Part shown: positions 1 through 64,000 of the stretch, one piece after another
How positions within the stretch are numbered: the stretch's first letter is position 1
How the letters are laid out: every line of letters starts with the position of its first letter
Assembly (NCBI RefSeq): GCF_014203645.1
Contig: NZ_JACHJL010000027.1
Location: 1 to 64,000, forward strand
DNA from: Streptomyces zagrosensis
GTDB taxonomy: Bacteria; Actinomycetota; Actinomycetes; Streptomycetales; Streptomycetaceae
DNA length: 64,000 nt
Direction: 5' to 3'
Program-made: the position numbers and the translations under genes
The notes under the pieces: model-generated
The model's input: the letters and a program-made list of their open reading frames with translations, nothing else
Told to the model about the DNA's origin: nothing
Databases searched by the model: none

Positions 1-116
1 GGATGCACGCCGAGGTCGACGGCCAGCTTCTTGATCTGCGGCTTCGGATCCGAGGCGCGATACATCCGCACCGCACGCTCACGCAACTCCAGCGAGTATT
101 TCCTGGGGCAACCATG
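1..116 (-). pseudogene. IS3-type transposase OrfA, N-terminal fragment (cut by window edge, probably frameshifted)
   Basis: Read on the minus strand, bases 116 to 1 encode PRKYSLELRERAVRMY followed by KLAVDLGVH, the N-terminal helix-turn-helix region of IS3-family OrfA (DNA-binding half of the transposase). The rest lies outside the window. Homologues normally start MVAPRKYS; here the ATG at 113-115 is one base out of frame with the PRKYS reading (ATG GTT GCC CCA GG). No other start is visible in the PRKYS frame back to base 180, so this looks like a dead copy. The family call is good; the frameshift rests on remembered homologue starts. Confidence 0.6.
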
Positions 117-338
117 GTCGATGTTCCTCTCATGAGAACCATCTGACCCTCTGTCACCATCTTCCGCATCTCGGGGGAACCTCAACCGGAACGCAGGCCG
201 ACAGCATGTCAGCACCATGCCATCAGCACGATGTCAGCACGTCGGTTGCCGGTGTGCGGGCCCCGGCGTGCTGGCTGCCGGGGCCCACACGCCTTCTCAC
301 CCGCTTCCGGAGAGGCCCGTCCATCCATTCTCGGGACG

Positions 339-2609
339 CTATCCGCCTCCCTCCGAGGCCGTGGCGGCCTGCCCCTGCCCCTGAGCCGGTGCGGCGGCCT
401 GCCCCGCCGGCGCGGCAGCCTGGTCTGTGGGCGCGTGCTGGGCGGTCGCCGGTGCGTCCTGCCGCGTGGGTGGGTGGCCATACTGCGCGGCTTGGGCCTC
501 GTACATCGCGCGATACATGCCCCCGTTGCGCCGCATCAGTGCCGCATGATCGCCCTCCTCAACCAGTCGGCCGTGGTCGAGTACGTAGATGTGGTCGGCC
601 GCCGCGGTGGCGGCCAGTCGATGAGTGATCAGCACCAGGGTGGTGCCATCGTCGGTCATGCGTCGCAGCCGGGCGAAGGTGTCGATTTCGGCGTGCGGGT
701 CCAGCGCCGAGGTGGGCTCGTCTACGAGGACGAAGGGCGCCGCCCGATAGCGGATACGGGCGTTGGCCAGCTTTTGCCACTGGCCGCCGGAGATCTGCGT
801 ACCGCGCTCGTAACCCTTGACGACGATGGAGTCCCAGCCGTACGGCAGGCCGTCAACGATGGTGCGGGCGTCGGCATCCCGGGCGGCCTGCTCCAGGCGC
901 TGCTGATCGGCCGCGGTGGTCCCGTCTCCGATGGTGATATTGGTACGAGCCGACATCTGCCAGCGCGGAAAGTCCTGGCCCAGCAGGGCCACCTGGCTGA
1001 AGACCTCGGCTCGATCCGCCTCGCGCACCTCGACCGCCGATGCGCCGGTGCCCTCCTGTCCCTCCTTGCTGCCCTCCTGGCCGTCGTCGGGTGCGCAGTC
1101 ACCCTCCCACCACAGTTGGCCCGCGGTGGGCAGCAGCAGACCGGCCAGTACCTTGGCCAGCGTGGTCTTGCCGGAGCCGTTGACTCCGACCAATGCGACC
1201 ACCGTGCCCCGCGGCACGGTCAAGCTCACCTCGTCCAGCGAGGGCCGCGTGGCGCCTGGATAGGTGAAGGACACTCGCTCCAGCCGAATTTGGCGCACCC
1301 GTTTCGGCAGCGCCTTGCCCGCGGTGGGGATGGTGTGCTGGTCGGCCAGTGCGCACGCCTCCTCGGTATCGGCCAGGTACAACGCCTCCTCGTAGGTGCG
1401 GTTGAGCTGGGTCACCAAGGCGGTGAGTTTGCCAGTGGAGGTGCGGATGGCGATGACCGCGGTGCCACCCACGGCCAACGGCATGCCACCGGTCGTCAGC
1501 AGCAGCCACAGCACCCCGTAGACCCCCAGTGCGGCGACACCGGAGATCGCGGCGGCGATGAGCTGGGTACTCGCCTGTTCGCGGGCGAGGCGGCGCTGTT
1601 CTGTCTCCATCGAGGCGGACATCTCCTCGTAACCACGCAGCAACAGCCGACCTGCGCCGTGCACCCGGATTTCCGGGGCGGCGTGCGGCATCGTCACATA
1701 CTGAAGCAACGTGGCGATGGCCCGGCGGTGATCGACCCAGTGCCGTCGCGAGGCGTACTCCCGCCGCGCCGAGCGCACCGCGCCCCAGCCCTTGGGCACC
1801 GCCACGAGCAAGAGCATCGGCAGCAGCAACGGATGCAGCGTGACCAACACCGTGCCCGCGGCGGCCAGCCCAATCAGGGCGTTGGCCACGGCCGTCGATG
1901 AGCCGATCATCCGGCGGGCCGAGTCGGTGCCGAACTTGCCTGCTTCCAGGCTGCGTTGAACGGCCGGCTCCTCGGTGGCCCGCAACTCCACCCGTGCGGT
2001 CGCCGCGTAGTAGCGCGTGGAGACCGCCCGTTCGACCTGTGGTTCCAGCCGACCGGACATGGCCACCGACCAGGCGGCCAGCACCGCCGAGCACATGGCC
2101 ACCACCGTGATGGCCGCCAGTGCGGGCAAGGCCATGCGCAACCGGTCGGTCGTCGGGCCCTGGGCGAACAGCTCGGTCAGCACCCGGTTGGCGGCCACCA
2201 AGGCGAAGGCCGCGGTCAGGCCCTGCCCCAACTCCGCAGCCACCACGCCGTACAGGGCGCGCCGATCCGCTGCCCAGGCCGCGCGCACCACGACCGCAAC
2301 CATTTGGGGCAGGGCCTTGGCCATGCCCCAAAAGCCCACCTTGAGCAGCGGCTGTTCATGCTGCACGAAGGACGAGTCGTAGCGCAGCTTCCCACCGAAC
2401 AGCTCCCGCTCCGCCGCGGAGATGCCGCTGTCCAGACCGTCGCTGCCCGGCTCGGCGGAAGGGTCGGCGGCGCTGTCCGGACCGGGCGGTTGCCGCGGAT
2501 GAGCAGCGGCGGACGACGAGGCCGAATTACTCGCATGGACCGAACTCGCCGTCTTACCTGCCCTTTCGGTGCCCGCATCCGACGCCTTACGCCGCGCCTT
2601 GCCCATCAC
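339..2609 (-). CDS. ABC transporter, fused permease and ATPase (exporter type)
   Basis: Half-transporter of 756 residues, probably working as a homodimeric exporter in the cytoplasmic membrane; the substrate cannot be told. Residues 1-65 are a Ser/Ala-rich cytoplasmic lead, about 100-400 hold the hydrophobic membrane domain, and the nucleotide-binding domain follows. Walker A is GVNGSGKTT (about 474-482), the signature is ISGGQ (about 606-610), Walker B is FVLVDEP (about 626-632) and the switch His is in LITHR (about 663). The last 60 residues are a Gln/Ala/Pro low-complexity tail, making it about 150 residues longer than usual. GTG start preceded by AAGGGGG; an ATG follows directly. It stands alone, so context gives no substrate clue. 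Confidence 0.88.
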   Translation of the reverse strand: MMGKARRKASDAGTERAGKTASSVHASNSASSSAAAHPRQPPGPDSAADPSAEPGSDGLDSGISAAERELFGGKLRYDSSFVQHEQPLLKVGFWGMAKALPQMVAVVVRAAWAADRRALYGVVAAELGQGLTAAFALVAANRVLTELFAQGPTTDRLRMALPALAAITVVAMCSAVLAAWSVAMSGRLEPQVERAVSTRYYAATARVELRATEEPAVQRSLEAGKFGTDSARRMIGSSTAVANALIGLAAAGTVLVTLHPLLLPMLLLVAVPKGWGAVRSARREYASRRHWVDHRRAIATLLQYVTMPHAAPEIRVHGAGRLLLRGYEEMSASMETEQRRLAREQASTQLIAAAISGVAALGVYGVLWLLLTTGGMPLAVGGTAVIAIRTSTGKLTALVTQLNRTYEEALYLADTEEACALADQHTIPTAGKALPKRVRQIRLERVSFTYPGATRPSLDEVSLTVPRGTVVALVGVNGSGKTTLAKVLAGLLLPTAGQLWWEGDCAPDDGQEGSKEGQEGTGASAVEVREADRAEVFSQVALLGQDFPRWQMSARTNITIGDGTTAADQQRLEQAARDADARTIVDGLPYGWDSIVVKGYERGTQISGGQWQKLANARIRYRAAPFVLVDEPTSALDPHAEIDTFARLRRMTDDGTTLVLITHRLAATAAADHIYVLDHGRLVEEGDHAALMRRNGGMYRAMYEAQAAQYGHPPTRQDAPATAQHAPTDQAAAPAGQAAAPAQGQGQAATASEGGG

Positions 2610-2853
2610 CGCACCACCCCCTTGGCCGGGTGCCCTCGCGGACGGCTCCCGCCGAAGGCGCCAGCACTATCGCGCCTCCCTTCCTGCCTGCGCCGCGCGG
2701 GGGCGTGGTGGCGTGCTGGCTCCAGCGGGTGGCGTGGCGGGCTTCGCGCACGGTGGTCCCCTTCCCTTCGGACTGGAACCAGTGAACCCGAGGGCACTGA
2801 CAATTGGGGTGGCCTGCGCACATGGGCACGGGAGTTCGGGCTCCGCGGCCCGC

Positions 2854-4101
2854 TCAGTCGGGCGCGGCCCCCGTCCGCAGCGCGTTGTCCACCAGCCGTA
2901 GCGCCGCCTTCTCCTGCGCGTCTTTTTGGCCGCCCTCCATGCGGAGGGTGAAGATCGCGGTGGTCGCGGCGCGGGAGCCATCGGCGCGTACGCCGCTCTC
3001 CGAGACCACGCCCAGGTGCGTACCGCCGTGGAACCAGATCCCGCCAAAATCTCCGCGCATCGGTCGCCAGGCGATACCCAGCCCGTAGCGGACGCCCGCC
3101 GCTGCTATCCAGCCCTCCGCCGCCACTGTTACCTGCATAGCGGCCAGTTGGGCCGGACTCAGCAGCCGCCCACTGAACAGGGCGCGTAAAAAGGTGGCCA
3201 GGTCCCGGGGCGTGCTGATCAGGGCGCCGTCAGCGAAGCCGGCATAGGCCAAGGTGGTGTCCGTGAGGTCGGTGGTGCCGGGGAAGGCCGTGTACGCCGT
3301 GGCTGTCGGCTGCGGCACATACGGTGAGGTGCCCGGAATCAGGGTGTGGCGCAGGCCCAGCGGTTCGATGATGCGCTCGTGGACCTCCTGCGCCCAGGAG
3401 TGGCCAGTCACCCGCTCGATCAGCAGGCCCACCAGCACATAGTTAGTGTTGGCATAGCCCCAGCGCTGTTCGCTGACCGGATCGTCGGCGTCGGGCAGCC
3501 ACCGAGGCGGTTGCTTGAGCGCCGCCGCCACCTGCTCACGCGGGGACTGACTGGTGAACCGGCCCTTGCGATAGCCATCGGGGGTAAAAACATCTCCCGT
3601 GTCGGACGCCGAGAAATAGTCGTTGAGCCCGCTGGTCTGCCGCAGCACATTGGCGACCGTGATCCGCCGTCCGTCGTTGCCGTTGCCGCGCACCAGGCCG
3701 GGCAGCCAGTGATCGACGGTGTCGGTCAGCGCAAGCCTGCCCTCCCCGACGAGTTGCAAAGCGACCGTGGCGGTGAAGGTCTTGGTGTCGCTGCCGATGC
3801 GGTAGTACGCGTCCCAGGGCACGGGGCGCCGCGCCCCCTGGTCCGCCCCACCGGCACGCGCCGCCGCGCGACCGTGCGCCGTCTGTATTTCGGCGAGTAC
3901 GCCGGTGGCGCCCGTCGCGCGGATCGCGTCCACGTCCCGTTGCAGGCCCTCATCACGCCCGGCCTGGTCCGCTCGAAAGAGCCCGCCTCGGCGCGATGTG
4001 CTGTCCGCGGTCGCCACCGCTGGGGACGCCCCCACGAGCAGCGCCGCGGCGGCAGCGGTCATCCCGGTGCGCCGGCTGAACACCGGCTGCTCCCCACTCA
4101 T
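2854..4101 (-). CDS. Secreted serine beta-lactamase / D-alanyl-D-alanine carboxypeptidase family hydrolase
   Basis: Penicillin-binding-fold serine hydrolase of about 415 residues. The nucleophile motif is SDTK (S-x-x-K), the second motif is GYANTNY (Y-x-N type) and the third is HGG in WFHGGTHLG. It starts MSGEQPVFSRRTG followed by an Ala-rich stretch ending ATA, a Tat-like or Sec export signal, so it probably acts outside the cell on peptidoglycan peptides, D-amino esters or beta-lactams. I chose the ATG at 4101 because GGGAAAGAG precedes it and it overlaps the stop of the upstream gene (ATGA), indicating translational coupling. An upstream in-frame start would only add a charged, non-signal lead. 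The exact substrate is unknown. Confidence 0.87.
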   Translation of the reverse strand: MSGEQPVFSRRTGMTAAAAALLVGASPAVATADSTSRRGGLFRADQAGRDEGLQRDVDAIRATGATGVLAEIQTAHGRAAARAGGADQGARRPVPWDAYYRIGSDTKTFTATVALQLVGEGRLALTDTVDHWLPGLVRGNGNDGRRITVANVLRQTSGLNDYFSASDTGDVFTPDGYRKGRFTSQSPREQVAAALKQPPRWLPDADDPVSEQRWGYANTNYVLVGLLIERVTGHSWAQEVHERIIEPLGLRHTLIPGTSPYVPQPTATAYTAFPGTTDLTDTTLAYAGFADGALISTPRDLATFLRALFSGRLLSPAQLAAMQVTVAAEGWIAAAGVRYGLGIAWRPMRGDFGGIWFHGGTHLGVVSESGVRADGSRAATTAIFTLRMEGGQKDAQEKAALRLVDNALRTGAAPD

Positions 4102-5699
4102 TGCTCTTTCCCGGTCTGCCCGGCCTTCACGGTTTGCGCGCAGCTCTGGTCCTTGGCCGGCAACGCACCACCGCGCAGATAGTCGTTGACGGCCCGGTCG
4201 GCGCACGGCACAGGCCGCAGCCCTTCGCTGCCACGCCCGTAGACGCCGTGCGAGCGAATATCGGCGGTCACCAGGCGCGAACCAGTGAGCTTGCGGTGCA
4301 GCGCCAACGCCCCCTCATAGGGGACGTTGTTGTCGCGCCGTGCCTGGAGCATCAGGACGGGGACGTCGTTGTCGATCGCGGTGCCGGCCTCGCGAGGCTC
4401 GATCCCCCAGAAGGCACACGGCGCGATCATGCCGTTGGCGAACGGCCCGAAGACCGGCTGAGTGGCGCGGCTGTGCTGCATGTTCTTCCAGTACGTGGCC
4501 GGCTCTTTCGGCCAACCACCGGCGGGCCAGCCGCCGTCACCGCACATGAACAGCGCCCCGCCCACCATGCTGTCGGCCAGGTCAGGAGAGTGCAGCAGCT
4601 CCAGTAGACCAGCGAGTTCCGGGCCGGGCTCGGTCAGCCTTCCCGCGTCGGCGTCCACCAGGTCCCGCACCACGCTGGCCAGCGCCGCATCGTGCTCCTG
4701 GTGCTGAATGAGCTGCCGGAACAGCAGCCGCATCAGCGGTGCGTTCAACCGGTCGTCCCGGACGGCAACCGGCCGCCGCTCGGCGTGGTCGAGCAGCCGC
4801 TGCACGCTCGCGCGCACCACCGCGCGGGTGGTCCCCAACCGATACGTGCCGTCGTGGCGAGCGGCCCACGTGGCCCACTCATCGAGCGACTCCTCCAGCG
4901 GCACGCCCGCACGCTGGAACAGCTCGTACTGGCTGGCTGCCGGGTCGGTCGAGGAATCAATGACGATGCGGTCGGCCCGCCTAGAGAACATCTGCGTGTA
5001 GACGGCGCCCAGGTCGGCGCCGTAGGAGATGCCGTAGTACGACAGCTTGCGCTCGCCGAGCACCGCCCTGATGGCGTCCATGTCCCGGGCAACGTTCCGC
5101 GAGGAGGCGTGCGGTAGCAGATCGGCGTTGTTCCCGTGGTCCACGCAGCGTCGCGCCGTGTCCTGGGAGGTTCGCACGGAATCGTCGAAGTCCTGCCGCG
5201 GGCTGGTTGTGGGCCCGGGTGGCACTGGCGGCGGGGCGGGCGCACAGGTGATGGGGCTGCTTTCGCCGAGGAACCGCGGATCGAAGCCGATCAAGTCGTA
5301 GCGGTCCGCCACCTCCTTGAGCGTGGGGCGCAGGGCCACGGTGTTGGCCAGTCCGGTCCCGCCGGGCCCGCCCGGGTTGGAGAACAGCACGCCGCGCCGC
5401 TCGCGCTGGTTCTTCGCCTTGACCCGGGAGACGGCGATCTGGATCGTCCGCCCGCTCGGCTTCGCGTAGTCGAGTGGCACGCTCACCTGCGCGCACTGGG
5501 CCCCTGCCGTGTGGAGCTCGTCCTGCGCAGCCGAGCACGGCCCCCAGTTCAGGCGCTGGTGCCGGTACGAGGCGTCAGGGGAGGACGGCGCGTGGTGCGA
5601 GGTGGGCGAGTGTGGGGCGGGTGCGGCGAGAGCGGGCACGGCTCCCGCGAGTAAACCGGTCAAGCCGAGCCCGGCGGCAACCGTCGATGCGATGCGCAT
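4098..5699 (-). CDS. Secreted alpha/beta hydrolase, tripeptidyl aminopeptidase (TAP-like) family
   Basis: Exported alpha/beta-hydrolase of 533 residues related to the Streptomyces tripeptidyl aminopeptidases. A signal peptide (AAGLGLTGLLAGAVPALAAP) is followed by a Pro/Ser/His-rich linker. The nucleophile elbow is GISYG, with PGGPGGTG as likely oxyanion-hole segment. The acid is probably in ARRDNNVPYEGA and the His in RSHGVYGRG near the C-terminus, where TAP enzymes carry it. The ATG at 5699 has AAAGGAG four to five bases upstream; an ATG 15 bases earlier has no ribosome site. Its stop overlaps the start of the beta-lactamase-family gene, so the two secreted hydrolases are made together, perhaps for peptide or cell-wall turnover. 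Confidence 0.88.
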   Translation of the reverse strand: MRIASTVAAGLGLTGLLAGAVPALAAPAPHSPTSHHAPSSPDASYRHQRLNWGPCSAAQDELHTAGAQCAQVSVPLDYAKPSGRTIQIAVSRVKAKNQRERRGVLFSNPGGPGGTGLANTVALRPTLKEVADRYDLIGFDPRFLGESSPITCAPAPPPVPPGPTTSPRQDFDDSVRTSQDTARRCVDHGNNADLLPHASSRNVARDMDAIRAVLGERKLSYYGISYGADLGAVYTQMFSRRADRIVIDSSTDPAASQYELFQRAGVPLEESLDEWATWAARHDGTYRLGTTRAVVRASVQRLLDHAERRPVAVRDDRLNAPLMRLLFRQLIQHQEHDAALASVVRDLVDADAGRLTEPGPELAGLLELLHSPDLADSMVGGALFMCGDGGWPAGGWPKEPATYWKNMQHSRATQPVFGPFANGMIAPCAFWGIEPREAGTAIDNDVPVLMLQARRDNNVPYEGALALHRKLTGSRLVTADIRSHGVYGRGSEGLRPVPCADRAVNDYLRGGALPAKDQSCAQTVKAGQTGKEQ

Positions 5700-5865
5700 C
5701 GTGCTCCTTTGCATGGTTCGGATCTTTTTTGATCAAGCTGTTGCGACCCGAATGACGCTAGAAGCATGTGCGGCACAAGAACATCAGGCCAGCCGGCCAG
5801 TGAAAACTGATGCCAGCCCCCGGGCGGTTGGCGAGCTGCCAGGACGGGCGTGCGGCCGTTGTCCG

Positions 5866-6318
5866 CTAGCCGCGGTCTGGGTTCGCCGGCGGGACGGGGT
5901 CTTCACCGAAGACCCAGGGGGCGAGGACGACCATCCACCCATCAGGGTCCTCGAAGGCAACCGCCCCGCGGTCGGGCCAGTACGGATTGGCTGCTGGGAC
6001 GGGGGCGCGGCCGTGTGCGGCCAGTTGCTCGACTGCTGTTGCCACGGCCTGCGAGCCGCGCAGGTAGAGCACGAGTTGGTTCTCCGGGTGCGGCTCAGGG
6101 ATGCGCGGCGGGGTGCCGTGCTGGGTGATCTCCATGTGCACCGGAGTACCGGGCAGACCGAACACGATGCCGTCGTGCCCCTGGTGGCCTCGCCATTGGG
6201 CCAACACGGGCAACTGCAGGGCGTCGCGGTAGAAGACGAGGACTTCGTCGTACGCGGCCGTGGGGCGCGCGAACCGCACGGCACCGACGTCGAGATGGGC
6301 GGGCCAGGAAGGGTGCAT
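5866..6318 (-). CDS. VOC-superfamily (glyoxalase/bleomycin-resistance-like) protein
   Basis: A 150-residue protein with the two beta-alpha-beta-beta-beta modules of the vicinal oxygen chelate fold: VRFARPTAAYDEVLVFYRDAL opens the first and the second ends FEDPDGWMVVLAPW. VOC proteins bind a metal and act on, or sequester, small molecules. HMEITQH and the E of FEDPDGW are plausible metal ligands. No strong ribosome site precedes the ATG at 6318. It is divergent from the methyltransferase gene at 6604 with 285 bases between them. Substrate not inferable. Confidence 0.8.
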   Translation of the reverse strand: MHPSWPAHLDVGAVRFARPTAAYDEVLVFYRDALQLPVLAQWRGHQGHDGIVFGLPGTPVHMEITQHGTPPRIPEPHPENQLVLYLRGSQAVATAVEQLAAHGRAPVPAANPYWPDRGAVAFEDPDGWMVVLAPWVFGEDPVPPANPDRG

Positions 6319-6603
6319 GTGGCGATGCTGGCAGGTGGGCCCGGGGCGCGAAATCCTGCGCTGGGCCTACGACCACCGACCGAGACGCCTGGTCAACGGC
6401 CCATCAGCCCATCCCACCCCGCTTTGCGGACGAACTTCCTCCGCCCGCTCGGCCGCCGGCGGATTGCTTGCCTCCATCTGGCCGGCGGTGGGGCTATCGG
6501 AGGTTGGCGGCGGGTCTTTGACCTGGTGGGTTCCCTTACGGGGCAGGTGCCTGAGGGCTGTGGGCCCGTGGCATTGTCGGTGGTGGCTGCGAGGATCGCC
6601 GAC

Positions 6604-7266
6604 ATGACTGAGACCTCTGCCGCCATCACCAAATATTGGGACGGCGCGGCTGCATCGTTCGACGACGAGCCCGACCACGGTCTGCGAGCCGATCATGTCC
6701 GGGCTGCGTGGACGAGCCTGCTGCACGGCTGGGTGCCGTCCCATTCCGTCGATGTGCTCGATGTTGGCTGTGGGACGGGCTCGTTGTCCTTGCCGCTTGC
6801 CGCGGCCGGGCACCGAATGACCGGCGTCGATCTCTCCGCACGGATGATCGACCAAGCCCGCGCCAAGTTCGCCGCCGCGGGGCTGGAGGGGAACTTCCTG
6901 GTTGGTGACGCGGCGGCGCCGCCCACCGGGGACCGCCAGTACGACGTGGTGTTGAGCCGCCATCTGGTGTGGACCCTGCCCGATCCCGACGTGGCGCTAC
7001 GGGAGTGGGCGAAGCGCTTGCGGCCGGGCGGCACGCTGATACTCATCGAGGGACGGTGGCGCGAGGCCGGCCAGTCCGACGTGCCGTACGTGGCCGGGGC
7101 GGGCGCGCTGCCGTGGAATGGCGGCGTGAGCGCCGCTGATCTTGCGGCCCATGTGCGACCGCTCGTCGCTGAGCTGCGCGTGGAAAGTCTCAGCGATGAT
7201 CCGAACCTTTGGGGCGGCCCCGTGACCGATGAGCGGTATGCGCTGATCGCCAAGGCCATCGGCTAA
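6604..7266 (+). CDS. Class I SAM-dependent methyltransferase
   Basis: A 220-residue Rossmann-fold methyltransferase. Motif I is DVLDVGCGTGS, an acidic ribose-binding residue follows in MTGVDLSARM, VGDAAAPP is motif II-like, and LRPGGTLILIEG is the post-motif strand. The reading frame is open far upstream, but homology begins at MTETSAAITKYWDG, and GAGGA lies eight bases before this ATG, so 6604 is chosen. The catalytic substrate (small molecule or protein) is unknown. No partner gene is adjacent; about 580 bases holding only a small minus-strand ORF separate it from the next plus-strand gene. Confidence 0.86.
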   Translation: MTETSAAITKYWDGAAASFDDEPDHGLRADHVRAAWTSLLHGWVPSHSVDVLDVGCGTGSLSLPLAAAGHRMTGVDLSARMIDQARAKFAAAGLEGNFLVGDAAAPPTGDRQYDVVLSRHLVWTLPDPDVALREWAKRLRPGGTLILIEGRWREAGQSDVPYVAGAGALPWNGGVSAADLAAHVRPLVAELRVESLSDDPNLWGGPVTDERYALIAKAIG

Positions 7267-7403
7267 GACCTGCCGCTGCCGCTCAAGCGGAGCGCGGTGC
7301 CGGGCCCACCGCGCCACGCGACAGGCCAGTCGGGGCGGCGGAGCCCGGTTGGCGCGTGCCTCGAATGCGTCTGATGGCACCCGCCTATGGGTCAGGACTG
7401 CGG

Positions 7404-7469
7404 TCATTGACCATGGTTGGCGTCGTTCTTGCGGCGCGCCTTCTTCTTGCGGCGTCGCTTGGATGGCAT
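7404..7469 (-). CDS. 21-residue basic peptide, bL37-like small ribosomal protein
   Basis: ATG at 7469, preceded at ideal distance by GAGGAGG, opens a 21-codon frame ending TGA at 7404. The peptide is extremely basic (KRRRKKKARRK core) and ends in ANHG plus one residue. This resembles actinobacterial bL37, a 50S protein of about 24 residues with a K/R-rich body and an ANHGKRPN-type end. Here the stop comes right after ANHG and one Gln, so the usual KRPN tail is missing. It may be a paralogue, a truncated copy or an extra variant. The assignment rests on motif resemblance from memory; the ribosome site and the lysine/arginine periodicity support that it is translated. Confidence 0.6.
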   Translation of the reverse strand: MPSKRRRKKKARRKNDANHGQ

Positions 7470-7844
7470 GTCGTTCCTCCTCACTTCACTTGGCAGACAC
7501 ATCTCATGATGAGGGCTTCGCCGAGCTTCCACCCTTTTACGCATTTATTGGTGATTCGCGCGGCGACTAGGAGGCCGCCTACTCGCCCCGTATCGGCCCG
7601 CCTCCCTTGCCTGTTGGGTGAGGCACCGCAGCGAGCCATATGCGCCCGAAGCGGATGCCCCGCGGGTCGGGGGAGCTGCCTCCGGGGGTGCGCGTTCGCT
7701 GGTTAGCCGGGTGGCGGTGGGTCACCTCCGCGGAGTTCATCTCACGGTTGATCCACAATCTCCTCACATACCCGCTAAAAATCGGGAGTTCATGCGAAGA
7801 TTCCGTCTCCGGCCCGTCCGGACCGGGTGACAAGGGGAAACAAC

Positions 7845-8984
7845 GTGATACCTACGACCTTCAGATCCGCTGTCGGGGCGGCACTGACGGTGGCCGTTTC
7901 GGCCGTACTTCTGCCCGCGTCGGCTGCGAGCGCGGCGGAGAGCGCAGAATCCAAGACGCGTACGGTGGACAGCGCGACGACCCAGTCTTTTGGTCGTATC
8001 GCCGATGCCGTATTGACGGAGCGCACCGCCGCCATCGTGGACGGTCGGTCCGCGCGTCGGGCGGCGCCGCAGAGCGCTGGCACCGTACGCCTGTCGGCCG
8101 CGCTGGCCCGGGTGGAGAACACGGCCGTGTCCTCATTGGGCAAGCGCAAGGCCCGGCTTGCGGCTCTGGGTGAGGCGTACACCGCCGCCGACACCAAGAC
8201 CACCGTGAACAAGACCCGCATCACGGGCAGCCGAGCCATCGTTCAGGTCACCGAGAACACGACGCTCCGGTACAAGAAGATCCGCGGCGACGAGCCCGCG
8301 ACGACCGGCTTCGAGGCCCACCACGAGTTGAGCTTCGCCCTTGCCCAGGGCGGCAAGTGGGAACTGACGGGCATGCGGTCAACGGACGATGGCCCGGTTG
8401 CGATCAATGAGCCCCAGACGGCAACGGTGACGAGCGCGGTCGCGCTTCCCAACGCGAAGCCCGCCGCCACGGCGCGCCCCTCAAGGCCGCAGGCCAAGCC
8501 GCCGGGAACGGCCGGCTACAACTACAAGGCCATGGCGGCCTACGCCGAGAAGTACTGGAAGAACTACAACCCCGCCTACCGGAAGTTCAACGACGCCGGC
8601 GGGGACTGCACCAACTTCATCAGCCAGGCCCTGAAGGCGGGCGGCTGGAAGCATGACTCCGGTGTGTACTCGGACTACCGGAACTGGTGGTACGACTCCT
8701 CCTACCAGACCCTGTCTTGGGTCGGCGCCAACGAGTGGTCGTGGTTCACGCTTGGCTCCAAGCGGGCCACCAACCTGTCGAACGTCTATCACATGGGTGT
8801 CGGGGACGTCATGCAGATGGACTTCGACCGGGATGGCTCCAAGGACCACACGATGATGACCACTTACCGGAGCTCCAGTGGCGTCCCGTACCTGACGTAC
8901 CACTCGGTCAACACTTACCGGAAGTCGGTGGCGAGCATCGTGGCGTCCAACCCGCGCGCCCTCTACTACGCCTACCGCACCTGA
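7845..8984 (+). CDS. Secreted protein with putative amidase domain (Amidase_6 type)
   Basis: Exported protein of 379 residues. The signal peptide runs through a hydrophobic Ala/Val stretch to ASAASAAES; the middle is a variable Ala/Thr region; the last about 160 residues match the putative amidase domain (Amidase_6) common in Gram-positive secreted proteins. A Cys lies in GGDCTNFISQAL, a His in SKDHTMMTTY and Trp/Tyr-rich segments between, consistent with an NlpC/P60-like Cys-His hydrolase acting on cell-wall peptide amides. The GTG at 7845 is preferred because AAGGGGA sits six to seven bases upstream; another GTG at 7827 has no such site. A strong hairpin terminator follows. Confidence 0.85.
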   Translation: MIPTTFRSAVGAALTVAVSAVLLPASAASAAESAESKTRTVDSATTQSFGRIADAVLTERTAAIVDGRSARRAAPQSAGTVRLSAALARVENTAVSSLGKRKARLAALGEAYTAADTKTTVNKTRITGSRAIVQVTENTTLRYKKIRGDEPATTGFEAHHELSFALAQGGKWELTGMRSTDDGPVAINEPQTATVTSAVALPNAKPAATARPSRPQAKPPGTAGYNYKAMAAYAEKYWKNYNPAYRKFNDAGGDCTNFISQALKAGGWKHDSGVYSDYRNWWYDSSYQTLSWVGANEWSWFTLGSKRATNLSNVYHMGVGDVMQMDFDRDGSKDHTMMTTYRSSSGVPYLTYHSVNTYRKSVASIVASNPRALYYAYRT

Positions 8985-9093
8985 TGACCACGGCGGTACT
9001 CGTGCCATTCGGCTGAGGTCGTGTGGCGCGGAAGCCCCGTGACCGTCATGGCCTTGTCTCCGGATGGGGCATGACGCGTACGGGCTGTGCGGT

Positions 9094-9132
9094 GGGCCCT
9101 GTCGAGGTTGATCTTTAGCCTCGGCAGGGCCC
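9094..9132. terminator. Strong stem-loop terminator
   Basis: The 14-base arms at 9094-9107 and 9119-9132 pair perfectly apart from one G-U wobble, around an 11-base loop. The hairpin lies about 110 bases after the amidase-domain gene and before the Hsp20 promoter, so it insulates the two units. There is no T-tract, as usual in streptomycetes. Confidence 0.75.
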
Positions 9133-9183
9133 GCTGCGTGTGCGGCCTGCGATACGGACTCGCCGATTTTCCTGAGTCTCCTC

Positions 9184-9213
9184 TTGTCAACTTTATGGGT
9201 GGCGAGCTATATA
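9184..9213 (+). promoter_or_regulatory. HrdB/sigma70-like promoter of the hsp20 unit, with a possible degenerate HAIR element
   Basis: TTGTCA at 9184-9189 and TATATA at 9208-9213 are separated by 18 bases, close to the vegetative consensus and about 50 bases before the Hsp20 start. Overlapping the -35 box, CCTGAGT and TGTCAAC (9171-9191) are spaced seven bases apart like the HspR HAIR operator (CTTGAGT-N7-ACTCAAG). The right half matches only four of seven bases, so this is tentative. No RheA-type TGTCATC/GATGACA repeat was seen. Confidence 0.6.
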
Positions 9214-9263
9214 AGAAGGCGTAGGGCATCGCACGCAGTTCGAGATGAGAGGAGAGACCTGTG

Positions 9264-9689
9264 ATGCTCATGCGTACTGATGCGTTCCGTGATCTAGATC
9301 GAATCACCCAGCAACTCCTTGGCACCGCCGCGCACCCGGCCGTGATGCCAATGGACGCCTACCGAGTGGACGACGCATTCGTCGTGCACTTCGATGTGCC
9401 GGGCATCGACCCAGACACCATCGACCTCGACGTCGAGCGGAATGTGCTCACAGTCAAGGCCGAGCGTCGCTCACCGGCGCCTGACGGGGCGGAGATGATC
9501 GCCTCGGAGCGGCCTTCCGGAGTACACACTCGCCAGCTTCTGCTCGGCGACACGCTCGACGTTGAGCGCATTGATGCGTCGTATGACGCGGGGGTGCTCA
9601 CCTTGCGGATGCCGGTCTCTGAGAAGGCCAAGCCCCGCAAAATCAAGATCGGCGACGGAGGCGGGACCCCCCGCCAGATCGTGGCCTAA
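9264..9689 (+). CDS. Small heat-shock protein, Hsp20/alpha-crystallin family (Hsp18 type)
   Basis: ATP-independent chaperone of 141 residues that holds unfolding proteins as an oligomer. The alpha-crystallin domain runs from about residue 30 to 130: [19 protein letters not shown], then the conserved A-x-x-x-n-G-v-L signature as [13 protein letters not shown], then AKPRKIKI. It closely resembles the Streptomyces Hsp18 subgroup (MLMRTD start). The ATG at 9264 is chosen by that resemblance; a GTG directly precedes it, with GGAGAG upstream. A DUF2267 gene follows 79 bases downstream and a hairpin closes the unit, suggesting a heat- or stress-induced pair. Confidence 0.93.
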
Positions 9690-9768
9690 GCCGGGCTCCC
9701 CCTTCGACGAGAAAGGCAATCACACCACCATGCGCACTGAGCGGCGAGCTGAACAGCAGGAGAGGGGC

Positions 9769-10170
9769 ATGAGGTTCGACGAGCTGATCAAGGCAGTGCA
9801 GGAGGACGGCTGTTACGCCACGGCCGCGGAAGCCGATGAGGTGACGCGTACCGTGCTGGCAGCATTGGGCCGTCAGCTCGTCGGCGATGAGCGGGTGGTA
9901 TTGGCCCGTCTCCTGCCGGCGGAAGCGGCTCATGAGTTCGCCGCCCAGATCCCTGCTACGCGACGGCTCACCGGCGGCGAGTTCGTGGACGAGCTCGCCG
10001 CGCGCACCGGCCTCGATCCGGTGACCGCGCGCTGGAACGCCGGGTCCGTCCTCGGCGTCCTGGCCCGCACCGCAGGTCCTGACCTGGTGCGGAACATCCT
10101 CGCCCAGTTGCCCGAGGGATACGCGCTGCTGTTCGGCCAGGCCCAGTTGGCTCCGGCGCGCGCGGCCTGA
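9769..10170 (+). CDS. DUF2267 protein
   Basis: A 133-residue mostly helical protein matching DUF2267 (MRFDELIKAVQ, then LAALGRQLVGDER, FAAQIPA and FVDELAARTG). The family is widespread in actinobacteria, often next to stress genes; its biochemical role is not established. The ATG at 9769 has GGAGAGGGG directly upstream and begins at the family's usual position; an in-frame ATG at 9730 is less well placed. It probably shares the hsp20 promoter and is followed by a 16-base-arm hairpin. The C-terminus ends in an Ala-rich tail. Confidence 0.85.
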   Translation: MRFDELIKAVQEDGCYATAAEADEVTRTVLAALGRQLVGDERVVLARLLPAEAAHEFAAQIPATRRLTGGEFVDELAARTGLDPVTARWNAGSVLGVLARTAGPDLVRNILAQLPEGYALLFGQAQLAPARAA

Positions 10171-10194
10171 CCCGCTCCCCACGCCGAGAAACTG

Positions 10195-10228
10195 CCCAGG
10201 AGCGCGCGGGCGCCCGCGCACTCCTGGG
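10195..10228. terminator. Hairpin terminator after DUF2267 gene
   Basis: Arms 10195-10210 and 10213-10228 form a 16-base inverted repeat with a single C-A mismatch and almost no spacer, 25 bases after the DUF2267 stop. It closes the hsp20-DUF2267 unit. Confidence 0.7.
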
Positions 10229-10283
10229 CCCGCCCAAAGCGGCAAGGCACGGGGGCCTGGAGCTTCGCTGGCCTCGTAACTGG

Positions 10284-10724
10284 TTGCGGCCGGCCCCGCC
10301 TCTTGGCCTGCCCGACGCTGGCCCCGGGGTCAGCCCGTACTCCCCACCGACTGCCCGTGCGCTACCGAGTCCGCCGGGGCGACGGGCCCCCGGGCCCTGG
10401 CTCACCCCTGACAGCGCCACCCTCACCAGCTTCCGGCAGAAGCTCGACCTGCGGCAGGGCACCCTCACTCGGTGGCTGCGGCCTCAAAACTCGCGAAGAC
10501 GCGCTGTGGCTGAACCCGGCGCGGCGCCACTGCTGGAGCCATCCGAGTACGGCTTCTGCGCCCGCTTCCACGGCCACCGGGGCGTCTCGCTGCGCATGCG
10601 GTCGGGAAAGCTGTGCGTCAGCGTGCCCGATTTCAACGAGACTCCCATTCGGCTTGACCTCGCCGGCCGCTCGGTGACCATCGCGCCGGAAGACTCCTGC
10701 TGGCTCCACCTTCCCGGCAACTGA
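10284..10724 (+). pseudogene. Remnant of a GH65-like glycoside hydrolase/phosphorylase (N- and C-terminal scraps joined)
   Basis: The frame is open for 146 codons but only two short parts look like protein. LDLRQGTLTR (around 10435) resembles the early strand of GH65 enzymes (kojibiose/maltose phosphorylase family). The last 58 residues (FHGHRGVSLRMRSG, SVPDFNETPIRL, SVTIAPEDSCWLHLP) resemble their C-terminal beta-sandwich cap. The catalytic barrel between them, about 600 residues, is missing and no good start is present. I read it as an internally deleted gene; the resemblance is from memory of the family and is weak. The rest of 10229-10800 holds nothing recognised. Confidence 0.35.
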
Positions 10725-10800
10725 TCCGCCGCGCCTGGTCAACCACACCTGGGCGGGCCCCGACGAGCCCGGTGGCAGCCCCGCTGGCCGTACGGGGTCC

Positions 10801-12246
10801 TCACCGCTCCATGGACGCCGGGCCGGCCAGCAAGCGGGCCGTTATCGTCTTGGGTCGCTGGTACTCATGCAGCGCCAGGACGCTCAAATCCGTGCCATGG
10901 CCCGAGGCGCCCCTGCCGCTGTGCGGGAGCTCCGCCGTCTGAACGAGATGGCAGTTCAACCAGGCCTCGCCCGCGTTCAGTCGGCCCGCCACATCGAGCC
11001 CCGTGCCCACATCGCGCGTCCATACGCTCGCCGCCAACGCCTGCGGTACGCCGTTCGCCAGGTCGATGGCCGCGTCCAAGCCGGCCGCCCACTGGACGGT
11101 CAGCAGCGGCCCGAAGACCTCATCGACGACCGCGGGATCATCATCGGGCACATCCGCCAACACCCGGGCGGCGCGCCACACTCCGCCCTCCTCGCCCGAC
11201 CCCGGCGCGATCTCGGCCGCGATGTTCCGCCCGGCCCGGGAGGCCGCGACGATCCGGTCGTACCGCGCGGCCTGGTCGGCGTTGTTGAGCGGCCCGAAGT
11301 CCCGCCCGGCCAGCCGCTGGGCCATCGCGGCCGACAACCGCTCGACGGCGGTCTCATAGTTCTCGCGCAGCGTGATCACCCGGGCGGGCGCGGCACAGCT
11401 TTGCCCCGCGTTGTACGTACAGGCCCGCGCCAGCTCCGCCCAGGTGTCATCGGGCGCGTCGGGCAGCACGAGCGCGGGGGCGTTGCCGCCGAGCTCAAGG
11501 CTGGCTCGACGTATCCCGGCGCGGGCCACCACGTCGGCGCCGGCGGACTTGCTGCCGGTGAAGGCCACCATGTCGATGTCCGCCTCTACCAGCAGCCTGC
11601 CGGTCTTGCGGTCGCCGGGAAGCGTCTGTAGCACGGCATCGCCCAGCGCATCGGCGGCATGCTCGGCGAAGAGGGTGAGCGAGTCCGGGGTGGTCTCGGC
11701 GGGCTTGACCACCACCGTGTTACCGGCGGCCAACGCGGGCGCGCCACGCCACGCCGTCATCATCAGCGGATAGTTCCACGGCACGATCACCCCCACCACG
11801 CCCACCGGCTCCCAGCGAACCCAGCTCTCATGCCCGGCCACCAGGCGCCCCGATGCCGGAACCAGCTGCGTGCGGGCGGCCGAAGCGTAAAACCGGAACA
11901 GATCGGCGACCTGCTCCACCTCGCCCACCGCCTCGGCCGCCGGCTTGCCCGTCCCGGCCTGCTCCCGAGCCACGTACTCGGCCGCGTGCTCCTCGACCAG
12001 CGTGGCGAGCCGCTCCAGGCGCCGCGATCGGTCCCTGGGAGTCCGCTCACGCCAGGCGTGCGCCGCTGTGCGCGCCGCGGCGACGGCCGCCGCGACCTCC
12101 TTCTTACGCGCCCCCTGCACCGTGCCGCGTACCCGCCCGGTGCGGGGATCGACCAGCGCAATGGAGCGCACAGTGGTCGCCGGGGTGCTGGTTTGCGCGG
12201 TGGTTTCTGGGCTGCTGGGCTGCGTAGCGGATATCGGGGTGTCCAT
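10801..12246 (-). CDS. NAD(P)-dependent aldehyde dehydrogenase (aminobutyraldehyde dehydrogenase-like)
   Basis: Full-length 481-residue aldehyde dehydrogenase oxidising an aldehyde to its acid. The catalytic Cys is in NAGQSCAAP and the general-base Glu in LELGGNAP; GVVGVIVPWNYPL and VVVKPAETTP are cofactor-site signatures, and FTGSKSAG is the Rossmann loop. The closest subgroup seems to be gamma-aminobutyraldehyde/betaine-aldehyde type. It is the last minus-strand gene of the block that begins with the cupin at 18688, 84 bases after the asparagine-synthetase-like gene. It may be co-transcribed with that set, but its role there is unknown. Confidence 0.9.
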   Translation of the reverse strand: MDTPISATQPSSPETTAQTSTPATTVRSIALVDPRTGRVRGTVQGARKKEVAAAVAAARTAAHAWRERTPRDRSRRLERLATLVEEHAAEYVAREQAGTGKPAAEAVGEVEQVADLFRFYASAARTQLVPASGRLVAGHESWVRWEPVGVVGVIVPWNYPLMMTAWRGAPALAAGNTVVVKPAETTPDSLTLFAEHAADALGDAVLQTLPGDRKTGRLLVEADIDMVAFTGSKSAGADVVARAGIRRASLELGGNAPALVLPDAPDDTWAELARACTYNAGQSCAAPARVITLRENYETAVERLSAAMAQRLAGRDFGPLNNADQAARYDRIVAASRAGRNIAAEIAPGSGEEGGVWRAARVLADVPDDDPAVVDEVFGPLLTVQWAAGLDAAIDLANGVPQALAASVWTRDVGTGLDVAGRLNAGEAWLNCHLVQTAELPHSGRGASGHGTDLSVLALHEYQRPKTITARLLAGPASMER

Positions 12247-12330
12247 GGGCTCAGGTCCTCCTGGTGCCGACTCGTATGGTGCACACGGCGCGGCCTACGG
12301 GCCGTTTTTGCCCGCTCGATCACGCCGCGC

Positions 12331-14100
12331 TCATAGCTCGTAGGACCGCAGCCACAGTTCGAGGGTGAGCACCAGCCACAGCTTGCTGCCGTGCCGAGGC
12401 TGTAGGGTGCCCTCGCCGCGCATCCAGGTACGCACCGTGTCGGGGCGGAACAGCCCGCGCTGCCGTGCGGACGCGCCCAGGAGCAGATCGCTGCCGAGCT
12501 CTCGCAGCGGCCCGTGCAGCCACTGCTGCACCGGCACCCGCATCCCGCTCTTGGGCCGGTCCACGACGGTGGCGGGCAGCAGGTCCCGCACGGCTTCCTT
12601 CAGCACCCACTTCTCTACGGTGCCGCGCAGCTTCAGCCCGGGCGGGGTGGCGAAGGCGTGGTCGATGACTCGGCGATCGAACAGGGGCGACCGCCCCTGT
12701 ATCCCCTGCGAGGCGGTCAGCCGCTCCACCTTGGTGAGGATGTGGTGCGCGCCCTTGGTGCGCAAATTGCAGTGCAGCAACTGGTTGAGTAGATACGTCA
12801 TCCGATCCGGCCCGGACAGATAGGGCTCGACGAACCGCTGCGGCACCGGTGCATCGGCCAGTGTCCGAAGGGCCTCGGCCGTCAGCAGGTCGGGCAGATC
12901 GGTCCAGCACTTGCGGTAGGAGCGCAAATAGGCGGTGGCACGGTCATCGCCGGGCCCGGCCGGGTCCTGGTGCATTTCGTGGACGAGCATCGGCAGGTTC
13001 TTCGGACCGCCGAACACCGGGTCCCCGCCCTCCCCGTTGAGGGCCACCCGCAGCCCTTCCCCCGCCACCGTCTCGGCCAGCAGCAAATTGGGCACCGTCA
13101 GCGGATCACCCACCGGATTGTCGATGAGCGCCGCCGCTTCGGGAAGCCGCGCGGCCACGGCATCGCCGGAGACGGTCAGCACCCGATGCCGCGTGTGGCA
13201 GTGCGCGGCGACCAGGCTTGAGTACCCCAGCTCATTGGGGAATTCATTGCCGAAGCTGATCGAGTACGTGCGCACCGGATGCGTGTGCAACTTGACGGCC
13301 AGGGCCGTCACCAGGGAACTGTCGATGCCGCCAGACAGCAGGACGCCAACGGCCTCGGCCTCAGGCAGCCGCCGAGCGGTGGCCGCTTCCAGCGCGGCGC
13401 GCAGGTCCAGCACGGTGTCCGTAGGGTCTCGTTGCTCCGGGTCCGCAAGGTGTTCGCGTGGCTCCCAGTGCACCTGTTCGGTGACCGTGCCGTCCGCCGC
13501 GAGCCGCAGCACTCGCCCGGGCAGCACCTCGCGCACGCCGCGTAGCAGCGTCTCCTCGCCGGGCAGATAGGCGAAGGTCAAGAAGGAGCGGACGGCGGCC
13601 ATGTTCAGCCCAGCGCCCAAAGCGGGCCAGCGCCGCAACGCTCGCAACGACGACGAGGCGGCCCAGCAGCCGTCTGCGCGAGCGTAGAAAAGGGTGCGGG
13701 CGCCCACGTGGTCACGGATCAGCACCAGGTCCGAGCCGTCCAGGACGGCGAGCGTAAACATGCCCTCCGCCAGGGCGACGCCGCCCTCGCCCAGCCGTGC
13801 CCAGCAGCGCAACAGCAGTTCACCATCGGCACAGTCGGGCGGCGGGTTCTCGCCTACGGCGGCGAGCGCGGCGAACAACTCCGCGCGGTTGTGCACGGTG
13901 ACCTCGCCGATGGCCGTCAGCCCGCGGACGACGAAGGGGCCGTCGGCGTGACCGGGTTCGTCCATGAGCAGGGCGACACCCGGCGTCGCTGTGCCGGGTG
14001 TCGCTGTGCCGCGCGCTGTGCGCTCGGTGGCGCCCATCGCGGCGAGGTGGTCGCGAGCCCGTCCGGGGGAGGGCGCCAGACAGGCGCAATAACGCGCCAT
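12331..14100 (-). CDS. Asparagine-synthetase-like amide ligase with a degenerate glutaminase domain
   Basis: A 589-residue AsnB homologue. The C-terminal ATP-pyrophosphatase half is intact: P-loop VLLSGGIDSSLVTALA, then NGEGGDPVFGG and SPLFDRRVIDHAF. The N-terminal half has the Ntn-glutaminase shape, but residue 2 is Ala (start MARYCAC), not the Cys nucleophile required after Met removal, so glutamine cannot be the ammonia source in the usual way. Such enzymes include beta-lactam synthetase and lasso-peptide or macrolactam cyclases, which form an internal or intermolecular amide from a different amine. The start at 14100 has AAAGGAG seven bases upstream. It follows the coupled operon of the TOPRIM-like proteins by 176 bases. 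Confidence 0.85.
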   Translation of the reverse strand: MARYCACLAPSPGRARDHLAAMGATERTARGTATPGTATPGVALLMDEPGHADGPFVVRGLTAIGEVTVHNRAELFAALAAVGENPPPDCADGELLLRCWARLGEGGVALAEGMFTLAVLDGSDLVLIRDHVGARTLFYARADGCWAASSSLRALRRWPALGAGLNMAAVRSFLTFAYLPGEETLLRGVREVLPGRVLRLAADGTVTEQVHWEPREHLADPEQRDPTDTVLDLRAALEAATARRLPEAEAVGVLLSGGIDSSLVTALAVKLHTHPVRTYSISFGNEFPNELGYSSLVAAHCHTRHRVLTVSGDAVAARLPEAAALIDNPVGDPLTVPNLLLAETVAGEGLRVALNGEGGDPVFGGPKNLPMLVHEMHQDPAGPGDDRATAYLRSYRKCWTDLPDLLTAEALRTLADAPVPQRFVEPYLSGPDRMTYLLNQLLHCNLRTKGAHHILTKVERLTASQGIQGRSPLFDRRVIDHAFATPPGLKLRGTVEKWVLKEAVRDLLPATVVDRPKSGMRVPVQQWLHGPLRELGSDLLLGASARQRGLFRPDTVRTWMRGEGTLQPRHGSKLWLVLTLELWLRSYEL

Positions 14101-14276
14101 GGACGGCTCCTTTTCTTGAGTCTTTCCGTGTTCTGTGTGTCGTTCCCTGCACCCGTGGGCAGGTCGCCGGAGGTAGGCGCCGGGTGCTGGTTGCGCTTGC
14201 TGGGCTGGTTGTGCACGGCTGGTGGCGCCCGTAGTTTCCATGCCATCGGATCGGTCCGACCAGCTGCTATCGAGGC

Positions 14277-14816
14277 TCAGCCGAAGTCGTCGTTGCTCCA
14301 ACCGCCGTCGTCCTCGCCCCAGTTACCCTCCCAGCTCTCTTCCTCAGCCCCGCTCAGATCACCGCCGGGGTCGCCCCCGCCGTCACCGCCTGCGGACCCC
14401 TGCGCCTGCGCGGCCTGCTGCTGGCGCAGCGCTTCCTCCTCCGCGGGCGTCAGGTGCAGCGGCGGGAGTTGGGCGGCGGTGATGGCCAGGCTCACCACGC
14501 CGAGTGTGGCGAGCACGGCGCCCGTCCGGCCGCCGAACGACGTCCGGTTGATCATGACCGTCTCGCCCCGTGCCCACAGCGTCCGGCCGTACCCGATGTC
14601 GCGGCCGTACGTCACTGTTCCATCGGTCTGTACGCGCTTGACGATGCGCTGTCCCAGGAGCTCGTCGGTGCCCACCGCGCCCCGGTTGTCGTGCCAGTGC
14701 ACGACGCCACCGTCCCCGCGGCGGCGCCACTCCTGGCAACCGTCCTCGTAAGCGCGATGGACGCTGCCGTCGGCGAGCAACTCGTCGGTATAACCGATCT
14801 CATGTGGCCGGGTCAT
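14277..14816 (-). CDS. Small single-span membrane protein with an acidic Trp/Gly/Asp tail (unknown function)
   Basis: A 179-residue protein I do not recognise. Residues 1-95 carry two similar beta-hairpin-like repeats (TDELLADGSVHRAYEDG and TDELLGQRIVKRVQTDG), followed by WHDNRG- and GRTLWARG-type strands. One hydrophobic helix follows (about 110-128, LATLGVVSLAITAAQ). The tail is Gln/Ala then Gly/Asp-rich and ends ESWEGNWGEDDGGWSNDDFG. The ATG at 14816 overlaps the stop of the upstream paralogue (ATGA). The repeat half and tail lie on opposite sides of the membrane by topology. The acidic tail next to a ligase-like enzyme might be its substrate, but that is only a guess. Confidence 0.7.
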   Translation of the reverse strand: MTRPHEIGYTDELLADGSVHRAYEDGCQEWRRRGDGGVVHWHDNRGAVGTDELLGQRIVKRVQTDGTVTYGRDIGYGRTLWARGETVMINRTSFGGRTGAVLATLGVVSLAITAAQLPPLHLTPAEEEALRQQQAAQAQGSAGGDGGGDPGGDLSGAEEESWEGNWGEDDGGWSNDDFG

Positions 14817-15826
14817 TTTCTGCGGTCCTTGGTATGGGCGGTCGGTAGGCGAGAAGTGCTGAGGGTGGTAGGAAGCGCCGGAGCGCGTTGCGCGGTCGGC
14901 CACGTCAAAAAGCCAGTGCTCCGCAGCTCGCGCAGATCGGTCCATACGGAGGGCCGCAACGGGCGAGGGCCGCGCGTGAGCCGCTGCACCGTGCGCAGCA
15001 GTTGTTCTGGTGGTACGGCAGCGACCTGGGTGAACCGCCCCTGTGCCAGCCACGCGACCTCCTGCGGGCGTAGCCCCTTGGGCAGAGGCTCGCGCAGCGG
15101 CACCGGGCCGGGCGCACGCCCGGACGCCAGATGCAGGGATGCCGCATGCCGGGGCACCAGACCCAGCGAGGCCACGCGCACCCCCGGCACCGGCCCGAAT
15201 CCGTCTCGGATGCGGCCGGGCAGGGCGAGGCCGGTGGGGCTCGCGTCGTGCAGGACGTACACGGTCGCGCCCTGTGCCCGCTCCAGGCCGGCCACCAGAC
15301 GGGCGTCCAGCGGTTGGCCGTCCTCGGCGGCCAGGATCGGGCAGGCCGCCTCCAGGTGCACATGGTTGGCCAACAGCATCCGTGCGATGGAACGGTCCTG
15401 ACAGATCAGTAGCCGGGGCAGCCCGTAGTCGTACACATCGGGTTCCCGGGCCGGGCCCACCGCGGGACTGGTCCCCTCGGCAACGAACTCGCGCAGCAAC
15501 CCGGGCACCTCCCCGCCGCGGGCCTCAAGCGCGCGGGTGAAATGGGCCAGCCGCAGCGAAGGGGCAGGGGAGCGCGGGATACGGCGCAGCACGTTGGGCA
15601 CCGGCCGCAGGACGCGGCAGGTGGCGTAGTAGAGCTGGCGCTCGGTGAAGCGGATGCCGCCGGGCGCGGCGGCCCGGGCGGCGGCCACGGTGATGGCCCA
15701 GTCGAGCAGGTGGGCCGCGGGCCCGCCGACCCGTCGCCCGCGGTGCGGCCCCGGGCTGGCTTGTGGGGCCTGTGGGACTTGCGGGACCTGTCGGGCATGT
15801 GGGGCCGGAGGGGGTTGCGCGGTCAT
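14813..15826 (-). CDS. TOPRIM-like soluble protein, third paralogue of the operon (unknown function)
   Basis: A 337-residue protein without zinc ribbon or membrane spans. After a Pro/Gln-rich lead come a helix-turn-helix-like stretch (RFTERQLYYATCRVL), a core LLICQDRSIARMLLANHV and VYVLHDASPTGLALPGRI, and a C-terminal STGFLTWPTAQ. The RQLYY segment, the Q/D at the first motif and D-x-x-x-x-G at the second resemble Spo11/TopoVI-A/JetD winged-helix plus TOPRIM modules, though the canonical Glu is Asp/Gln here, so metal chemistry is uncertain. Core motifs and the GFLTWP end are shared with the two genes upstream. The start overlaps the previous stop (TGATG) and its stop overlaps the next start. 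Confidence 0.65.
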   Translation of the reverse strand: MTAQPPPAPHARQVPQVPQAPQASPGPHRGRRVGGPAAHLLDWAITVAAARAAAPGGIRFTERQLYYATCRVLRPVPNVLRRIPRSPAPSLRLAHFTRALEARGGEVPGLLREFVAEGTSPAVGPAREPDVYDYGLPRLLICQDRSIARMLLANHVHLEAACPILAAEDGQPLDARLVAGLERAQGATVYVLHDASPTGLALPGRIRDGFGPVPGVRVASLGLVPRHAASLHLASGRAPGPVPLREPLPKGLRPQEVAWLAQGRFTQVAAVPPEQLLRTVQRLTRGPRPLRPSVWTDLRELRSTGFLTWPTAQRAPALPTTLSTSRLPTAHTKDRRK

Positions 15827-16917
15827 CAGGTGGTTCTGCCTTCCTCGAAAGCGGAACTGGTGGCCTGCGGCCAGGTCAAGAAGCCGATCGCGGCAGCACG
15901 TCGGTGCTGCGGGTCGGCCGCGATCCGGCCCCGCTCCACCGCTTGTTCCACGGCCCGTATGACAACGGACTCCAGCCGGGCGGGAGGCACCGCCGCCAGC
16001 GGGCTCCACCACCCATCGGCCAGCCAGTCGGCGAGCGCCGCAGGTAGCCCGGCAGCCGTGCGTAGCCGCTCCGAACTGATGCGGGACGGTAGGTTCAACA
16101 GCCGTACCGTGTGGGTGGCGTGCGCGACACCCACCGAAAAACCGGCGTCCACGATCACCCGCCCCGGCAGGGCCTCGCGTATGTCCGAAGCCAGCAGGGC
16201 GCCCTCAGCGCTCGCGTCGTGCAGCACGACCACCGGCACCTTCCTGGGCAGCTCACCGAGGCCTTCGACCACGGCCAGCCGCAACCGCTGAGGAAGGCCG
16301 TTGGCGGCGAGGAAGACCCTGACGGCCTGGTCGGGGCACAGCAGTGCGGCATTCGGTTTGGCCACCGGCAGGGCCGAGTCGGTGAACGCCCTCTCGTCCA
16401 CGATCCCGGTAGGCAACTCGCCGTACACCTGCTTCCAGGGACCGCACATCAGCTCCCGGAAGCGTACGTACGAGGAGGAGAGGGACACCTTGCCACGGCT
16501 CGCCGGACGGTACTTGCCGCCCGCGGCCCAGCCCAGGAGCAATAGGCACGCCACGCCGGTCGCGTACGCCACCGGTTTGCCTGACACGGGAGTGCTGACG
16601 GCGGCCACGACAGCGGCCACGGTGAGCGCGGCGGCCAGCGAACCGGTGATTAGCCACCGGGTTCGCGGCGGCGTGCCCTTGGCGTCGGAAGGGCCCCAAT
16701 ACAGGCTGTCGGTCAGGGTGAGGTACCACAACTGGCCGAGCGTCACCCGCACTCGGCCGTCCTGCGTCACCTGCTGGACACGGCGGCGTATCCGCAGGTC
16801 GTGCATGCCCCTACCGTGCTCCCTCGGGTCCAGGGCGAACCGCTTGCGGCAGCGGGAACACACACTGCCGGTCCGCTCCTTGCGCAGCAGCTGCGCCTGG
16901 CAGTGCGGGCACGTCAT
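15826..16917 (-). CDS. Zinc-ribbon, membrane-anchored TOPRIM-like protein, second paralogue (unknown function)
   Basis: A 363-residue protein in four parts: an N-terminal zinc ribbon (CPHC and CSRC), a conserved helical patch (DLRIRRRVQQVTQDGRV then LGQLWYLTL), two hydrophobic spans (ITGSLAAALTVAAVVAAV and ATGVACLLLLGWAAG), and a cytoplasmic core with ALLCPDQAVRVFLAANGL and VVVLHDASAEGALLASDI. It ends AAIGFLTWPQ. The core shares order and spacing with the two neighbouring paralogues. The start at 16917 begins exactly at the zinc ribbon and overlaps the upstream stop (ATGA). Family unknown to me; the domain order is seen directly and the TOPRIM likeness is inferred. Confidence 0.68.
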   Translation of the reverse strand: MTCPHCQAQLLRKERTGSVCSRCRKRFALDPREHGRGMHDLRIRRRVQQVTQDGRVRVTLGQLWYLTLTDSLYWGPSDAKGTPPRTRWLITGSLAAALTVAAVVAAVSTPVSGKPVAYATGVACLLLLGWAAGGKYRPASRGKVSLSSSYVRFRELMCGPWKQVYGELPTGIVDERAFTDSALPVAKPNAALLCPDQAVRVFLAANGLPQRLRLAVVEGLGELPRKVPVVVLHDASAEGALLASDIREALPGRVIVDAGFSVGVAHATHTVRLLNLPSRISSERLRTAAGLPAALADWLADGWWSPLAAVPPARLESVVIRAVEQAVERGRIAADPQHRRAAAIGFLTWPQATSSAFEEGRTT

Positions 16918-17927
16918 CGTTCCCCCGTGGTGGGCCAGGTCAAAAAGCCCACGGCCGCGGCGTGCCGCCGCTGTGGGTCGGTGGCCATACCCACGCGCTC
17001 GGCGATCCGCTCCACCACGGCAAGCAGCCGGGCCGGTGGTGCCCCGATGAGGGGGAACGTCCAGCCCGCGCGCAGCCATCTGAGCTCGCCGCGGGTGAAG
17101 TGGCCCCGTGCGGTGAGTTCGGCCATGGCGGCCCGGCCCGGTTTGCCGCTCCGGTAGGGCACGGCGTTCGGCAGCCCCCGCATGGTGCGCAGCGGCAGCC
17201 CCGCGTCGATCACGGGCCGACCCGGCAGGGCGCCACGGGCACGCTGGAGGAGCAGCAGACCGTGCGCCCCGGCGTCGTGCAGCACGATGACGGGGCCGCG
17301 GGCGGGGACGTCGTGCACCTCACGGGCGAGGGCGAGGCCGTAGCGGTCGGGCAGTCCGGCGGCGACGAGGAAGGCGGCGATGGACGGGTCCGGACACAGC
17401 AGCACTGCATGGTGGCTGCCGGCGGGGATCGGCCCCGGCTGCGGATGACGCCGATCGTCCACCAGACCCGGCGGGGGGCTGCCGTATACGCCGATCCACT
17501 GCTGGAGTACGTCTTTGTGGAAGTCCGAGCGGGCCACTCTCGGCCGGCCCCTGCGCAGACCACCCGCCAGCATGCCCAGGTACGTGATGGCGCCGAGCAA
17601 GACCACGCAGCCAGCGATGACAACGAACCTGGTGTCACTGAACAGTCCGACGATAGTCGCCACCACGGCGACGAACAGCGCCACGCAACCGGATTCGGTT
17701 CTTTTCGACCGCAGCGACTTGCGCGATAGCGCGTACCACAACTGCCCGGGCGTGCACGGGACCCGCCCCTCGTCGGTCAGCTTGGTCATGACCCGGCGTA
17801 TGCGCAGGTCGCTGATCTGCAAGGGATTGGTCTTGGGGTCAAGCGCGTACCGCCGCTTGCAGTTGCTACAGACGTTGTTGGGCCGCTCTTTGCGTAACAG
17901 CGACTTCTCGCAGTGCGGGCAGATCAC
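16914..17927 (-). CDS. Zinc-ribbon, membrane-anchored TOPRIM-like protein, first paralogue (unknown function)
   Basis: A 337-residue protein with the same plan as its downstream neighbour: zinc ribbon (CPHC, CSNC), DLRIRRVMTKLTDEGRV and PGQLWYALSRKSL, two spans (VALFVAVVATIVGLF and FVVIAGCVVLLGAITYLGML), then AVLLCPDPSIAAFLVAAGL, VIVLHDAGAHGLLLLQRA and a C-terminal AAVGFLTWPTT. The zinc ribbon could bind nucleic acid or protein; the core looks like a sensory or enzymatic TOPRIM/Rossmann-type module facing the cytoplasm. GTG start at 17927 overlaps the cupin stop (GTGA). It clearly arose by duplication with the next gene. Confidence 0.68.
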   Translation of the reverse strand: MICPHCEKSLLRKERPNNVCSNCKRRYALDPKTNPLQISDLRIRRVMTKLTDEGRVPCTPGQLWYALSRKSLRSKRTESGCVALFVAVVATIVGLFSDTRFVVIAGCVVLLGAITYLGMLAGGLRRGRPRVARSDFHKDVLQQWIGVYGSPPPGLVDDRRHPQPGPIPAGSHHAVLLCPDPSIAAFLVAAGLPDRYGLALAREVHDVPARGPVIVLHDAGAHGLLLLQRARGALPGRPVIDAGLPLRTMRGLPNAVPYRSGKPGRAAMAELTARGHFTRGELRWLRAGWTFPLIGAPPARLLAVVERIAERVGMATDPQRRHAAAVGFLTWPTTGER

Positions 17928-18688
17928 CGGGGTGCCTCCAGCGCGCTGGCCACCCGGCGCAACCTGGTGGCCAATCGTTCCCGCATGGTGGTGGTGCCCG
18001 TGCCCCGCAGCCGCTGGACGTTCTCGATGTCGCGCAGGGCCGCGGCGAGCGCGTAGAAGTCAGTGCCGGAGCGGGTGATGGTGCTCAGCGGCCCATCACC
18101 GGCGGCGGGCGTGGCGGTCGAACGGCGCTCCGCCTCCTGCGCGGTGATCGCGTAGTCCTCGTGGTCGATGCCGTAACCGGTGTTGGCGGCCAAGATGGTC
18201 AGTGGCGCGGTGCCCCGGTTGGAAAACGAATGGGGCATCATCTCCGGGATACGGATCATCACCCCTGGTACCAGGGGCACTTGGCTGACTTCGGATCGTT
18301 CCGCGTCGTAGAGGCCACACGCGGCGTGGCCGAGGCTGAGCACGAAGTGCTCACCGCCGTGAGCGTGTGGTGTGAAGGCGCTGCGCGGGCCGACGACACC
18401 GAGCTTGACGGTGGCGTTGGACGGTCGCTCGGGTGAGGTGCCGGCGTCCCCGACGAGGTAGTGGGCGAACTGGCCGTCGTCGATGAAGCGGAGGAAGTCC
18501 CGCTCTGGGCCGAGCTCTCGGGCGCCGCCCCGGTCGGCAAAGGCGATGCCGCCATCGGGCCTCAGCGCGTACAACTCCACGCCGTCCGGCAGCCGTGCGG
18601 CCAGCTTCCTCAGATGCCGAAGCCCTTCCGAGGCGTAGGCCTTTGGTACGCCGTCACGTGGCGCCCCGTCATGCGATATACCGGACAT
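17924..18688 (-). CDS. Cupin-domain protein, first gene of the TOPRIM-like operon
   Basis: A 254-residue protein. The central double-stranded beta-helix carries a plausible metal site: PHAHGGEHFVLSLG (His, His, Glu) in motif 1 and IPEMMPHSFSNRG (His) in motif 2. A helical C-terminus (ALAAALRDIENVQ) follows. Cupins of this type bind a small ligand or metal and may be enzymes or sensors; nothing fixes which. The ATG at 18688 follows a GGGGGG ribosome site and lies just downstream of the perfect inverted repeat at 18712. The stop overlaps the GTG of the next gene, so it is the head of a five-gene coupled chain. Confidence 0.8.
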   Translation of the reverse strand: MSGISHDGAPRDGVPKAYASEGLRHLRKLAARLPDGVELYALRPDGGIAFADRGGARELGPERDFLRFIDDGQFAHYLVGDAGTSPERPSNATVKLGVVGPRSAFTPHAHGGEHFVLSLGHAACGLYDAERSEVSQVPLVPGVMIRIPEMMPHSFSNRGTAPLTILAANTGYGIDHEDYAITAQEAERRSTATPAAGDGPLSTITRSGTDFYALAAALRDIENVQRLRGTGTTTMRERLATRLRRVASALEAPR

Positions 18689-18711
18689 CAAGCCCCCCAG
18701 GTGTCCTCTGT

Positions 18712-18725
18712 ATGCGCAAGCGCAT
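18712..18725. promoter_or_regulatory. Perfect inverted repeat (ATGCGC-AA-GCGCAT), candidate operator of the cupin operon
   Basis: Six-base arms separated by AA, 24 bases upstream of the cupin start codon and thus near the expected transcription start. The position fits a repressor site controlling the whole coupled operon. The regulator is unknown and no regulator gene lies next to it. Confidence 0.4.
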
Positions 18726-19347
18726 CGTAAGCCGCTGATCCACACTGCGGGAGCGTACGGACCGATTCGTTGGCCAACTGATGCGCCGACGTACGGTGAA
18801 CGGCGAGGCAGGTACGCCATCACACCCAGCCGGAACGCCCCGCTCCACGCCCCGCTCCACGCCGCGCATGCCGTCCATTGCCTGCTCGTCGCTGCCTGGC
18901 GTTGGTCGTATGGGGGGCCATGACGTGTTTGTGCAACGCCTGTTGTCGGTTGTACGGGGCGGCGTCGCGGCCCAGGGCACTGGGACGACCGGCCGACGAC
19001 GCGAGGCCGCTCGGCCCGGCCCAGCGGGGGCATATCCCGGGCTCTCACGACGGACGCCGGGCCGGAGATTTACGCGGCCATGGAAGGCCGATGATCGCTC
19101 AAAGTTACCATTGCTCAGCTCATTGTCAGTGGCGCGTGGTCTGATGGTGGAACGACACAGGGAGGCACCCGCCGGCCGGGCGGGGGTGGCTGTGCTGTGT
19201 CGGAGCGCAGGGCAAGCAGTAGCGACAGGGAACGGGGTGGCGAAGGTGCGAGGTGTGGGGGCGGCTGCGGCCTACGAGGGGTGTGAGGGCGGCAGGTTCG
19301 GCCCGGGCGGTCGGCCGGGCAGCAGGCCACTGACGAGGAGATGGGGC
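18726..19347. other. Non-coding stretch without recognised content
   Basis: About 620 bases between the divergent cupin operon and the small gene before the Mrr-type nuclease. Several frames are open because of high GC, but none has a ribosome site, a signal sequence or a recognisable motif. It presumably holds the promoters of both flanking units. A short repetitive run (CCGCTCCACGCC twice) lies near 18840. Confidence 0.5.
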
Positions 19348-19626
19348 GTGATCGTGGCCACCACAGACGAGATGCATGACGACGGCGGGCCTCAGCCAGC
19401 CGGACGGCTGGCTCCGATGAGCAGCGGGCAAACGGCCTTGGCACCTGGACCCGTCGTACGGTTTCCGGGAGCGCCCCCGCGGCGGCTGCGCAGGGCATCG
19501 CAGCCCGCGTCGCGAGACGGCTGCGAAGGGCGCGAACGGGGTGGGGGCGAACGGAGTAGGAGGCAGCGTGCCCGGCAACTGCGGTTCGCCGCAGCCGTCG
19601 CGGCCGGGCAGGAGGGCATCCGATGA
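19348..19626 (+). CDS. Small hypothetical protein overlapping the nuclease gene
   Basis: GTG at 19348 with GAGGAG eight bases upstream opens a 92-codon frame. The predicted product has an acidic start (TTDEMHDDG) and a strongly basic Arg-rich end (ERSRRQRARQLRF). No family is recognised and no membrane span is present. Its TGA overlaps the ATG of the following endonuclease gene, suggesting translational coupling. It could be a leader frame rather than a functional protein; GC-rich DNA leaves long frames open by chance. Confidence 0.35.
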   Translation: MIVATTDEMHDDGGPQPAGRLAPMSSGQTALAPGPVVRFPGAPPRRLRRASQPASRDGCEGRERGGGERSRRQRARQLRFAAAVAAGQEGIR

Positions 19627-20396
19627 GCCCCCGGCCCGCCCGCCGGCCGGCGCGTCGCCCTCCGCACAGACCCGCGCGCCGTCCCGCACGTCGCCCCGCA
19701 CGCCGTCTCGCACGTCGTCCCGCACGTCGGGGCGCCGCCCGTGGACGGCGTCAGAGTAGATCGTCAGAGCGGCGAAATCAGCGACTGCTGGGCGCCGTTG
19801 TCGCGATCGTCGTGGTAGTCGGTCTCGTCCAATGGCTTGTCGCGCACTGGTGGGTGTTGATCGTCCTCGTCGTTTTGGCAGCAGTGGCCGGGGTGGCCTG
19901 GCAGCAGCGGTCTCAGCAGCGAGCCCAGTGGGAGCAGGCGCGCGCCGGCGCGTTGCGATGGGGACTGGCGGAGATCGACGCGCTGCATCACAGCGAGTTC
20001 GAATTTGCGGTCCGTGACCTGATGCGCCGGGACGGCTGTAGGGCGGAGCGCATTGGAGGCGCCGGAGACGACGCCTGCGACGTCAAGGCAGTGGACCCGG
20101 CGGGTCGCGTTTGGGCGATCCAGTGCAAACATCGCAGGGACGGGGATCGCGGTTCGTCGGTCGGCGTTGGCGTGCTCCAGCAGGTCAACGGCACCGCCCG
20201 GCAAGTCCATGGCGCCGATGTCGCGGTCGTCCTGACCAACGGCCGGTTCTCCGCACCGGCCGTCCCCTGGGGCAAGACCCACCGCATCCACCTCATAGAC
20301 CGTCGCCTGCTCGGCACCTGGGCCGCCGGCTCCCGCCCCCTGTGGGAGCTCATAGACAACGTGCCGCCCCCGCGACGTCCCGCCGGCCCGCCGTGA
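19623..20396 (+). CDS. Membrane-anchored Mrr-type restriction endonuclease
   Basis: A 257-residue protein. The first about 50 residues are tandem RPARR-type Arg/Pro repeats, two adjacent membrane spans follow (LLGAVVAIVVVVGLVQWLV, then LIVLVVLAAVAGVAW), and the C-terminal half is a PD-(D/E)xK nuclease of the Mrr_cat family. In that half FEFAVRDLMRRDGC is the leading helix, DDACDVKAV gives the Asp, and WAIQCKH gives the Q-x-K of the Mrr variant. Such anchored Mrr proteins are thought to cut modified or incoming DNA near the membrane; the target here is unknown. The Arg repeats come from short tandem DNA repeats. No methyltransferase partner for restriction-modification is adjacent. Confidence 0.85.
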   Translation: MSPRPARRPARRPPHRPARRPARRPARRLARRPARRGAARGRRQSRSSERRNQRLLGAVVAIVVVVGLVQWLVAHWWVLIVLVVLAAVAGVAWQQRSQQRAQWEQARAGALRWGLAEIDALHHSEFEFAVRDLMRRDGCRAERIGGAGDDACDVKAVDPAGRVWAIQCKHRRDGDRGSSVGVGVLQQVNGTARQVHGADVAVVLTNGRFSAPAVPWGKTHRIHLIDRRLLGTWAAGSRPLWELIDNVPPPRRPAGPP

Positions 20397-20510
20397 CCTG
20401 CCTCGGGGCGAATGTGCACATGCGCTTTCGCCCGCGGGTACACCGCGGTTGGCGTCACCGGACCGTTCGCCACGATCAAGACCGGACCACCGAAACAGGG
20501 AGGGTAGGAC

Positions 20511-21323
20511 ATGACGCAGGACCGCCCCACACCATTCCCACTGGATACTTCGACGGCACACCCGGCGCGGGTGTACGACTACATCCTGGGCGGCAAGACC
20601 AACTATCCGGCGGACCAAGACGCTGGCCGGGCGATGTGTGGCGGCTGGCCTTCGCTCCCGATCTCGATGTGGCAGAACCGAGACTTCATGGGGCGTGCGG
20701 TCGCCTATCTCGCGCGCGAGCACGGCATCCGCCAGTATCTCGACATCGGCACGGGCATCCCTACCCCACCCAATCTGCACGAGATCGCCCAGGGTGTCGC
20801 GCCGGACAGCCGAGTTGTCTACGTCGATAACGACCCCATCGTGCTGACCCATGCGCAAGCCCTGCTGGACAGCACCCGGCAGGGGCGCACCAGCTTCCTA
20901 CGGGCCGACCTCCGCAATCCGGACAGCATCATCTCGTCCCCCGAGGTTCGCGACACCCTGGACCTGTCTCAGCCAACGGTCCTGAGCGTCATCGCCGTCG
21001 TTCACTTCCTTACGGACGCCGACGATCCGTACGGCATCGTGCGGCGGCTGATGGATGCGCTGCCCAGCGGGAGTTTTCTCGCCTTGACCACTGCCACGGC
21101 CGACTCGGCTCCGCGGGAAATGACCGCCGTGGCCCGGGAGTACACCCGGCGCAACATGACGCTGCGGCTACGCTCGCACGAGCAGTCGCGTGCGTTCTTC
21201 ACCGGCCTTGATCTGGTGGAACCTGGCGTGGTCCTGGTGCATCACTGGCACCCCGGGCCCGGTCAGGTCGATGTCCCCGACCACGATGTTGCGATGTATG
21301 GCGGCGTGGCGCGTAAGGCATAG
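20511..21323 (+). CDS. SAM-dependent methyltransferase, Methyltransf_19 (DUF574) family
   Basis: A 270-residue protein of the family abundant in streptomycetes. The signature N-terminus is HPARVYDYILGGKTNYPAD, followed by RQYLDIGTGIPT as motif I, VVYVDNDPIVLTHAQ as the acidic ribose contact, and LSVIAVVHFLTD. Members are probably small-molecule methyltransferases of secondary metabolism, but few have been characterised. ATG at 20511 preceded by GGGAGGG. It follows the nuclease gene by 114 bases without overlap, so it may have its own promoter. Confidence 0.92.
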   Translation: MTQDRPTPFPLDTSTAHPARVYDYILGGKTNYPADQDAGRAMCGGWPSLPISMWQNRDFMGRAVAYLAREHGIRQYLDIGTGIPTPPNLHEIAQGVAPDSRVVYVDNDPIVLTHAQALLDSTRQGRTSFLRADLRNPDSIISSPEVRDTLDLSQPTVLSVIAVVHFLTDADDPYGIVRRLMDALPSGSFLALTTATADSAPREMTAVAREYTRRNMTLRLRSHEQSRAFFTGLDLVEPGVVLVHHWHPGPGQVDVPDHDVAMYGGVARKA

Positions 21324-21719
21324 CCACCGGGGCAGGTTTGGCCAGGCGCAGTGATCCGCCACTTCGCCCTGCCGCAGTGCGGCCTTTGATCCTGAGCGCG
21401 TCCCATGCCCCTTGACCGGTGCCGACCCGTCGCCGCGCGTTGCGGAAGGTGTCTTCTGCGGGGGAGAGCGTCGGGCTGTCCCGTGCGGCCAGTGAGCGAC
21501 GCTGTGAGCGCGGCGCGAGGCGTCCGTTCGTCCGGCCCGTCTGCACCCACCATGCGGACACGGAGGTAGCAGTGGCCGGACGAACTTCCTTCAGCAGATG
21601 GCGGTAGGGGCGGACGCGCCGGGCCCTACGGTCAGCGAGCCATGCGCTAGCAGCGCAGGCCGTGGATCGGTCGCGGGCTGGCGTACGGGCTCGGGCACGT
21701 GGCTATCGGTCAGAGCTGC
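21324..21719. other. Intergenic region without recognised gene
   Basis: About 400 bases between convergent genes (methyltransferase and protease). An 11-codon frame starting GTG at 21572 has GGAGG close upstream but no recognised homologue. Nothing else is supported. Confidence 0.45.
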
Positions 21720-22991
21720 CTAGCGGGCGGCTGCCTGCGGCGGTTGGTTGTTGTCGATGTCGCCCTTGATCTGGTCGTACACCAGTGAGATGCGCGTTCC
21801 CCAGTTGGGGCAGCCGCCGAGGTGGTGCAGGGCGATGACCTTGTGCGAGGAGGCGGCCAGTACGGGCGAACCCGAGTTGCCGCCCGAGGTGTCGCACCGA
21901 TAGCCGGTGTTGACTCCGGACGACACGGTGTCGATCTTGCAGGTGGCACCGCCCTGGGACTCCTCGTAGACAGACAGCCGCTTGGGCTTGGTGTCACCGT
22001 GGCCCGGTATGTAGATGCGCTCGCCCGCCTTGGGGGTACGCGGCTCCAGATAGAGCGTCCCGAACTGCTGTATCTTCTCGAAGCTGTTGACGCTGAAGAG
22101 CGCGTAGTCGAGGGCGTTGAGCCCGCTCAGCTTGAGCAGCTGCTGACCGCTGACCTTGGTGCCGGGGCGCGGGTTGTTGCCGCCGCAGGTCGCGCACTGG
22201 TAGTCGAACTGGAACTCGCTGGAGCGCAGGTCCGCCTCGCTCTCCATGCAGTGCTGGTTGGTGAGCATCCGGTTGGTATTGCCTACCCGCCAGGCGGTGC
22301 AGTGGCCTGTGCCCCTGAGCAGTTGCCGCGCTACCGCATTGCCGCGGGCGTACTCGACCGGGTGGCTGGTCTGGTAGCAAGCGACGTCCCTTCGCGCGTC
22401 GCTGCCGCATACGCTCTTGGGTGACGGGGCGCGCACGGCCCGCTCGGTGGCGTCGAGACCACGGAAGTAGGTGTCGATCTCCACGCCGTAGCCGCGGCGG
22501 GCGAGCCGATCGGCGTCCCGGGCCCCTGTCGCGTGCAGGGTCACGACCGCGGTGTCGCCGTCGATCGACAGGGCGGCGAAGCCGGCGTCACCGTGTTCGG
22601 TGTAGTCAGAGCCGCGGCTGCGGTCGGCGTAATAGGTGTGCACCTCGCGTCGGTCCGGGGAGGCCACGGTCACCCGGTCGTTGCCGACGAGCTTGAGCGC
22701 GGCGAAGTGCACCTTCACGTAGGACGAACCGGGCGAGCGGATCTCCTGGCTCCAGGACCGCCCAGCGCTGCCGTATCGCAAGGCCACATCGGCCGTCCGC
22801 TCGGTACCGGCGGCGGCTACCGAAGGTGCTGAAGAGGGTGCTGTCGAGCGGGTGGACGAGGACGCCGCCGGCGCGGTGTCGTGCCGTGCCGCCGAGGCGT
22901 GCGGGGACGCAGGGCCGAAGCTGACGGCCACAAGACCGGTTGCCGCGACCATGAGGCCGACGACACGGCCCCAACGTCTGGTGGATACCAT
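21720..22991 (-). CDS. Secreted trypsin-like serine endopeptidase (S1 fold)
   Basis: Exported protein of 423 residues. A signal peptide (GRVVGLMVAATGLVAVSFG) and a Ser/Ala/Thr-rich linker precede a beta-rich propeptide-like domain (about 60-200, ending near AVRAPSPKSVCG) and a trypsin-like catalytic domain. The triad is visible: His in MLTNQHCMES, Asp in NALDYALFSV, Ser in TSGGNSGSPVL. Cys pairs around ATCGGN and GATCKI suggest disulfides. The start at 22991 has AAGGAG six bases upstream; the frame extends far beyond it through low-complexity DNA that is not protein-like. It lies divergent from the membrane gene at 23315 across a repeat-rich gap. Confidence 0.9.
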   Translation of the reverse strand: MVSTRRWGRVVGLMVAATGLVAVSFGPASPHASAARHDTAPAASSSTRSTAPSSAPSVAAAGTERTADVALRYGSAGRSWSQEIRSPGSSYVKVHFAALKLVGNDRVTVASPDRREVHTYYADRSRGSDYTEHGDAGFAALSIDGDTAVVTLHATGARDADRLARRGYGVEIDTYFRGLDATERAVRAPSPKSVCGSDARRDVACYQTSHPVEYARGNAVARQLLRGTGHCTAWRVGNTNRMLTNQHCMESEADLRSSEFQFDYQCATCGGNNPRPGTKVSGQQLLKLSGLNALDYALFSVNSFEKIQQFGTLYLEPRTPKAGERIYIPGHGDTKPKRLSVYEESQGGATCKIDTVSSGVNTGYRCDTSGGNSGSPVLAASSHKVIALHHLGGCPNWGTRISLVYDQIKGDIDNNQPPQAAAR

Positions 22992-23183
22992 CACACACTC
23001 CTTCGTGTGGGGGGACAACGGGTGTGGGGCGGGCGCCGGCCGGTACGTCCTTGCGCACAAGGCCGTACGCCGCCGCTGCGGAGCCTGGCACAACCGGCCG
23101 TCCCAGAGAACTGCCAACTGGCCATAACCTTTTGCCAGTCCGCCACCCGCCATCCAGTGAGCCCATCGGGCACCGACCGAGAG

Positions 23184-23293
23184 GCCGGTCTGGTCTGGTC
23201 TGGTCTGATCTGGTCGGGTAGGGGCGACCCAGGGGGAGCCCCGGCGGGGGCAGCGGCAGGATGGCTGGTGAGTGAGTGAGTGAGTGAGTGAGG
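23184..23293. repeat. Two microsatellites in the divergent intergenic region
   Basis: Bases 23184-23217 hold a five-base tandem repeat (GGTCT, four clean copies and a degenerate fifth). Bases 23268-23293 hold a four-base GTGA repeat of about six copies. Because GTG is a start codon, the GTGA tract lays start codons in several frames just upstream of the membrane-protein gene. Both tracts could vary in length by slippage and change promoter spacing between the divergent genes. Confidence 0.8.
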
Positions 23294-23314
23294 GAGGGCG
23301 GCGGGGGAGTGTGC

Positions 23315-24043
23315 GTGAGCGTGACCGGCGGGACCGATGGCTCGACGGGCCCGAGCGATGACGCGCGTACGCAGGGCAGCCTGCGTACGCAGCGCAGCCA
23401 GACGCACGAGCGCACGCCCGGTGATGCGGGCAGCGACGGGGGAACGACCGCCGCCTTGGCATCGCGGTCGCGCTCGCCGTTCCTCAGCGTTCCTCAGCAC
23501 TTGCTGTGGGCCCTGCTCATTCCGCTGTTGAGCACCGTGGCGGGCTGGTCCGGGCAGTACCCGCACGGCTTGTGGCTGGCGGCTCCGCTGGCACTGGGCA
23601 CGGTGTGCGCGGCCGGCTTCATAGCGGGCGGGCGATGGCACCGGCCGGGCGCGGCAACCCTTGCCTGCGTCGCGGCATGTGCCCTGGTGCTCTTTGCCGG
23701 GCCGGCCCTCTATGACCTGTACGCGAAGCGCGTGGGCGACCAGTTGGACGCCATGGTCACCCAGACCGGACAGCGGCGGAACGCCAAGGGCACCACCATG
23801 GAGACCTGCACGGTGATCGACACCTCGGGCGCGGTGCACCGCATCTCTGAGCAACAGAACTGCTCCGGGCAATTCAAGCCGGGCCAGCGGGTCATCTTGT
23901 ACAAGGACCCCGCGGGACTCCTCGACCCGTACATCGAGGAACCGGACCAGCAGGCGCTCGACACCACGGGCCTGGGGATATCGGCCGCGCTGTTCGCCGT
24001 CACCAGCGGGGCTCTCTTGTACGGGGGCCAGCGAAGGCGCTGA
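23315..24043 (+). CDS. Multi-span membrane protein of unknown function
   Basis: About 242 residues, not recognised. A polar Ser/Thr/Arg lead of about 60 residues is followed by three close membrane spans (LLWALLIPLLSTVAGW, LWLAAPLALGTVCAAGF, LACVAACALVLFAGPAL). A roughly 85-residue extracytoplasmic-type loop carries two Cys (METCTVID and QQNCSGQF, possibly a disulfide), and a last span is LGISAALFAVTSGALLYG. GTG at 23315 is chosen for GGGGGAG five bases upstream, but several GTG codons around 23288-23321 are possible. Confidence 0.65.
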   Translation: MSVTGGTDGSTGPSDDARTQGSLRTQRSQTHERTPGDAGSDGGTTAALASRSRSPFLSVPQHLLWALLIPLLSTVAGWSGQYPHGLWLAAPLALGTVCAAGFIAGGRWHRPGAATLACVAACALVLFAGPALYDLYAKRVGDQLDAMVTQTGQRRNAKGTTMETCTVIDTSGAVHRISEQQNCSGQFKPGQRVILYKDPAGLLDPYIEEPDQQALDTTGLGISAALFAVTSGALLYGGQRRR

Positions 24044-24153
24044 GCCGAGGGCGACAAACAGCCCCACAGCCGTAGCCAACCGGGCGGGCGGCCGTTATGC
24101 AGGAGCCGGGAACGCGAAGGGTTGTGCCTTCGCCGTTGGCGGTAATAGGTCTG

Positions 24154-24192
24154 GACCTAGGTGGCGGCGCGCGTCATGCTTTTTGACCTAGG
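24154..24192. promoter_or_regulatory. Direct repeat of GACCTAGG, candidate operator of the lactonase gene
   Basis: GACCTAGG occurs at 24154-24161 and 24185-24192, 31 bases apart (about three helical turns), each with the palindromic core CCTAGG, 36 bases before the lactonase ATG. CTAG is rare in this genome type, so two exact copies are notable. Regulator unknown. Confidence 0.35.
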
Positions 24193-24227
24193 CATGTCAT
24201 ACCTCTGGTGTCGAAAGGTCCCCCATT

Positions 24228-25439
24228 ATGTCCCTCTCCCCACAGGAGCGCCCTCGCCGCGTCACCCTCGGTTCGGGCATCGGACGCCGCTCGTTCGTCG
24301 GTTCAGTGGGCGCCGGCGTGCTGGGCGCCACGGCGCTCGGCGCTGGAGTCTCCGCCGCGCAGGCCCTTCCGGCCCCCTCTCGCCAGCGACGCGACGCCGA
24401 CCTGCGATACGCGTTCCTTGGTACGTACGGCAGCGGGATCATCTCCTGCACCTACGACACGGCGACCGGTGCGCTGACCAAAAAGGGAGGCTTTCCCGGG
24501 GTCGTCAACCCCTCCTTCCTGGCGCTGAGCCCCAGCGGCAAGGTGCTCTACTCGCTGGACAACGGCGGCCGGGAAGGGGCAGTACGTGCCTTCACCATCG
24601 GCGCGGGCGGCGCGCTGACCGCACTGGGCCCGGCGCGGTCCACGGGCGGCGCCAACGTCACCCACCTGTCGGTGCACCCCACCGGCCGCCACCTGCTCAG
24701 CGCGAACTACGGAGCCGGCAGCATCGCCGCTCACACCCTCAACAGCGACGGCAGCGTGGGCGCGCGCACATCGCTCGTTCAGCACACTGGCTCCGGCCCC
24801 GACCCCACCCGCCAGGAGGGCCCGCACGCGCACCAGATCCTCACCGACCCGGCGGGCGCCTACGTCTTCGCTGTAGACCTGGGCACCGACAAGGTGTACA
24901 CCTACCGGCTCGTGGCCGGGTCCGGCACGCTCAGGCCGGTGTCCGAGGCGAAGTCGGTGCCGGGCGCCGGCCCCCGGCACATGGTCTTCCACCCCACGGC
25001 CCCCTACGCCTATGTGGCCAACGAGTTGAACAGCACCATCAGCATCTATGCCTACAACACGTCGACCGGTGTGCTGACCCGCGGCGAGAGTCAGCCGACG
25101 CTCCCTGGCGGCTCCGACCCAGGCACGCGTAACTACCCGGCCGAGGTGGTGATCTCGGCCGATGGCCGGTTCGTCTACCTCTCCAACCGCGGCCACGAAA
25201 GCGTCGCGCGATTTGCCGTCACCAACGGCGGAGCCGGTCTGCGCCTGGTGGACACGGTGCCGTGCGGTGGGTCCTGGCCCCGGCACATCAGCCTCTCGCC
25301 GGCGGGCACGGTGCTCTTCGCGGCCAACCAGTACGGACGTACGGTCGGCACCTTCACCGTGCACCGGGAAACCGGTGCACTCACCTCCTCCGGAACGCCC
25401 TTCGCCACCGTTTCCTCGGGCTGTGTCCTGCCCGTCTGA
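24228..25439 (+). CDS. Tat-exported lactonase-family protein (seven-bladed beta-propeller, 6-phosphogluconolactonase type)
   Basis: A 403-residue protein with a twin-arginine signal (GRRSFVGSVGAGVLGATALG, cleaved near AQALP) and a beta-propeller of the Lactonase family. Repeated blades carry N-P-S-F-L-A-L-S-P-S-G, HLSVHPTGRHLLSANYG, PRHMVFHPTAPYAYVANEL and PRHISLSPAGTVLFAANQYG. The family contains 6-phosphogluconolactonases and muconate-cycloisomerase-like lactonases; an exported form probably hydrolyses another lactone, or only binds one. The start has AAAGG upstream. It is single and ends before a perfect hairpin shared with the convergent chitinase gene. Confidence 0.9.
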   Translation: MSLSPQERPRRVTLGSGIGRRSFVGSVGAGVLGATALGAGVSAAQALPAPSRQRRDADLRYAFLGTYGSGIISCTYDTATGALTKKGGFPGVVNPSFLALSPSGKVLYSLDNGGREGAVRAFTIGAGGALTALGPARSTGGANVTHLSVHPTGRHLLSANYGAGSIAAHTLNSDGSVGARTSLVQHTGSGPDPTRQEGPHAHQILTDPAGAYVFAVDLGTDKVYTYRLVAGSGTLRPVSEAKSVPGAGPRHMVFHPTAPYAYVANELNSTISIYAYNTSTGVLTRGESQPTLPGGSDPGTRNYPAEVVISADGRFVYLSNRGHESVARFAVTNGGAGLRLVDTVPCGGSWPRHISLSPAGTVLFAANQYGRTVGTFTVHRETGALTSSGTPFATVSSGCVLPV

Positions 25440-25585
25440 CGGTGCGTATGGGCGTGTGGGCGTGTGGGCGAGGTGGCGGGCCCGTTGGTCGTTGCCGGTC
25501 AGGGGCGGTGGCTGCGAGGTCGCGCCCCCGGCGCCGCCAAGCGTGGGCAAGCGGTATGCGTGAGCAGTCCCACGGCGATGCGGAA

Positions 25586-25620
25586 CCGATGTCCGGCAGG
25601 ACGAACCTGCCGGACATCGG
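25586..25620. terminator. Perfect bidirectional hairpin terminator
   Basis: Fifteen-base arms (25586-25600 and 25606-25620) pair without mismatch around a five-base loop, between the convergent lactonase (ends 25439) and chitinase (ends 25691) genes. It can serve both. Confidence 0.8.
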
Positions 25621-25690
25621 TGCGCCGCGATGGGCGGAGAGGCGAAAGCAGTGGAGTTGCCGAGCAGTTGGAGGAAGAGTCAGGAACAGA

Positions 25691-27211
25691 TCAGCAGGCG
25701 CCGAGGTCCTGCCAGACGCCCCACTGGCCGGTGGTGCCAGGCTCTTCGGCCGTCGTCCACCACTTGGCCTTCCAGTTGTGGCCCTTGTGCGAGACCTGCT
25801 GGCCACCGGTGTAGACCGTACTGGCGGCCCAGGGAGCGGCCGTGCACTCGTTGCCGCCCCCGCCGGTGACGGTCAGGGTGTACGTCGCCGTGTGGTTCAG
25901 GTCGCCGCTCGTACCGGTGACGCTGACGGTGTAGGTGCCTGAGTGAATCTCAGGAGCCGCGGACAGGGTCAGCGTCGAGGAGCCGCCCGCCGTTACGGAG
26001 CTGGGGCTGAGCGTGGCGGCGATGCCCTTGGGTGCCGTGGCGGCGAGGTCGATCTTCTGGGCCTCACCCGTTGTTACCGCGGTCTTCACCGTGGTGGTGG
26101 CCGTGCCACCGGCGGCTACCGAGCCGGAGGCGGGTGTGGCCGTCACTGAGAAGTCGTTGGTCGGAGGCTTGGAGCCGCTGGTGAACGGCGCGAAGATGCG
26201 GCTGAAGTCCCATTTGTTCTGCTCGATGCCGGAGCAGTTGTCCCTGGCTCCGCCGCCGGGGCAACTGCCGTTGTCCCGCTGGAGAGCCCACATCGAGAGC
26301 GTGTTGATGCCCTTGGAGACCGCCCAGTTGTAGACCTGGGTGGCGTTGGCCAGGGTAAAGGTCTCGGCCGGACCGAAGTCGTCCACGCCCGGCATCTCGG
26401 TGACACCGATCATGGCCCACAACTGTGTCGCGGACTTGTCCGGGTAGAGCCGGGCGAGTTGGTTGTGCAATCCCTGGGCCGCGGTTTCGGTGTCCTTGGC
26501 CATGTCGTGCGGGAGGTTGTCGTAGTAGTCGAACGTCATGATGTTCGCGACGTCCACCCGGGTCCCGTTGCTCACCGCGTTCCGCAGCACGGCTAGGCCG
26601 CTGTCGGCCAGACCCTGCGGTGTGGTCGGCAGCGTGTACGAGATCTCCAGTTGGCGCCCGTTCTGCGCGGCCCAGTCCTGGACCTTCTTGATGGCCTTGT
26701 TCCGCCGGTCGATGCCGGCGGTGTTGTTCAGCGCGTCAACCTCGATGTCCATGTCGAGCCGCGAGATGTCGTAGGTGGTGATCACCTTCTGGTACGCGGC
26801 GGCGACCTGGTTGACGTCCGTACAACTGTCGGCGATCTCGGTGCCGGTGGTGTCCGCGGTATAGCCGCCGAACGAGGGGATGACGTCGCCACCCCTGGCC
26901 TGGATGGTCTTGATGTCGTCACCGAAGGTGGCCTGGGAGATCGGCATGCTCGTGCTGCCGTTCCAGTACGGCGTGCAGGAGCCCTTCTTCTCTGTCTGGA
27001 TGAACGCCATCGTCAGGTGCTTTACGCCGGCCTCGTTGGCCATGGCGGCGGGGCTCTCGCCGGTCCAAGCCTCGAAGTAGGGGGCGAAGACGCGGGGTGG
27101 CAGGGGAGTTGCCGCCTGGGCGGTGCCGCCGCTGATCGCGGTCAGGCCCGCAGCGACCACGGCGGTGACGGCCGTGGCCAGGGCGGCGCTGAGCGAGCGC
27201 TTACGTCTCAT
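25691..27211 (-). CDS. Secreted GH18 chitinase with Ig-like linker and CBM5/12 chitin-binding domain
   Basis: A 506-residue endo-acting chitinase type. Order: signal peptide (ending GTAQAAT), GH18 barrel (about 35-330) with catalytic stretch SRLDMDIEVD (D-x-D-x-E; the Glu is the acid), IMTFDYYD and SMWALQRDNG, then an Ig-like module (about 345-440, NDFSVTATP to TYTLTVTG), then a C-terminal CBM5/12 with WKAKWWTTAEEPG. It hydrolyses chitin outside the cell to chitooligosaccharides. The ATG at 27211 is preferred because an upstream GTG would lie before the predicted transcription start. Two DasR-like sites overlap the promoter, matching GlcNAc-responsive control known for streptomycete chi genes. 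Confidence 0.94.
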   Translation of the reverse strand: MRRKRSLSAALATAVTAVVAAGLTAISGGTAQAATPLPPRVFAPYFEAWTGESPAAMANEAGVKHLTMAFIQTEKKGSCTPYWNGSTSMPISQATFGDDIKTIQARGGDVIPSFGGYTADTTGTEIADSCTDVNQVAAAYQKVITTYDISRLDMDIEVDALNNTAGIDRRNKAIKKVQDWAAQNGRQLEISYTLPTTPQGLADSGLAVLRNAVSNGTRVDVANIMTFDYYDNLPHDMAKDTETAAQGLHNQLARLYPDKSATQLWAMIGVTEMPGVDDFGPAETFTLANATQVYNWAVSKGINTLSMWALQRDNGSCPGGGARDNCSGIEQNKWDFSRIFAPFTSGSKPPTNDFSVTATPASGSVAAGGTATTTVKTAVTTGEAQKIDLAATAPKGIAATLSPSSVTAGGSSTLTLSAAPEIHSGTYTVSVTGTSGDLNHTATYTLTVTGGGGNECTAAPWAASTVYTGGQQVSHKGHNWKAKWWTTAEEPGTTGQWGVWQDLGAC

Positions 27212-27274
27212 GTCTGTCCAAGCTGGTGAGGTGGGGACCGCCGATTCCCGGGTGCGCAGCGGTATGCACACTGG

Positions 27275-27330
27275 AATATCCTCGCGGTCAGATACATGTC
27301 AATGGTCTGAACCAAGGTAGGACTAGACCA
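27275..27330 (-). promoter_or_regulatory. Chitinase promoter with two DasR-like operators
   Basis: On the minus strand TTGACA (27302-27297) and GATATT (27280-27275) are 16 bases apart, a good vegetative promoter. Directly upstream, TGGTTCAGACCA (27314-27303) and TGGTCTAGTCCT (27330-27319) each match the DasR core TGGTCTAGACCA at 10 of 12 bases and form a direct repeat with a 16-base period. This arrangement is the known architecture of Streptomyces chitinase promoters. Confidence 0.72.
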
Positions 27331-27584
27331 ATTGGCTTCCGGTCCACCCCGACCTGCCTGATGCCTGTCTGTTAATCCGGGGCCATCGCTTGAATGTGCC
27401 CGGAGTGACGGGGGTGGCAGGGGAGGGCCACGCGGCCAAGGGCCGCGGGCCCGGCGGGGTACCAGAGGGGGAAGGATCTCCGGTGACGTAACGCCGCGTT
27501 GGTCGTGCTCAGATGCCGACCGCACGCCTTGACCACGGGCAGGCGGTCTTGCCCAAGAACGGTGCACTCACGACCATCCTTGGC

Positions 27585-28349
27585 ATGGCCAATGTCTACG
27601 AGGACCCGCGGCTGGCGGGCGTTTACCAGCGCGGCAATGAGATGCCCGAGGCGTCACTGCGGGACTGGACGCACCTGATCGGCTCCTTCACGGAGCATCC
27701 AACACCTGCCGTGGTGGAGATCGGGGCGGGGACGGGCATGTTCTGCTCGGCCATGGCCCGTTGGCTGAACCCATCGGCGGTCGTCGGTATCGACGCGTCC
27801 GTGCCCATGCTCATCCAAGCTCACCGCTTCAACTCGCATCCGGTAGTCCAGTACGCGGTAGGCACCGCTGAAGCCGTGCCTACCGGCTCCCACCTCTTTG
27901 ATCTGGCCCTGCTGTCCCGTGTGATCCACCACCTGCCCGACCGGGCCCGGGTTGCAGGCGAGTTGGGCCGCATCCTTCGGCCCGGTGGGGTAGTGGTCAT
28001 TCGGACAACGTTTCGGGAGCGGTTGGACGCACTGGTCTACGACTACTGGCCGCAGCTGCGCGCGCTGGATGAGCAGCGGTTCCCCGCCGAGTCCGAGGTG
28101 CTTGACGACTTCGCCGCAGCCGGTTTCACGGTCCGTACGGTGACGTCCTTCGCTCGGCCGGTCACCGCTAGCCTGCGGGACTACCACGCCCGTATGACAT
28201 CCCAGCCCCAGTCGAAGTTCACCCAACTCACCGCCGGGGAGTTCCAGGACGGGCTACGGCGGCTGGAGATCGACGCCCAAGACGAGTCGCTGACGCGGCC
28301 GGTCGCCGTGGTGGAACGCCATGACGTAGCGGCGCTGTCCCGGGCGTGA
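27585..28349 (+). CDS. Class I SAM-dependent methyltransferase
   Basis: About 254 residues from the ATG at 27585 (MANVYEDPRLAGVYQRGN); the frame is open from an ATG at 27513, and no strong ribosome site decides between them. Motif I is VVEIGAGTGMF, the acidic contact is VVGIDASVPM, LLSRVIHHL is motif II, and LRPGGVVVIRTTF is motif III. The C-terminal third probably forms the substrate cap. It is divergent from the chitinase and alone on its strand, so no pathway can be assigned. Confidence 0.82.
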   Translation: MANVYEDPRLAGVYQRGNEMPEASLRDWTHLIGSFTEHPTPAVVEIGAGTGMFCSAMARWLNPSAVVGIDASVPMLIQAHRFNSHPVVQYAVGTAEAVPTGSHLFDLALLSRVIHHLPDRARVAGELGRILRPGGVVVIRTTFRERLDALVYDYWPQLRALDEQRFPAESEVLDDFAAAGFTVRTVTSFARPVTASLRDYHARMTSQPQSKFTQLTAGEFQDGLRRLEIDAQDESLTRPVAVVERHDVAALSRA

Positions 28350-28697
28350 GCGGGGTCGAGCGGCTGGTGCTTCTTCGGCGCGCCCACCGGCACCCGGCGT
28401 GGCGGCTGAAGGTCAGTGTGACGGCCCGGATCGGCTTGCCAAGGGCCGGTAGGGCGTTGCCGGTCGGCGCTGTCCACGGCGTGCACGGCCTCGGGTGGGC
28501 GGCGGCCAGGCACCTGCGAAAGTCATGCGTCGAGGGACGGTTGGTGATCGCTGTCTAGAAAAAAGTAGTTCATGGCCTAAAGCGGACCCATCCGTTGGCG
28601 ACCGTTTTTTGTCACCTCAAGTACGGATAGGCGTCACATCGCCGATACCGCTGCCTGGGCGAAACGCCGGGGCAACACACGGAGGAGACGAACGACC
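28350..28697. other. Intergenic region before the DUF4232 gene
   Basis: About 350 bases. An A-rich run (TAGAAAAAAGTAG near 28556) stands out from the GC-rich background and may mark the promoter of the downstream secreted protein. No gene is supported; a GTGA-overlapping frame after the methyltransferase has no recognisable features. Confidence 0.4.
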
Positions 28698-29330
28698 ATG
28701 CGAAGCACCAGCACCACGAGCACCATCATGACCCGGGCCACTGCCGCGCCGCGTTCCACGCCGGCCACCCGTACCACTGCCGGGGTCGCCGTCATGGCCG
28801 CGGCGCTGCTGGCCGCCGGTCTGTCGGCGAGCAGCGCGAGCGCCACCGGCAGCGCGGCGGGCGATCACGCACGCAAGGCGTCGGCGGCGGCCGTCCCCAC
28901 ATGCAAGCTCGGCGGACTCAAGGTGACGCTGGACGACGGCGGCGTCGATCCCGGTGTTCGAAACGGCATGAGCCATGCGGGAATCTACCTCCGCTTCAAG
29001 AACACCACCGACCACACCTGCTTACTGCGTGGCTACCCGGGCCTGGGCCTGGAGCGCACGGACCACAAGGCGCTTGCCACCAAGGCCGAGTGGGGCTCGA
29101 CCTGGTACGCCAAGGACCCGGGGAAGACCAATGTACGAGTAGAGTCCGGCGACTCGGCCTGGGCCGACCTGGCCTGGACGCAGTCGGGCACGGACGCGGT
29201 GCAGGCCGGATATCTGAAGGTCACGCCGCCTGCCGAAACCAAGTCCGCCACGCTGCGCTTCGACCGGCTCGTGGACTGGGGGCGCCTTCAGGTGACGTCA
29301 CTGGCGGACCAGCCGCCGAAGATCGGCTGA
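28698..29330 (+). CDS. Secreted DUF4232 protein
   Basis: A 210-residue exported protein. A Thr/Ser-rich basic lead, an Ala-rich signal core (AVMAAALLAAGLSASSASA) and then the DUF4232 domain: LRFKNTTDHTCLLRGYPGLGL, then STWYAKDPGKTNVRVESGDSAWADLAW. Two Cys (VPTCKLGG and HTCLLRG) probably form a disulfide. The fold is an Ig-like sandwich found on many streptomycete surface or secreted proteins; the ligand is unknown. GGAGG stands 11 bases before the ATG. It converges with the LPMO gene. Confidence 0.88.
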   Translation: MRSTSTTSTIMTRATAAPRSTPATRTTAGVAVMAAALLAAGLSASSASATGSAAGDHARKASAAAVPTCKLGGLKVTLDDGGVDPGVRNGMSHAGIYLRFKNTTDHTCLLRGYPGLGLERTDHKALATKAEWGSTWYAKDPGKTNVRVESGDSAWADLAWTQSGTDAVQAGYLKVTPPAETKSATLRFDRLVDWGRLQVTSLADQPPKIG

Positions 29331-29331
29331 C

Positions 29332-29363
29332 GCCCCGGCAGGCGATGGGAACCCCGCCGGGGC
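29332..29363. terminator. Possible weak hairpin terminator
   Basis: Eight-base perfect arms (29332-29339 and 29356-29363) with a 16-base loop directly after the DUF4232 stop. Confidence 0.4.
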
Positions 29364-29451
29364 CAGGCGTGCGCGGCCGTAGCCGAAAGGCTTCAGGCCA
29401 GCCCCGGAGCGGAGTCTCCCGACCCCGGCCCGGACCCGATTGTGGTTCCGA

Positions 29452-29967
29452 TCAACCGATGTTGACGTCCACGCAGGCGTAGAAGGCGTTGGAGGTGTCG
29501 GCTATGTTCCACACCGCCAGCACCTTCTGCTTGCCGGACAGGTTGCCGAAGTCAACCTGATGGGTGACGGTCGAGCCGGGCTGGGCTCCGCCGTCGTCGA
29601 ACTCCGCGATCTTCGATCCGCCGACGAAGTATTGCCAGGTGCTGGTGGAGTGCCGCGCAGTCAGCCGCCAGTTGAAGCTGGTGATCCGGTTGACGGGGGT
29701 TGCCTTCCAGCCCTTGCTGTCGTCGTCGAGGTTTGCGAAGGCGGCGTTGCCGCCACTGCAACTGCTCAGCCCCTTGGGGCCTTCGACGCTCTGCGGCTCG
29801 TGCTTGATGGGGCCGCAAGGTACCGTGCCGTCAGCACACTGCGCTTGCCGGCTCGGGGGCGAGGAGATGTAGCCGTGGGCACTGGCCGTGTTGGCGGGCA
29901 GGCTGATGGCGATGAGTGGGGCAATGACTGCCCCCATGGTGATGGCCAGCTTCTTCTTGCTGTTCAT
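29452..29967 (-). CDS. AA10 lytic polysaccharide monooxygenase (chitin-active, CHB type)
   Basis: A 171-residue precursor. Signal peptide residues 1-30 end TASA, leaving His as mature residue 1 (HGYISSPPSRQ), the copper-brace His; the second brace His lies in LTARHSTSTWQYF. Four Cys (QCADG, PCGPIK, SSCSGG, YACVD) fit two disulfides. The mature enzyme (141 residues) is a compact single-domain AA10 that oxidatively cleaves crystalline chitin, helping the chitinase encoded 2 kb away. AGGAGCT precedes the ATG. A near-perfect DasR site overlaps its promoter, so both genes are probably induced together by chitin degradation products. Confidence 0.95.
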   Translation of the reverse strand: MNSKKKLAITMGAVIAPLIAISLPANTASAHGYISSPPSRQAQCADGTVPCGPIKHEPQSVEGPKGLSSCSGGNAAFANLDDDSKGWKATPVNRITSFNWRLTARHSTSTWQYFVGGSKIAEFDDGGAQPGSTVTHQVDFGNLSGKQKVLAVWNIADTSNAFYACVDVNIG

Positions 29968-30109
29968 GGCAGCTCCTTCAGTGGGGGGCCTGCCGTGGGG
30001 GCAGGTGATGGCAGCAGGGCAACATGCGGCTGAGGCGGCTGACGCGTCGGCCGGAGGTGGGGATTCCGGCCCGTCAGCGGCCGTTCGGGAGGGGCCCGCG
30101 CCGACTGCT

Positions 30110-30145
30110 TGGCCTAGACCATACTGCTTGACGAGACATGGTCAA
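30110..30145 (-). promoter_or_regulatory. LPMO promoter overlapped by a DasR-like operator
   Basis: On the minus strand TTGACC (30145-30140) and TATGGT (30123-30118) are 16 bases apart, about 150 bases before the LPMO start. TGGTCTAGGCCA (30121-30110) overlaps the -10 region and matches the palindromic DasR core TGGTCTAGACCA at 11 of 12 bases, a classic repressor position. Confidence 0.72.
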
Positions 30146-30518
30146 CAGTTTTGTTCGATCCGAACTTCCTCGCGGCCTGCGGTCTCCTTCGGATGCGCTC
30201 GCCCCATGGCGTGCGGCAGCGACCTGACGCTTTGAGCCGGGGCCCCCTCCCCGCGGCAGGGCAAGGTCGTCAGGGCAAGGCGATGCCAGCCGGCCGGCGT
30301 TGCAGCGCTGCTTCACTCGTATGCACCTGAGCGGCCGGTCCGCGGGTCTGCCGCCGGGCCGGGTACCACACCTGCACACACCTGCATGGCCGTTTGTTAG
30401 CCGGCGGCGTCCGCGGGTACCCGCGCGCCACGGCTCGGCTCGCGGCCGTCATCGGTGTGCGGCCAAGGCCGGCTCGCGCCGACGCGTCAACCGGGTACGG
30501 CCACACCGGAGGTTTGCG
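30146..30518. other. Intergenic region without recognised gene
   Basis: About 370 bases between the LPMO promoter and a small plus-strand gene. A short direct repeat (ACACCTGCA twice, around 30367-30386) was seen; no coding frame with a ribosome site or domain. Confidence 0.4.
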
Positions 30519-30692
30519 ATGAGTGAGATGAACGAGCAGACACCCTCCCAGGCCGAGGGCGAGCGAGACGATGACATCGAACGTGAAGTGACGCGGGGCC
30601 TCTCCGCCGACCGACCCGGTCGCGCGACGCCCCGAACGACTCCTTCGCAAGCTGAGGGCGATCGCGGAGACGAGCGGGACGAGTCAGGTTGA
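30519..30692 (+). CDS. Small hydrophilic protein with a TPSQAEG repeat
   Basis: ATG at 30519 has GGAGG seven bases upstream and opens a 57-codon frame. The product is highly charged, without hydrophobic core (probably disordered), and carries TPSQAEGERDD near the start and TPSQAEGDRGD near the end. The two copies use different synonymous codons (CCC/CCT, TCC/TCG, CAG/CAA, GCC/GCT), so the repeat is kept at protein level, which supports real coding. Function unknown. Its 3' end overlaps, in another frame, the possible beginning of the FAD-oxidase remnant. Confidence 0.55.
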   Translation: MSEMNEQTPSQAEGERDDDIEREVTRGLSADRPGRATPRTTPSQAEGDRGDERDESG

Positions 30693-31126
30693 CGGTGCCC
30701 AGGCCGACCGATTAGCCCTGTCCACGTACTCGACGGATGGCTCCAACTACCGGCAGATCCCCAACGCCGTGGTCATCCCGCGCACGGCGGAGGTGGCGCA
30801 GGAGACCGTGGCGGTGTGCCGGGAAACTGGGGGCGCCGTTGCTGTCGCGTGGTGGCGGCACGAGCCTGCCCCGGCGAGTGCTGCAACGCCGCCGTCGTGA
30901 TGGACTGGAGCAAGCACTGCAACCGGCTGCTCTCGGTGGATGCCCGAAATCGGCGCTGCCCCGTTGAGCCGGGCGCGGAGGGGGTGTCGCTCTCATGCGG
31001 GCGTTCGTCGAGCGAGCTGCCGACCTGGTCGTGGCGCATGGGGGATCGCTGTCGGGCGAGCACGGCGATGGCCAGGGCCGCGGCGAGTTGCTGACGAAGA
31101 TGTTCGGGCCCGAGCTGGTCCAGGCA
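30634..31126 (+). pseudogene. FAD-linked oxidase (GlcD type) pseudogene with frameshifts and a large internal deletion
   Basis: Pieces of an FAD-binding oxidoreductase appear in order but in different frames. LALSTYSTDGSNYRQIPNAV (from about 30709) and VIPRTAEVAQETVAVCRETG are the N-terminal FAD domain; APLLSRGGGTSL is one frame over; CNAAVVMDWSKHCNRLLSVD is in a third. AFVERAADLVVAHGGSLSG, GEHGDGQGRGELL and FGPELVQA (30995-31126) belong to the C-terminal domain. The FAD-binding core between them, several hundred residues, is gone and the normal C-terminal end is absent. No start codon serves the first piece. Family assignment is clear; the gene is dead. Confidence 0.75.
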
Positions 31127-31611
31127 CCGCCCGGGCCGCGCGCCCTGCTCCCGCTGGCCATCCCCGGCGCCGCCATCGCGGCACTCGTACTGCGGGCGTA
31201 CTGCGGGCCCGCACGCGGCATCCCCGCCGTACACGCCCGCGAGGCCCCCGCCACCGCTGAGCGCGGACCAGCGGCCACGGGCGTGCGCGGGCCAGCGCCC
31301 CGCGCTGCCCGCCGAGCCCACCCCGAGACAGGGCGCTGGACCCGGCGGCGGTCCACGTCACAGGCCAAGCCTGACCTTCGTACGCCCCGCACCGTTCCCC
31401 TGACTGGTGCTCTGCATCTCATCCGAAAGTGTGATCATCGCGGGCGTGCTGCGACCGCTGCCGCCAGCAGCTTCGTACGGTGCTGTCATCGGCTACCCAC
31501 GGTGGGAGTGGACGCTCCGTCACGACCCGGGTCCCGAGGGGCCGCCTCCGGCGTCGGGCGACGGTGGCTCCCAGGCGGCGATCGGCATCGCATGCAGCGA
31601 AGGAGAGTGGC
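31127..31611. other. Non-coding stretch upstream of the ebo-type cluster
   Basis: About 485 bases after the pseudogene. The open frame continuing from the remnant loses all similarity at once. No promoter motif was convincing, although the promoter of the cluster at 31612 should lie here. Confidence 0.4.
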
Positions 31612-32796
31612 GTGACTCAGACGGGTAGCCGAGTCGGCGTATGGCTGATCGGCGCGCGGGGCGCGGTGGCCACCACGGCGGTGGTCGGCGCGTCGGCGAT
31701 GTGCGCGGGGCTGGCCGAGCCGACGGGGTGCGTCACCGCACGCGCAGAGTTTCCGGACGAGCACCTGCCGCCGCTGAACACCCTGGTGTTCGGCGGACAC
31801 GACCTGCCTGGCCCCGCGCTGATCGAGCGTGCGCAAGCACTGGTGCGCGACCGGGCACTGCCGGCCCAACTGCTGGAGCCGTGCGAAAAGGACCTGACCG
31901 CCGCCGAACAGGAGATCCGCGAGGGCTACGCCGGCCCCATGGGCGGCCCCCGGTTCACCGCGGGCACCTCCCAGGCCGAAGTGGCGGGCGCACTGGCGGC
32001 CGACATCGACGACTTCCGGCGCCGGCTCGGCCTGGCGAGGGTCGTGGTGGTCCACGTCGCTTCCACCGAGCCGCCCGTGCCTCCCCGGGCCGAGCACAAC
32101 GACCTTGAGGCCCTGGAACGCGCCCTGCCATCGGTGACCGACCTGCTGCCACCCAGCTCCCTGTACGCGTACGCCGCCCTCATGGCCGGATGTCCTTACA
32201 TCGACTTCACACCCTCGCCCGGTGCCCGGCTGCCCGCGCTCACCGCGCTGGCCCGCCGGCGCGAACTGCCCCTTGCGGGCAGCGACGCCAAGACGGGCGA
32301 GACACTGCTACAGACGGCCCTGGCGCCGATGTTCGCCGCCCGCAATCTACGGGTGCGCGCCTGGTCGGGTACGAACTTGCTGGGCGGCGGCGACGGCGCG
32401 ACGCTGGCGGCACCGGGACCGGCGGCCAGCAAGACGTTGTCCAAGCGTCGCACCCTTCAGCAAATGGTGGGCGACGACATCGAGGGCACCGTGCGGATCG
32501 ACTGCGTCCCCGCCCTGGGTACGTGGAAGACCGCATGGGACCACGTGGCGTTTGACGGCTTCCTCGGCGTACGGATGAGCATGCAGTTCACATGGCAGGG
32601 CTGTGACTGCGCGCTGGCCGCGCCCCTGGTCCTCGACCTCGCCCGGCTGACGGCCGCCGCACACGCCGCGGGCCTGGCCGGACCGCTGGCGCCGCTCGCC
32701 TTCTTCTTCAAGGACCCCGTGGACCGGCCGCCGGCCGACCTCGCCGACCAGTACCGGGACCTGCGGGCCTTCGCCACGGCGCTGCACGCGCGGTGA
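31612..32796 (+). CDS. Inositol-3-phosphate-synthase-family protein (first gene of ebo-type cluster)
   Basis: A 394-residue member of the myo-inositol-1-phosphate synthase family (NAD-dependent sugar-phosphate cyclase). The Rossmann start is VGVWLIGARGAVATTAVVGA; the domain core has VVVVHVASTEPPV, YIDFTPSPGA, LPLAGSDAKTGETLLQTALAPMF and AWSGTNLLGGGDG, all typical. GTG at 31612 with AAGGAG seven bases upstream. It leads a tightly packed series with UbiA, isomerase, EboA, EboB and EboE genes. Canonical ebo clusters have EboD, a 3-dehydroquinate-synthase-like cyclase, so this different NAD-dependent cyclase may fill that slot; that is inference. Cyclised substrate unknown. Confidence 0.88.
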   Translation: MTQTGSRVGVWLIGARGAVATTAVVGASAMCAGLAEPTGCVTARAEFPDEHLPPLNTLVFGGHDLPGPALIERAQALVRDRALPAQLLEPCEKDLTAAEQEIREGYAGPMGGPRFTAGTSQAEVAGALAADIDDFRRRLGLARVVVVHVASTEPPVPPRAEHNDLEALERALPSVTDLLPPSSLYAYAALMAGCPYIDFTPSPGARLPALTALARRRELPLAGSDAKTGETLLQTALAPMFAARNLRVRAWSGTNLLGGGDGATLAAPGPAASKTLSKRRTLQQMVGDDIEGTVRIDCVPALGTWKTAWDHVAFDGFLGVRMSMQFTWQGCDCALAAPLVLDLARLTAAAHAAGLAGPLAPLAFFFKDPVDRPPADLADQYRDLRAFATALHAR

Positions 32797-33707
32797 GCGC
32801 CGTGGCGAAGCAGCCGACGAGTGCGCGCCCCTGCTGGCTGCCGACCGCCGGGGCGGTCGCCCAACTGGTTCGCGCCCCGGCCGCGCTCACCACTCCCGGC
32901 GACACCCTGGCCGGCGCCGCTGCTGCCGGTCGGGCCTGTACCAGCAAAACACCGCTGCTGTGCTTGTCCTCGGCCTGCCTGTACTGGGCCGGCATGGCGC
33001 TCAACGATTACGCGGACCGCGAGGCGGATGCCGCCGAGCGCCCAGAGCGCCCCATTCCGTCCGGTCGGATCAAACCCGCCTTCGCCCTGGCGTTGGCCAC
33101 CACACTGACGGCGACCGGACTGGCATTGGCCCAAGCCGGCGGCGGCGCCCGGGCCGTAGCGGTCGCCGCACCGCTCGCCGGCACGGTGTGGGTCTACGAC
33201 CTGGCCACCAAGTCCCACCCGCTGGCCGGGCCACTCACCATGGCCGCCGCCCGGGCCCTGGACGTCCTGCTGGGCGCGGGCTACGGGCGGCTGCGTACCG
33301 CTGCGCCCGCCGCCGCTCTCCTTGGCGCCCACACCCTTGTCGTCTGTGCCCTCAGCCGGCACGAGGTGCACGGCATGGCGAGCCCGCCGCTGGCCACCGT
33401 GGTGTGCACCGGCGCCGTGGCGGCCCTGGCCGGCCGACCGAGCGGGGCAGGGCCGGGCGGCGACGGGCATCGGACGCTGGGGCTGGCCGCGCTGGCCGTG
33501 TACGCGGCTGGGTTCGCCGGAGCGCAGGCCATCGTGGTCCGGCGGGACCCACGCAGTGTGCGCCGCGCCGTCACGGCCGGCATCCTGGGCACCCTTCCGC
33601 TGCAAGCCGCGTGTTCGGCCCGGGCCGGCCGGGCGCCCGCAGCGGCGGCGCTGCTGGCCGCGGTGCCACTGGTGTGGGCCCTGTCCCGGCAGGTGTCGCC
33701 GACATGA
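32793..33707 (+). CDS. eboC: UbiA-like prenyltransferase, EboC
   Basis: A 304-residue integral membrane protein of the UbiA superfamily. The first Asp-rich motif is NDYADREADAAERP (N-D-x-x-D-x-x-x-D), followed by RPIPSGRI; the second, YDLATKSHPLAG, is reduced. Eight or so hydrophobic segments follow in the usual order. UbiA enzymes transfer an isoprenoid chain to an aromatic or other acceptor at the membrane; the EboC acceptor has not been established. GTG at 32793 overlaps the previous stop (GTGA), and its own stop overlaps the next ATG. The middle of the protein is Ala/Gly-rich. Confidence 0.85.
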   Translation: MSAVAKQPTSARPCWLPTAGAVAQLVRAPAALTTPGDTLAGAAAAGRACTSKTPLLCLSSACLYWAGMALNDYADREADAAERPERPIPSGRIKPAFALALATTLTATGLALAQAGGGARAVAVAAPLAGTVWVYDLATKSHPLAGPLTMAAARALDVLLGAGYGRLRTAAPAAALLGAHTLVVCALSRHEVHGMASPPLATVVCTGAVAALAGRPSGAGPGGDGHRTLGLAALAVYAAGFAGAQAIVVRRDPRSVRRAVTAGILGTLPLQAACSARAGRAPAAAALLAAVPLVWALSRQVSPT

Positions 33708-34798
33708 CGTACACCGCGCGGGAGACGGGCGGCCCCCAGCCGGTCGCCACAGCAGGCGCGAACCCCGGGTCGGCGGAGCCGGACACGAGCGGTGCGACAG
33801 CCGTAAGGGCGGACAGTGTCGCGGTGGCGGGTGCGGACGGTGTCGCGGTGGCAGGTGCGGACGGTGTCGCGATGGCAGGTACGGACGGTGTCGCGATGGC
33901 AGCGGGGACCGTGCCCGGGGCTTCCGAGGCCGTGCGACGGCCGGTGCGGCTGCGCTTTGGATACGGCACCAATGGCTTTGCCGGCCACCGGCTGACCGAC
34001 GCCCTGATGGTCCTGGCCGACATCGGCTACGACGGCGTGGCCCTGACGCTCGACCATTGCCACCTCGACCCGTTCGCCCCCCAACTCGCCCGCCGTACCG
34101 CCGCACTGGCCCGCCAACTGGCGGGCCTTGGACTGGACACGGTGGTGGAGACCGGCGCCCGCTATTTGCTCGACCCGCACCGTAAGCACGCCCCCACCCT
34201 GCTTGACGACGCCCGGCAGCATCGGATCGAATATCTGACGCTGGCCGTGCGGGTCGCGGCCGACTTGGGCTCGCAGGCGGTTTCCCTGTGGAGCGGCATC
34301 CGGCCCGCCGCACTCGCGTGGCCGGTGGCCTGGGACCGGTTGGTGAGCGGCTGCGCCACAGTGGTCGAGGAGGCCGACCGCTATGGCGTGACGCTGGGCT
34401 TTGAACCCGAACCGGGCATGCTCGTGGACACTCTGGACGGCTACGACCGACTGTCCGGGCTACTTGGCCACCCCCCGTGCTTCGGGTTGACGCTGGATGT
34501 GGGCCACTGCCGGTGCCTGGAGAAGGCGACCGTGCGGGACTGCGTCCTGCGTGCGGGGCCGCGACTGGTCAACGTGCAGATCGAGGACATGCGCCGAGGC
34601 GTGCACGAACACCTGGAGTTCGGGGCCGGCGAGATCGAGTTCCCGCCGGTGCTTGTGGCTCTGCGGAGCACCGGTTACCGCGGGCTCGTCAGCGTCGAAC
34701 TGCCACGGCACAGCCACGCCGCGCCGCATACCGCCGCGGCGTCCCTCGCGTTCCTGCGGGCCGCCGCGACGGCCCCGCACACCGGGAGCCCTGCATGA
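33704..34798 (+). CDS. Sugar-phosphate isomerase/epimerase-family TIM barrel (ebo-type cluster)
   Basis: A 364-residue protein. The first about 85 residues are a low-complexity lead with four VA-V/M-AGADG-type units made by a 24-base tandem repeat; the rest is a xylose-isomerase-like TIM barrel. Metal-site candidates are GFEPEPGM (Glu), LTLDVGHCRC (Asp, His) and VNVQIEDM, ending VSVELPRHSH. AP-endonuclease-family-2 enzymes isomerise or epimerise keto sugars or cyclitols. ATG overlaps the UbiA stop (ATGA), and its stop overlaps the EboA start. The substrate may be the product of the cyclase upstream. Confidence 0.85.
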   Translation: MTYTARETGGPQPVATAGANPGSAEPDTSGATAVRADSVAVAGADGVAVAGADGVAMAGTDGVAMAAGTVPGASEAVRRPVRLRFGYGTNGFAGHRLTDALMVLADIGYDGVALTLDHCHLDPFAPQLARRTAALARQLAGLGLDTVVETGARYLLDPHRKHAPTLLDDARQHRIEYLTLAVRVAADLGSQAVSLWSGIRPAALAWPVAWDRLVSGCATVVEEADRYGVTLGFEPEPGMLVDTLDGYDRLSGLLGHPPCFGLTLDVGHCRCLEKATVRDCVLRAGPRLVNVQIEDMRRGVHEHLEFGAGEIEFPPVLVALRSTGYRGLVSVELPRHSHAAPHTAAASLAFLRAAATAPHTGSPA

Positions 34799-35790
34799 AC
34801 CTCGCCGCAGCCGCCATCGCCCCCCTGACCAGCACCACCGACGCTGCCTTCACCGATGCTGCCTTCACCGACGCCGCCGGTACCCATGGTGCCGTCACCA
34901 ATGCCGCCGACGTCAGCCTGCCCCTGCTGCGCTCCATCCTTCGCCACCGGCTCACCCCGCAAGCGGCGCGATGGCTCGCGGACGCCCTGGCCGAGGTGGC
35001 CGACGACCCGCGGGCGATGCTGCGGCGACGGTTCGCCGAGGTGGGTCGCCGCTGCGGCCGTACGCTCCTCACTGATGTAGCGCCCGCGCAAGCGGCCGGC
35101 CCCGACACCCGCCGGGCCGCGTCCGCTCCAGATGTCGCATCCCCGCCAGACACCGCGCCCGCTGCCGTACTCGCTGCCGTGCCCGATGACATGCCGGCGG
35201 CTGTGCCTGGTGCCGTGCCCGCTGTCTGTCTGGTGTGGACCGTCGATGACGCGGTGCGCACCCTGCTCCTGGCCGCCGCGCCGGCGCCGGCCACCGCCTG
35301 GGCGCACTGGGTAGCCGAGCTCTACGCGGGCGGGGACGCCGCGGAACGGCGCGGCGTCCTGCGTGCCCTCGGCTCCCTCGGCCCACCCGCGCCAGCCCAC
35401 CCGGAACACCCGAACGCCCCGAACAACCCGAACAACCCGAACGACCCGAACGTATTGAACGACCTGAACGAGCAGGGCCTGGCCCTGGTGACCGACGCGC
35501 TGCGCACGCACGACCCGCGCCTCGTGGCCGCAGCTCTCGGCCCTTACGCGGCCCGGCACCTGCCCACCCCCCGCTGGCGGCACGGCGTGCTCACCTGCCT
35601 GCACAGCGGCATCCCGCTGCGCGCCGTGGCCGACCTGACCCGCCGCGCCGACGCCGAACTGAGCCGCATGGCCGCCGCGTACGTCCGTGAGCGCCGCAGC
35701 GCCGGCCGTACGGTGCGCGCCGACGCGCTGTGGCTCGCCGACCCCACACCCGTCACCTGCCATCCCCCACCACTCGTCCCGGAGTGCTGA
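34795..35790 (+). CDS. eboA: EboA-like protein
   Basis: A 331-residue protein matching the position and helical make-up of EboA. The helical repeat-like segments are LRSILRHRLTPQAARWLADALAEV, RRGVLRALGSLG and LVTDALRTHDPRLVAAALGPYAARHLP, then HGVLTCLHSGIPLRAV. Two low-complexity insertions interrupt it: an Asp/Ala/Pro stretch (about 95-140) and an Asn-Pro run (NPNNPNNPNDPN) from a nine-base DNA repeat near 35420. EboA's biochemical role is unknown. ATG overlaps the isomerase stop, and its TGA overlaps the next ATG (TGATG). Confidence 0.8.
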   Translation: MNLAAAAIAPLTSTTDAAFTDAAFTDAAGTHGAVTNAADVSLPLLRSILRHRLTPQAARWLADALAEVADDPRAMLRRRFAEVGRRCGRTLLTDVAPAQAAGPDTRRAASAPDVASPPDTAPAAVLAAVPDDMPAAVPGAVPAVCLVWTVDDAVRTLLLAAAPAPATAWAHWVAELYAGGDAAERRGVLRALGSLGPPAPAHPEHPNAPNNPNNPNDPNVLNDLNEQGLALVTDALRTHDPRLVAAALGPYAARHLPTPRWRHGVLTCLHSGIPLRAVADLTRRADAELSRMAAAYVRERRSAGRTVRADALWLADPTPVTCHPPPLVPEC

Positions 35791-36650
35791 TGCGCCTGTT
35801 CGACCCCCACATCCACATGACCTCACGGACGACCGCCGACTATGAGGCCATGCGCGCCGCCGGCGTGCGGGCCGTCGTGGAACCGGCGTTTTGGCTGGGC
35901 CAGCCGCGGACCGGGCCCACCAGCTTCGCCGACTACTTCGACTCGCTCCTGGGCTGGGAGCCCTTCCGCGCGGCCCAGTTCGGCATTCAGCACCACTGCG
36001 CGCTGGCCCTCAACCCCAAGGAGGCGAACGACCCCAGGTGCGCCGAGGTCCTCGACGTGTTGCCGCGCTACCTGGAGAAGGACGCCGTCGTCGCGGTCGG
36101 CGAGATCGGCTACGACGCGATCACCCCGCAAGAAGATGCGGCGCTGGCCACCCAGGTGGCCATGGCGATGGAGCACGCACTGCCCGCACTGGTCCACACC
36201 CCGCACCGTGACAAGGCCATCGGCACCCGCCGCACCCTCGCGGTGCTGCGCGAGGCGGGGATCGCACCCGAGACGGTGCTCATCGACCACCTCACCGAGC
36301 TGACCGTGGCCGAGGTCGCCGACACCGGCTGCTGGATGGGGTTCTCCATCTATCCGGACACCAAGATGGACCCGCACCGGATGGTGCACGTCCTCAAGCG
36401 GTACGGAACCGACCGCATGCTGGTCAACTCCGCCGCCGACTGGGGGCGCAGCGACCCGTTGGCGACCCGCCGCACGGCCGACGCGATGCTCGCCGCCGGG
36501 TTCACCACCGACCAGGTGGACCAGGTCCTGTGGCGCAACCCGGTGGCCTTCTACGGCCAAAGCGGCCGGCTCGACCTCCCCGAAGAGACAGCCAACTCGC
36601 CCCAGGAGAGCGCCTATCTCGGCAACTCCGTGCTGCGCGGCGGCGAATAG
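35790..36650 (+). CDS. eboB: TatD-like metal-dependent hydrolase, EboB
   Basis: A 286-residue amidohydrolase-fold protein. Metal ligands fit FDPHIHMTSR (H-x-H), VGEIGYD (Glu), LVHTPHRD (His), LIDHLTEL (His) and NSAADWGRSD (Asp). TatD proteins are nucleases or hydrolases, but EboB forms its own branch found only in ebo clusters. Translation is coupled to EboA (TGATG). A 57-base gap with a new ribosome site separates it from EboE. Start and length agree with the family. Confidence 0.88.
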   Translation: MRLFDPHIHMTSRTTADYEAMRAAGVRAVVEPAFWLGQPRTGPTSFADYFDSLLGWEPFRAAQFGIQHHCALALNPKEANDPRCAEVLDVLPRYLEKDAVVAVGEIGYDAITPQEDAALATQVAMAMEHALPALVHTPHRDKAIGTRRTLAVLREAGIAPETVLIDHLTELTVAEVADTGCWMGFSIYPDTKMDPHRMVHVLKRYGTDRMLVNSAADWGRSDPLATRRTADAMLAAGFTTDQVDQVLWRNPVAFYGQSGRLDLPEETANSPQESAYLGNSVLRGGE

Positions 36651-36707
36651 CCCCCACCCGCGACCCCGGGCGGCACCGGACCCCGGGTAGGAAGGAGACC
36701 GGCCGCG

Positions 36708-37889
36708 ATGCGCCTACGCCACCCGGACGGGACCACCGTGCACCTCGCGTACTGCACCAATGTGCACCCCGCGGAAGACCTCGACGGCATCCTGCGCCAA
36801 CTCGCCACCTACGCCGCGCCCGTCCGCGAGCGCCTCGGTGCCCCCGTCCTCGGCGTGGGCCTGTGGCTGCCGTACCAGGTGGTCGGCGAGTTGACGCACG
36901 ACGCAGCGGCGCTTGACCGGCTGCGCGATGCCCTGTCCGCGCACGGACTCGAAGTCGTTACGCTCAATGGCTTCCCGTACGGCGGGTTCCATCAGCAGGT
37001 GGTCAAACGGGCCGTGTACATCCCGGATTGGAGCCACCCGGCGCGGCTGGCCTACACCCTCGACCTGGCGCACATCCTGGCCGCGCTGCTACCCGACGAC
37101 GCCGCGCGCGGCAGCATCTCCACGCTGCCCCTCGGCTGGCGCACCAGTTGGACCCCGGCCCGCCACGATCGGGCGCTACGGGCGCTCGACACGCTCGCCG
37201 CAGGCCTGGCCGACCTGCGCCACCGCACCGGCCGCACGGTCCGCGTCGGCCTCGAACCGGAGCCCGGGTGTGAGGTCGGCACCGTACGCGACGCCTGCGC
37301 ACGGCTCAACGATGTCGATGCGACCCACATCGGCGTGTGCCTTGACGCCTGCCATCTGGCCACCGACTTCGAGGACCCCGGCGAAGCGGCCCGGCACCTG
37401 GCCGCCGCCGGTCTGCCGGTGGTCAAGGCACAACTGTCGTGCGCCCTACAGGCCGACGCCCCAAACGACCCCGCCGTACGCCGGGCCTTGACCCGCTTCG
37501 CCGAACCTCGATACCTCCATCAAACCCGCGCCGGCACCGACGGCCCTCCCCGGCAGTGGGACGACCTCGATCAGGCGCTACGCACCCCCGTAGGCACCGA
37601 CGCGCAGCCCCGCCAGCCGTGGCGGGTGCACTTCCACGTCCCCTTGCACGCTCCGCCCGAGCCGCCCCTGACCTCCACACGCCCGGTCCTGGACGACACC
37701 ATCCGCACGCTGCTCGCAGGGCCGCACCCCCGCACCGACCACCTGGAGGTCGAGACGTACTGCTGGTCGGTGCTTCCCGGCGGGCACCGGCCACCCGACA
37801 CCACCACCCTCGTCACGGGCATTGCGGCCGAACTCGCCTGGGCCCGCGACCATCTGATCGACGCCGGGCTGAAGGAGACCCTCGCATGA
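36708..37889 (+). CDS. eboE: Metabolite traffic protein EboE
   Basis: A 393-residue TIM-barrel protein of the EboE type. The N-terminus LAYCTNVHPAEDLDGILRQL is characteristic, followed by GLWLPYQVV, NGFPYGGFH, VGLEPEPGCE, GVCLDACHLA (candidate metal-site Asp/His), VHFHVPLHAP and VETYCWSVLP. Ebo clusters were shown in Nostoc to be needed for moving a scytonemin precursor to the periplasm; EboE itself has no defined activity. AGGAAGGAG precedes the ATG. Its stop overlaps the ATG of the 15-codon minigene that leads into the phosphodiesterase gene. Confidence 0.9.
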   Translation: MRLRHPDGTTVHLAYCTNVHPAEDLDGILRQLATYAAPVRERLGAPVLGVGLWLPYQVVGELTHDAAALDRLRDALSAHGLEVVTLNGFPYGGFHQQVVKRAVYIPDWSHPARLAYTLDLAHILAALLPDDAARGSISTLPLGWRTSWTPARHDRALRALDTLAAGLADLRHRTGRTVRVGLEPEPGCEVGTVRDACARLNDVDATHIGVCLDACHLATDFEDPGEAARHLAAAGLPVVKAQLSCALQADAPNDPAVRRALTRFAEPRYLHQTRAGTDGPPRQWDDLDQALRTPVGTDAQPRQPWRVHFHVPLHAPPEPPLTSTRPVLDDTIRTLLAGPHPRTDHLEVETYCWSVLPGGHRPPDTTTLVTGIAAELAWARDHLIDAGLKETLA

Positions 37890-37933
37890 CACCCCACCCC
37901 ACGAGCCCCGCCGGCACCAGGCGTCACCGGTGA
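37886..37933 (+). CDS. Fifteen-codon minigene bridging two overlapping genes
   Basis: ATG at 37886 overlaps the EboE stop (ATGA), has GAAGGAG nine bases upstream, and reads MTPHPTSPAGTRRHR before its TGA at 37931-37933, which overlaps the GTG start of the next gene (GTGA). Stop/start overlaps on both sides suggest that it passes ribosomes from EboE to the phosphodiesterase gene, which otherwise lacks a ribosome site. The peptide itself may have no function. Confidence 0.45.
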   Translation: MTPHPTSPAGTRRHR

Positions 37934-39411
37934 CGGCCGCACCGCGCCCCCAACCCCTGCTCGTCCTCAACGTCGCCGGTCTCACCCCCCGCGCCCTGCG
38001 CCATATGCCGGCGCTCCGCGCGCTGGCCTGCGACACCGGCCACGGTGCGGCCCCGGCCGCCCGCCTTGACCCGGTCTTCCCCGCCCTGACCTGCTCAGTT
38101 CAGGCCAGTCTGGTCACCGGCCTGGCCCCGAGCCAGCACGGCATCGTGGGCAACGGCTGGTACTTCCGCGAGCTCGGCGAGGTACTGCTGTGGCGCCAAC
38201 ACAGCCGGCTGATCCAGGGCGAGAAGGTGTGGGAGACCGCACGACGACGCCACCCGGATTACCGCGTGGCCAATGTGTGCTGGTGGTACGCCATGGGCGC
38301 CGGCACCGACATCACCGTCACCCCGCGCCCCGTCTACCACGCAGATGGCCGCAAGTCGCCGGACTGCTACACCACCCCGCCGGCCCTGCACGACGAACTC
38401 ACCCGACGTCTTGGGCCCTTCCCGCTGTTCGACTACTGGGGGCCGCGCGCGGGCTTGACGTCCACCCGGTGGATCACCGACGCCACCGCACACATCCTGC
38501 GCACCGCCGACCCGGACCTGACCCTGGCCTATCTGCCACACCTGGACTACGCACTACAACGCCACGGCCCTCTCGGCCCGCAGGCCGTCGCCGCGGCCAC
38601 CGAACTCGACGCCACGATCGCCCCCTTGCTCGCCCTCGCCCGCGAGCGCGGGCGCACCGTGGTGGTGCTGTCCGAGTACGGCATCACCCCCGTAGACCAC
38701 CCCGTCCATATCAACCGCGCGCTACGCGAGGCGGGCCTACTGAGCGTGTACGCGCAAGCAGGCATGGAGTACCTCGACCCCTGGACCTCTCGGGCCTTCG
38801 CCGTCGCCGATCACCAGGTCGCCCACATCTACGTGGCTGATCCACACGACGTCGCCCGGGTGCGGGAGGTGGTCACCGCACTGACTGGCGTGGAACACGT
38901 CCTCGGCCCGCACGACAAGGCCGCCCACGGCATCGACCACGAGCGGGCCGGCGAACTCATCGCCGTCGCCGAGCCGACCTCCTGGTTCACCTACTACTAC
39001 TGGCTTGACGACGCGCGAGCCCCCGACTTCGCCCGCTGCGTGGACATCCACCGCAAGCCCGGCTACGACCCGGCGGAACTCTTCCTCGACCCCGGCGACC
39101 CGCTGGTCCGGCTCCGTGCCGCCGGCGCCCTGGCCCGCCGCAAGCTGGGGCTGCGCTCCACCCTGTCGGTGGTGCCGCTGGACCCCGGCTGTGTACGCGG
39201 TAGCCACGGCCGCCTCCCGGACACCGCTGACGACGCTCCCGTACTGCTGTGCTCCGAGCCCATCACCACGCCCGCGGCCCGCGACCGGTACGCCGCCACC
39301 GACCTGCCAGCCATCTTGCTGGCCCTCATGGACGCCACCGAGCCGCGGGCCGGCTTCGCGCGATGCACCACTCGCCCGCAAGCGCATGAAACGACCTCGC
39401 CGAACGGGTGA
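37930..39411 (+). CDS. Type I phosphodiesterase/nucleotide pyrophosphatase (alkaline phosphatase superfamily), ebo-cluster member
   Basis: A 493-residue alkaline-phosphatase-fold enzyme. The nucleophile Thr lies in VFPALTCSVQASLVTG; HGIVGNGWYF, YLPHLDYALQRHG (Asp, His), LSEYGITPVDHPVHIN (Glu/His) and KAAHGIDHERAG complete the two-metal site. Such enzymes hydrolyse phosphodiester or phosphate bonds; in ebo clusters this gene occupies the EboF position. No signal peptide is visible, so it may act in the cytoplasm. GTG start at 37930, fed by the overlapping minigene. C-terminal 30 residues are polar and unrelated. Confidence 0.88.
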   Translation: MTAAPRPQPLLVLNVAGLTPRALRHMPALRALACDTGHGAAPAARLDPVFPALTCSVQASLVTGLAPSQHGIVGNGWYFRELGEVLLWRQHSRLIQGEKVWETARRRHPDYRVANVCWWYAMGAGTDITVTPRPVYHADGRKSPDCYTTPPALHDELTRRLGPFPLFDYWGPRAGLTSTRWITDATAHILRTADPDLTLAYLPHLDYALQRHGPLGPQAVAAATELDATIAPLLALARERGRTVVVLSEYGITPVDHPVHINRALREAGLLSVYAQAGMEYLDPWTSRAFAVADHQVAHIYVADPHDVARVREVVTALTGVEHVLGPHDKAAHGIDHERAGELIAVAEPTSWFTYYYWLDDARAPDFARCVDIHRKPGYDPAELFLDPGDPLVRLRAAGALARRKLGLRSTLSVVPLDPGCVRGSHGRLPDTADDAPVLLCSEPITTPAARDRYAATDLPAILLALMDATEPRAGFARCTTRPQAHETTSPNG

Positions 39412-39581
39412 TCGCGAGCCGAGGCCGAGGCAACTCGGTGTTCCGCAGGGGAGAAGGCTCGCAGACACACGGCGCACCGGCCGTGGACAACTAGCCGCAG
39501 CACGGGCCGGATGACCGGTCCCGTCCGCATACAGCCACCCGCACGCCGCCGCGGTGGGTGCCAAGAGCACCGGGAGAAGCC

Positions 39582-39824
39582 ATGGTCGGAAACCTGACCG
39601 CCATCATCCAGGACCACCAGCCCGGCACCGCCGAGGCCGCAGCCCAGGCTGCCGCGGAAACCGCGCGCACGCCCGTGCTCGACATCACCCGAAAGCAACT
39701 CGACGAGATCCTCGACCTGCTCGGCGACAGCGACAGCATCCCCTTGAAGCTGGCCCTGCGTGGCACCGGCGAGACCGTCGCCACGCTGCGGCTCGAACGT
39801 GCCGCCCTCAACATCCCGCACTGA
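39582..39824 (+). CDS. Small protein preceding the split VioB-like genes
   Basis: An 80-residue soluble protein, unrecognised. An Ala/Glu-rich helix (TAEAAAQAAAETART) is followed by a helix-turn segment (LDITRKQLDEILDLLGD) and a predicted beta strand (ATLRLERAALNI). The spacing resembles small carrier or toxin-partner proteins, but no Ser attachment motif or family signature is present. GGGAGAAG precedes the ATG. It is 54 bases upstream of the VioB N-terminal-like gene and 170 bases after the phosphodiesterase gene, so it probably heads the second operon. Confidence 0.65.
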   Translation: MVGNLTAIIQDHQPGTAEAAAQAAAETARTPVLDITRKQLDEILDLLGDSDSIPLKLALRGTGETVATLRLERAALNIPH

Positions 39825-39878
39825 TACGGCGACATAAGGCCCCATCTGCCGCACACCGAGATCACCCCGGAGAAAACT

Positions 39879-42089
39879 GTGAGCGTCCTCGCCGTACCAC
39901 GTCTCTACTTCAACGGCGTCATGTCCAACAACCCGGCGACGGGCAACAACAACGACCAGTGGCCCGTCTACGACTTCCCGCACGCGGAACTGAACTGGGA
40001 CTACCTCAACGAGCAGCAGAGTGGGATCACCCCGGAGAACGTCCGGGACACCTTCCCCGTATGGGCGCGCCAGCTACGCGACTACGTGGACGAGCGCGGG
40101 CGCAAGTGGCAGCAGTGCGCCGGCGAGTGGAACTACTACGGCGACATGGGCTGGGCACTACACCACAGAGACCTGGAGACGCGGGTCACCGGCACTCAGT
40201 TGGCCCACGGCACGGGGCCCGTCACCGACGACGAGCTGGTCAAGCAGAAGGCCGTGATCGACGTCGTCGGCGATCCCTTTCCAGGTAACACCTTCCACAC
40301 CCCCGCCCGCGCGATCGACAACAACCCGGACGCGTTTTGGTGCACGAACTTCTATCTGAAGAAAATCCAGATCGGCACCGTGACAGCGCCCGAATGCTTT
40401 GTGACAGGCGAGGTGCAACCGGGCACCTATATGACCTCGCGGTGGCTGAATCTCCAGCGCAACCTCAATACCGATGGCATGCGCCAACTCGCCGGGGTCG
40501 GCGCAGCCATGCTCCAGGCATGTCTGCCCAAGGAGGAACTCCGCATCACCCAGGGCTCGTCCGTAGCGCTCCAGGCGCTCAAGGACAAGGTAGACAACGA
40601 CAGCACCGTGCGGGGGCTGATGGTGCGCTGCGTGGTGTACCTGACCCACTATTTCAACCTCGATGGCTTCGAGGACTGCAACAAGATCCCGGACCTGGGC
40701 AACCGATTCACCGCCCAGTACTCGCGGCTGGTCCGACTGTGGAACGACGAACTGGAAGCGGGCAGGGTCCCCAGCCAGAACCCGACCGTCTCCAAGGTGG
40801 TCGGCACGGTCGGCCTCTGGCACCAGGGTGAGGACGTGACCTCGGGGCCCTGCGGCAGAGTGTTGTACCCGAAGAAGAAGTTTTTCGGCTGGGCCCCGCC
40901 GCCCAGTAAGCATGAGGACCCAGTGTCCGGCTGGCTCGGGTCGGCGATGGTCGAGTGCCACAAGGCGGCCGATGGCAAGCGTTACGCCGTCATCGACCTG
41001 GGCAGCACCATTCCGGAAACGGACGGCGACGCGCTGAAGGCGCAACTGAGCAAAAAGCGGCAGAATGACGCGGAACACGGCGCCCTCGAACTGGTCCTGT
41101 CCACCGGCGGAGACAAGCTACCCGCCATTCCCTATGGCCAATACGCCAAGGCGGCCTACGAGCGAACCAGCGGCATCGTCGAGCTACTGATCCCCGATGC
41201 CGTTACCGACAAAATGTTCAACGACGCGGATCTCAGCCTCAAGGCCGCGGCGATGCCGGTGGGCGACAGCGGTGACGTCCTGACGGAGCGGGCCACCGTC
41301 GTCGAAACCGACCAGCGCAGCACCTACCTGGACGGGGACAACGTCACGATCACCCTCCACGCCAGGACCAAGGGCGCCAAGCCCACCGAGCCGACCACGG
41401 TACGGGTCGCGCAGTACATGCCCGACCCGTATCCGCCCGGCGAGAGCACGGGCGGTTGGCACCTGGTGACCCTCGGCCGCGCCCTGTCCGACTACCCGCC
41501 GGCCGTCACCTTCGAGGGAGGCGACGCGACGAGCATGGAAGTCACCCTCACGGACGGCACCGGGTCCTTCCAGATCAACCGCATCGACGACGAACAGCCC
41601 GGCTGCCCCATCCTCGTCTTCTTCCCCGGGGAGACGAAGGTCGAGGACCTGCCGGAGGAGATCGGCCCGGTGCCCAGCACCGAAGGCGGCCTGTCCACCG
41701 CGTCCGCTTCCTTTTGCTGCGTACGCGTGCTGCCCCGCGACAAGCCCGTACCTACCGAGTTCCGTACCGCGGTCAACGCATGTACGACCGACTCGGCTCG
41801 CGAACACGTCGCGTGGAAGTTCCTGTACGACCGTGTGCTGTACGTCTACGACGTGGTCTATCCCGTCATGCGCTACGTCGCCGGCCTCGACCTCGGCGAC
41901 AAGACCAGCGTGGACAAGAACATCGCGCAGATCGTGGAACTCGCGGACCCGGAACTGCGCAGCACGGACAACAGCACGCTCTACATGCCGTCCTCCCGCG
42001 AACTGTCGGAAGGCAAGTATCAGGTGATGAAGCTCTACCAGTGGCTGGTGGAAAACGGCTGGAAGAAGCTGCCGGGACAGTCCCTGTGA
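39879..42089 (+). CDS. VioB/RebD-type protein, N-terminal half only
   Basis: A 736-residue protein similar to the N-terminal half of VioB, the iminophenylpyruvate dimer synthase of the violacein route. The start VPRLYFNGVMSNNPATGNNN fits VioB's opening (FPRIHFRG-type). VGTVGLWHQGEDVTSGPCGR resembles VioB's VGVVGLWRRGEL region, and the end FLYDRVLYVYDVVYP, YMPSSRELSEGKYQVMKLY closely matches VioB just before its ferritin-like domain. That domain is absent here and appears instead as a separate gene at 43174. The role of the N-half is not established. GTG start after GGAGAA; its stop overlaps the metalloprotease start. Confidence 0.78.
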   Translation: MSVLAVPRLYFNGVMSNNPATGNNNDQWPVYDFPHAELNWDYLNEQQSGITPENVRDTFPVWARQLRDYVDERGRKWQQCAGEWNYYGDMGWALHHRDLETRVTGTQLAHGTGPVTDDELVKQKAVIDVVGDPFPGNTFHTPARAIDNNPDAFWCTNFYLKKIQIGTVTAPECFVTGEVQPGTYMTSRWLNLQRNLNTDGMRQLAGVGAAMLQACLPKEELRITQGSSVALQALKDKVDNDSTVRGLMVRCVVYLTHYFNLDGFEDCNKIPDLGNRFTAQYSRLVRLWNDELEAGRVPSQNPTVSKVVGTVGLWHQGEDVTSGPCGRVLYPKKKFFGWAPPPSKHEDPVSGWLGSAMVECHKAADGKRYAVIDLGSTIPETDGDALKAQLSKKRQNDAEHGALELVLSTGGDKLPAIPYGQYAKAAYERTSGIVELLIPDAVTDKMFNDADLSLKAAAMPVGDSGDVLTERATVVETDQRSTYLDGDNVTITLHARTKGAKPTEPTTVRVAQYMPDPYPPGESTGGWHLVTLGRALSDYPPAVTFEGGDATSMEVTLTDGTGSFQINRIDDEQPGCPILVFFPGETKVEDLPEEIGPVPSTEGGLSTASASFCCVRVLPRDKPVPTEFRTAVNACTTDSAREHVAWKFLYDRVLYVYDVVYPVMRYVAGLDLGDKTSVDKNIAQIVELADPELRSTDNSTLYMPSSRELSEGKYQVMKLYQWLVENGWKKLPGQSL

Positions 42090-43159
42090 CCCGACCAGGC
42101 GGCACCCCGCTGGGGACCATCATGGGGTCGCAGATCGTCGCCGCGTCCGTTGCCGATGGCCGGCAACTGCTGCGCGCACACGACGCGTTCGTCAACGCAC
42201 TGAGCGGTTTCGACCGCCAGTCCCGTGTTGGCCTGCGCAGCTCATCCGTGACCGTCACCACGGAAATCTACCTGGACTATGTGGCCTCCCAGATCATGGC
42301 CTGGACCAAGGCGGAGACGGACGCGCTCCAGGGCATCGTCAAGGAGATCGACGGCAGGATCTCCGGGCGCTGGTCGTTCACGTTGCCGCCGGTGATCCAC
42401 CTGGTGAAGACGACCGGGCAGGAGGAGGGCCGGGCCGCGTACACCCGGCACCTGGACACGATCGTGCTGCCGGCCGGCAAGGTGGACACCATCTTCGCCG
42501 TCTCCAGTGACAGCGATCCGCTGTTTCCCAGGAACAACACCGCCAGCCTGCGCGACATCCTGATTCACGAGCTGTTCCACCTGGTGAGCAAGAACAACGC
42601 CAAGCAGCGGAAAGCGCTGTACGAGCTGATCGGCTACCGGCAACTCGACCGACCGGTCGCTCTGCCTGATGTGCCCTGGCCGAAGAACACCTCTTCCGCC
42701 AGGATGCCGGACCTGAAGATCACCAATCCGGATGCGCCCCTCCTCGACGCCCTGTTCACTTTCTCCTTCCCGAACATGGAACCACCGCCCTGGCCCACCC
42801 GCGACGTGGTGCCGATCCTGATGGCGAACGGCCCGTATGACGGAGGGGTGTTCTTCGCCTACCTGGAGTGGCTCTTTTTGGAGGTCACGGAAGAAGGCGG
42901 CGAGTGGAAGCCGGTTCTGGACGGGGAGGGGCGCCCCGTCACCTACCGAGCCGCCCCACCGGGCGACGAATGGCGGGACTACCTGGAGGAGCAGTACCTG
43001 AACACGATCGGGCGCAACACCGCCTCGGAACTGTTCCACCCCGACGAGATCATCGCCCAAAACTTCGTGTTCTCCGCGTTGCTGCCCTCCTCCGACCTGC
43101 TGTCCCGGATCAGTGAATCCCTCGGCCGGCCTCCTGCCACCGTGCCCAGCCCAAGCTAA
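42086..43159 (+). CDS. Putative zinc metalloprotease (HExxH) between the VioB-like halves
   Basis: A 357-residue protein, family unknown. The metal motif is IHELFHLVSKNN (H-E-x-x-H) and a likely third ligand is the Glu of HPDEIIAQNFVF about 150 residues later, the gluzincin plan. No signal peptide is seen. The start GTG at 42086 overlaps the previous stop (GTGA); a later ATG at 42122 is possible. The region before HExxH has beta-rich SVTVTTEIYLDYVASQ. Its fixed place between two halves of a VioB-like protein suggests a functional link, perhaps maturation or a structural role, which is inference. Confidence 0.7.
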   Translation: MTRPGGTPLGTIMGSQIVAASVADGRQLLRAHDAFVNALSGFDRQSRVGLRSSSVTVTTEIYLDYVASQIMAWTKAETDALQGIVKEIDGRISGRWSFTLPPVIHLVKTTGQEEGRAAYTRHLDTIVLPAGKVDTIFAVSSDSDPLFPRNNTASLRDILIHELFHLVSKNNAKQRKALYELIGYRQLDRPVALPDVPWPKNTSSARMPDLKITNPDAPLLDALFTFSFPNMEPPPWPTRDVVPILMANGPYDGGVFFAYLEWLFLEVTEEGGEWKPVLDGEGRPVTYRAAPPGDEWRDYLEEQYLNTIGRNTASELFHPDEIIAQNFVFSALLPSSDLLSRISESLGRPPATVPSPS

Positions 43160-43173
43160 GGAGCCAAAGAGCC

Positions 43174-44361
43174 ATGACCCAGAGCCTCGTGAGGCAAGAC
43201 ATCGAAGAGCGCGACGCCGCTGGCGTACCGGAGATCAAAACGATGGCGGAGCTGCGAAGTGCTCTCCAGGCCGCCATGACCCTGGAATACACCACGATTC
43301 CCGCCTACCTCAGTGGCCTGTGGACCATTCCGGACCGCAAGGGGAAATACCAGGGACTCGCCAACATCCTGCAACAGATCGTCATCTGCGAGATGCGGCA
43401 CTTGAGTATCGCCGCTAATGTGCTGATCGCCGTAGGCGGATTCGCCGACGTGCGCAGCGCAGCGGCCCCTACCTACCCGAGGCTGTTGCCCGCCGGCTTT
43501 GAACAGCTCAAGAAGATTCCGCTGCTCAACTACGGGGAAGCGTACGCGAAGCTGGGCGTCTTCATCGAGCAGCCGGAGAACCCGTGCGAGGACTGGATTC
43601 GCGGGGACGTGAACACCTCGGAAGTGAATGTGGCCGCCGGGGCCGCCCCCACCGAGGGGGTCACCTACGTACGGCTGGGCAAGAATGGGCCGCTGATGCC
43701 CTTTGTGCTAGCCCCCTACCCGTCCATCGGGGCGTTCTACACCGAGGTCAAGAAGGGAATCACCGCACTGGTCGCCCAGTATGGCAACGACTATGTATTC
43801 CCGAACAAGGGGTCGCTCGGCAACCAGTACCTCTACTTCGGTGGCCAGGACTACATCGGCGTGTCGGACGAGAACAGCGCTCTCGCCCTGCTGTCGGACG
43901 TCATCGACGAGGGGGAGGGGGACGATGGAAAGATGTGGGACGAGAACGGCGACATCTCCCATTACTTCGCCTTCCTCGGCCTGAGCGATCACAAGAAGTT
44001 CGTCGAAGGAGACGTGGAGTGCAACCCCACCGGCCACCTCGATATCCCCACGGACAGCGAGGTCACCCAGATCGTGCCGGACCCGAGAATGTATCTCTAC
44101 GAGCTAGGCACGCCAGCGTACGAGCGCGCCGATGAATTCAACACGCTGTACGCCGCGTTGGTGGACAATCTGCATATCGGCTTCAACGGGTGCCCCGGCC
44201 AGGTGGACTACGCCATTGGTCAAATGAACCTGCTGGAAGCGCGGGCCGCAGAGATCTACAAGTGCACCGTGCGGGTGGGCGGGAAGGAGTACCGGGCAGC
44301 TCCCACCTTTGAGTTGCCGCCTTATGTGTCTCCACTCTTGGCAGACGCCGTACGTGGGTGA
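43174..44361 (+). CDS. VioB-type ferritin-like protein (iminophenylpyruvate dimer synthase domain)
   Basis: A 395-residue protein matching the ferritin-like domain of VioB (PF12902). Helix 1 is LRSALQAAMTLEYTTIPAYLSGL (metal-ligand Glu) and helix 2 is LANILQQIVICEMRHLSIAANVLIAVGG (Glu and His, E-x-x-H). Later helices carry FNTLYAALVDNLHIGF and MNLLEARAAEIYK. In VioB and RebD this di-iron or heme-linked unit couples two imino acids from tryptophan; here the substrate is open because no tryptophan oxidase (VioA-type) gene is present. AAGGAG ten bases upstream. The stop overlaps the next start (GTGA). Confidence 0.85.
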   Translation: MTQSLVRQDIEERDAAGVPEIKTMAELRSALQAAMTLEYTTIPAYLSGLWTIPDRKGKYQGLANILQQIVICEMRHLSIAANVLIAVGGFADVRSAAAPTYPRLLPAGFEQLKKIPLLNYGEAYAKLGVFIEQPENPCEDWIRGDVNTSEVNVAAGAAPTEGVTYVRLGKNGPLMPFVLAPYPSIGAFYTEVKKGITALVAQYGNDYVFPNKGSLGNQYLYFGGQDYIGVSDENSALALLSDVIDEGEGDDGKMWDENGDISHYFAFLGLSDHKKFVEGDVECNPTGHLDIPTDSEVTQIVPDPRMYLYELGTPAYERADEFNTLYAALVDNLHIGFNGCPGQVDYAIGQMNLLEARAAEIYKCTVRVGGKEYRAAPTFELPPYVSPLLADAVRG

Positions 44362-46658
44362 AGCCGCGCACCCTCGACGAATGGGCGTCTCGGCGGCGCT
44401 CAGAGCCGGGGTGTCACATAGCGTTGCCGTGGGGTTCGCAGAGTTCGGTTACCGTCCCGGCGGTGACAGTCAATCGACGAAGATTCCTCAGTGCCGCTTC
44501 CGCCGGGTTGGTCGGGCCCGCGCTCGTCAGCCCCCTCGCGAGTGCGGCCCCGGGCGCCGCATCCGACCCAGCGCAGGCCAGGGCCCAGACCGTGCTGGCC
44601 TACTTCACCGACGTCCACGTCGATCCGCAGAACCCGACAAAGGTGGCCAGGGCGCGCGCCGCTGTCGAGGCGCTCGTGGAGCTCGACCCGGACGCGATCT
44701 TGCACGGGGGCGACCTCACCGAATACGGCAGTGTCCGTGAGCACCAGACCTGGGTTGACCTTCTGCCTGCCGCGCTGCGCTCGCGCGTCCACCATGTGCC
44801 CGGCAACCATGAGAGCCGCTGGGACGCGTCGGCGTACGAGAACTATGAGCAGTTCCACGGTGCCCGCAACCACTCGTTCGACGTGGGTGGGCTGCATGTG
44901 GTCATGACCGACCCGACCATGGCCCAGCAGGAACTCGCCCACTACGACCGCAGTGACCTGGCATGGCTGCGCCGTGATCTCGCCCGGGCCGGCAGCAAGC
45001 CGAAGTTGGTCGTGGGACATTACCCGGTCGGCGACTCGTACTACCTCGTCAACAACGCCGAGGATTTCCTGGATGTCCTGTCCGACGCGGGCGTTGCCGG
45101 CTTCCTGTGTGGGCACACCCATCGCGAACACGTCAGCGAGGTCAACGGGCTGACCCAGATCGTCGGGGCGGCCAACGCGAACGAACCCGGCTTCTACACC
45201 CTGACCCGGCGTCGCAGTGCCCACGCGGACACCCTGACGGTGGAGCGGGTCGTCGTCGCCGACCCCGCGAAGCCGGGTAGCACCGGCAGTCGTCGCGAAC
45301 TCACCACGATCGACCTCGCCCCGCGCCGGCACGGCAACACCGCACTGCGGCCACTGGCGGTGAGCGCGACCGTGAGCGGAAACCAGGTGCAGGTACGGGC
45401 GCGGCTGTCCCGGCACGCCCCCGCGGCGCGGGTGGACGCTGCGATCTACAACTACAAGAAAGTGGGCGGCAGTTACGACGACCCGTGGCAGCAACTGACC
45501 GCGAGCGGCACACGATGGGAGGGCAGCCTGACCCTGGCCAACGTAGTGCCGGGCGAGCATCGGGTGATCGTACGCGTCGTCGGAGCCGATGGGACGGTGT
45601 GGCGTGAACTGGTGCCGTTCGAGGTCGCCGGGTTCCGGCCGCTGTGGACCGCGGACCTGGGCGGCGTCGTCCAGGCCGGTCTGGTGGAGTTCGACGGCCT
45701 GGTCGTCGCGGCATCCTCGGCCGGCGCGATACGCGGGCTGCGTCCGCGGGGCAGCAGGGCCACCACCGTTTGGTCGCGCACCATCGGGCCAGTCCATACG
45801 AATCTTGCGCTCAGCCGTGAGCTCGGGCGGGTGTTCGCGCCGTCCAGCGACCACCACGTGTACGGGCTGAGCGCCGCCACGGGCAAGGTGGCGTGGAAGA
45901 CCGACCTGGGTGATCCGGTGATGTCGGACCTCACCGTGGCCGAGGTTGCGGGCAAGCCGGTCGTGCTGGCCGCCGCCAGGCGCACGTTCGCCTGCATCGA
46001 TGCGGCCAGCGGCGCGGTGCTGTGGCGGCACACCCTGCCGCAGATCACCTGCGGCGCGGCAGCCTGCGATGGCGAGCGCGTCTATCTCGGCGACGGCGAC
46101 GGCAACGCCTGGGCGCTGGACGCCCGTACCGGCGCACCGGTGTGGACGACCGACCAGACGCCCACCGGCGGCACGTACTCCCGGCTGATCTACGGCCCCT
46201 GGGACAGCCAGGTCATGCTGCCCGATGACCTCGTCCTGGTCTCGACCGTTTTGCAGACCCGGGCCTTGCACCGGGTGACCGGGGGCACCGCCTGGGAGAT
46301 CAAGGGCAGCTACCGGCACACCGCCCCGGTGTGGTCGGGGGAGTACCTGCTCTATCCGGAGGAGAACGGCACCGTACGCCTGGTGGACCCGGCCGATGGC
46401 TCGGTGCACGGCCAAACCTCCACGGTGCCGCAACTCGCCAACGCCGGCGTCGTCCTGACCGGCACCGATGCGGTGGTCACCGGGCACGGCGGTCTCGTCT
46501 ACAGCGTGGACACCGCGACCATGACCTCGCGCGTACGCGGACAGATCTCCCGGGACTACGTGTTCTCCACCCCGGTGGCCGCGGACCGCGGCAAGGTCTA
46601 TGTGGTGGGCACCATGGGTGGTGAACTTCGCGGCTACGCGTATCCGGCCACGCGCTAG
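44358..46658 (+). CDS. Tat-exported metallophosphoesterase with PQQ-like beta-propeller
   Basis: A 766-residue protein. The twin-arginine signal NRRRFLSAASAGLVGPALV lies after about 36 residues. The calcineurin-like phosphatase domain has all five motifs: FTDVHVD, HGGDLTEYG, PGNHESRW, VVGHYPVGD and CGHTHREH. A sandwich domain (about 330-430) and a PQQ-like seven-bladed propeller (about 435-766; GKVAWKTDLG, GAVLWRHTLP, GAPVWTTDQ repeats) follow. It probably hydrolyses a phosphomonoester or diester in the periplasm-like space. GTG at 44358 is coupled to the previous gene; a GTG at 44463 just before the Tat motif is an alternative. It ends the operon. Confidence 0.88.
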   Translation: MKPRTLDEWASRRRSEPGCHIALPWGSQSSVTVPAVTVNRRRFLSAASAGLVGPALVSPLASAAPGAASDPAQARAQTVLAYFTDVHVDPQNPTKVARARAAVEALVELDPDAILHGGDLTEYGSVREHQTWVDLLPAALRSRVHHVPGNHESRWDASAYENYEQFHGARNHSFDVGGLHVVMTDPTMAQQELAHYDRSDLAWLRRDLARAGSKPKLVVGHYPVGDSYYLVNNAEDFLDVLSDAGVAGFLCGHTHREHVSEVNGLTQIVGAANANEPGFYTLTRRRSAHADTLTVERVVVADPAKPGSTGSRRELTTIDLAPRRHGNTALRPLAVSATVSGNQVQVRARLSRHAPAARVDAAIYNYKKVGGSYDDPWQQLTASGTRWEGSLTLANVVPGEHRVIVRVVGADGTVWRELVPFEVAGFRPLWTADLGGVVQAGLVEFDGLVVAASSAGAIRGLRPRGSRATTVWSRTIGPVHTNLALSRELGRVFAPSSDHHVYGLSAATGKVAWKTDLGDPVMSDLTVAEVAGKPVVLAAARRTFACIDAASGAVLWRHTLPQITCGAAACDGERVYLGDGDGNAWALDARTGAPVWTTDQTPTGGTYSRLIYGPWDSQVMLPDDLVLVSTVLQTRALHRVTGGTAWEIKGSYRHTAPVWSGEYLLYPEENGTVRLVDPADGSVHGQTSTVPQLANAGVVLTGTDAVVTGHGGLVYSVDTATMTSRVRGQISRDYVFSTPVAADRGKVYVVGTMGGELRGYAYPATR

Positions 46659-46699
46659 CGACGCCGACCCGGATCGCCCGCTGTCTCCTTCGCATGAGC

Positions 46700-46740
46700 G
46701 GCGCACGCCGCCGGCCAGCCCTATGCCGGCGGCGTGCGCC
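46700..46740. terminator. Perfect hairpin terminator after the metallophosphoesterase operon
   Basis: Sixteen-base arms (46700-46715 and 46725-46740) pair perfectly around a nine-base loop, 42 bases after the stop. The remaining bases to 46972 show no gene. Confidence 0.8.
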
Positions 46741-46972
46741 TGGCCGCGCTCCGCATGACCCCCGCGGCCTTTGGCTGCACCATGGAAGGTGTGCTCCCGA
46801 CACGCGGGACGAGGGCCACCTCCTCAGCGAGCTGCCCCCGTGAGCACCCGGCCGAAGCCGCCGTCCACCCCCCGGCATGCCGACCGTGGGGCGCCGACCA
46901 GTTGGCACCGGAACACGCCGCGGTCGTGCTGATGAGCGGCATCTTGGCCGCAACGAGCGAGAGGACCTTCCC

Positions 46973-47200
46973 ATGGCGAAGAACAAGAAACTGCGCAAGG
47001 GCGACGAGGTCACCTGGAGCAGTCACGGGCAGGAGGTTTCCGGCACGGTACGGAAGAAGATCACGGAACGGACGAAGGCGGCCGGCCGTACGGTCGCGGC
47101 GTCCAAGGACGAGCCGCAGTACGAGGTCGAGAGCGACAAGTCCGGCCGCCACGCGGTCCACAAGCCCGAGTCCCTGCACCCGAAGGACGGGAACGCGTGA
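46973..47200 (+). CDS. HVA1/TUDOR-domain small protein (DUF2945)
   Basis: A 75-residue basic protein. The SH3-like HVA1 (DUF2945) domain is clear from KLRKGDEVTWSSHGQEVSGTV and PQYEVESDKSGRHAVHKPESL. The family is found beside stress genes in bacteria and fungi; its ligand is unknown. GAGAGGA eight bases upstream of the ATG. The stop overlaps the GTG of the DUF3140 gene (GTGA), a pairing common in actinobacteria. Confidence 0.9.
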   Translation: MAKNKKLRKGDEVTWSSHGQEVSGTVRKKITERTKAAGRTVAASKDEPQYEVESDKSGRHAVHKPESLHPKDGNA

Positions 47201-47538
47201 GCGGCGGGGCCGACCCGCAGCGGAAGGAGGCGGTGAAGCAGTTCGGCGAGGCCGTCAACATGACGGCGGGAGAGATGGAGAAGTGGCTGGGGACGGACGA
47301 GTCGCGCAGCGCTGGGCAGTCCGATGGCTCGAAAGAGAGCGTGGGCCACGCCTCGGGACGCCGCATCGTGCATCTGCTGCGCACCAAGGAAGCCGACCTC
47401 ACCGACGATGACATCGCGCACCTGCGCAAGGTCGTCGGATACGTGCACCGGCACCTGGCGCAGCGGCCCCAGGGCGATATCTCCGACACTCGGTGGCGGT
47501 ACTCACTGATGAACTGGGGGCATGACCCCGCCAAGTGA
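47197..47538 (+). CDS. DUF3140 protein
   Basis: A 113-residue charged helical protein of DUF3140: FGEAVNMTAGEMEKWLGT, then LTDDDIAHLRKVVGYVHRHLAQRPQGD and WRYSLMNWGHDP. The conserved Trp/Gly/His C-terminus suggests DNA or protein binding, but the function is unknown. GTG start coupled to the HVA1 gene, so the two small proteins are made in parallel. Confidence 0.9.
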   Translation: MSGGADPQRKEAVKQFGEAVNMTAGEMEKWLGTDESRSAGQSDGSKESVGHASGRRIVHLLRTKEADLTDDDIAHLRKVVGYVHRHLAQRPQGDISDTRWRYSLMNWGHDPAK

Positions 47539-47687
47539 GCAGCGCCGTACTCACATGACGGACCTGCGTCAGCAGGGTTCTGCCACCACGTCTCGTGCCG
47601 TGCGTATGTCCGATGGATGCCTGCGGTAGGTCGCAGTGGGGTAAGCGACAGAACACATACCCGCCCTTTCATCAAAGAGGTGTAACC

Positions 47688-47978
47688 GTGTTGACGCCGG
47701 ACCCACGCGAAGTGAGAACTCTGCTCGCCCGTTACGCGACCGTGCGCATCGAACACGCACACCGGAGCACGCCGGCCTCGCAGCGCAAGCTGGCAGACGT
47801 GACGTACACCCTGTGTGTCACGACGGGGGCCCGCTCCATCGGTGACGCCCTGGCCGCTGCGGATGCGGTACTGGCGCAGTCGCAGCGCCTTGGGGACGCT
47901 CCGGTAGCTCCGGTAGCTCCGGTAGCTCCGGTAGCTCCGGTAGCGCCCACCGAGCCCGGCCCTGCCCGGGCGGCCTGA
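47688..47978 (+). CDS. DUF5133 protein with an APV repeat tail
   Basis: A 96-residue protein typical of streptomycetes: LTPDPREVRTLLARYATVRI, then RKLADVTYTLCVTTGARSIGDALAAADAVLAQ. The family is small, cytoplasmic, helical and of unknown role. GTG at 47688 has AAGAGGTG upstream. The C-terminal quarter is a run of APV units from a nine-base tandem DNA repeat. A hairpin lies further downstream. Confidence 0.85.
   Translation: MLTPDPREVRTLLARYATVRIEHAHRSTPASQRKLADVTYTLCVTTGARSIGDALAAADAVLAQSQRLGDAPVAPVAPVAPVAPVAPTEPGPARAA
47898..47942. repeat. Five tandem copies of GCTCCGGTA inside the DUF5133 gene
   Basis: Five exact nine-base units encode APV in frame. Since the unit is a multiple of three, changes in copy number would lengthen or shorten the tail without frameshift. 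Confidence 0.9.
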
Positions 47979-48137
47979 GCTCGCTTGTTTGCCGCGCGTG
48001 CCGAGCAGACTTCGACCAGCAGCGGCGGCTCCACCGGCACATAGGCCGGACAGCGCCAGCAGTACGCGACGCGCCGATCGCCTCACCGCTCACGGCTAGG
48101 TGCCGCCGTTGACGAAGCGGCCACCGGCCACCGGCCA

Positions 48138-48167
48138 CCGAGCCCCGGGCGCAGCCCCGGGGCTCGG
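48138..48167. terminator. Hairpin between convergent DUF5133 and MFS genes
   Basis: Perfect 12-base arms (48138-48149 and 48156-48167) around a six-base loop, placed between the ends of two convergent genes. Confidence 0.65.
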
Positions 48168-48237
48168 CACCACCCCGGCCCCGCCAGGGGTCGCTGCGGG
48201 GGTGGATGCCAGCCCCTGGCCCCATGCCCATGCGGTC

Positions 48238-49479
48238 CTACTCGGACTCCGGCACCGGTCGGTGCAGCAGATACCCGGCGACGGACGCGGCCAGCACCAC
48301 CACGCACAGCGAGAACACCAGCCCCGCGTTCCGCAGCCCCAGCGGCAGCGTGAGCGCGCCCACCCCCACCACGGGCAGTGAGATTCCGCCGTAGGCCACC
48401 ACGAAGAATCCCGAAATGGTCCGCCCCCGGTGCTCAGGTGGCGCTGCGTCGCTCACCGCCGTCAACGCGCCCCGAAACGCCATCCCCTGGCCGAGCCCGC
48501 CCGCCACCGCGCCTGCCACCAGCAGCAGGAGCGAATGCGCCAGCAGCGAGAGCGCCACCAACACCAGGCCCACCACGAGGGTCAAGCACCCCGTGGGCAA
48601 CGCCCGCCGCACGCCGAGGCGCGGCATCAGTGTTTGGCCTGCCACGGACGCGGCGAAGACGGTGAAGACGACAGCCCCGGTGACCGCGAGGTTGCGCACC
48701 CCCAATGTTTGGCTGGCGAAGCTGGGTGCCACCGCGGTGAACAGCCCCATCAAGGCGAACGCCGCGAAGGCGGCCAGCGCGGACGGTACGAACACCGCTC
48801 GTGCCTCGGGCGGCACGCCCATCCCCTGAGGGCGTAGCCGTGGCCGCGAAGTGGGTGGGGTCACCGTCTCCGGAAGGGCCCAGCACACGATGAACGCCGC
48901 GATGACCAGCGCCAGGTGGACGAGGAAGGGAAGCCGCAGTGGCCATGGCGCGTACTGCGCCAACGCCCCGGCCAGCAGTGGGCCGCAACCGAGGCCGCCC
49001 ATGTTCGCCGCCGTGGCGGCGAGCCCCGCCCGTGCCCTGCGCCCCTGTGGGGCCAGTTCCAGCACCACGGCCGTACCGGCCCCGCTGAACAACCCGGCGG
49101 AGAAGCCCGACAACACCCGCCCCACGAACAGCAGGGGTAGTCCGCCCTCCACCACGAAGCACACCGCACTCGCCGCGGACAGCCCCAGGCCGGCCAGCAA
49201 CACGGGGCGTCGGCCCAGGACGTCGGAGAAGTCCCCGGCGACCAGCAGGGCGACGATCACTCCCACCGCGTACGCGGCGAAGACCACCGTGACGACCAGT
49301 TCCGAGAAGCCGATTTCCTGCTGGTAGAGCCCGTACAACGGGGTGGGCACGGTGGTGCCCGCCATGGCCACGGCGAAGACCACCGCCGCCGCGAGGTACC
49401 ACGGCGGCCTGCGGTGGTGTCCACCTCCCGTGTCACCTACGCCCCGTGCGCCTTGTGCGCCCCACAGGTTTTTGACCAT
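48238..49479 (-). CDS. MFS transporter (drug/metabolite exporter type)
   Basis: About 413 residues with twelve hydrophobic spans in two groups of six. Loop 2-3 carries MFS motif A (GDFSDVLGRRPVLLAG) and the span 5 region (GFSAGLFSGAGTAVVLEL) fits the antiporter motif of drug exporters. The large central loop holds LRPQGMGVPPEA. Substrate cannot be predicted. The frame is open upstream, but MVKNLWGAQ at 49479 gives a normal lead; the ATG at 49548 cannot be excluded. It lies divergent from the mannose-6-phosphate isomerase gene. Confidence 0.85.
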   Translation of the reverse strand: MVKNLWGAQGARGVGDTGGGHHRRPPWYLAAAVVFAVAMAGTTVPTPLYGLYQQEIGFSELVVTVVFAAYAVGVIVALLVAGDFSDVLGRRPVLLAGLGLSAASAVCFVVEGGLPLLFVGRVLSGFSAGLFSGAGTAVVLELAPQGRRARAGLAATAANMGGLGCGPLLAGALAQYAPWPLRLPFLVHLALVIAAFIVCWALPETVTPPTSRPRLRPQGMGVPPEARAVFVPSALAAFAAFALMGLFTAVAPSFASQTLGVRNLAVTGAVVFTVFAASVAGQTLMPRLGVRRALPTGCLTLVVGLVLVALSLLAHSLLLLVAGAVAGGLGQGMAFRGALTAVSDAAPPEHRGRTISGFFVVAYGGISLPVVGVGALTLPLGLRNAGLVFSLCVVVLAASVAGYLLHRPVPESE

Positions 49480-49673
49480 GAGGCGTCTATGCCCGATGCC
49501 GGCCGATGAAATGGGCGGTTTGTCCAAAAAGATCGCGGGTAGTCGCATCTCAAGGCACCGAATGGAGCAGTCTGCGGCGGCTTCGCCCGTTCGTTCGAGC
49601 CACGCCGCCGGCTCCGTATCACCACTCGCCCGGCCTGCGAGGGCCCGGCCCAGGAAGTGAGGGGACGGCTGTC

Positions 49674-50768
49674 GTGCAGTGGTACCCGCTACGGCTGACC
49701 ACCCCGATCAAGCAGCACATCTTCGGCGGCCGGGCCATCGCGCAGCGCTGGGGCCGCTCAGGGCTGCCGGACGGGCGCGTCGCGGAGACCTGGGAGGTCA
49801 GCGACGTCGATGGCGACGAAGCGGCCGTGGTGGACGGCCCACTGAGCGGGCGGCCGTTGCGGGAACTGGTGCGTGAGGCACCGGCGGAACTCGTTGGCCG
49901 GGGCTGGTCGGGGACGCGGTTTCCGATGCTGACCAAATACATCGACGCCGCCGGGGCGTTGCCGGTGCACCTGCACGCCGATGACGAGGACGCTCGCCGG
50001 TTCGAGCAGCAGACCAACGGTAAGACCGAGGCATGGCACATCCTCGATGCTGCTCCCGGCGCCACCGCGTTGGTTGGCGTACGCCCCGGCATCGACCGCG
50101 AGGCCCTGCGCCGCGCCCTGCTCGACCAGGACTTCGATGCGGTCATGCGCCGGCTGCCGCTACGCGCGGGCCAAACCCTCTACGTGCCCGGCGGAACGCT
50201 GCACAGCTTCGGCCCGGACACGCTCATCTACGAGATCGAGCAGACCTCCGACATCCAACAGCACGCCATGACGTGGCGGATGGAAGATGGCTCGCCGCTG
50301 GACGAGACGCAGCGGCGGGCCAACATCGACAGACTGCTGGTGGAGTGGAAGCCGGCATGCCGGCCTGTCTTCCACCCTGGCCTGAGCCTGCCATCGAACG
50401 ACGATACGCAACGGACCGTGCTGTGTGCCGGCCCCTACTTCGCGCTCGAACGCCACCAGGCGGGCTCCGCCGAGCAATTGGCCATTGACCTCGACACCGC
50501 CGTGATCCTCAGCAACGCGGGAGCTGCGGCCACGCTGACCGCGCCGCACGGCTGGTCTGGCACCCTCGATCGAGCTCGCACATTTCTGCTGCCCGCAGCC
50601 CTGGGGCGGGTGGAGATCGACGGGCCGGCCGACGTGCTGATCGGCTATCTACCCGATCTCGACCGCGACATCCGCGCCCCGCTGCTCGCCGCGGGGCATC
50701 GTGCGGCGGCGATCGCCTCACTCGGCGAGGGCCTTGGCAACCCGCACGCGGCGCCCGGGGGCGCCTGA
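49674..50768 (+). CDS. Class I mannose-6-phosphate isomerase-like protein
   Basis: A 364-residue cupin-type phosphomannose isomerase interconverting mannose- and fructose-6-phosphate. Zinc-site residues fit LPVHLHADD, NGKTEAWHILD (Glu) and YVPGGTLHSFG (His), with YEIEQTSDIQQHAMTWR downstream. The C-terminal half (about 230-364) is the second cupin domain. GTG at 49674 has GAGGGG about ten bases upstream. The product could feed GDP-mannose or ManNAc-type sugars, but no such genes are adjacent. The 3' end is followed by a methyltransferase pseudogene. Confidence 0.85.
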   Translation: MQWYPLRLTTPIKQHIFGGRAIAQRWGRSGLPDGRVAETWEVSDVDGDEAAVVDGPLSGRPLRELVREAPAELVGRGWSGTRFPMLTKYIDAAGALPVHLHADDEDARRFEQQTNGKTEAWHILDAAPGATALVGVRPGIDREALRRALLDQDFDAVMRRLPLRAGQTLYVPGGTLHSFGPDTLIYEIEQTSDIQQHAMTWRMEDGSPLDETQRRANIDRLLVEWKPACRPVFHPGLSLPSNDDTQRTVLCAGPYFALERHQAGSAEQLAIDLDTAVILSNAGAAATLTAPHGWSGTLDRARTFLLPAALGRVEIDGPADVLIGYLPDLDRDIRAPLLAAGHRAAAIASLGEGLGNPHAAPGGA

Positions 50769-50862
50769 CGGACGCAGGGCAGACCAGTACAGCCAGCCGC
50801 ATGCTGTTGTCGTAGCTGCTGGTTGCCGGTTGCCGACGTGCTGTGCGGGCCATCTCGTGAGA

Positions 50863-51549
50863 GCCAAGGGAATGGGCCGTGGCCCGTGTGCGCTGTTTAC
50901 GGAGGGTGCTCGGTGTCGAGCCACCGACGCGCGCATGGCCGACCTGGCGCGCCACCGTGTCGTCGAGGCCGACGTAGCGACCTTCGAGGCATGGGGCCCG
51001 GCCGGCCGGACGTTCGATGCGGTCGTGGCCGGCCAGGCATGGCATTGGATAGACCCGGCTGCGGGTACGGCCAAGGTCGCACTGGCACTGCGCCCCGGCG
51101 GCCAACTCGCCGTGTTGTGGAACGTGTTCCGTCTGCCGGTCACCGTTGCGGAAGCCTGCGCCGCGGTCTACCGCCGGGTCATGCCCGATGCGCCGGTCAA
51201 TCTCCCTGCGCTGACGCAGGAGGCCAAGGTCATGGACGCGTACCAGGCGCTGGTCACCAAGACCGCCGACGCGATCCAAGGTGCGGGCGGATTCAGCACC
51301 CCACAGCAGTGACGGTACGACTGGGAGCACACCTACACCCGGGACGCGTGGCTGGAACAACTGCCCACCCACGGAACCCTCACCCACGTCCCGCCTCACA
51401 CGCTGGCGTCGATACTGGAGGGCGTCGGGGCCGCTATCGACGCGGTGGGCGGCAGCTTCACGACGCACTACGCCACGATGGCGATCACCGCTGCACGAGC
51501 CAGCGTCAGCCGCGCGGAGTCATCTCCTGCGAGCCATAGCGGGCAGTAA
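50863..51549 (+). pseudogene. Methyltransferase pseudogene with an in-frame stop
   Basis: In one frame MADLARHRVVEADVATFEAW, VVAGQAWHWIDP and LRPGGQLAVLWNVF show a SAM-dependent methyltransferase of the WHWID type. At 51310-51312 a TGA interrupts QQ-stop-RYDWEHTYTRDAWLEQL, where relatives have QQW, so it looks like TGG changed to TGA. The frame then continues to TAA at 51549. The N-terminal SAM-binding motif (D-V-G-x-G-T-G) is missing or shifted out of frame. The last about 45 bases overlap the dipeptidase gene end on the other strand. Confidence 0.75.
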
Positions 51550-52168
51550 CTTCCTTGGAGAGCAGAGCCCAGTAGCGGTCACCGAATGACCAATGCCACC
51601 ACTCCGTTGGGTAGTTGACCAGGCCGGCGCAGGTGAGCGCCGTACCCAGCACCTCCCGGTTGGCCCGAGCCTCCTCGCTGATGTTGCCGGCATGGGTGTA
51701 ACAGGCGCCGTCGCTCTCCTCGGGGTTCGCGTTCATCCGCGTGCCCAAATCCAACTCGCGCCCACCACTGTCGGCCAGCGTGAGGTCAACGGCCGCGCCG
51801 GCACTGTGCGGGGCGATATCGGGCGGCGACACATACCGGCTCGCCGCCGCGAACACCTGCTCCTCGGGCCATTCGCGGTGGCCGGCCCGTAGCTGGCCGG
51901 CGTACTCCTCGAAGTAGGTGCGCTGGAGGGACGGCGGCCGGTACCCCTCGACGAACAGCAGCCGCAGGCCCTGCGGAAGCATCGCCTGGGCCGTGAGCAG
52001 CCGTTCCAGTACGCCTTCCCGCACGTACGCGAACGCGCCTGACGGGTCCTGCCTGCGCACATCGACGAGCAGCGAGCCGCCGAGGCGGACGTCTACGAGA
52101 CGTTCACCGCAATCCACCACAGGTATGGCGGCGACCTTCGGGTCCGACATCAAAGTTATTTCACTCAC
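51506..52168 (-). CDS. M15D-type D-Ala-D-Ala dipeptidase-like metallopeptidase
   Basis: A 220-residue zinc dipeptidase. RLLFVEGYRPPSLQ has the conserved Arg, IAPHSAGAAVDLTLAD gives the S-x-x-x-G-x-A-x-D site with His and Asp ligands, and PTEWWHWSFGD holds the catalytic Glu and third ligand His. The set LDLGTRMNANPEES and CYTHAGN is normal for VanX/DdpX relatives. Members remove D-Ala-D-Ala or recycle cell-wall dipeptides. It lacks a signal sequence, so it is cytoplasmic. GTG at 52168 (SEITLMSDPKV) matches homologues' start; an ATG at 52150 is possible. No vanHA partners are nearby, so glycopeptide resistance is not implied. Confidence 0.85.
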   Translation of the reverse strand: MSEITLMSDPKVAAIPVVDCGERLVDVRLGGSLLVDVRRQDPSGAFAYVREGVLERLLTAQAMLPQGLRLLFVEGYRPPSLQRTYFEEYAGQLRAGHREWPEEQVFAAASRYVSPPDIAPHSAGAAVDLTLADSGGRELDLGTRMNANPEESDGACYTHAGNISEEARANREVLGTALTCAGLVNYPTEWWHWSFGDRYWALLSKEVTARYGSQEMTPRG

Positions 52169-52244
52169 GGTGCCATCATCGCGCACGACTTTCCGACGAA
52201 CCTCCCTGGCCAAGGCTGGGACCAGGGCTGGGACCAGGCCACAG

Positions 52245-53906
52245 CTAGGACCACGGCCCCCGGACTTGGGCCTCGGCTGACAGGCATGGGGAGCCGGTGG
52301 CCATGCCACGGCGGTCTGGTCGTCGCAGGTGGTCAGGGGTGGTCAGGGTGGGGGCGAAGGCGCGGGCGAGCGTGCGCAGCAGGGGGGAGCGCCCTGCTGT
52401 GGGGACGGTCAGCAGGGGATGGCCGCGCACCTGCCAGGTGGCCAAAAGGACGTTGGCGGCTTGGAGACCGGTGGTGGCGGCGCGTTCCATCAAGGCGACG
52501 GGCGCAGCGGTTCGTACGAGGTCTCCGGCGAGGACCAGCCGAGGGTGCGGGGTGTGCACGGTGGGGCGGTCGGCGTGGGTGCCGGGGGCGAACAGGGGGC
52601 AGTCGGCGTGCCACTCGTGCCGCTCGTCGATGGCCACCGCGCCCGCGGTTTCGGGATAGATACGGGCGAGCTCGCTCCGTAGCCGATGCTGCACGCCCAC
52701 GCGGTCGGCGTCCGCATCGACGGCGTAGGCGTGCAACTCCACGACGCTGCCGCCTGATTGGCGGGCCCAGCGTGCGGCCTGGCCCTCGTAGCGGCTCAGG
52801 ATGCTGATGTTGTCGAGCGGACCGTATCCGCTGGTGCCCAAGAACGCGGGGCGGTGTGGCGCGACGGGGCGGTCCAGCCAGTAGCGGGACACCAGGAAGG
52901 GCGGGGCCTGGCGCAGGGCATCGATCCGCTTGCGCCACCTGGGGCCACCCAGCTTCGGGGAGGCCGCGGCGAGCGCCCGCAGGCCGCCGGTGTCCAATGC
53001 CAGGACCACCGCGTCGTAGCGCTCTTCGCGCACCCGCCCGCAGGCGTCGGTGGTGGTGAGCGCGAAGTTGCCCCCGCGCGCTTCCAGATGCTCGGCCCGA
53101 GTGCGGGTGCGCACCCGAGCACCGAGGCGGTCGAGCCGGGCGGCGAGCGGGTCCCATAGCGCGGTGGGGAAGGGCTCGGCGGGTACGTCGAACAGCAAGC
53201 CCTCGGCTGAGCCGAGGAAGTAGATGTGGAACATCAGCGCCAGCTCGGCGGCCGACAGCTCACGAGGGTCGGCGAAGAAGCTACGGGAGAACACCTCGAA
53301 GGCCAAGTGCCGGGCCGGGGGCGGAAACCGCACGGCGTTGAGGAAGTCGTGCGCACTGAGGTGGTCGAGCCGCCCGTACACGTTGCTGGCCTGCACATCC
53401 AGCAGGTGCAGGGCGGCGCGCGGGTTCATGCCCGACATGCCCGCTGCGGTGAAGGTCGGGCTGGTCGCGGCGAAGGCGAGCACGTTCCATGGCGGGGTAC
53501 GCGGCAGTTGCGCGAAGCGATCGCGGTGGCCGGCCGCGTGGTGGAGCGGGTAGTCCGGCAGCCCGACCAAGCCGGTCAGGGCCGGATCGGTGCGCCGCAG
53601 CAGGTTGCGCAGGTTGTAATACTGCCGAAAGAAGGCGTGGAAACCGCGGCTCATGGTGGCCTCGGTGCCATCGGCCAACCGTGTCGTCCAGCCGCTGACG
53701 CGTCCACCGAGCACCGCCTGCTGCTCCAGGAGATCGACTCGCATGCCGCGTTCGGCCAGCGCGGTGGCGGCGGCCAGCCCTGCGATGCCGCCGCCGACGA
53801 CGGCGGTGCGCGCTGCGGGGTCGGTCAGCTGGGGCGCGCCGGGGGGCGCGGGCCAGTAGGTGGCGCGCCGGTCGCGGGCCAGTCGGGTCGTGCGACGGCG
53901 GTTCAC
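52245..53906 (-). CDS. crtU: CrtU, beta-carotene desaturase/methyltransferase (isorenieratene route)
   Basis: A 553-residue flavoprotein of the carotenoid oxidase family. The FAD site AVVGGGIAGLAAATALAERG is preceded by an about 55-residue basic lead (RRRTTRLARDRRATYW), which is typical of CrtU. SRGFHAFFRQYYNLRNLL is highly characteristic, and the C-terminal FAD contact is VLAGDLVRTAAPVALMERAATTGLQAAN. The enzyme aromatises and methyl-shifts the beta-rings to give isorenieratene. GTG start overlaps the crtY stop (GTGA). The C-terminal tail beyond ATWQVRG is divergent. A hairpin was not seen after it. Confidence 0.88.
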   Translation of the reverse strand: MNRRRTTRLARDRRATYWPAPPGAPQLTDPAARTAVVGGGIAGLAAATALAERGMRVDLLEQQAVLGGRVSGWTTRLADGTEATMSRGFHAFFRQYYNLRNLLRRTDPALTGLVGLPDYPLHHAAGHRDRFAQLPRTPPWNVLAFAATSPTFTAAGMSGMNPRAALHLLDVQASNVYGRLDHLSAHDFLNAVRFPPPARHLAFEVFSRSFFADPRELSAAELALMFHIYFLGSAEGLLFDVPAEPFPTALWDPLAARLDRLGARVRTRTRAEHLEARGGNFALTTTDACGRVREERYDAVVLALDTGGLRALAAASPKLGGPRWRKRIDALRQAPPFLVSRYWLDRPVAPHRPAFLGTSGYGPLDNISILSRYEGQAARWARQSGGSVVELHAYAVDADADRVGVQHRLRSELARIYPETAGAVAIDERHEWHADCPLFAPGTHADRPTVHTPHPRLVLAGDLVRTAAPVALMERAATTGLQAANVLLATWQVRGHPLLTVPTAGRSPLLRTLARAFAPTLTTPDHLRRPDRRGMATGSPCLSAEAQVRGPWS

Positions 53907-55147
53907 GGGTGCGCCTTTCGCTGGGCGGCATGCGGGAAAGCCTCTTGGCCCTGGCCCTGGTCTTCGGCGGCTTGGCGGGGCAGGAAGGGCAGTTCGAGCA
54001 GCGATCGGGTCATCGGCCACAGGGGACAGTGCAGGCCGAGCGCGACGTCCTGGACCAGTGAGGAGGTGCCGTTGAGGAAGCCGAGAACACGCGGCAGGGG
54101 GTTGCTGTCAAACAGCCGAGTGAAGAACGCGCCGCCATCGACGCGGCCGGTGGCGAGCGCCCGGAGCAATGCCGCGTCCATGGCCAGGTGGCGGCGCGGG
54201 TGCGGTCGCGGCGGCAGCGGAGGGGCGCCCGCGCTGCGGGCGGTGGCGATGGCCGCGGCCTGGCGTTGGATGGTGGCGAAGGCGTAGCCGGTGGCGGGCC
54301 GGACGGCGCCGCCGGCGGCGCCGATGGTGAAGACGCGGGCACCGCGCCGGCGAGGGAAGTGGGCGTCGGTCATGGGGATGACGCCCTGCTCGCAGCCGGT
54401 GACGGTGAAGGCGCCCAGCGGCCTGACGCGGCGTGTGTAGTGCTCCAGCGCGGCCTGGTAGCCGTCGTCGCTCAGTACACGTGGGGAGAACTCGGTGTAC
54501 TCCACCAGCGCCCGGCGGCGGGTGAAGGGCAGCACATAGGCAAAGGACAGGCCCCGGGCCGGCTGGGGCGTACGAAAGTCCATCAATTCGGCTACCCCTG
54601 GGTCGAACCGATCCGACGCGGTCCGTACGAACCAGCCGCGGAAGTGCTGGAGCAATGTCGTACGCGCAGGCGGCAGGCCCTGGGGCGGGCGGGAGTCGAA
54701 CACCCAGCGCCCGCGCACACACATCGGCTGTCCGGTGGCGTCGGTGCCGGTGACCTGAGCGCCATCAGGGCTGTCCACGATGCCGGTGACGGTGGCCGTC
54801 AGCAGGCGCACTCGCTCGTGCGAGGCCAACTCGGCGGTGACGGCGGGCAAAAAGTCATGGGAGCGGATCATCTTGTACCGGTGGCCCCGGCCGTCGCTCA
54901 CTACCTCGCGGTGGGCCCCGCGCACCAGCACGCGGCCCCAGGAAGCGGAGACGTACGCATCGAGGTCGCCCTCGCCCCGCTCCCAAAAGCACCAGGTGCG
55001 GGGTGGGCTGCTCAGCGGCCCGGTCGGTGGCTCGATGACCGCGATCGACGGTACGGCCCGGCCGGGGCCTGCCGGCGCGGTCAGCCTCCTGGCCAGCGAC
55101 AGCCCTGCCGCGCCGCCGCCGACCACCACGATGTCCACCTCGCTCAC
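53903..55147 (-). CDS. crtY: CrtY, lycopene beta-cyclase
   Basis: A 414-residue flavoprotein that closes both ends of lycopene to beta-carotene without net redox. The NAD/FAD start is VDIVVVGGGAAGLSLARRL, PRTWCFWERG and YVLPFTRRRALVEYTEFS are signature stretches, and IGAAGGAVRPATGYAFATIQRQA is the C-terminal motif. The GTG at 55147 follows GGGAGGGG. It lies about 200 bases after the Rieske gene, so it may have its own promoter; the stop couples to crtU. The presence of crtY and crtU together indicates an aromatic carotenoid end product. Confidence 0.9.
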   Translation of the reverse strand: MSEVDIVVVGGGAAGLSLARRLTAPAGPGRAVPSIAVIEPPTGPLSSPPRTWCFWERGEGDLDAYVSASWGRVLVRGAHREVVSDGRGHRYKMIRSHDFLPAVTAELASHERVRLLTATVTGIVDSPDGAQVTGTDATGQPMCVRGRWVFDSRPPQGLPPARTTLLQHFRGWFVRTASDRFDPGVAELMDFRTPQPARGLSFAYVLPFTRRRALVEYTEFSPRVLSDDGYQAALEHYTRRVRPLGAFTVTGCEQGVIPMTDAHFPRRRGARVFTIGAAGGAVRPATGYAFATIQRQAAAIATARSAGAPPLPPRPHPRRHLAMDAALLRALATGRVDGGAFFTRLFDSNPLPRVLGFLNGTSSLVQDVALGLHCPLWPMTRSLLELPFLPRQAAEDQGQGQEAFPHAAQRKAHP

Positions 55148-55352
55148 GTGCCCCTCCCGGCATCGACGCAGCGAAGACAAGCCCCACCGGCCGCGCCCGA
55201 ACCGCCCTTGGGCCGGCCACCCGGCCGGCCGCGCGCACAGTGCGTGGCAGGTACGCGCCGGAGCGGGCCCGCGCCGCGCCGCGGCACCGCGACCTCTTGC
55301 GCACCGTCCTCGTACCGCGGCCCGCTGACGGCCGGCGCCGCGCTCCTCGCGG

Positions 55353-56354
55353 TCATGGCACGCCCGGCAACTGGCCGCGGCTACGTAGCTCCCAACGCCG
55401 CTGCGCATAGGCCATGTCATCGCGCCACAGCCGGGCCGCGGCCCGCCGCACCAGGGGCCGCAACAGCGGCGCCACCGCGCGCGCCACGGCGAACCCGGGC
55501 CGCTCGGAGGTGGCGACGACGGCCTCGATGACAGCGGTGCGCGGCTCGGTGGCACCGGGCGGCGTCAGCGGAGTGGCATGGGTCTCCACCACCGACGCCG
55601 CGCCCTCACCGTCGATGATCCGCATCACCAACGTGCGCGGTTCCGGCGCGGTGAACGACGCACGCACCGGTACGGCCGCTCGGGAGCCGACGCGATAGGC
55701 GACCTCGACCACGAACCGGTCGTCGCCCTTCGCATCGGGCTCCTCGACGACCGTCAGATGGCTGAAGGCGTAGGGGTGGAACCAGGCACCGTGCCAGGGG
55801 TCGAGCCGGTTGGCCAGTACGTCCTGCGGCTCGCACGCGCCCACGACCGTGGTGACCGCGTCCACCGCGGCCTCTGGGCGCGGGCGCTCGGGCAGTCGCG
55901 GCGCGGGTAGCGGCGGCTCACCGCCGATGTCGTCCAGCCGCACCCACACGAGCACGCCGTCGTCGTGCACTGGAAACGGCTCCCAACCGGGGCCGCCTTC
56001 TTCGGCCAGGGTGAGTCCGTGCCAGTGGCACACCAGCCGCCCCGCGATCACCGGACTGTGGCACAACGGGGCACCCAGGTGTGGGCAGGCGCCAGGTCCT
56101 GCGGTCACCTGCCCGGACTCCCGCCGCCAGGCGACGACCTCCGCACCGGCCACCGTGCGCCCGAACGGCCGCCCCGGCGGCAGCTCGCGGCTGGCCCCGA
56201 GGACGTACCAGTTGCCTGAAGGGCGGGCCAGGGCGCGACGCAGCGCCCCGGCGATCAGATGCGGCTTTGCGGCGCGCCACGTGGGGCTCTGCTCGCTCCA
56301 CGGCGGGGCCGGCAGCAACCGCAGCGGAACCCGCCAGGGCTCGCCCCGCCTCAT
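55353..56354 (-). CDS. Rieske [2Fe-2S] protein in the carotenoid operon (DUF5914 type)
   Basis: A 333-residue protein with an N-terminal Rieske domain: [16 protein letters not shown] and [11 protein letters not shown] supply two Cys and two His for a [2Fe-2S] cluster. The C-terminal half ([11 protein letters not shown] at the start; [27 protein letters not shown]) resembles the catalytic half of Rieske oxygenases with HGAWFH as a possible iron site. It occurs in Streptomyces crt operons and probably oxygenates or modifies a carotenoid ring, but has no proven role. ATG overlaps the crtB stop (ATGA), so it is translationally coupled. Confidence 0.82.
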
Positions 56355-57331
56355 GCGGGGGCCCCCGCCCGTGTCGGTGGCCCACCGCCGGGGCCGAGTG
56401 CACCGCGCAGCCGCCCGGCTCCGATGGTGGCCAGGCCACCGAGCGCGATGGCCGCCCGGTGGCGGCGCGGCACGATGGCCCGGTGGTCGATGACGGCGTA
56501 GTCGGCGGCCTCGATACGCTGCAAAATCGCGTGGTACAGGATAAACGCGGTACGCACGCACGGGCGAGAGGCCGGATGCAGCATCGGCACCCCCTTGGCG
56601 GCGTGTCGATAGCTGCCGCGCGTGAGGTGAATCAACTCCCGCAGCGCGTCTCGTACTCGGTGATCGGTGTGGCCCGTCGCCCGGCACCACATCAGCAGCG
56701 CGCGGTCCACATCGTGCGCGGCCAGCAGATCGCGCGGCAGATAGACGCGGCCCCGGTCCAGGTCCTCGCCGACATCGCGCAGGAAGTTCGTGAGCTGAAA
56801 GGCCACTCCTAGCGACGCTGCATGAGGCGCCGCCTCCTCGCGCGGTACGACGGTGCCAAGGACGGGCAGCAGTTGCAGCCCGATGACGGCGGCCGAGCCG
56901 TGCATATACGTGCGCAGCGCCTGCCAGTTGGGGTAGTCCGTGACGTGCAGGTCCATGCGCATGGAGTGCATGAAGTCGGTGAAGTGCGCCGGCTCGATGC
57001 GGTACCGGCCGGCCGTGTCGGCGAGCGCGGCCACCACCGGATGATCGCTGCGCCCGGTGCGCAGCGCGCGGTCAACGGTGGCGGCCAACGCGTCCAAAGC
57101 CGCGGCCCGAGCGGTGACGTCCGTCGCGTCGTCCAGCGCGTCCACGATGTCATCGGCATGGCGGGCGAAGCCGTACAACGCGTGCACGGCGGGGCGCTGA
57201 TGCGGCGTCAGTAGCCGGGTGGCGAGGAAGTAGGTGGCGCCACCGTGTGCGTTGATTTGGCGGCATCGGGTGTAGGCGGCGCGCAGGGCCGCATCGTGGA
57301 TGCCCGCCGCGTCCAGTTCCCGGGCCGTCAC
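56351..57331 (-). CDS. crtB: CrtB, phytoene synthase
   Basis: A 326-residue all-helical prenyl condensing enzyme joining two geranylgeranyl diphosphates into phytoene. The first Asp motif is [12 protein letters not shown] and the second is [34 protein letters not shown] and YARHADD/LYGFARH segments fit. GTG at 57331 overlaps the crtI stop. The C-terminal 50 residues are Pro/Gly-rich. Start and stop overlaps on both sides place it in a coupled crtE-I-B-Rieske chain. Confidence 0.92.
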
Positions 57332-58983
57332 CGTGCACCGTCCGCGCCGACCGTACCGTCCGCACTTTCTGCGCCGTCTGCGCCGACCGCACCGGTTGAG
57401 CTGGCCGTACCGTCCCTGCCGTACTTGCCGTCTGCACCGTCTGCACCGTCTGCGCCCACTGTGTACGGGGCGCTTCCCCGGGTCGGGGCACGGTGGGGTC
57501 GCTGCCGGTGGGCCCCGGTGATCCGGGCGGCGGCGAGCTTGCCGGAGATGACGGCGACGGGCACGCCCACGCCCGGAGTGGTACCGCACCCGGCGAGCAC
57601 GACGTTGTCCCAGCCGCGCGGCAGATTGCGGGGGCGGAAAGGACCAGTCTGCGCGAAGGTGTGCGCGGCGGAGAACGGCGTACCCGCGGCCAGGCCCTGC
57701 CGGGCCCAGTCGGCCGGGGTGACGATCCGCTCGAACTCCGTTTCCTCGCCGAAGCCGGTGAGACCGCGCCGCTCAAGCTCCGCGTAGATCTGCTCGCGAT
57801 AGCGCGGTGCCAGCCGGTCCCAGTCGCGCGGCCCGATGCGCAGGTTGGGGCAGGGGGCCAGCACGGAGTACAGATGGCGGCCCGGCGGCGCAAGGTCGGG
57901 GTCGGTGGCCGTGGGGGAGGTGATCAGCAGCGACGGGTCGCTCATCAGCTCGCCGCTACGGGTGAGCTGATCAAAGGTGTGCTCCCACGCGTGCCCGAAT
58001 GACAGCGTGTGGTGGCCGAGTTCCGGCCAGGTGCGTCGGCCGCCCATATGCAGCACGACGGCCGATGGCGCGTACCGCAGCGGCACCGCGCGGCGCGGCG
58101 TACGGCCCAGCAATCGGTAGGCGACCGGCAGGTCGCAGGTGAGCACCACCGCGTCGCACGCGATGCGCCGCCCATCGCTGGTGTGCACCGCGGTGGCCCG
58201 CCCGCCGGCGCGCTCCACAGCACGCACCGTGCTGCCGTAGGCGAACGTCGCACCGGCTGCCTGCGCCGCAGCAGCCATGGCCCGGGGCACCGCATGCATG
58301 CCCCCCTTGGGGAACGACACCCCGGCCACCGTGTCCATGTAGGCGATCACGGCGTACGCCGCCAGCGCCCGCGTGGGCGACACCCCGGCGTACAGGGCCT
58401 GGAAGGAGAAGATGCGCCGCAGCCGCTCGTCTCGTACGAAGCGGGCGACCCGGCCGTGCCAGGAACCGAACCCGCCCAGGGCCGCCAACCGGGCCAGGTC
58501 GGCACCCAGGACGCCGAGCGGGGAATCGAAGTTGGTATCGATGAAGGACCGCATCTGTACCTGGTACAGCCGCTCCAGCCAGCGACGCATCCGCCCATAG
58601 CCCACCGCGTCAGCTCGGTCCGCCACCCGGAGGATCTCCGCCTCCATGGCGTGTGGATCGGTGTGGACATCGATGTGCGAACCGTCGGCGAACCGCGCCC
58701 GGTAGGCCGGGTGCAAGTGGTGCAGTTCCACCCGGTCCGACAATCGCTCACCCACCGCGCCCAACGCCTCGTCCAAAAGGTCCGGCATCGTCAGCACGGT
58801 CGGCCCGGTGTCGATGCGGTACCCCGCCGCCGCGAGGAAACCAGCGCGACCGCCGGGGCCGTCCTCCCGCTCCACCACCGTCACCGATCGGCCCGCGCTG
58901 AGCAGATAAAGGGCCGCCGACAGGCCGGAAAGCCCCGCCCCCACCACCACAACATGGTCACTGGGCCCCTGCACCAGCCTCAT
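57328..58983 (-). CDS. crtI: CrtI, phytoene desaturase, with an unusual repeat tail
   Basis: A 551-residue FAD-dependent desaturase converting phytoene to lycopene. The dinucleotide fold is [41 protein letters not shown] and [11 protein letters not shown] are typical, and the C-terminal FAD motif is [25 protein letters not shown]. The last about 60 residues are unlike the family: [21 protein letters not shown] and further GADGA units, from a nine-base DNA repeat. Normal enzymes end near 490-500. The ATG overlaps the crtE stop (ATGA). Confidence 0.92.
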
Positions 58984-60239
58984 GCGATGTCACCTCGGAT
59001 TGGGCCCCAGCCCGTGGGAGCGCGTAAGGAGGCATCCCCTACGGACGGCGGGACACCCAGGAGTGTGGTGATCAGGCCGGTGAGCTCGTGGGCGGCTGCG
59101 GCCGGCAGGTCGGCGTCCGCAACCGTGTCCAACGCCTCCCGGGCCAGGGTGTCGATGCGCTGCCGCACCATCGCCGGAGCGCCCACCTCGGCCAACGCTG
59201 CTCGTACGCGCTCAAGGCCGGCGTCATCCAGGGCCCGGTCGCCCAACGCACCGGTCAGCACCCGCTCGGCCTTTCGATGTTCGCCTGCCTTGGCGCGCTC
59301 CAGGCCCACCGCCATCAAATAGGTCGGCTTCCCGCGCCGGACGTCCTCGCCAACGGGCTTGCCCGCACTGGAAGCGTCGCCGTAGGCATCGATGAGGTCG
59401 TCACGCAGTTGAAATGCCACCCCCACACGCTGCCCCGCTCGTGCCAGGCACTCTCGTACCGTTACGGGAGCACCGGCCAGCGCCGCTCCCAGTTCCAGGG
59501 GGCGCTGCACCGTGTAAAGACCCGCCTTGAGGTGGGCGATCCGCAGCGCCTCAGCCGGCTGCCAGGTCCCGGCAGCCGGTCCGTGGAGATCCAGGTACTG
59601 GCCGGCCACTATCTCGGTGCGCATGGCCTGCCACAACTCCCGGCTGGGTCGCCGCGCTGCGGTGGGCACCGCGGTGGCCTCCCATAGGTCGTGCGCCCAC
59701 ACCAACGCCAGATCGCCCGCCAGCAGGGCTGCCGAGGCGCCGAACTCCTTGGCGTCACCCACCAACTGCCGGTCGCGGTGCAGGTCGGCAAATGCGACAT
59801 GAAGCGAGGGCCGGCCGCGCCGTAGCGGCGCACAGTCCATGAGGTCATCGTGGATGAGCGCGCACACCTGGAGCAGTTCCAGGGCCGCACCCACCCGCAG
59901 CACGGCTCTTTCACCTTCGCCCGTGCCACCCCCTGCACACCAGCCGCACCACAAGAAGGCCGGCCGCAGCCGCTTACCGCCCCGCAACGCCAACTCGGAG
60001 AGGCGGCTGACGACATCGGCGGTGAACCGCTCGCTGACGGCATCGCTGTCCCACCGCCGCTCGGCGAGGTGGGCGGCGAGCACTCGCTCGACCGCGGGCG
60101 CCACCTCTTCGACCGTTCTCACGGACCTGTCACTTGTGCGGGCCGGGGTGCGCAGGCCAGCCAGCGGGGGAGCGGCGGGGGGTGCGTTGACCAGCGTGGT
60201 CGAGTTGGACGGGGCATCGGCGGTGGCCTCGCGCCGCAT
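58980..60239 (-). CDS. crtE: CrtE, geranylgeranyl diphosphate synthase
   Basis: About 419 residues, trans-isoprenyl diphosphate synthase making the C20 precursor for phytoene. FARM is LIHDDLMDCAPLRRGRPS, SARM is FQLRDDLIDAYGD, and GGKRLRPAFLW and LLAGDLALVWA are conserved. The N-terminal about 60 residues (Ala/Pro/Thr-rich) exceed the family. The ATG at 60239 has AAGGGAA upstream; an ATG twelve codons earlier is less supported. As head gene it sits downstream of the intergenic region that carries the 21-base tandem repeat. Confidence 0.92.
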   Translation of the reverse strand: MRREATADAPSNSTTLVNAPPAAPPLAGLRTPARTSDRSVRTVEEVAPAVERVLAAHLAERRWDSDAVSERFTADVVSRLSELALRGGKRLRPAFLWCGWCAGGGTGEGERAVLRVGAALELLQVCALIHDDLMDCAPLRRGRPSLHVAFADLHRDRQLVGDAKEFGASAALLAGDLALVWAHDLWEATAVPTAARRPSRELWQAMRTEIVAGQYLDLHGPAAGTWQPAEALRIAHLKAGLYTVQRPLELGAALAGAPVTVRECLARAGQRVGVAFQLRDDLIDAYGDASSAGKPVGEDVRRGKPTYLMAVGLERAKAGEHRKAERVLTGALGDRALDDAGLERVRAALAEVGAPAMVRQRIDTLAREALDTVADADLPAAAAHELTGLITTLLGVPPSVGDASLRAPTGWGPIRGDIA

Positions 60240-60822
60240 AGCGGTTCCCTTCGGCAGCGTTACGGTCGGACGCATCCGCCCGCCGCATCACCTGCCCTAC
60301 GGGCGTGTGCCGGGGGCAGGCGACGGCAGAAATCGGCCGCCGCACGGTGCGGCGAACTGCGTCGGATGCCACTACTTCGAGTTCACACAACCGTCGCTCT
60401 GCTCCTACGGGGGCTGCGCCAGTCCGGCTGCGCAGCAGGTGAGCGCCCTTTTCCGAGGACGATGTCCGACCGGTCGGCCCGGTTTGTGCCGGCGCGCTCG
60501 GTCCGCTGCGATGTCCAGCACTGCGCGAACACACCACCGGTCGATACGAGCGCGCCGCCGGTCGATACGAGCGCGCCAAAGGGGGCGTGCTCGCTCCGTA
60601 CGCCTGCCTCATGCATCTTCTCCACGAACATGGCGCGCACCCTCCGCGTGAGACGGCCGCTTGCGCGGTCGGACGCAACGACGGGTAGCCGATGTTCTCT
60701 ACGGCCAAACCTCAACGGGAGTTATGCACTCACTTTTCCCACAGCGGTTCTCAGCGGCCACTCGTACGCCACCAGCTTCACCCGATGCCCTGCGCACATC
60801 GGTGAGCTTCGCCCTGCGGCCC
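60240..60822. other. Intergenic region upstream of crtE, promoter not resolved
   Basis: About 580 bases between crtE and the PIG-V mannosyltransferase (both minus). It must hold the crt promoter, but no consensus box was convincing. No gene is supported; open frames are short and lack ribosome sites. The only structured part is the tandem repeat at 60537. Confidence 0.45.
60537..60577. repeat. Tandem 21-base repeat (two copies) upstream of crtE
   Basis: Bases 60537-60556 and 60558-60577 are identical over 20 bases, with TCGATACGAGCGC in the middle. Two helical turns apart and about 300 bases before crtE, they could be activator sites, for example for light control by a MerR/LitR-type regulator, but no such gene is in this window. 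Confidence 0.45.
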
Positions 60823-62100
60823 CTAGCCAGCCCACCGTCCGGACAGGAAGGTGAGAGCGAAGACGGTGGTCAAGGGCGCCGCGAGACACAGATAGACGGT
60901 CTTGAACCGAGGCGCGCGCAGGCTCCAGGCAGCCAAAGCTATCCATAGGGGCCACCACAGGAGGGTGGCGCGGGGGATGGACATGTACCAGTAGGACGTG
61001 CCCAGAGCCCAAAGGTTGAGGCCGATGTACGTGGCCTCGGCCCAGCGGCGTCGCCGTATCAGCAGGCCGAGCAGCACAAGCCCGACGAGCATGGCCACCA
61101 GCTCAGCTTGGAACATGAAGGCGTAACCGGTGGTCTGGGCATGGGCGAAGGCCGCATGCCAGGTGTTGGTCCAGGCCTCCCAGGGGCTATGGAAGTTGCG
61201 GTACCAACCGCGTTCTTGCGCATGCTTCCACGCCATCCAGTCGCCGGTGTGCGCGTGTAGGTACCAGGTGTACAGACCCAGGGGCACGGCGGGCAGCGCC
61301 AGCCAGGGCAGCGGGCGCCAGTTGCGATGGGCGCGGGCCGACAGCACGAACTGCACGGCGATGGCGGCGGCGAGGAAAAGGCCGCTCACGCGCACGGCCG
61401 TGGCAAGGGCGGTCAGGAGTGCGGCGCACGGCCAGTGCTGCCGCTGGGCAAGGAGCCAGGCCGGTAGGGCGAGCGCGAGGAAGAGGGCCTCGCTGTAGCC
61501 GGCGGCCAAGAAGATCGCGCACGGGGAGAGCAGCAGGAACAGGACCGCACGGTGGCCGGCCTCCGCGTGGGGTAGGTACAGCCGGGCGATTCTCGCCAGC
61601 GCCAGGACGGCGACGGCGCCGGCGACGAAGGAGATCAGCAGCCCGGCCGCGGTCCAACTCGGGACGACGGTGTGCACGGCACGCAGCAGGAGCGGGAAGC
61701 CGGGGAAGAACGCTTCTCGGCTGTCCCCACCGCTGTGCCCGGGCGCCGCCTGTTCGGGAAAGTAGCCATCGCGCGCGATGTGCAGGAAATGGCTCCAGTC
61801 CCACCGCTCGAAAGGGACGAGGACGGAGCCGGCAGCACGAGCCTTGGAGTCAGCAGGAAACAGCCACCGGGCACAGTAGGCGGTGGCCCCTATGCCTATG
61901 CGAGTCAGCAGATACAGCCACAGCACCTCGCGATCGGCGGCACTGAGCCGGTACGGCAAGGAACCACGCGAGAGCGCGCCCGAGCCGTGCGAACGCGGCC
62001 CACTCGCTGCACCGCGCCGGGAGCTGAGCTGTTCGCGCGGCGCGGAAGGGGGCGCGGATACGGATGCTGCTTCACGCGAACCAGCAATCAAAAAGGGCAT
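60823..62100 (-). CDS. Membrane mannosyltransferase, PIG-V family
   Basis: A 425-residue polytopic protein. After a Ser/Arg-rich cytoplasmic lead of about 55 residues come nine or so spans. WDWSHFLHIARDGYF and FFPGFPLLLRAVH are the catalytic-loop signatures of PIG-V/GT76-type mannosyltransferases, and YSEALFLALALPAWLL is a conserved span. The enzyme would transfer mannose from a polyprenyl-phosphate donor to an extracytoplasmic lipid or protein. It is 74 bases downstream of the sigma factor and anti-sigma-like pair on the same strand, so it may be a target or companion of that regulator. Confidence 0.85.
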   Translation of the reverse strand: MPFLIAGSREAASVSAPPSAPREQLSSRRGAASGPRSHGSGALSRGSLPYRLSAADREVLWLYLLTRIGIGATAYCARWLFPADSKARAAGSVLVPFERWDWSHFLHIARDGYFPEQAAPGHSGGDSREAFFPGFPLLLRAVHTVVPSWTAAGLLISFVAGAVAVLALARIARLYLPHAEAGHRAVLFLLLSPCAIFLAAGYSEALFLALALPAWLLAQRQHWPCAALLTALATAVRVSGLFLAAAIAVQFVLSARAHRNWRPLPWLALPAVPLGLYTWYLHAHTGDWMAWKHAQERGWYRNFHSPWEAWTNTWHAAFAHAQTTGYAFMFQAELVAMLVGLVLLGLLIRRRRWAEATYIGLNLWALGTSYWYMSIPRATLLWWPLWIALAAWSLRAPRFKTVYLCLAAPLTTVFALTFLSGRWAG

Positions 62101-62174
62101 ACGGAGCTCGCTCGGGTGTGTGTAGGCGTACGGAAGTGCCCAGTGGCGCTCGCCGGGTGACGAGATGAGAGGGA

Positions 62175-62696
62175 TCAGCGCGTGGCGGCGCTGCCCCCGT
62201 CCGTCGGAGGCTGCGTCGAGGTGGTGGACGTGGAGCTCGCACCGGTTGTGCTGCCCGACAGGGGTTTACCGGTGGCGTCTTCGCCCGTGCTCCGACCGGA
62301 CGACGTGCCGCCCGGTGGCGAGGTCGTCGGACCCGCGCCCATCGTCTGCGTCGCCTGCGTCGTCATGGAGGTCGTAGGGGGACGCGTTGCGCCACGTGGG
62401 GTGGGCGAGTGGCTCGACGGCACGTTCGTCGAGGGCACCGTCGGCGCCGAATTTGTGGGTGCGGGGCTGTCGGCCGGGACGGCCGGCGGCGGATTGCCTG
62501 GCAACAGCGTCGCCGCGGCTACCCCGCCGCAGCCCAGGACCAGGCACACCCCCGCGGCAAGCCCGGCGATGCGCAGCCGCTGCATCCGCCGGCCTCGTTG
62601 GGCGATGCGGGTGACCGGCGCAGTACGCGCACGTGACCGCCCGAAAGCGGCTGCTTGCTGGAACTCGTACCGCAGCGGGTCGTCAGGCTCAGGCAC
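62175..62696 (-). CDS. Single-span membrane protein coupled to the sigma factor (anti-sigma-like)
   Basis: A 173-residue protein. A cytoplasmic N-terminus (DPLRYEFQQAAAFGRSRA), one hydrophobic span (LRIAGLAAGVCLVLGCGGVAAATL) and a Ser/Thr/Pro/Gly-rich outer tail (about 105 residues). GTG start overlaps the sigma-factor stop by eight bases, the usual arrangement for SigE-type regulators and their membrane partners. No zinc-binding anti-sigma motif (H-x-x-x-C-x-x-C) is present, so its action as an anti-sigma is inferred from context only. Confidence 0.7.
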   Translation of the reverse strand: MPEPDDPLRYEFQQAAAFGRSRARTAPVTRIAQRGRRMQRLRIAGLAAGVCLVLGCGGVAAATLLPGNPPPAVPADSPAPTNSAPTVPSTNVPSSHSPTPRGATRPPTTSMTTQATQTMGAGPTTSPPGGTSSGRSTGEDATGKPLSGSTTGASSTSTTSTQPPTDGGSAATR

Positions 62697-63216
62697 CAGG
62701 GGCCTCCTTCATGCACGGGTCCTGTAGATGGTGAGCGAGTGCGTTCCGACCGCGGACCAGGTGGGTTTTGACGGTGCTCGCGGACACCTCGGTCTCATCG
62801 GCGATCTGCTCGACGGTGAGGTCGCACAGGTAGTGCAACGTCATGGTGCGGCGCTGCTGAGCCGACAACTCGCGCAACGCATCGACCAGCACCAGCTGCT
62901 CCGGGCTTGGCCCCTCGACGTGGGATGGCGGGGCACCGCGCTGCCGCCAGGCATCGGCCGTACGCCGCCGAAAACGCCATCGGCTCACCGCCAGCCGCCA
63001 GGCGACCGTACGAATCCACGCCTCGGGCTGGCCGTTGAGATCGAGCTGCCGTCGCCGGGCCCACCCCTTGATGAACGCTTCCTGCACGACGTCCTCCGCC
63101 TCGTGGAGGTCGCCGAGCATCACGTACAACTGCCCCGTGAGACGTGCGACCGCCTGGGCGTAGAACTCTTCAAACTCCTCGACGGTCAACAGCCACTCCC
63201 GGATCTCTCGCTTCAC
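62689..63216 (-). CDS. SigE-family ECF sigma factor
   Basis: About 175 residues. Region 2 is FYAQAVARLTGQLYVMLGDLHEAEDVVQEAFIKGWARR and region 4 is LRELSAQQRRTMTLHYLCDLTVEQIADETEVSASTVKTHLVRGR, joined by a short linker. It would direct RNA polymerase to a specific promoter set, typically in cell-envelope stress. The start is unsure: GTG at 63216 is used, but TTG at 63189 has GGGAG close upstream and gives a product starting TVEEFEEFY. The stop overlaps the membrane-partner gene. Confidence 0.85.
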   Translation of the reverse strand: MKREIREWLLTVEEFEEFYAQAVARLTGQLYVMLGDLHEAEDVVQEAFIKGWARRRQLDLNGQPEAWIRTVAWRLAVSRWRFRRRTADAWRQRGAPPSHVEGPSPEQLVLVDALRELSAQQRRTMTLHYLCDLTVEQIADETEVSASTVKTHLVRGRNALAHHLQDPCMKEAPGA

Positions 63217-63270
63217 CGGGCATACGCCCGCCACAGGGCATCCGGTTGACACCGAGGACGAAGGAACAAA

Positions 63271-63284
63271 GTGACCGTCGTCAC
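63271..63284. promoter_or_regulatory. Inverted repeat GTGAC-N4-GTCAC upstream of the sigma gene
   Basis: Five-base arms in perfect dyad (63271-63275 and 63280-63284), about 55 bases before the chosen sigma-factor start. It could be an operator or an autoregulatory site; no regulator identified. Confidence 0.3.
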
Positions 63285-63681
63285 GAAACCAGAGCAGCCC
63301 CAGCATGCCTGCCCCCAGCAGGCCGCGGGTGGCACCGTGAGCTATGCCTCACCTGCTGCGCGGTACTGGGCTGAACTGCTCCTGGGCGCGGGCCGGCATG
63401 GGGCCAGCTCACCGTGTCCGTTCCCGCAGTCACTCGCACGTAGCCATCCACGCTCCCCGTCCCTGTCCGCCGGCCACCCAGGCCGGCCGCCACGGCCGAG
63501 GCTGCGCAGCGCCGGGATGGTTCCGCCGACCCTGCCATGACCTGCGACAACTTCGACCGACGAGAGCCTGGGAGGCGGCTACCGCAGCGCCGCGCGACTC
63601 TTGACCAGGCTCGTGACGTATGGAGATAGTGTGTCGATCGGAGGCGACTTGTTCACGTCTCCCTGGGCAAGTGGAGATCGA
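63285..63681. other. Divergent intergenic region
   Basis: About 400 bases between the sigma factor and the partial secreted protein. TTGACC at 63601 and GATAGT at 63625-63630 (18 bases apart) may be the promoter for the latter. No gene supported. Confidence 0.35.
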
Positions 63682-64000
63682 GTGAAGGTAGTTGTCGGCT
63701 CACGCGGCGTCATGGCCGTACTCGCGGCCGTAGTTGTGCTCTTCGGCGGGATGACCGTCACAGCGCAGGCGGAACCTACCGATCCTTCGGTGCCCGCGGC
63801 GGACTGTTCGTACCCCTCCTTCTGCTTCATCAAGGACGGTGAAGTCGTCGATGAGTACCACGACGTGACCCCCTGGCAGTACCTGCCCCAGCAGCTACAA
63901 GCTCCCCTCCAGGTCATCAACGCCCGTCACGAATCGGTGTGGATCGGCGACACCAGGGGCGGTGCCCGGTGCATCGAGCCCGGGGCGATCGTCGATCTGT
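63682..64000 (+). CDS. Secreted small protein, 5' part (cut by window end)
   Basis: GTG at 63682 with GGAG upstream. The first 106 residues are an N-terminal signal (VMAVLAAVVVLFGGMTVTAQA) followed by a mature part starting EPTDPSVPAADCSYPSFCF. Cys residues at ADC, FCF and ARC suggest disulfides, and SYPSFCFIKDGEV resembles peptidase-inhibitor I36/SCP-like small secreted actinobacterial proteins, but the end is missing so the family is uncertain. Confidence 0.7.
   Translation, partial: MKVVVGSRGVMAVLAAVVVLFGGMTVTAQAEPTDPSVPAADCSYPSFCFIKDGEVVDEYHDVTPWQYLPQQLQAPLQVINARHESVWIGDTRGGARCIEPGAIVDL

What the first reader, a model, noticed from the sequence alone, without database searches (positions are those of the whole stretch)
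12331..18688. Unrecognised coupled operon: cupin, three TOPRIM-like paralogues, repeat/tail membrane protein, ligase-like AsnB homologue
Five genes in a row (17924, 16914, 15826, 14813, 14277) overlap by stop/start dinucleotides (GTGA, ATGA, TGATG, ATGA), then an AsnB homologue without Cys nucleophile follows. I know no described system with this set. Strict coupling implies fixed stoichiometry, so it is likely one machine at the membrane. The aldehyde dehydrogenase may be its last member.
Basis: partly seen in the sequence, partly recalled or inferred. Interest (0 to 1): 0.78.

Follow-up and report, generated by a model that had tools for sequence, protein, structure and literature searches.

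The report
Membrane TOPRIM and amide-ligase operon
A conserved, unnamed set of bacterial genes pairs an altered asparagine-synthetase-type ligase with membrane proteins built like the DNA-cutting enzyme topoisomerase VI but with a damaged cutting site, and with a small membrane protein that always ends in the same three amino acids; what the set makes or modifies is unknown.

Summary
The minus-strand operon cupin, g2, g3, g4, g5, AsnB, ALDH (18688-10801) recurs in many Streptomyces. A core of one zinc-ribbon TOPRIM protein, g4, g5 and AsnB recurs in Nocardia and other actinobacteria; a TOPRIM/AsnB pair sits on a cyanobacterial plasmid. Among 293 genomes of the order, this AsnB occurs in 17 and g5 in the same 17 plus one marginal hit. 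g2-g5 match no named family above a cut-off. The g4 model fits topoisomerase VI subunit A best (Z 11.3) and keeps its Arg-x3-Tyr motif, but the TOPRIM metal-binding acids are mostly gone; g2 and g3 add a zinc ribbon and hydrophobic segments. AsnB keeps its ATP motifs but has no Cys at position 2 and lacks the Glu-Tyr pair of five compared relatives. g5 has a beta domain, one membrane helix, a variable tail and an invariant C-terminal Asp-Phe-Gly (31 of 31). Best reading: a membrane-assembled ATP-dependent amide-ligase system on a repurposed topoisomerase-VI-like scaffold. Substrate and product are not established.

The parts
17924..18688 (-). cupin (type I), 254 aa, HxH...H metal motif
   Evidence: Pfam Cupin_2 E 3e-4, below its cut-off; H108, H110, H114, H153 invariant in 8 of 8 aligned
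16914..17927 (-). g2: zinc ribbon + QLWY motif + hydrophobic segment(s) + TOPRIM-like domain, 337 aa, GTG start
   Evidence: no family above cut-off; paralogue of g3/g4; hydrophobic segment 102-120
15826..16917 (-). g3: second zinc-ribbon/membrane/TOPRIM-like paralogue, 363 aa
   Evidence: hydrophobic segments 89-107 and 116-134
14813..15826 (-). g4: topoisomerase-VI-A-like paralogue without zinc ribbon or membrane segment (TERQLYY + TOPRIM), 337 aa
   Evidence: model pLDDT 69.4; VIA-align best chain 1d3y, Z 11.3, rmsd 3.8, 160 aligned; motif counts
15626..15640 (-). g4 R63-Q-L-Y-Y67, same spacing as R102/Y106 of M. mazei Top6A
   Evidence: Y67 30 of 30, R63 29 of 30; Top6A residues from passages of PMC13040014
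15239..15247 (-). g4 D194-A-S196, position of the TOPRIM DxD pair (second Asp lost)
   Evidence: D194 30 of 30; the S196 position is D in 1 of 30
14277..14816 (-). g5: beta domain, one membrane helix, Gly/Asp-rich tail, 179 aa
   Evidence: model pLDDT 62.6, strands within 5-91, helix 99-116; hydrophobic segment 99-117
14277..14291 (-). g5 C-terminal Asp-Asp-Phe-Gly plus stop
   Evidence: last three residues DFG in 31 of 31 loci
12331..14100 (-). AsnB-like ligase without Cys at position 2, 589 aa
   Evidence: PF00733 E 7.9e-75; motifs
10801..12246 (-). aldehyde dehydrogenase, 481 aa (type I operons only)
   Evidence: PF00171 E 1.4e-109; closest solved chain 9ju5_A E 1.6e-183

Best explanation
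A dedicated amide-ligase system assembled at the membrane. Inferred working: the cupin (a metal enzyme) and, in type I operons, the aldehyde dehydrogenase prepare a carboxylic acid. The AsnB-like enzyme activates a carboxylate with ATP as acyl-AMP and joins it to an amine that probably does not come from its own glutaminase site. g2/g3 (zinc ribbon plus membrane segments) and g4 are relatives of topoisomerase VI subunit A/Spo11 whose metal site has decayed, so they most likely act as a hetero-oligomeric membrane platform rather than as DNA cutters. g5 is the membrane partner whose beta domain sits in the complex and whose invariant C-terminal Asp-Phe-Gly is a recognition handle, read by the complex or by a partner outside it. 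Shown: the operon, its conservation, the motifs, the fold of a predicted model. Inferred: complex formation, loss of DNA cleavage, the reaction, the role of the tail. Substrate unknown.
For: Co-occurrence: AsnB in 17 of 293 genomes and g5 in the same 17. The 13 loci L073-L085, fetched by their AsnB alone, all hold g4 and g5 beside it; conserved order over 32 loci. Distance matrices of AsnB, g4, g5 and g2 correlate at 0.92-0.96 over 26 loci, 0 of 2000 label permutations reaching this. AsnB keeps SGG[IV]DSS, GEGGDPVFGGPKN and RPKSGM in 30 of 30 full-length copies. TOPRIM Glu position is Q 23, E 6, R 1 in 30 g4, and mostly P or T (E in 2 of 47) in g2/g3; second Asp lost in 29 of 30 g4. Hydrophobic segments in g2, g3 and g5. 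Cupin>g2>g3 overlaps conserved.
Against: No substrate, product or interaction shown. Mirror-tree agreement also follows from joint inheritance of linked genes. L077 has the core without cupin or ALDH, so these are accessory. Charge around the g5 helix suggests the tail is outside the cell, away from a cytosolic ligase. The number of membrane segments in g2 is not firm: the window copy shows one clear segment before the TOPRIM part, others two. A Cys at position 5 of AsnB is kept in most copies, so a glutaminase site exposed by trimming is not excluded. The Tyr of g4 is invariant, which a pure scaffold does not need. Foldseek itself gave no match with E <= 0.001 and profile comparison with JetD was not significant.
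Confidence: 0.4

Rival explanations
1. The tail of g5 is itself the substrate: AsnB activates the C-terminal glycine carboxylate (or a nearby Asp) of g5 and amidates it or conjugates it to an amine, as in peptide tailoring or protein tagging. This is a sharper version of the best explanation.
For: DFG at the C-terminus in 31 of 31 while the tail before it varies in length and sequence. The nearest named AsnB model is N-acetylglutaminylglutamine amidotransferase, 259.6 bits against a cut-off of 570.1. AsnB-like enzymes that amidate or nitrilate peptide C-termini exist: PesC, TsrC, ScdTA (preprint PMC13060819: abstract, passages and sections 9 and 10).
Against: The Glu-Tyr dyad that the same preprint finds in all five compared enzymes is Pro361 and Pro366 here. 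Predicted topology puts the tail outside. No protease or exporter family was found among the operon proteins.
Confidence: 0.17
2. A small-molecule biosynthetic cluster: ALDH, cupin and AsnB make a diffusible amide; g2-g5 serve export, sensing or self-protection.
For: Patchy spread (10 of 150 genomes of the genus, the window's own included); ALDH and AsnB adjacent in 21 of 32 loci; on the Gloeothece plasmid the neighbours are a PLP decarboxylase and a second AsnB-like protein.
Against: The minimal locus L077 has no cupin or ALDH; in the first 13 loci no gene beside the operon is shared by three or more except in the three Nocardia and the second cupin (flanks of about 5-9 kb); g4 and g5 accompany AsnB in 31 of 31 loci.
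Confidence: 0.25
3. A DNA-acting or defence system: g2-g4 still cut or nick DNA at the membrane with the conserved Tyr, and AsnB makes a small signal or modifies a partner.
For: Fold neighbours are Top6A, Spo11, JetD and the C. glutamicum nuclease 8b7f; R-x3-Y kept; in type I loci g2 (36-56% identity to the window copy) and g3 (41-56%) vary more than cupin (58-82%), AsnB (67-81%) and ALDH (67-79%).
Against: Metal-binding Glu and second Asp lost in most copies; no PADLOC hit but QueC at E 0.074 on AsnB; no relative of g4 in 50,697 phage records at E <= 0.01; no GHKL or other ATPase subunit among the operon proteins.
Confidence: 0.12

Closest known systems
Topoisomerase VI subunit A / Spo11 (and the JetD/MksG nucleases)
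   Same: TOPRIM fold with the best model match (1d3y Z 11.3; 9o0g 10.8; 8b7f 10.2; 7til 9.8); R-x3-Y motif with the R102/Y106 spacing of Top6A; Glu-position to first Asp distance 51 against 52
   Different: metal Glu and second Asp mostly lost; Tyr-to-Glu-position distance 76 against 96; two of three paralogues have zinc ribbons and hydrophobic segments; no GHKL subunit in the operon; no hit to the Pfam Top6A/Spo11 TOPRIM model in the genome
Asparagine-synthetase-like ligases (AsnO, PesC, TsrC, ScdTA, beta-lactam synthetase)
   Same: PF00733 synthetase domain with intact ATP loop; closest solved chains are beta-lactam synthetase 1jgt by single sequence (E 7.9e-23) and hydroxyamidotransferase 7ylz by profile (E 2.1e-40)
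   Different: no Cys at position 2; Glu-Tyr dyad replaced by two prolines; different genes beside it
Lasso-peptide cyclase
   Same: AsnB-like ligase without a working glutaminase (recalled for lasso cyclases)
   Different: NF033535 112.1 bits against cut-off 525; no leader peptidase or recognition gene recognised in the operon

Membership tests
Topoisomerase VI A / Spo11 | TOPRIM domain of Top6A type | tested here: met
   Z 11.3, rmsd 3.8, 160 aligned, the six best rows all Top6A or JetD-type nucleases; a predicted model, so fold level only
Topoisomerase VI A / Spo11 | winged-helix Tyr with the preceding clasp Arg (R-x3-Y) | tested here: inconclusive
   motif present: g4 R63 29 of 30, Y67 30 of 30; g2/g3 Tyr 43 of 47, Arg not among the six commonest residues. 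Equivalence rests on spacing; the winged helix itself was not matched by the fold search
Topoisomerase VI A / Spo11 | TOPRIM Glu and DxD metal site | tested here: not met
   Glu position Q/E/R 23/6/1 and second Asp 1 of 30 in g4; equivalence of the positions is by motif and spacing. The fourth acid of Top6A (E342) was not examined
Topoisomerase VI A / Spo11 | sequence match to the family model | tested here: not met
   PF21180 absent from the window's genome, rings in 4 of 14 controls
Wadjet JetD/MksG | sequence-profile similarity to JetD | tested here: not met
   hhalign probability 0.2-0.3% for three profiles against nine JetD_C-family ORFs; two of the three best local pairings do put VLHDAS on the JetD GDLD motif
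Glutamine-dependent asparagine synthetase | Cys nucleophile at the mature N-terminus | tested here: inconclusive
   no Cys at position 2 in 28 of 28 copies whose start was read; Cys at position 5 in 24 of 28 (Ser L027 and L080, Val L041, Thr L084) and aligned with Cys17 of the Gloeothece protein. Propeptide trimming as in some amidotransferases (recalled) could expose it
AsnB-like peptide C-terminal amidases | Glu-Tyr dyad near the carboxylate | tested here: not met
   GEGGDPVFGGPKN in 30 of 30 full-length copies; one search aligns P361 with the Glu of DEVFGG in E. coli AsnB 1ct9, one of the five enzymes; the Tyr place (P366) follows from the published spacing of five
Lasso-peptide system | B protein (leader recognition/protease) | tested here: not met
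   no such family among the seven operon proteins
Known defence systems | match to a PADLOC model | tested here: not met
   nine proteins; only QueC at E 0.074

The most novel reading that the evidence does not exclude
An unrecognised bacterial protein-conjugation system: an AsnB-type ligase activates the C-terminal glycine of a membrane-anchored protein and attaches it to an amine, working on a membrane platform made from topoisomerase-VI/Spo11-like proteins that have given up DNA cleavage.
Probability: 0.13. Interest if true: 0.92.

Novelty: categorically new. Interest (0 to 1): 0.68.

Why it matters
If the reading holds, the Top6A/Spo11 fold, so far known to me for cutting DNA, has a membrane-bound branch used for something else, and AsnB-type ligases have a new partner set. 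Four of the seven proteins match no named family above a cut-off, so the operon gives a direct way to study them: the tail motif and the conserved Tyr/Cys/His/Asp positions make testable predictions.

Tried and rejected
Chance or strain-specific gene order: rejected. Hidden peptide gene between g5 and AsnB (176 nt): reading frames inspected by eye show no convincing candidate, and the gap is only 8-9 nt in L017, L018, L019 and L042. RNA element: no Rfam family at gathering score in 9000-20500. Defence. Phage origin. Sequence route to solved structures: g4 profile best hit SATB2 at E 1.1, g2/g3 profile best hit leptin at E 0.0069, both taken as chance. Cupin profiles against solved structures: three weak hits at E 0.24 or worse, and none. 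g5 fold: best Z 6.8, a designed beta barrel, at a level the tool calls common; TCP10 domain 4bxr at Z 4.5 echoes the weak Pfam Tcp10_C hit at E 0.038. Foldseek with the g4 model against PDB and viral models: nothing at E <= 0.001. Resemblance of the g5 tail to SSB acidic tips was considered (recalled; search listing only) and left because the tail is predicted outside.

Literature: no listed title or abstract start describes this gene set. Four of these returned no paper at all, and searches list only part of their matches or merge copies; the library is open-access PMC only. PMC4431377 (ATP-grasp ligases predicted to tag proteins) was seen as abstract and outline only and not used. 9ju5, the closest solved ALDH, has no paper in the library.

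Rows dropped: L087 (G653, E 2.5e-4) showed no operon gene; G497 (g5 profile E 6.8e-4, with a stop inside); L016 is the same region as L020; L021 is the same region as plasmid NZ_CP108509.1. Partial contigs: L027, L040, L041, L043, L079, L086. For the motif counts, g4 pieces that start beyond query residue 60 or have 180 aa or fewer were left out (30 of 34 pieces used; 47 of 47 g2/g3 used). A second, 35%-identical ALDH in L084 was not counted. A genome count for g2/g3 failed twice.
Full report
Observation. On the minus strand the window holds cupin 18688-17924, g2 17927-16914, g3 16917-15826, g4 15826-14813, g5 14816-14277, AsnB 14100-12331 and ALDH 12246-10801. AsnB follows g5 after 176 nt and ALDH follows AsnB after 84 nt.

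Families. ALDH is an ordinary PF00171 member (E 1.4e-109). AsnB has a PF00733 synthetase domain (E 7.9e-75) and a weaker match to glutaminase-domain models (GATase_7, E 1.8e-10). The cupin is recognised only weakly (E 3e-4, under its cut-off). g2, g3, g4 and g5 match no Pfam, NCBIfam or PADLOC family above a cut-off. The nearest named model for AsnB is N-acetylglutaminylglutamine amidotransferase at 259.6 bits, far under its cut-off of 570.1.

Distribution. g4 is found in 10 of 150 genomes of the genus, 6 of 394 of the class, and the wider TOPRIM profile in 4 of 396 of the phylum, one of them a weak hit that I dropped. Each count includes the window's own genome, and the samples overlap. Named loci are Streptomyces buecherae, Nocardia aurea, N. 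bovistercoris and N. arizonensis and Streptomyces sp. NBC_01237. In 293 genomes of the order the AsnB of this clade (E <= 1e-120) occurs in 17 and g5 (E <= 0.001) in the same 17 plus one marginal hit, G497. A matching count for g2/g3 failed.

Gene order. I compared 32 loci including the window. They were chosen because they hold g4, g2/g3 or AsnB, so their content is not a free sample; the cleanest test is the 13 loci L073-L085, fetched by AsnB alone, all of which hold g4 and g5 beside it. In the 32, g4 is present in 32, g5 and AsnB in 31 each (L086 ends before them). The first cupin is in 19, all of which also have ALDH; ALDH is in 21 (the other two contigs, L027 and L041, are cut upstream). 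Six loci (three Nocardia, L028, L042, L085) have instead a different protein that I read as cupin-like from its HxHTG and later His motifs (no Pfam match), and no ALDH. L077 has only one zinc-ribbon TOPRIM protein, g4, g5 and AsnB, beside PEPCK and HlyIII genes: this is the minimal core. In the first 13 loci (window, L017-L028) no gene outside the operon is shared by three or more except neighbours common to the three Nocardia and the second cupin-like gene (flanks of about 5-9 kb, less where contigs end). Overlap of cupin>g2 (4 nt in 17 of 19 by script, 18 with the GTG start of L026 read) and g2>g3 (17 of 17) is conserved; g4>g5 overlap is not (2 of 31). Distances between the AsnB, g4, g5 and g2 copies of 26 loci correlate at 0.92-0.96, as expected of genes that travel together.

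A relative in another phylum. A plasmid of the cyanobacterium Gloeothece verrucosa PCC 7822 carries a 429-aa protein with zinc ribbon, hydrophobic segments and TOPRIM-like region (matches g4, E 1.7e-20, and g2, E 8.7e-11), directly behind an AsnB-like protein and a PLP decarboxylase, and beside a convergent AsnB that is 41% identical to ours with the motif GEGGDPCFGGPKN. No g5 relative was found among the eleven Gloeothece proteins compared. In the plasmid collection only this record and the Streptomyces record match the Gloeothece AsnB at E <= 1e-60, and both have the TOPRIM gene beside it.

g2, g3, g4. g4 was modelled from 12 sequences (mean pLDDT 69.4; 70 residues at 90 or above; several segments under 50, including 18-29, 77-88 and 288-327). 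Among the chains that Foldseek ranked, VIA-align puts topoisomerase VI A first (1d3y, Z 11.3, rmsd 3.8, 160 aligned; 9o0g 10.8), then the C. glutamicum nuclease 8b7f (10.2) and JetD 7til (9.8); plain TOPRIM proteins follow at about 9.4 and Spo11 at 8.0. The tool warns that models without relatives reach 7 to 8 and that rows under 1 apart are tied. Foldseek alone gave nothing at E <= 0.001. The N-terminal part was barely tested by these alignments. Sequence adds support: Top6A of M. mazei has catalytic Y106, clasp R102, and metal residues E202, D254, D256 (PMC13040014, passages). g4 has R63-x3-Y67 (29 of 30 and 30 of 30), then Q143 and D194/S196, with 51 residues between the Glu position and the first Asp against 52 in Top6A; the Tyr-to-Glu-position distance is 76 against 96. 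The Glu is kept in 6 of 30 and the second Asp in 1 of 30, while C142, H193 and D194 are kept in 30 of 30. In 47 g2/g3 copies the Tyr is kept in 43, Cys in 47, the Asp in 46, His in 41. Some g3 copies (L021, L039, L073 LHDADPLG; L025 LHDADPSG) still carry the full DxD. Profile comparison with JetD-family proteins gave no significant match and the Pfam Top6A/Spo11 TOPRIM model does not hit this genome. So: related by fold and motif, not a family member. MksG keeps the metal site and has no candidate Tyr in its 5Y-CAP-like domain (PMC10123090, passages); g4 is the reverse.

g5. Predicted strands between 5 and 91, a membrane helix at 99-116, a second helix, then a disordered tail (mean pLDDT 62.6). 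A hydrophobic segment is seen in 13 of 13 copies scored, with net positive charge before and negative after it, which suggests tail outside. The tail varies in length and sequence but ends in Asp-Phe-Gly in 31 of 31. Selection therefore appears to act on the very C-terminus.

AsnB. The ATP loop SGG[IV]DSS, GEGGDPVFGGPKN and RPKSGM are kept in 30 of 30 full-length copies. None of 28 copies whose start was read has Cys at position 2. A Cys at position 5 is kept in 24 of these 28 (Ser in L027 and L080, Val in L041, Thr in L084) and lines up with Cys17 of the Gloeothece protein, so trimming that exposes it is not excluded, though four copies could not use it. A recent preprint finds a Glu-Tyr dyad, five residues apart, in five AsnB-like enzymes and shows that it matters in the C-terminal nitrile synthetase PesC (PMC13060819, abstract, passages, sections 9 and 10). 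A profile of our AsnB aligned to E. coli AsnB 1ct9, one of the five, puts P361 on the Glu of DEVFGG; by spacing the Tyr place is P366. Both prolines are invariant in eight aligned copies including Gloeothece. The enzyme probably still adenylates a carboxylate but binds it differently.

Mechanism. The simplest account that covers all parts is a ligase system at the membrane: acid supplied or prepared by the cupin and ALDH where present, activation by AsnB, assembly on the TOPRIM-like proteins, and g5 as membrane partner with a C-terminal handle. Whether the tail is a docking site or the substrate cannot be told from sequence. The predicted outside location of the tail and the missing dyad speak against tail amidation; the invariant C-terminus and the precedents among AsnB-like enzymes speak for it.

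Verdict. A real, conserved and, in my literature searches (open-access library, listings only except the papers named), undescribed system. The components belong to known superfamilies, but the combination and the membrane-bound, metal-site-degenerate Top6A-like proteins fit no kind of system I know of. The mechanism is only partly supported.

Noticed in passing
37149-37242: ARAGORN calls a tRNA-Gly (gcc) of 94 nt, unusually long for tRNA-Gly; may contain an insertion or be an artefact.
   Followed up: no
19623-20396: Mrr-type restriction endonuclease domain (PF04471, E 8.7e-18) with an N-terminal hydrophobic stretch, divergent to the operon; not found beside it in the other loci compared.
   Followed up: partly
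20511-21323 and 21720-22994: PF04672 SAM methyltransferase and a protein read by eye as a secreted trypsin-like protease (no family search run); both also beside the operon in S. buecherae (L020) but not in the other loci.
   Followed up: partly
L044:8306-14336: Gloeothece plasmid locus with two AsnB-like proteins, a PLP decarboxylase and a zinc-ribbon/membrane/TOPRIM protein: a possible second subtype of the system.
   Followed up: partly
L017:14066-14812, L028:8458-9207, L085:13086-13811: A strongly conserved protein family with an HxHTG motif, no Pfam match for the two members scanned, that takes the place of the first cupin in type II operons.
   Followed up: partly
10801-12246: The ALDH is very close to an ALDH of known structure, 9ju5 (E 1.6e-183), whose biological context I could not find.
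   Followed up: partly
L039:5667-6990: The ALDH of this locus matches in two pieces in different frames, which suggests a frameshift or a sequence error.
   Followed up: no
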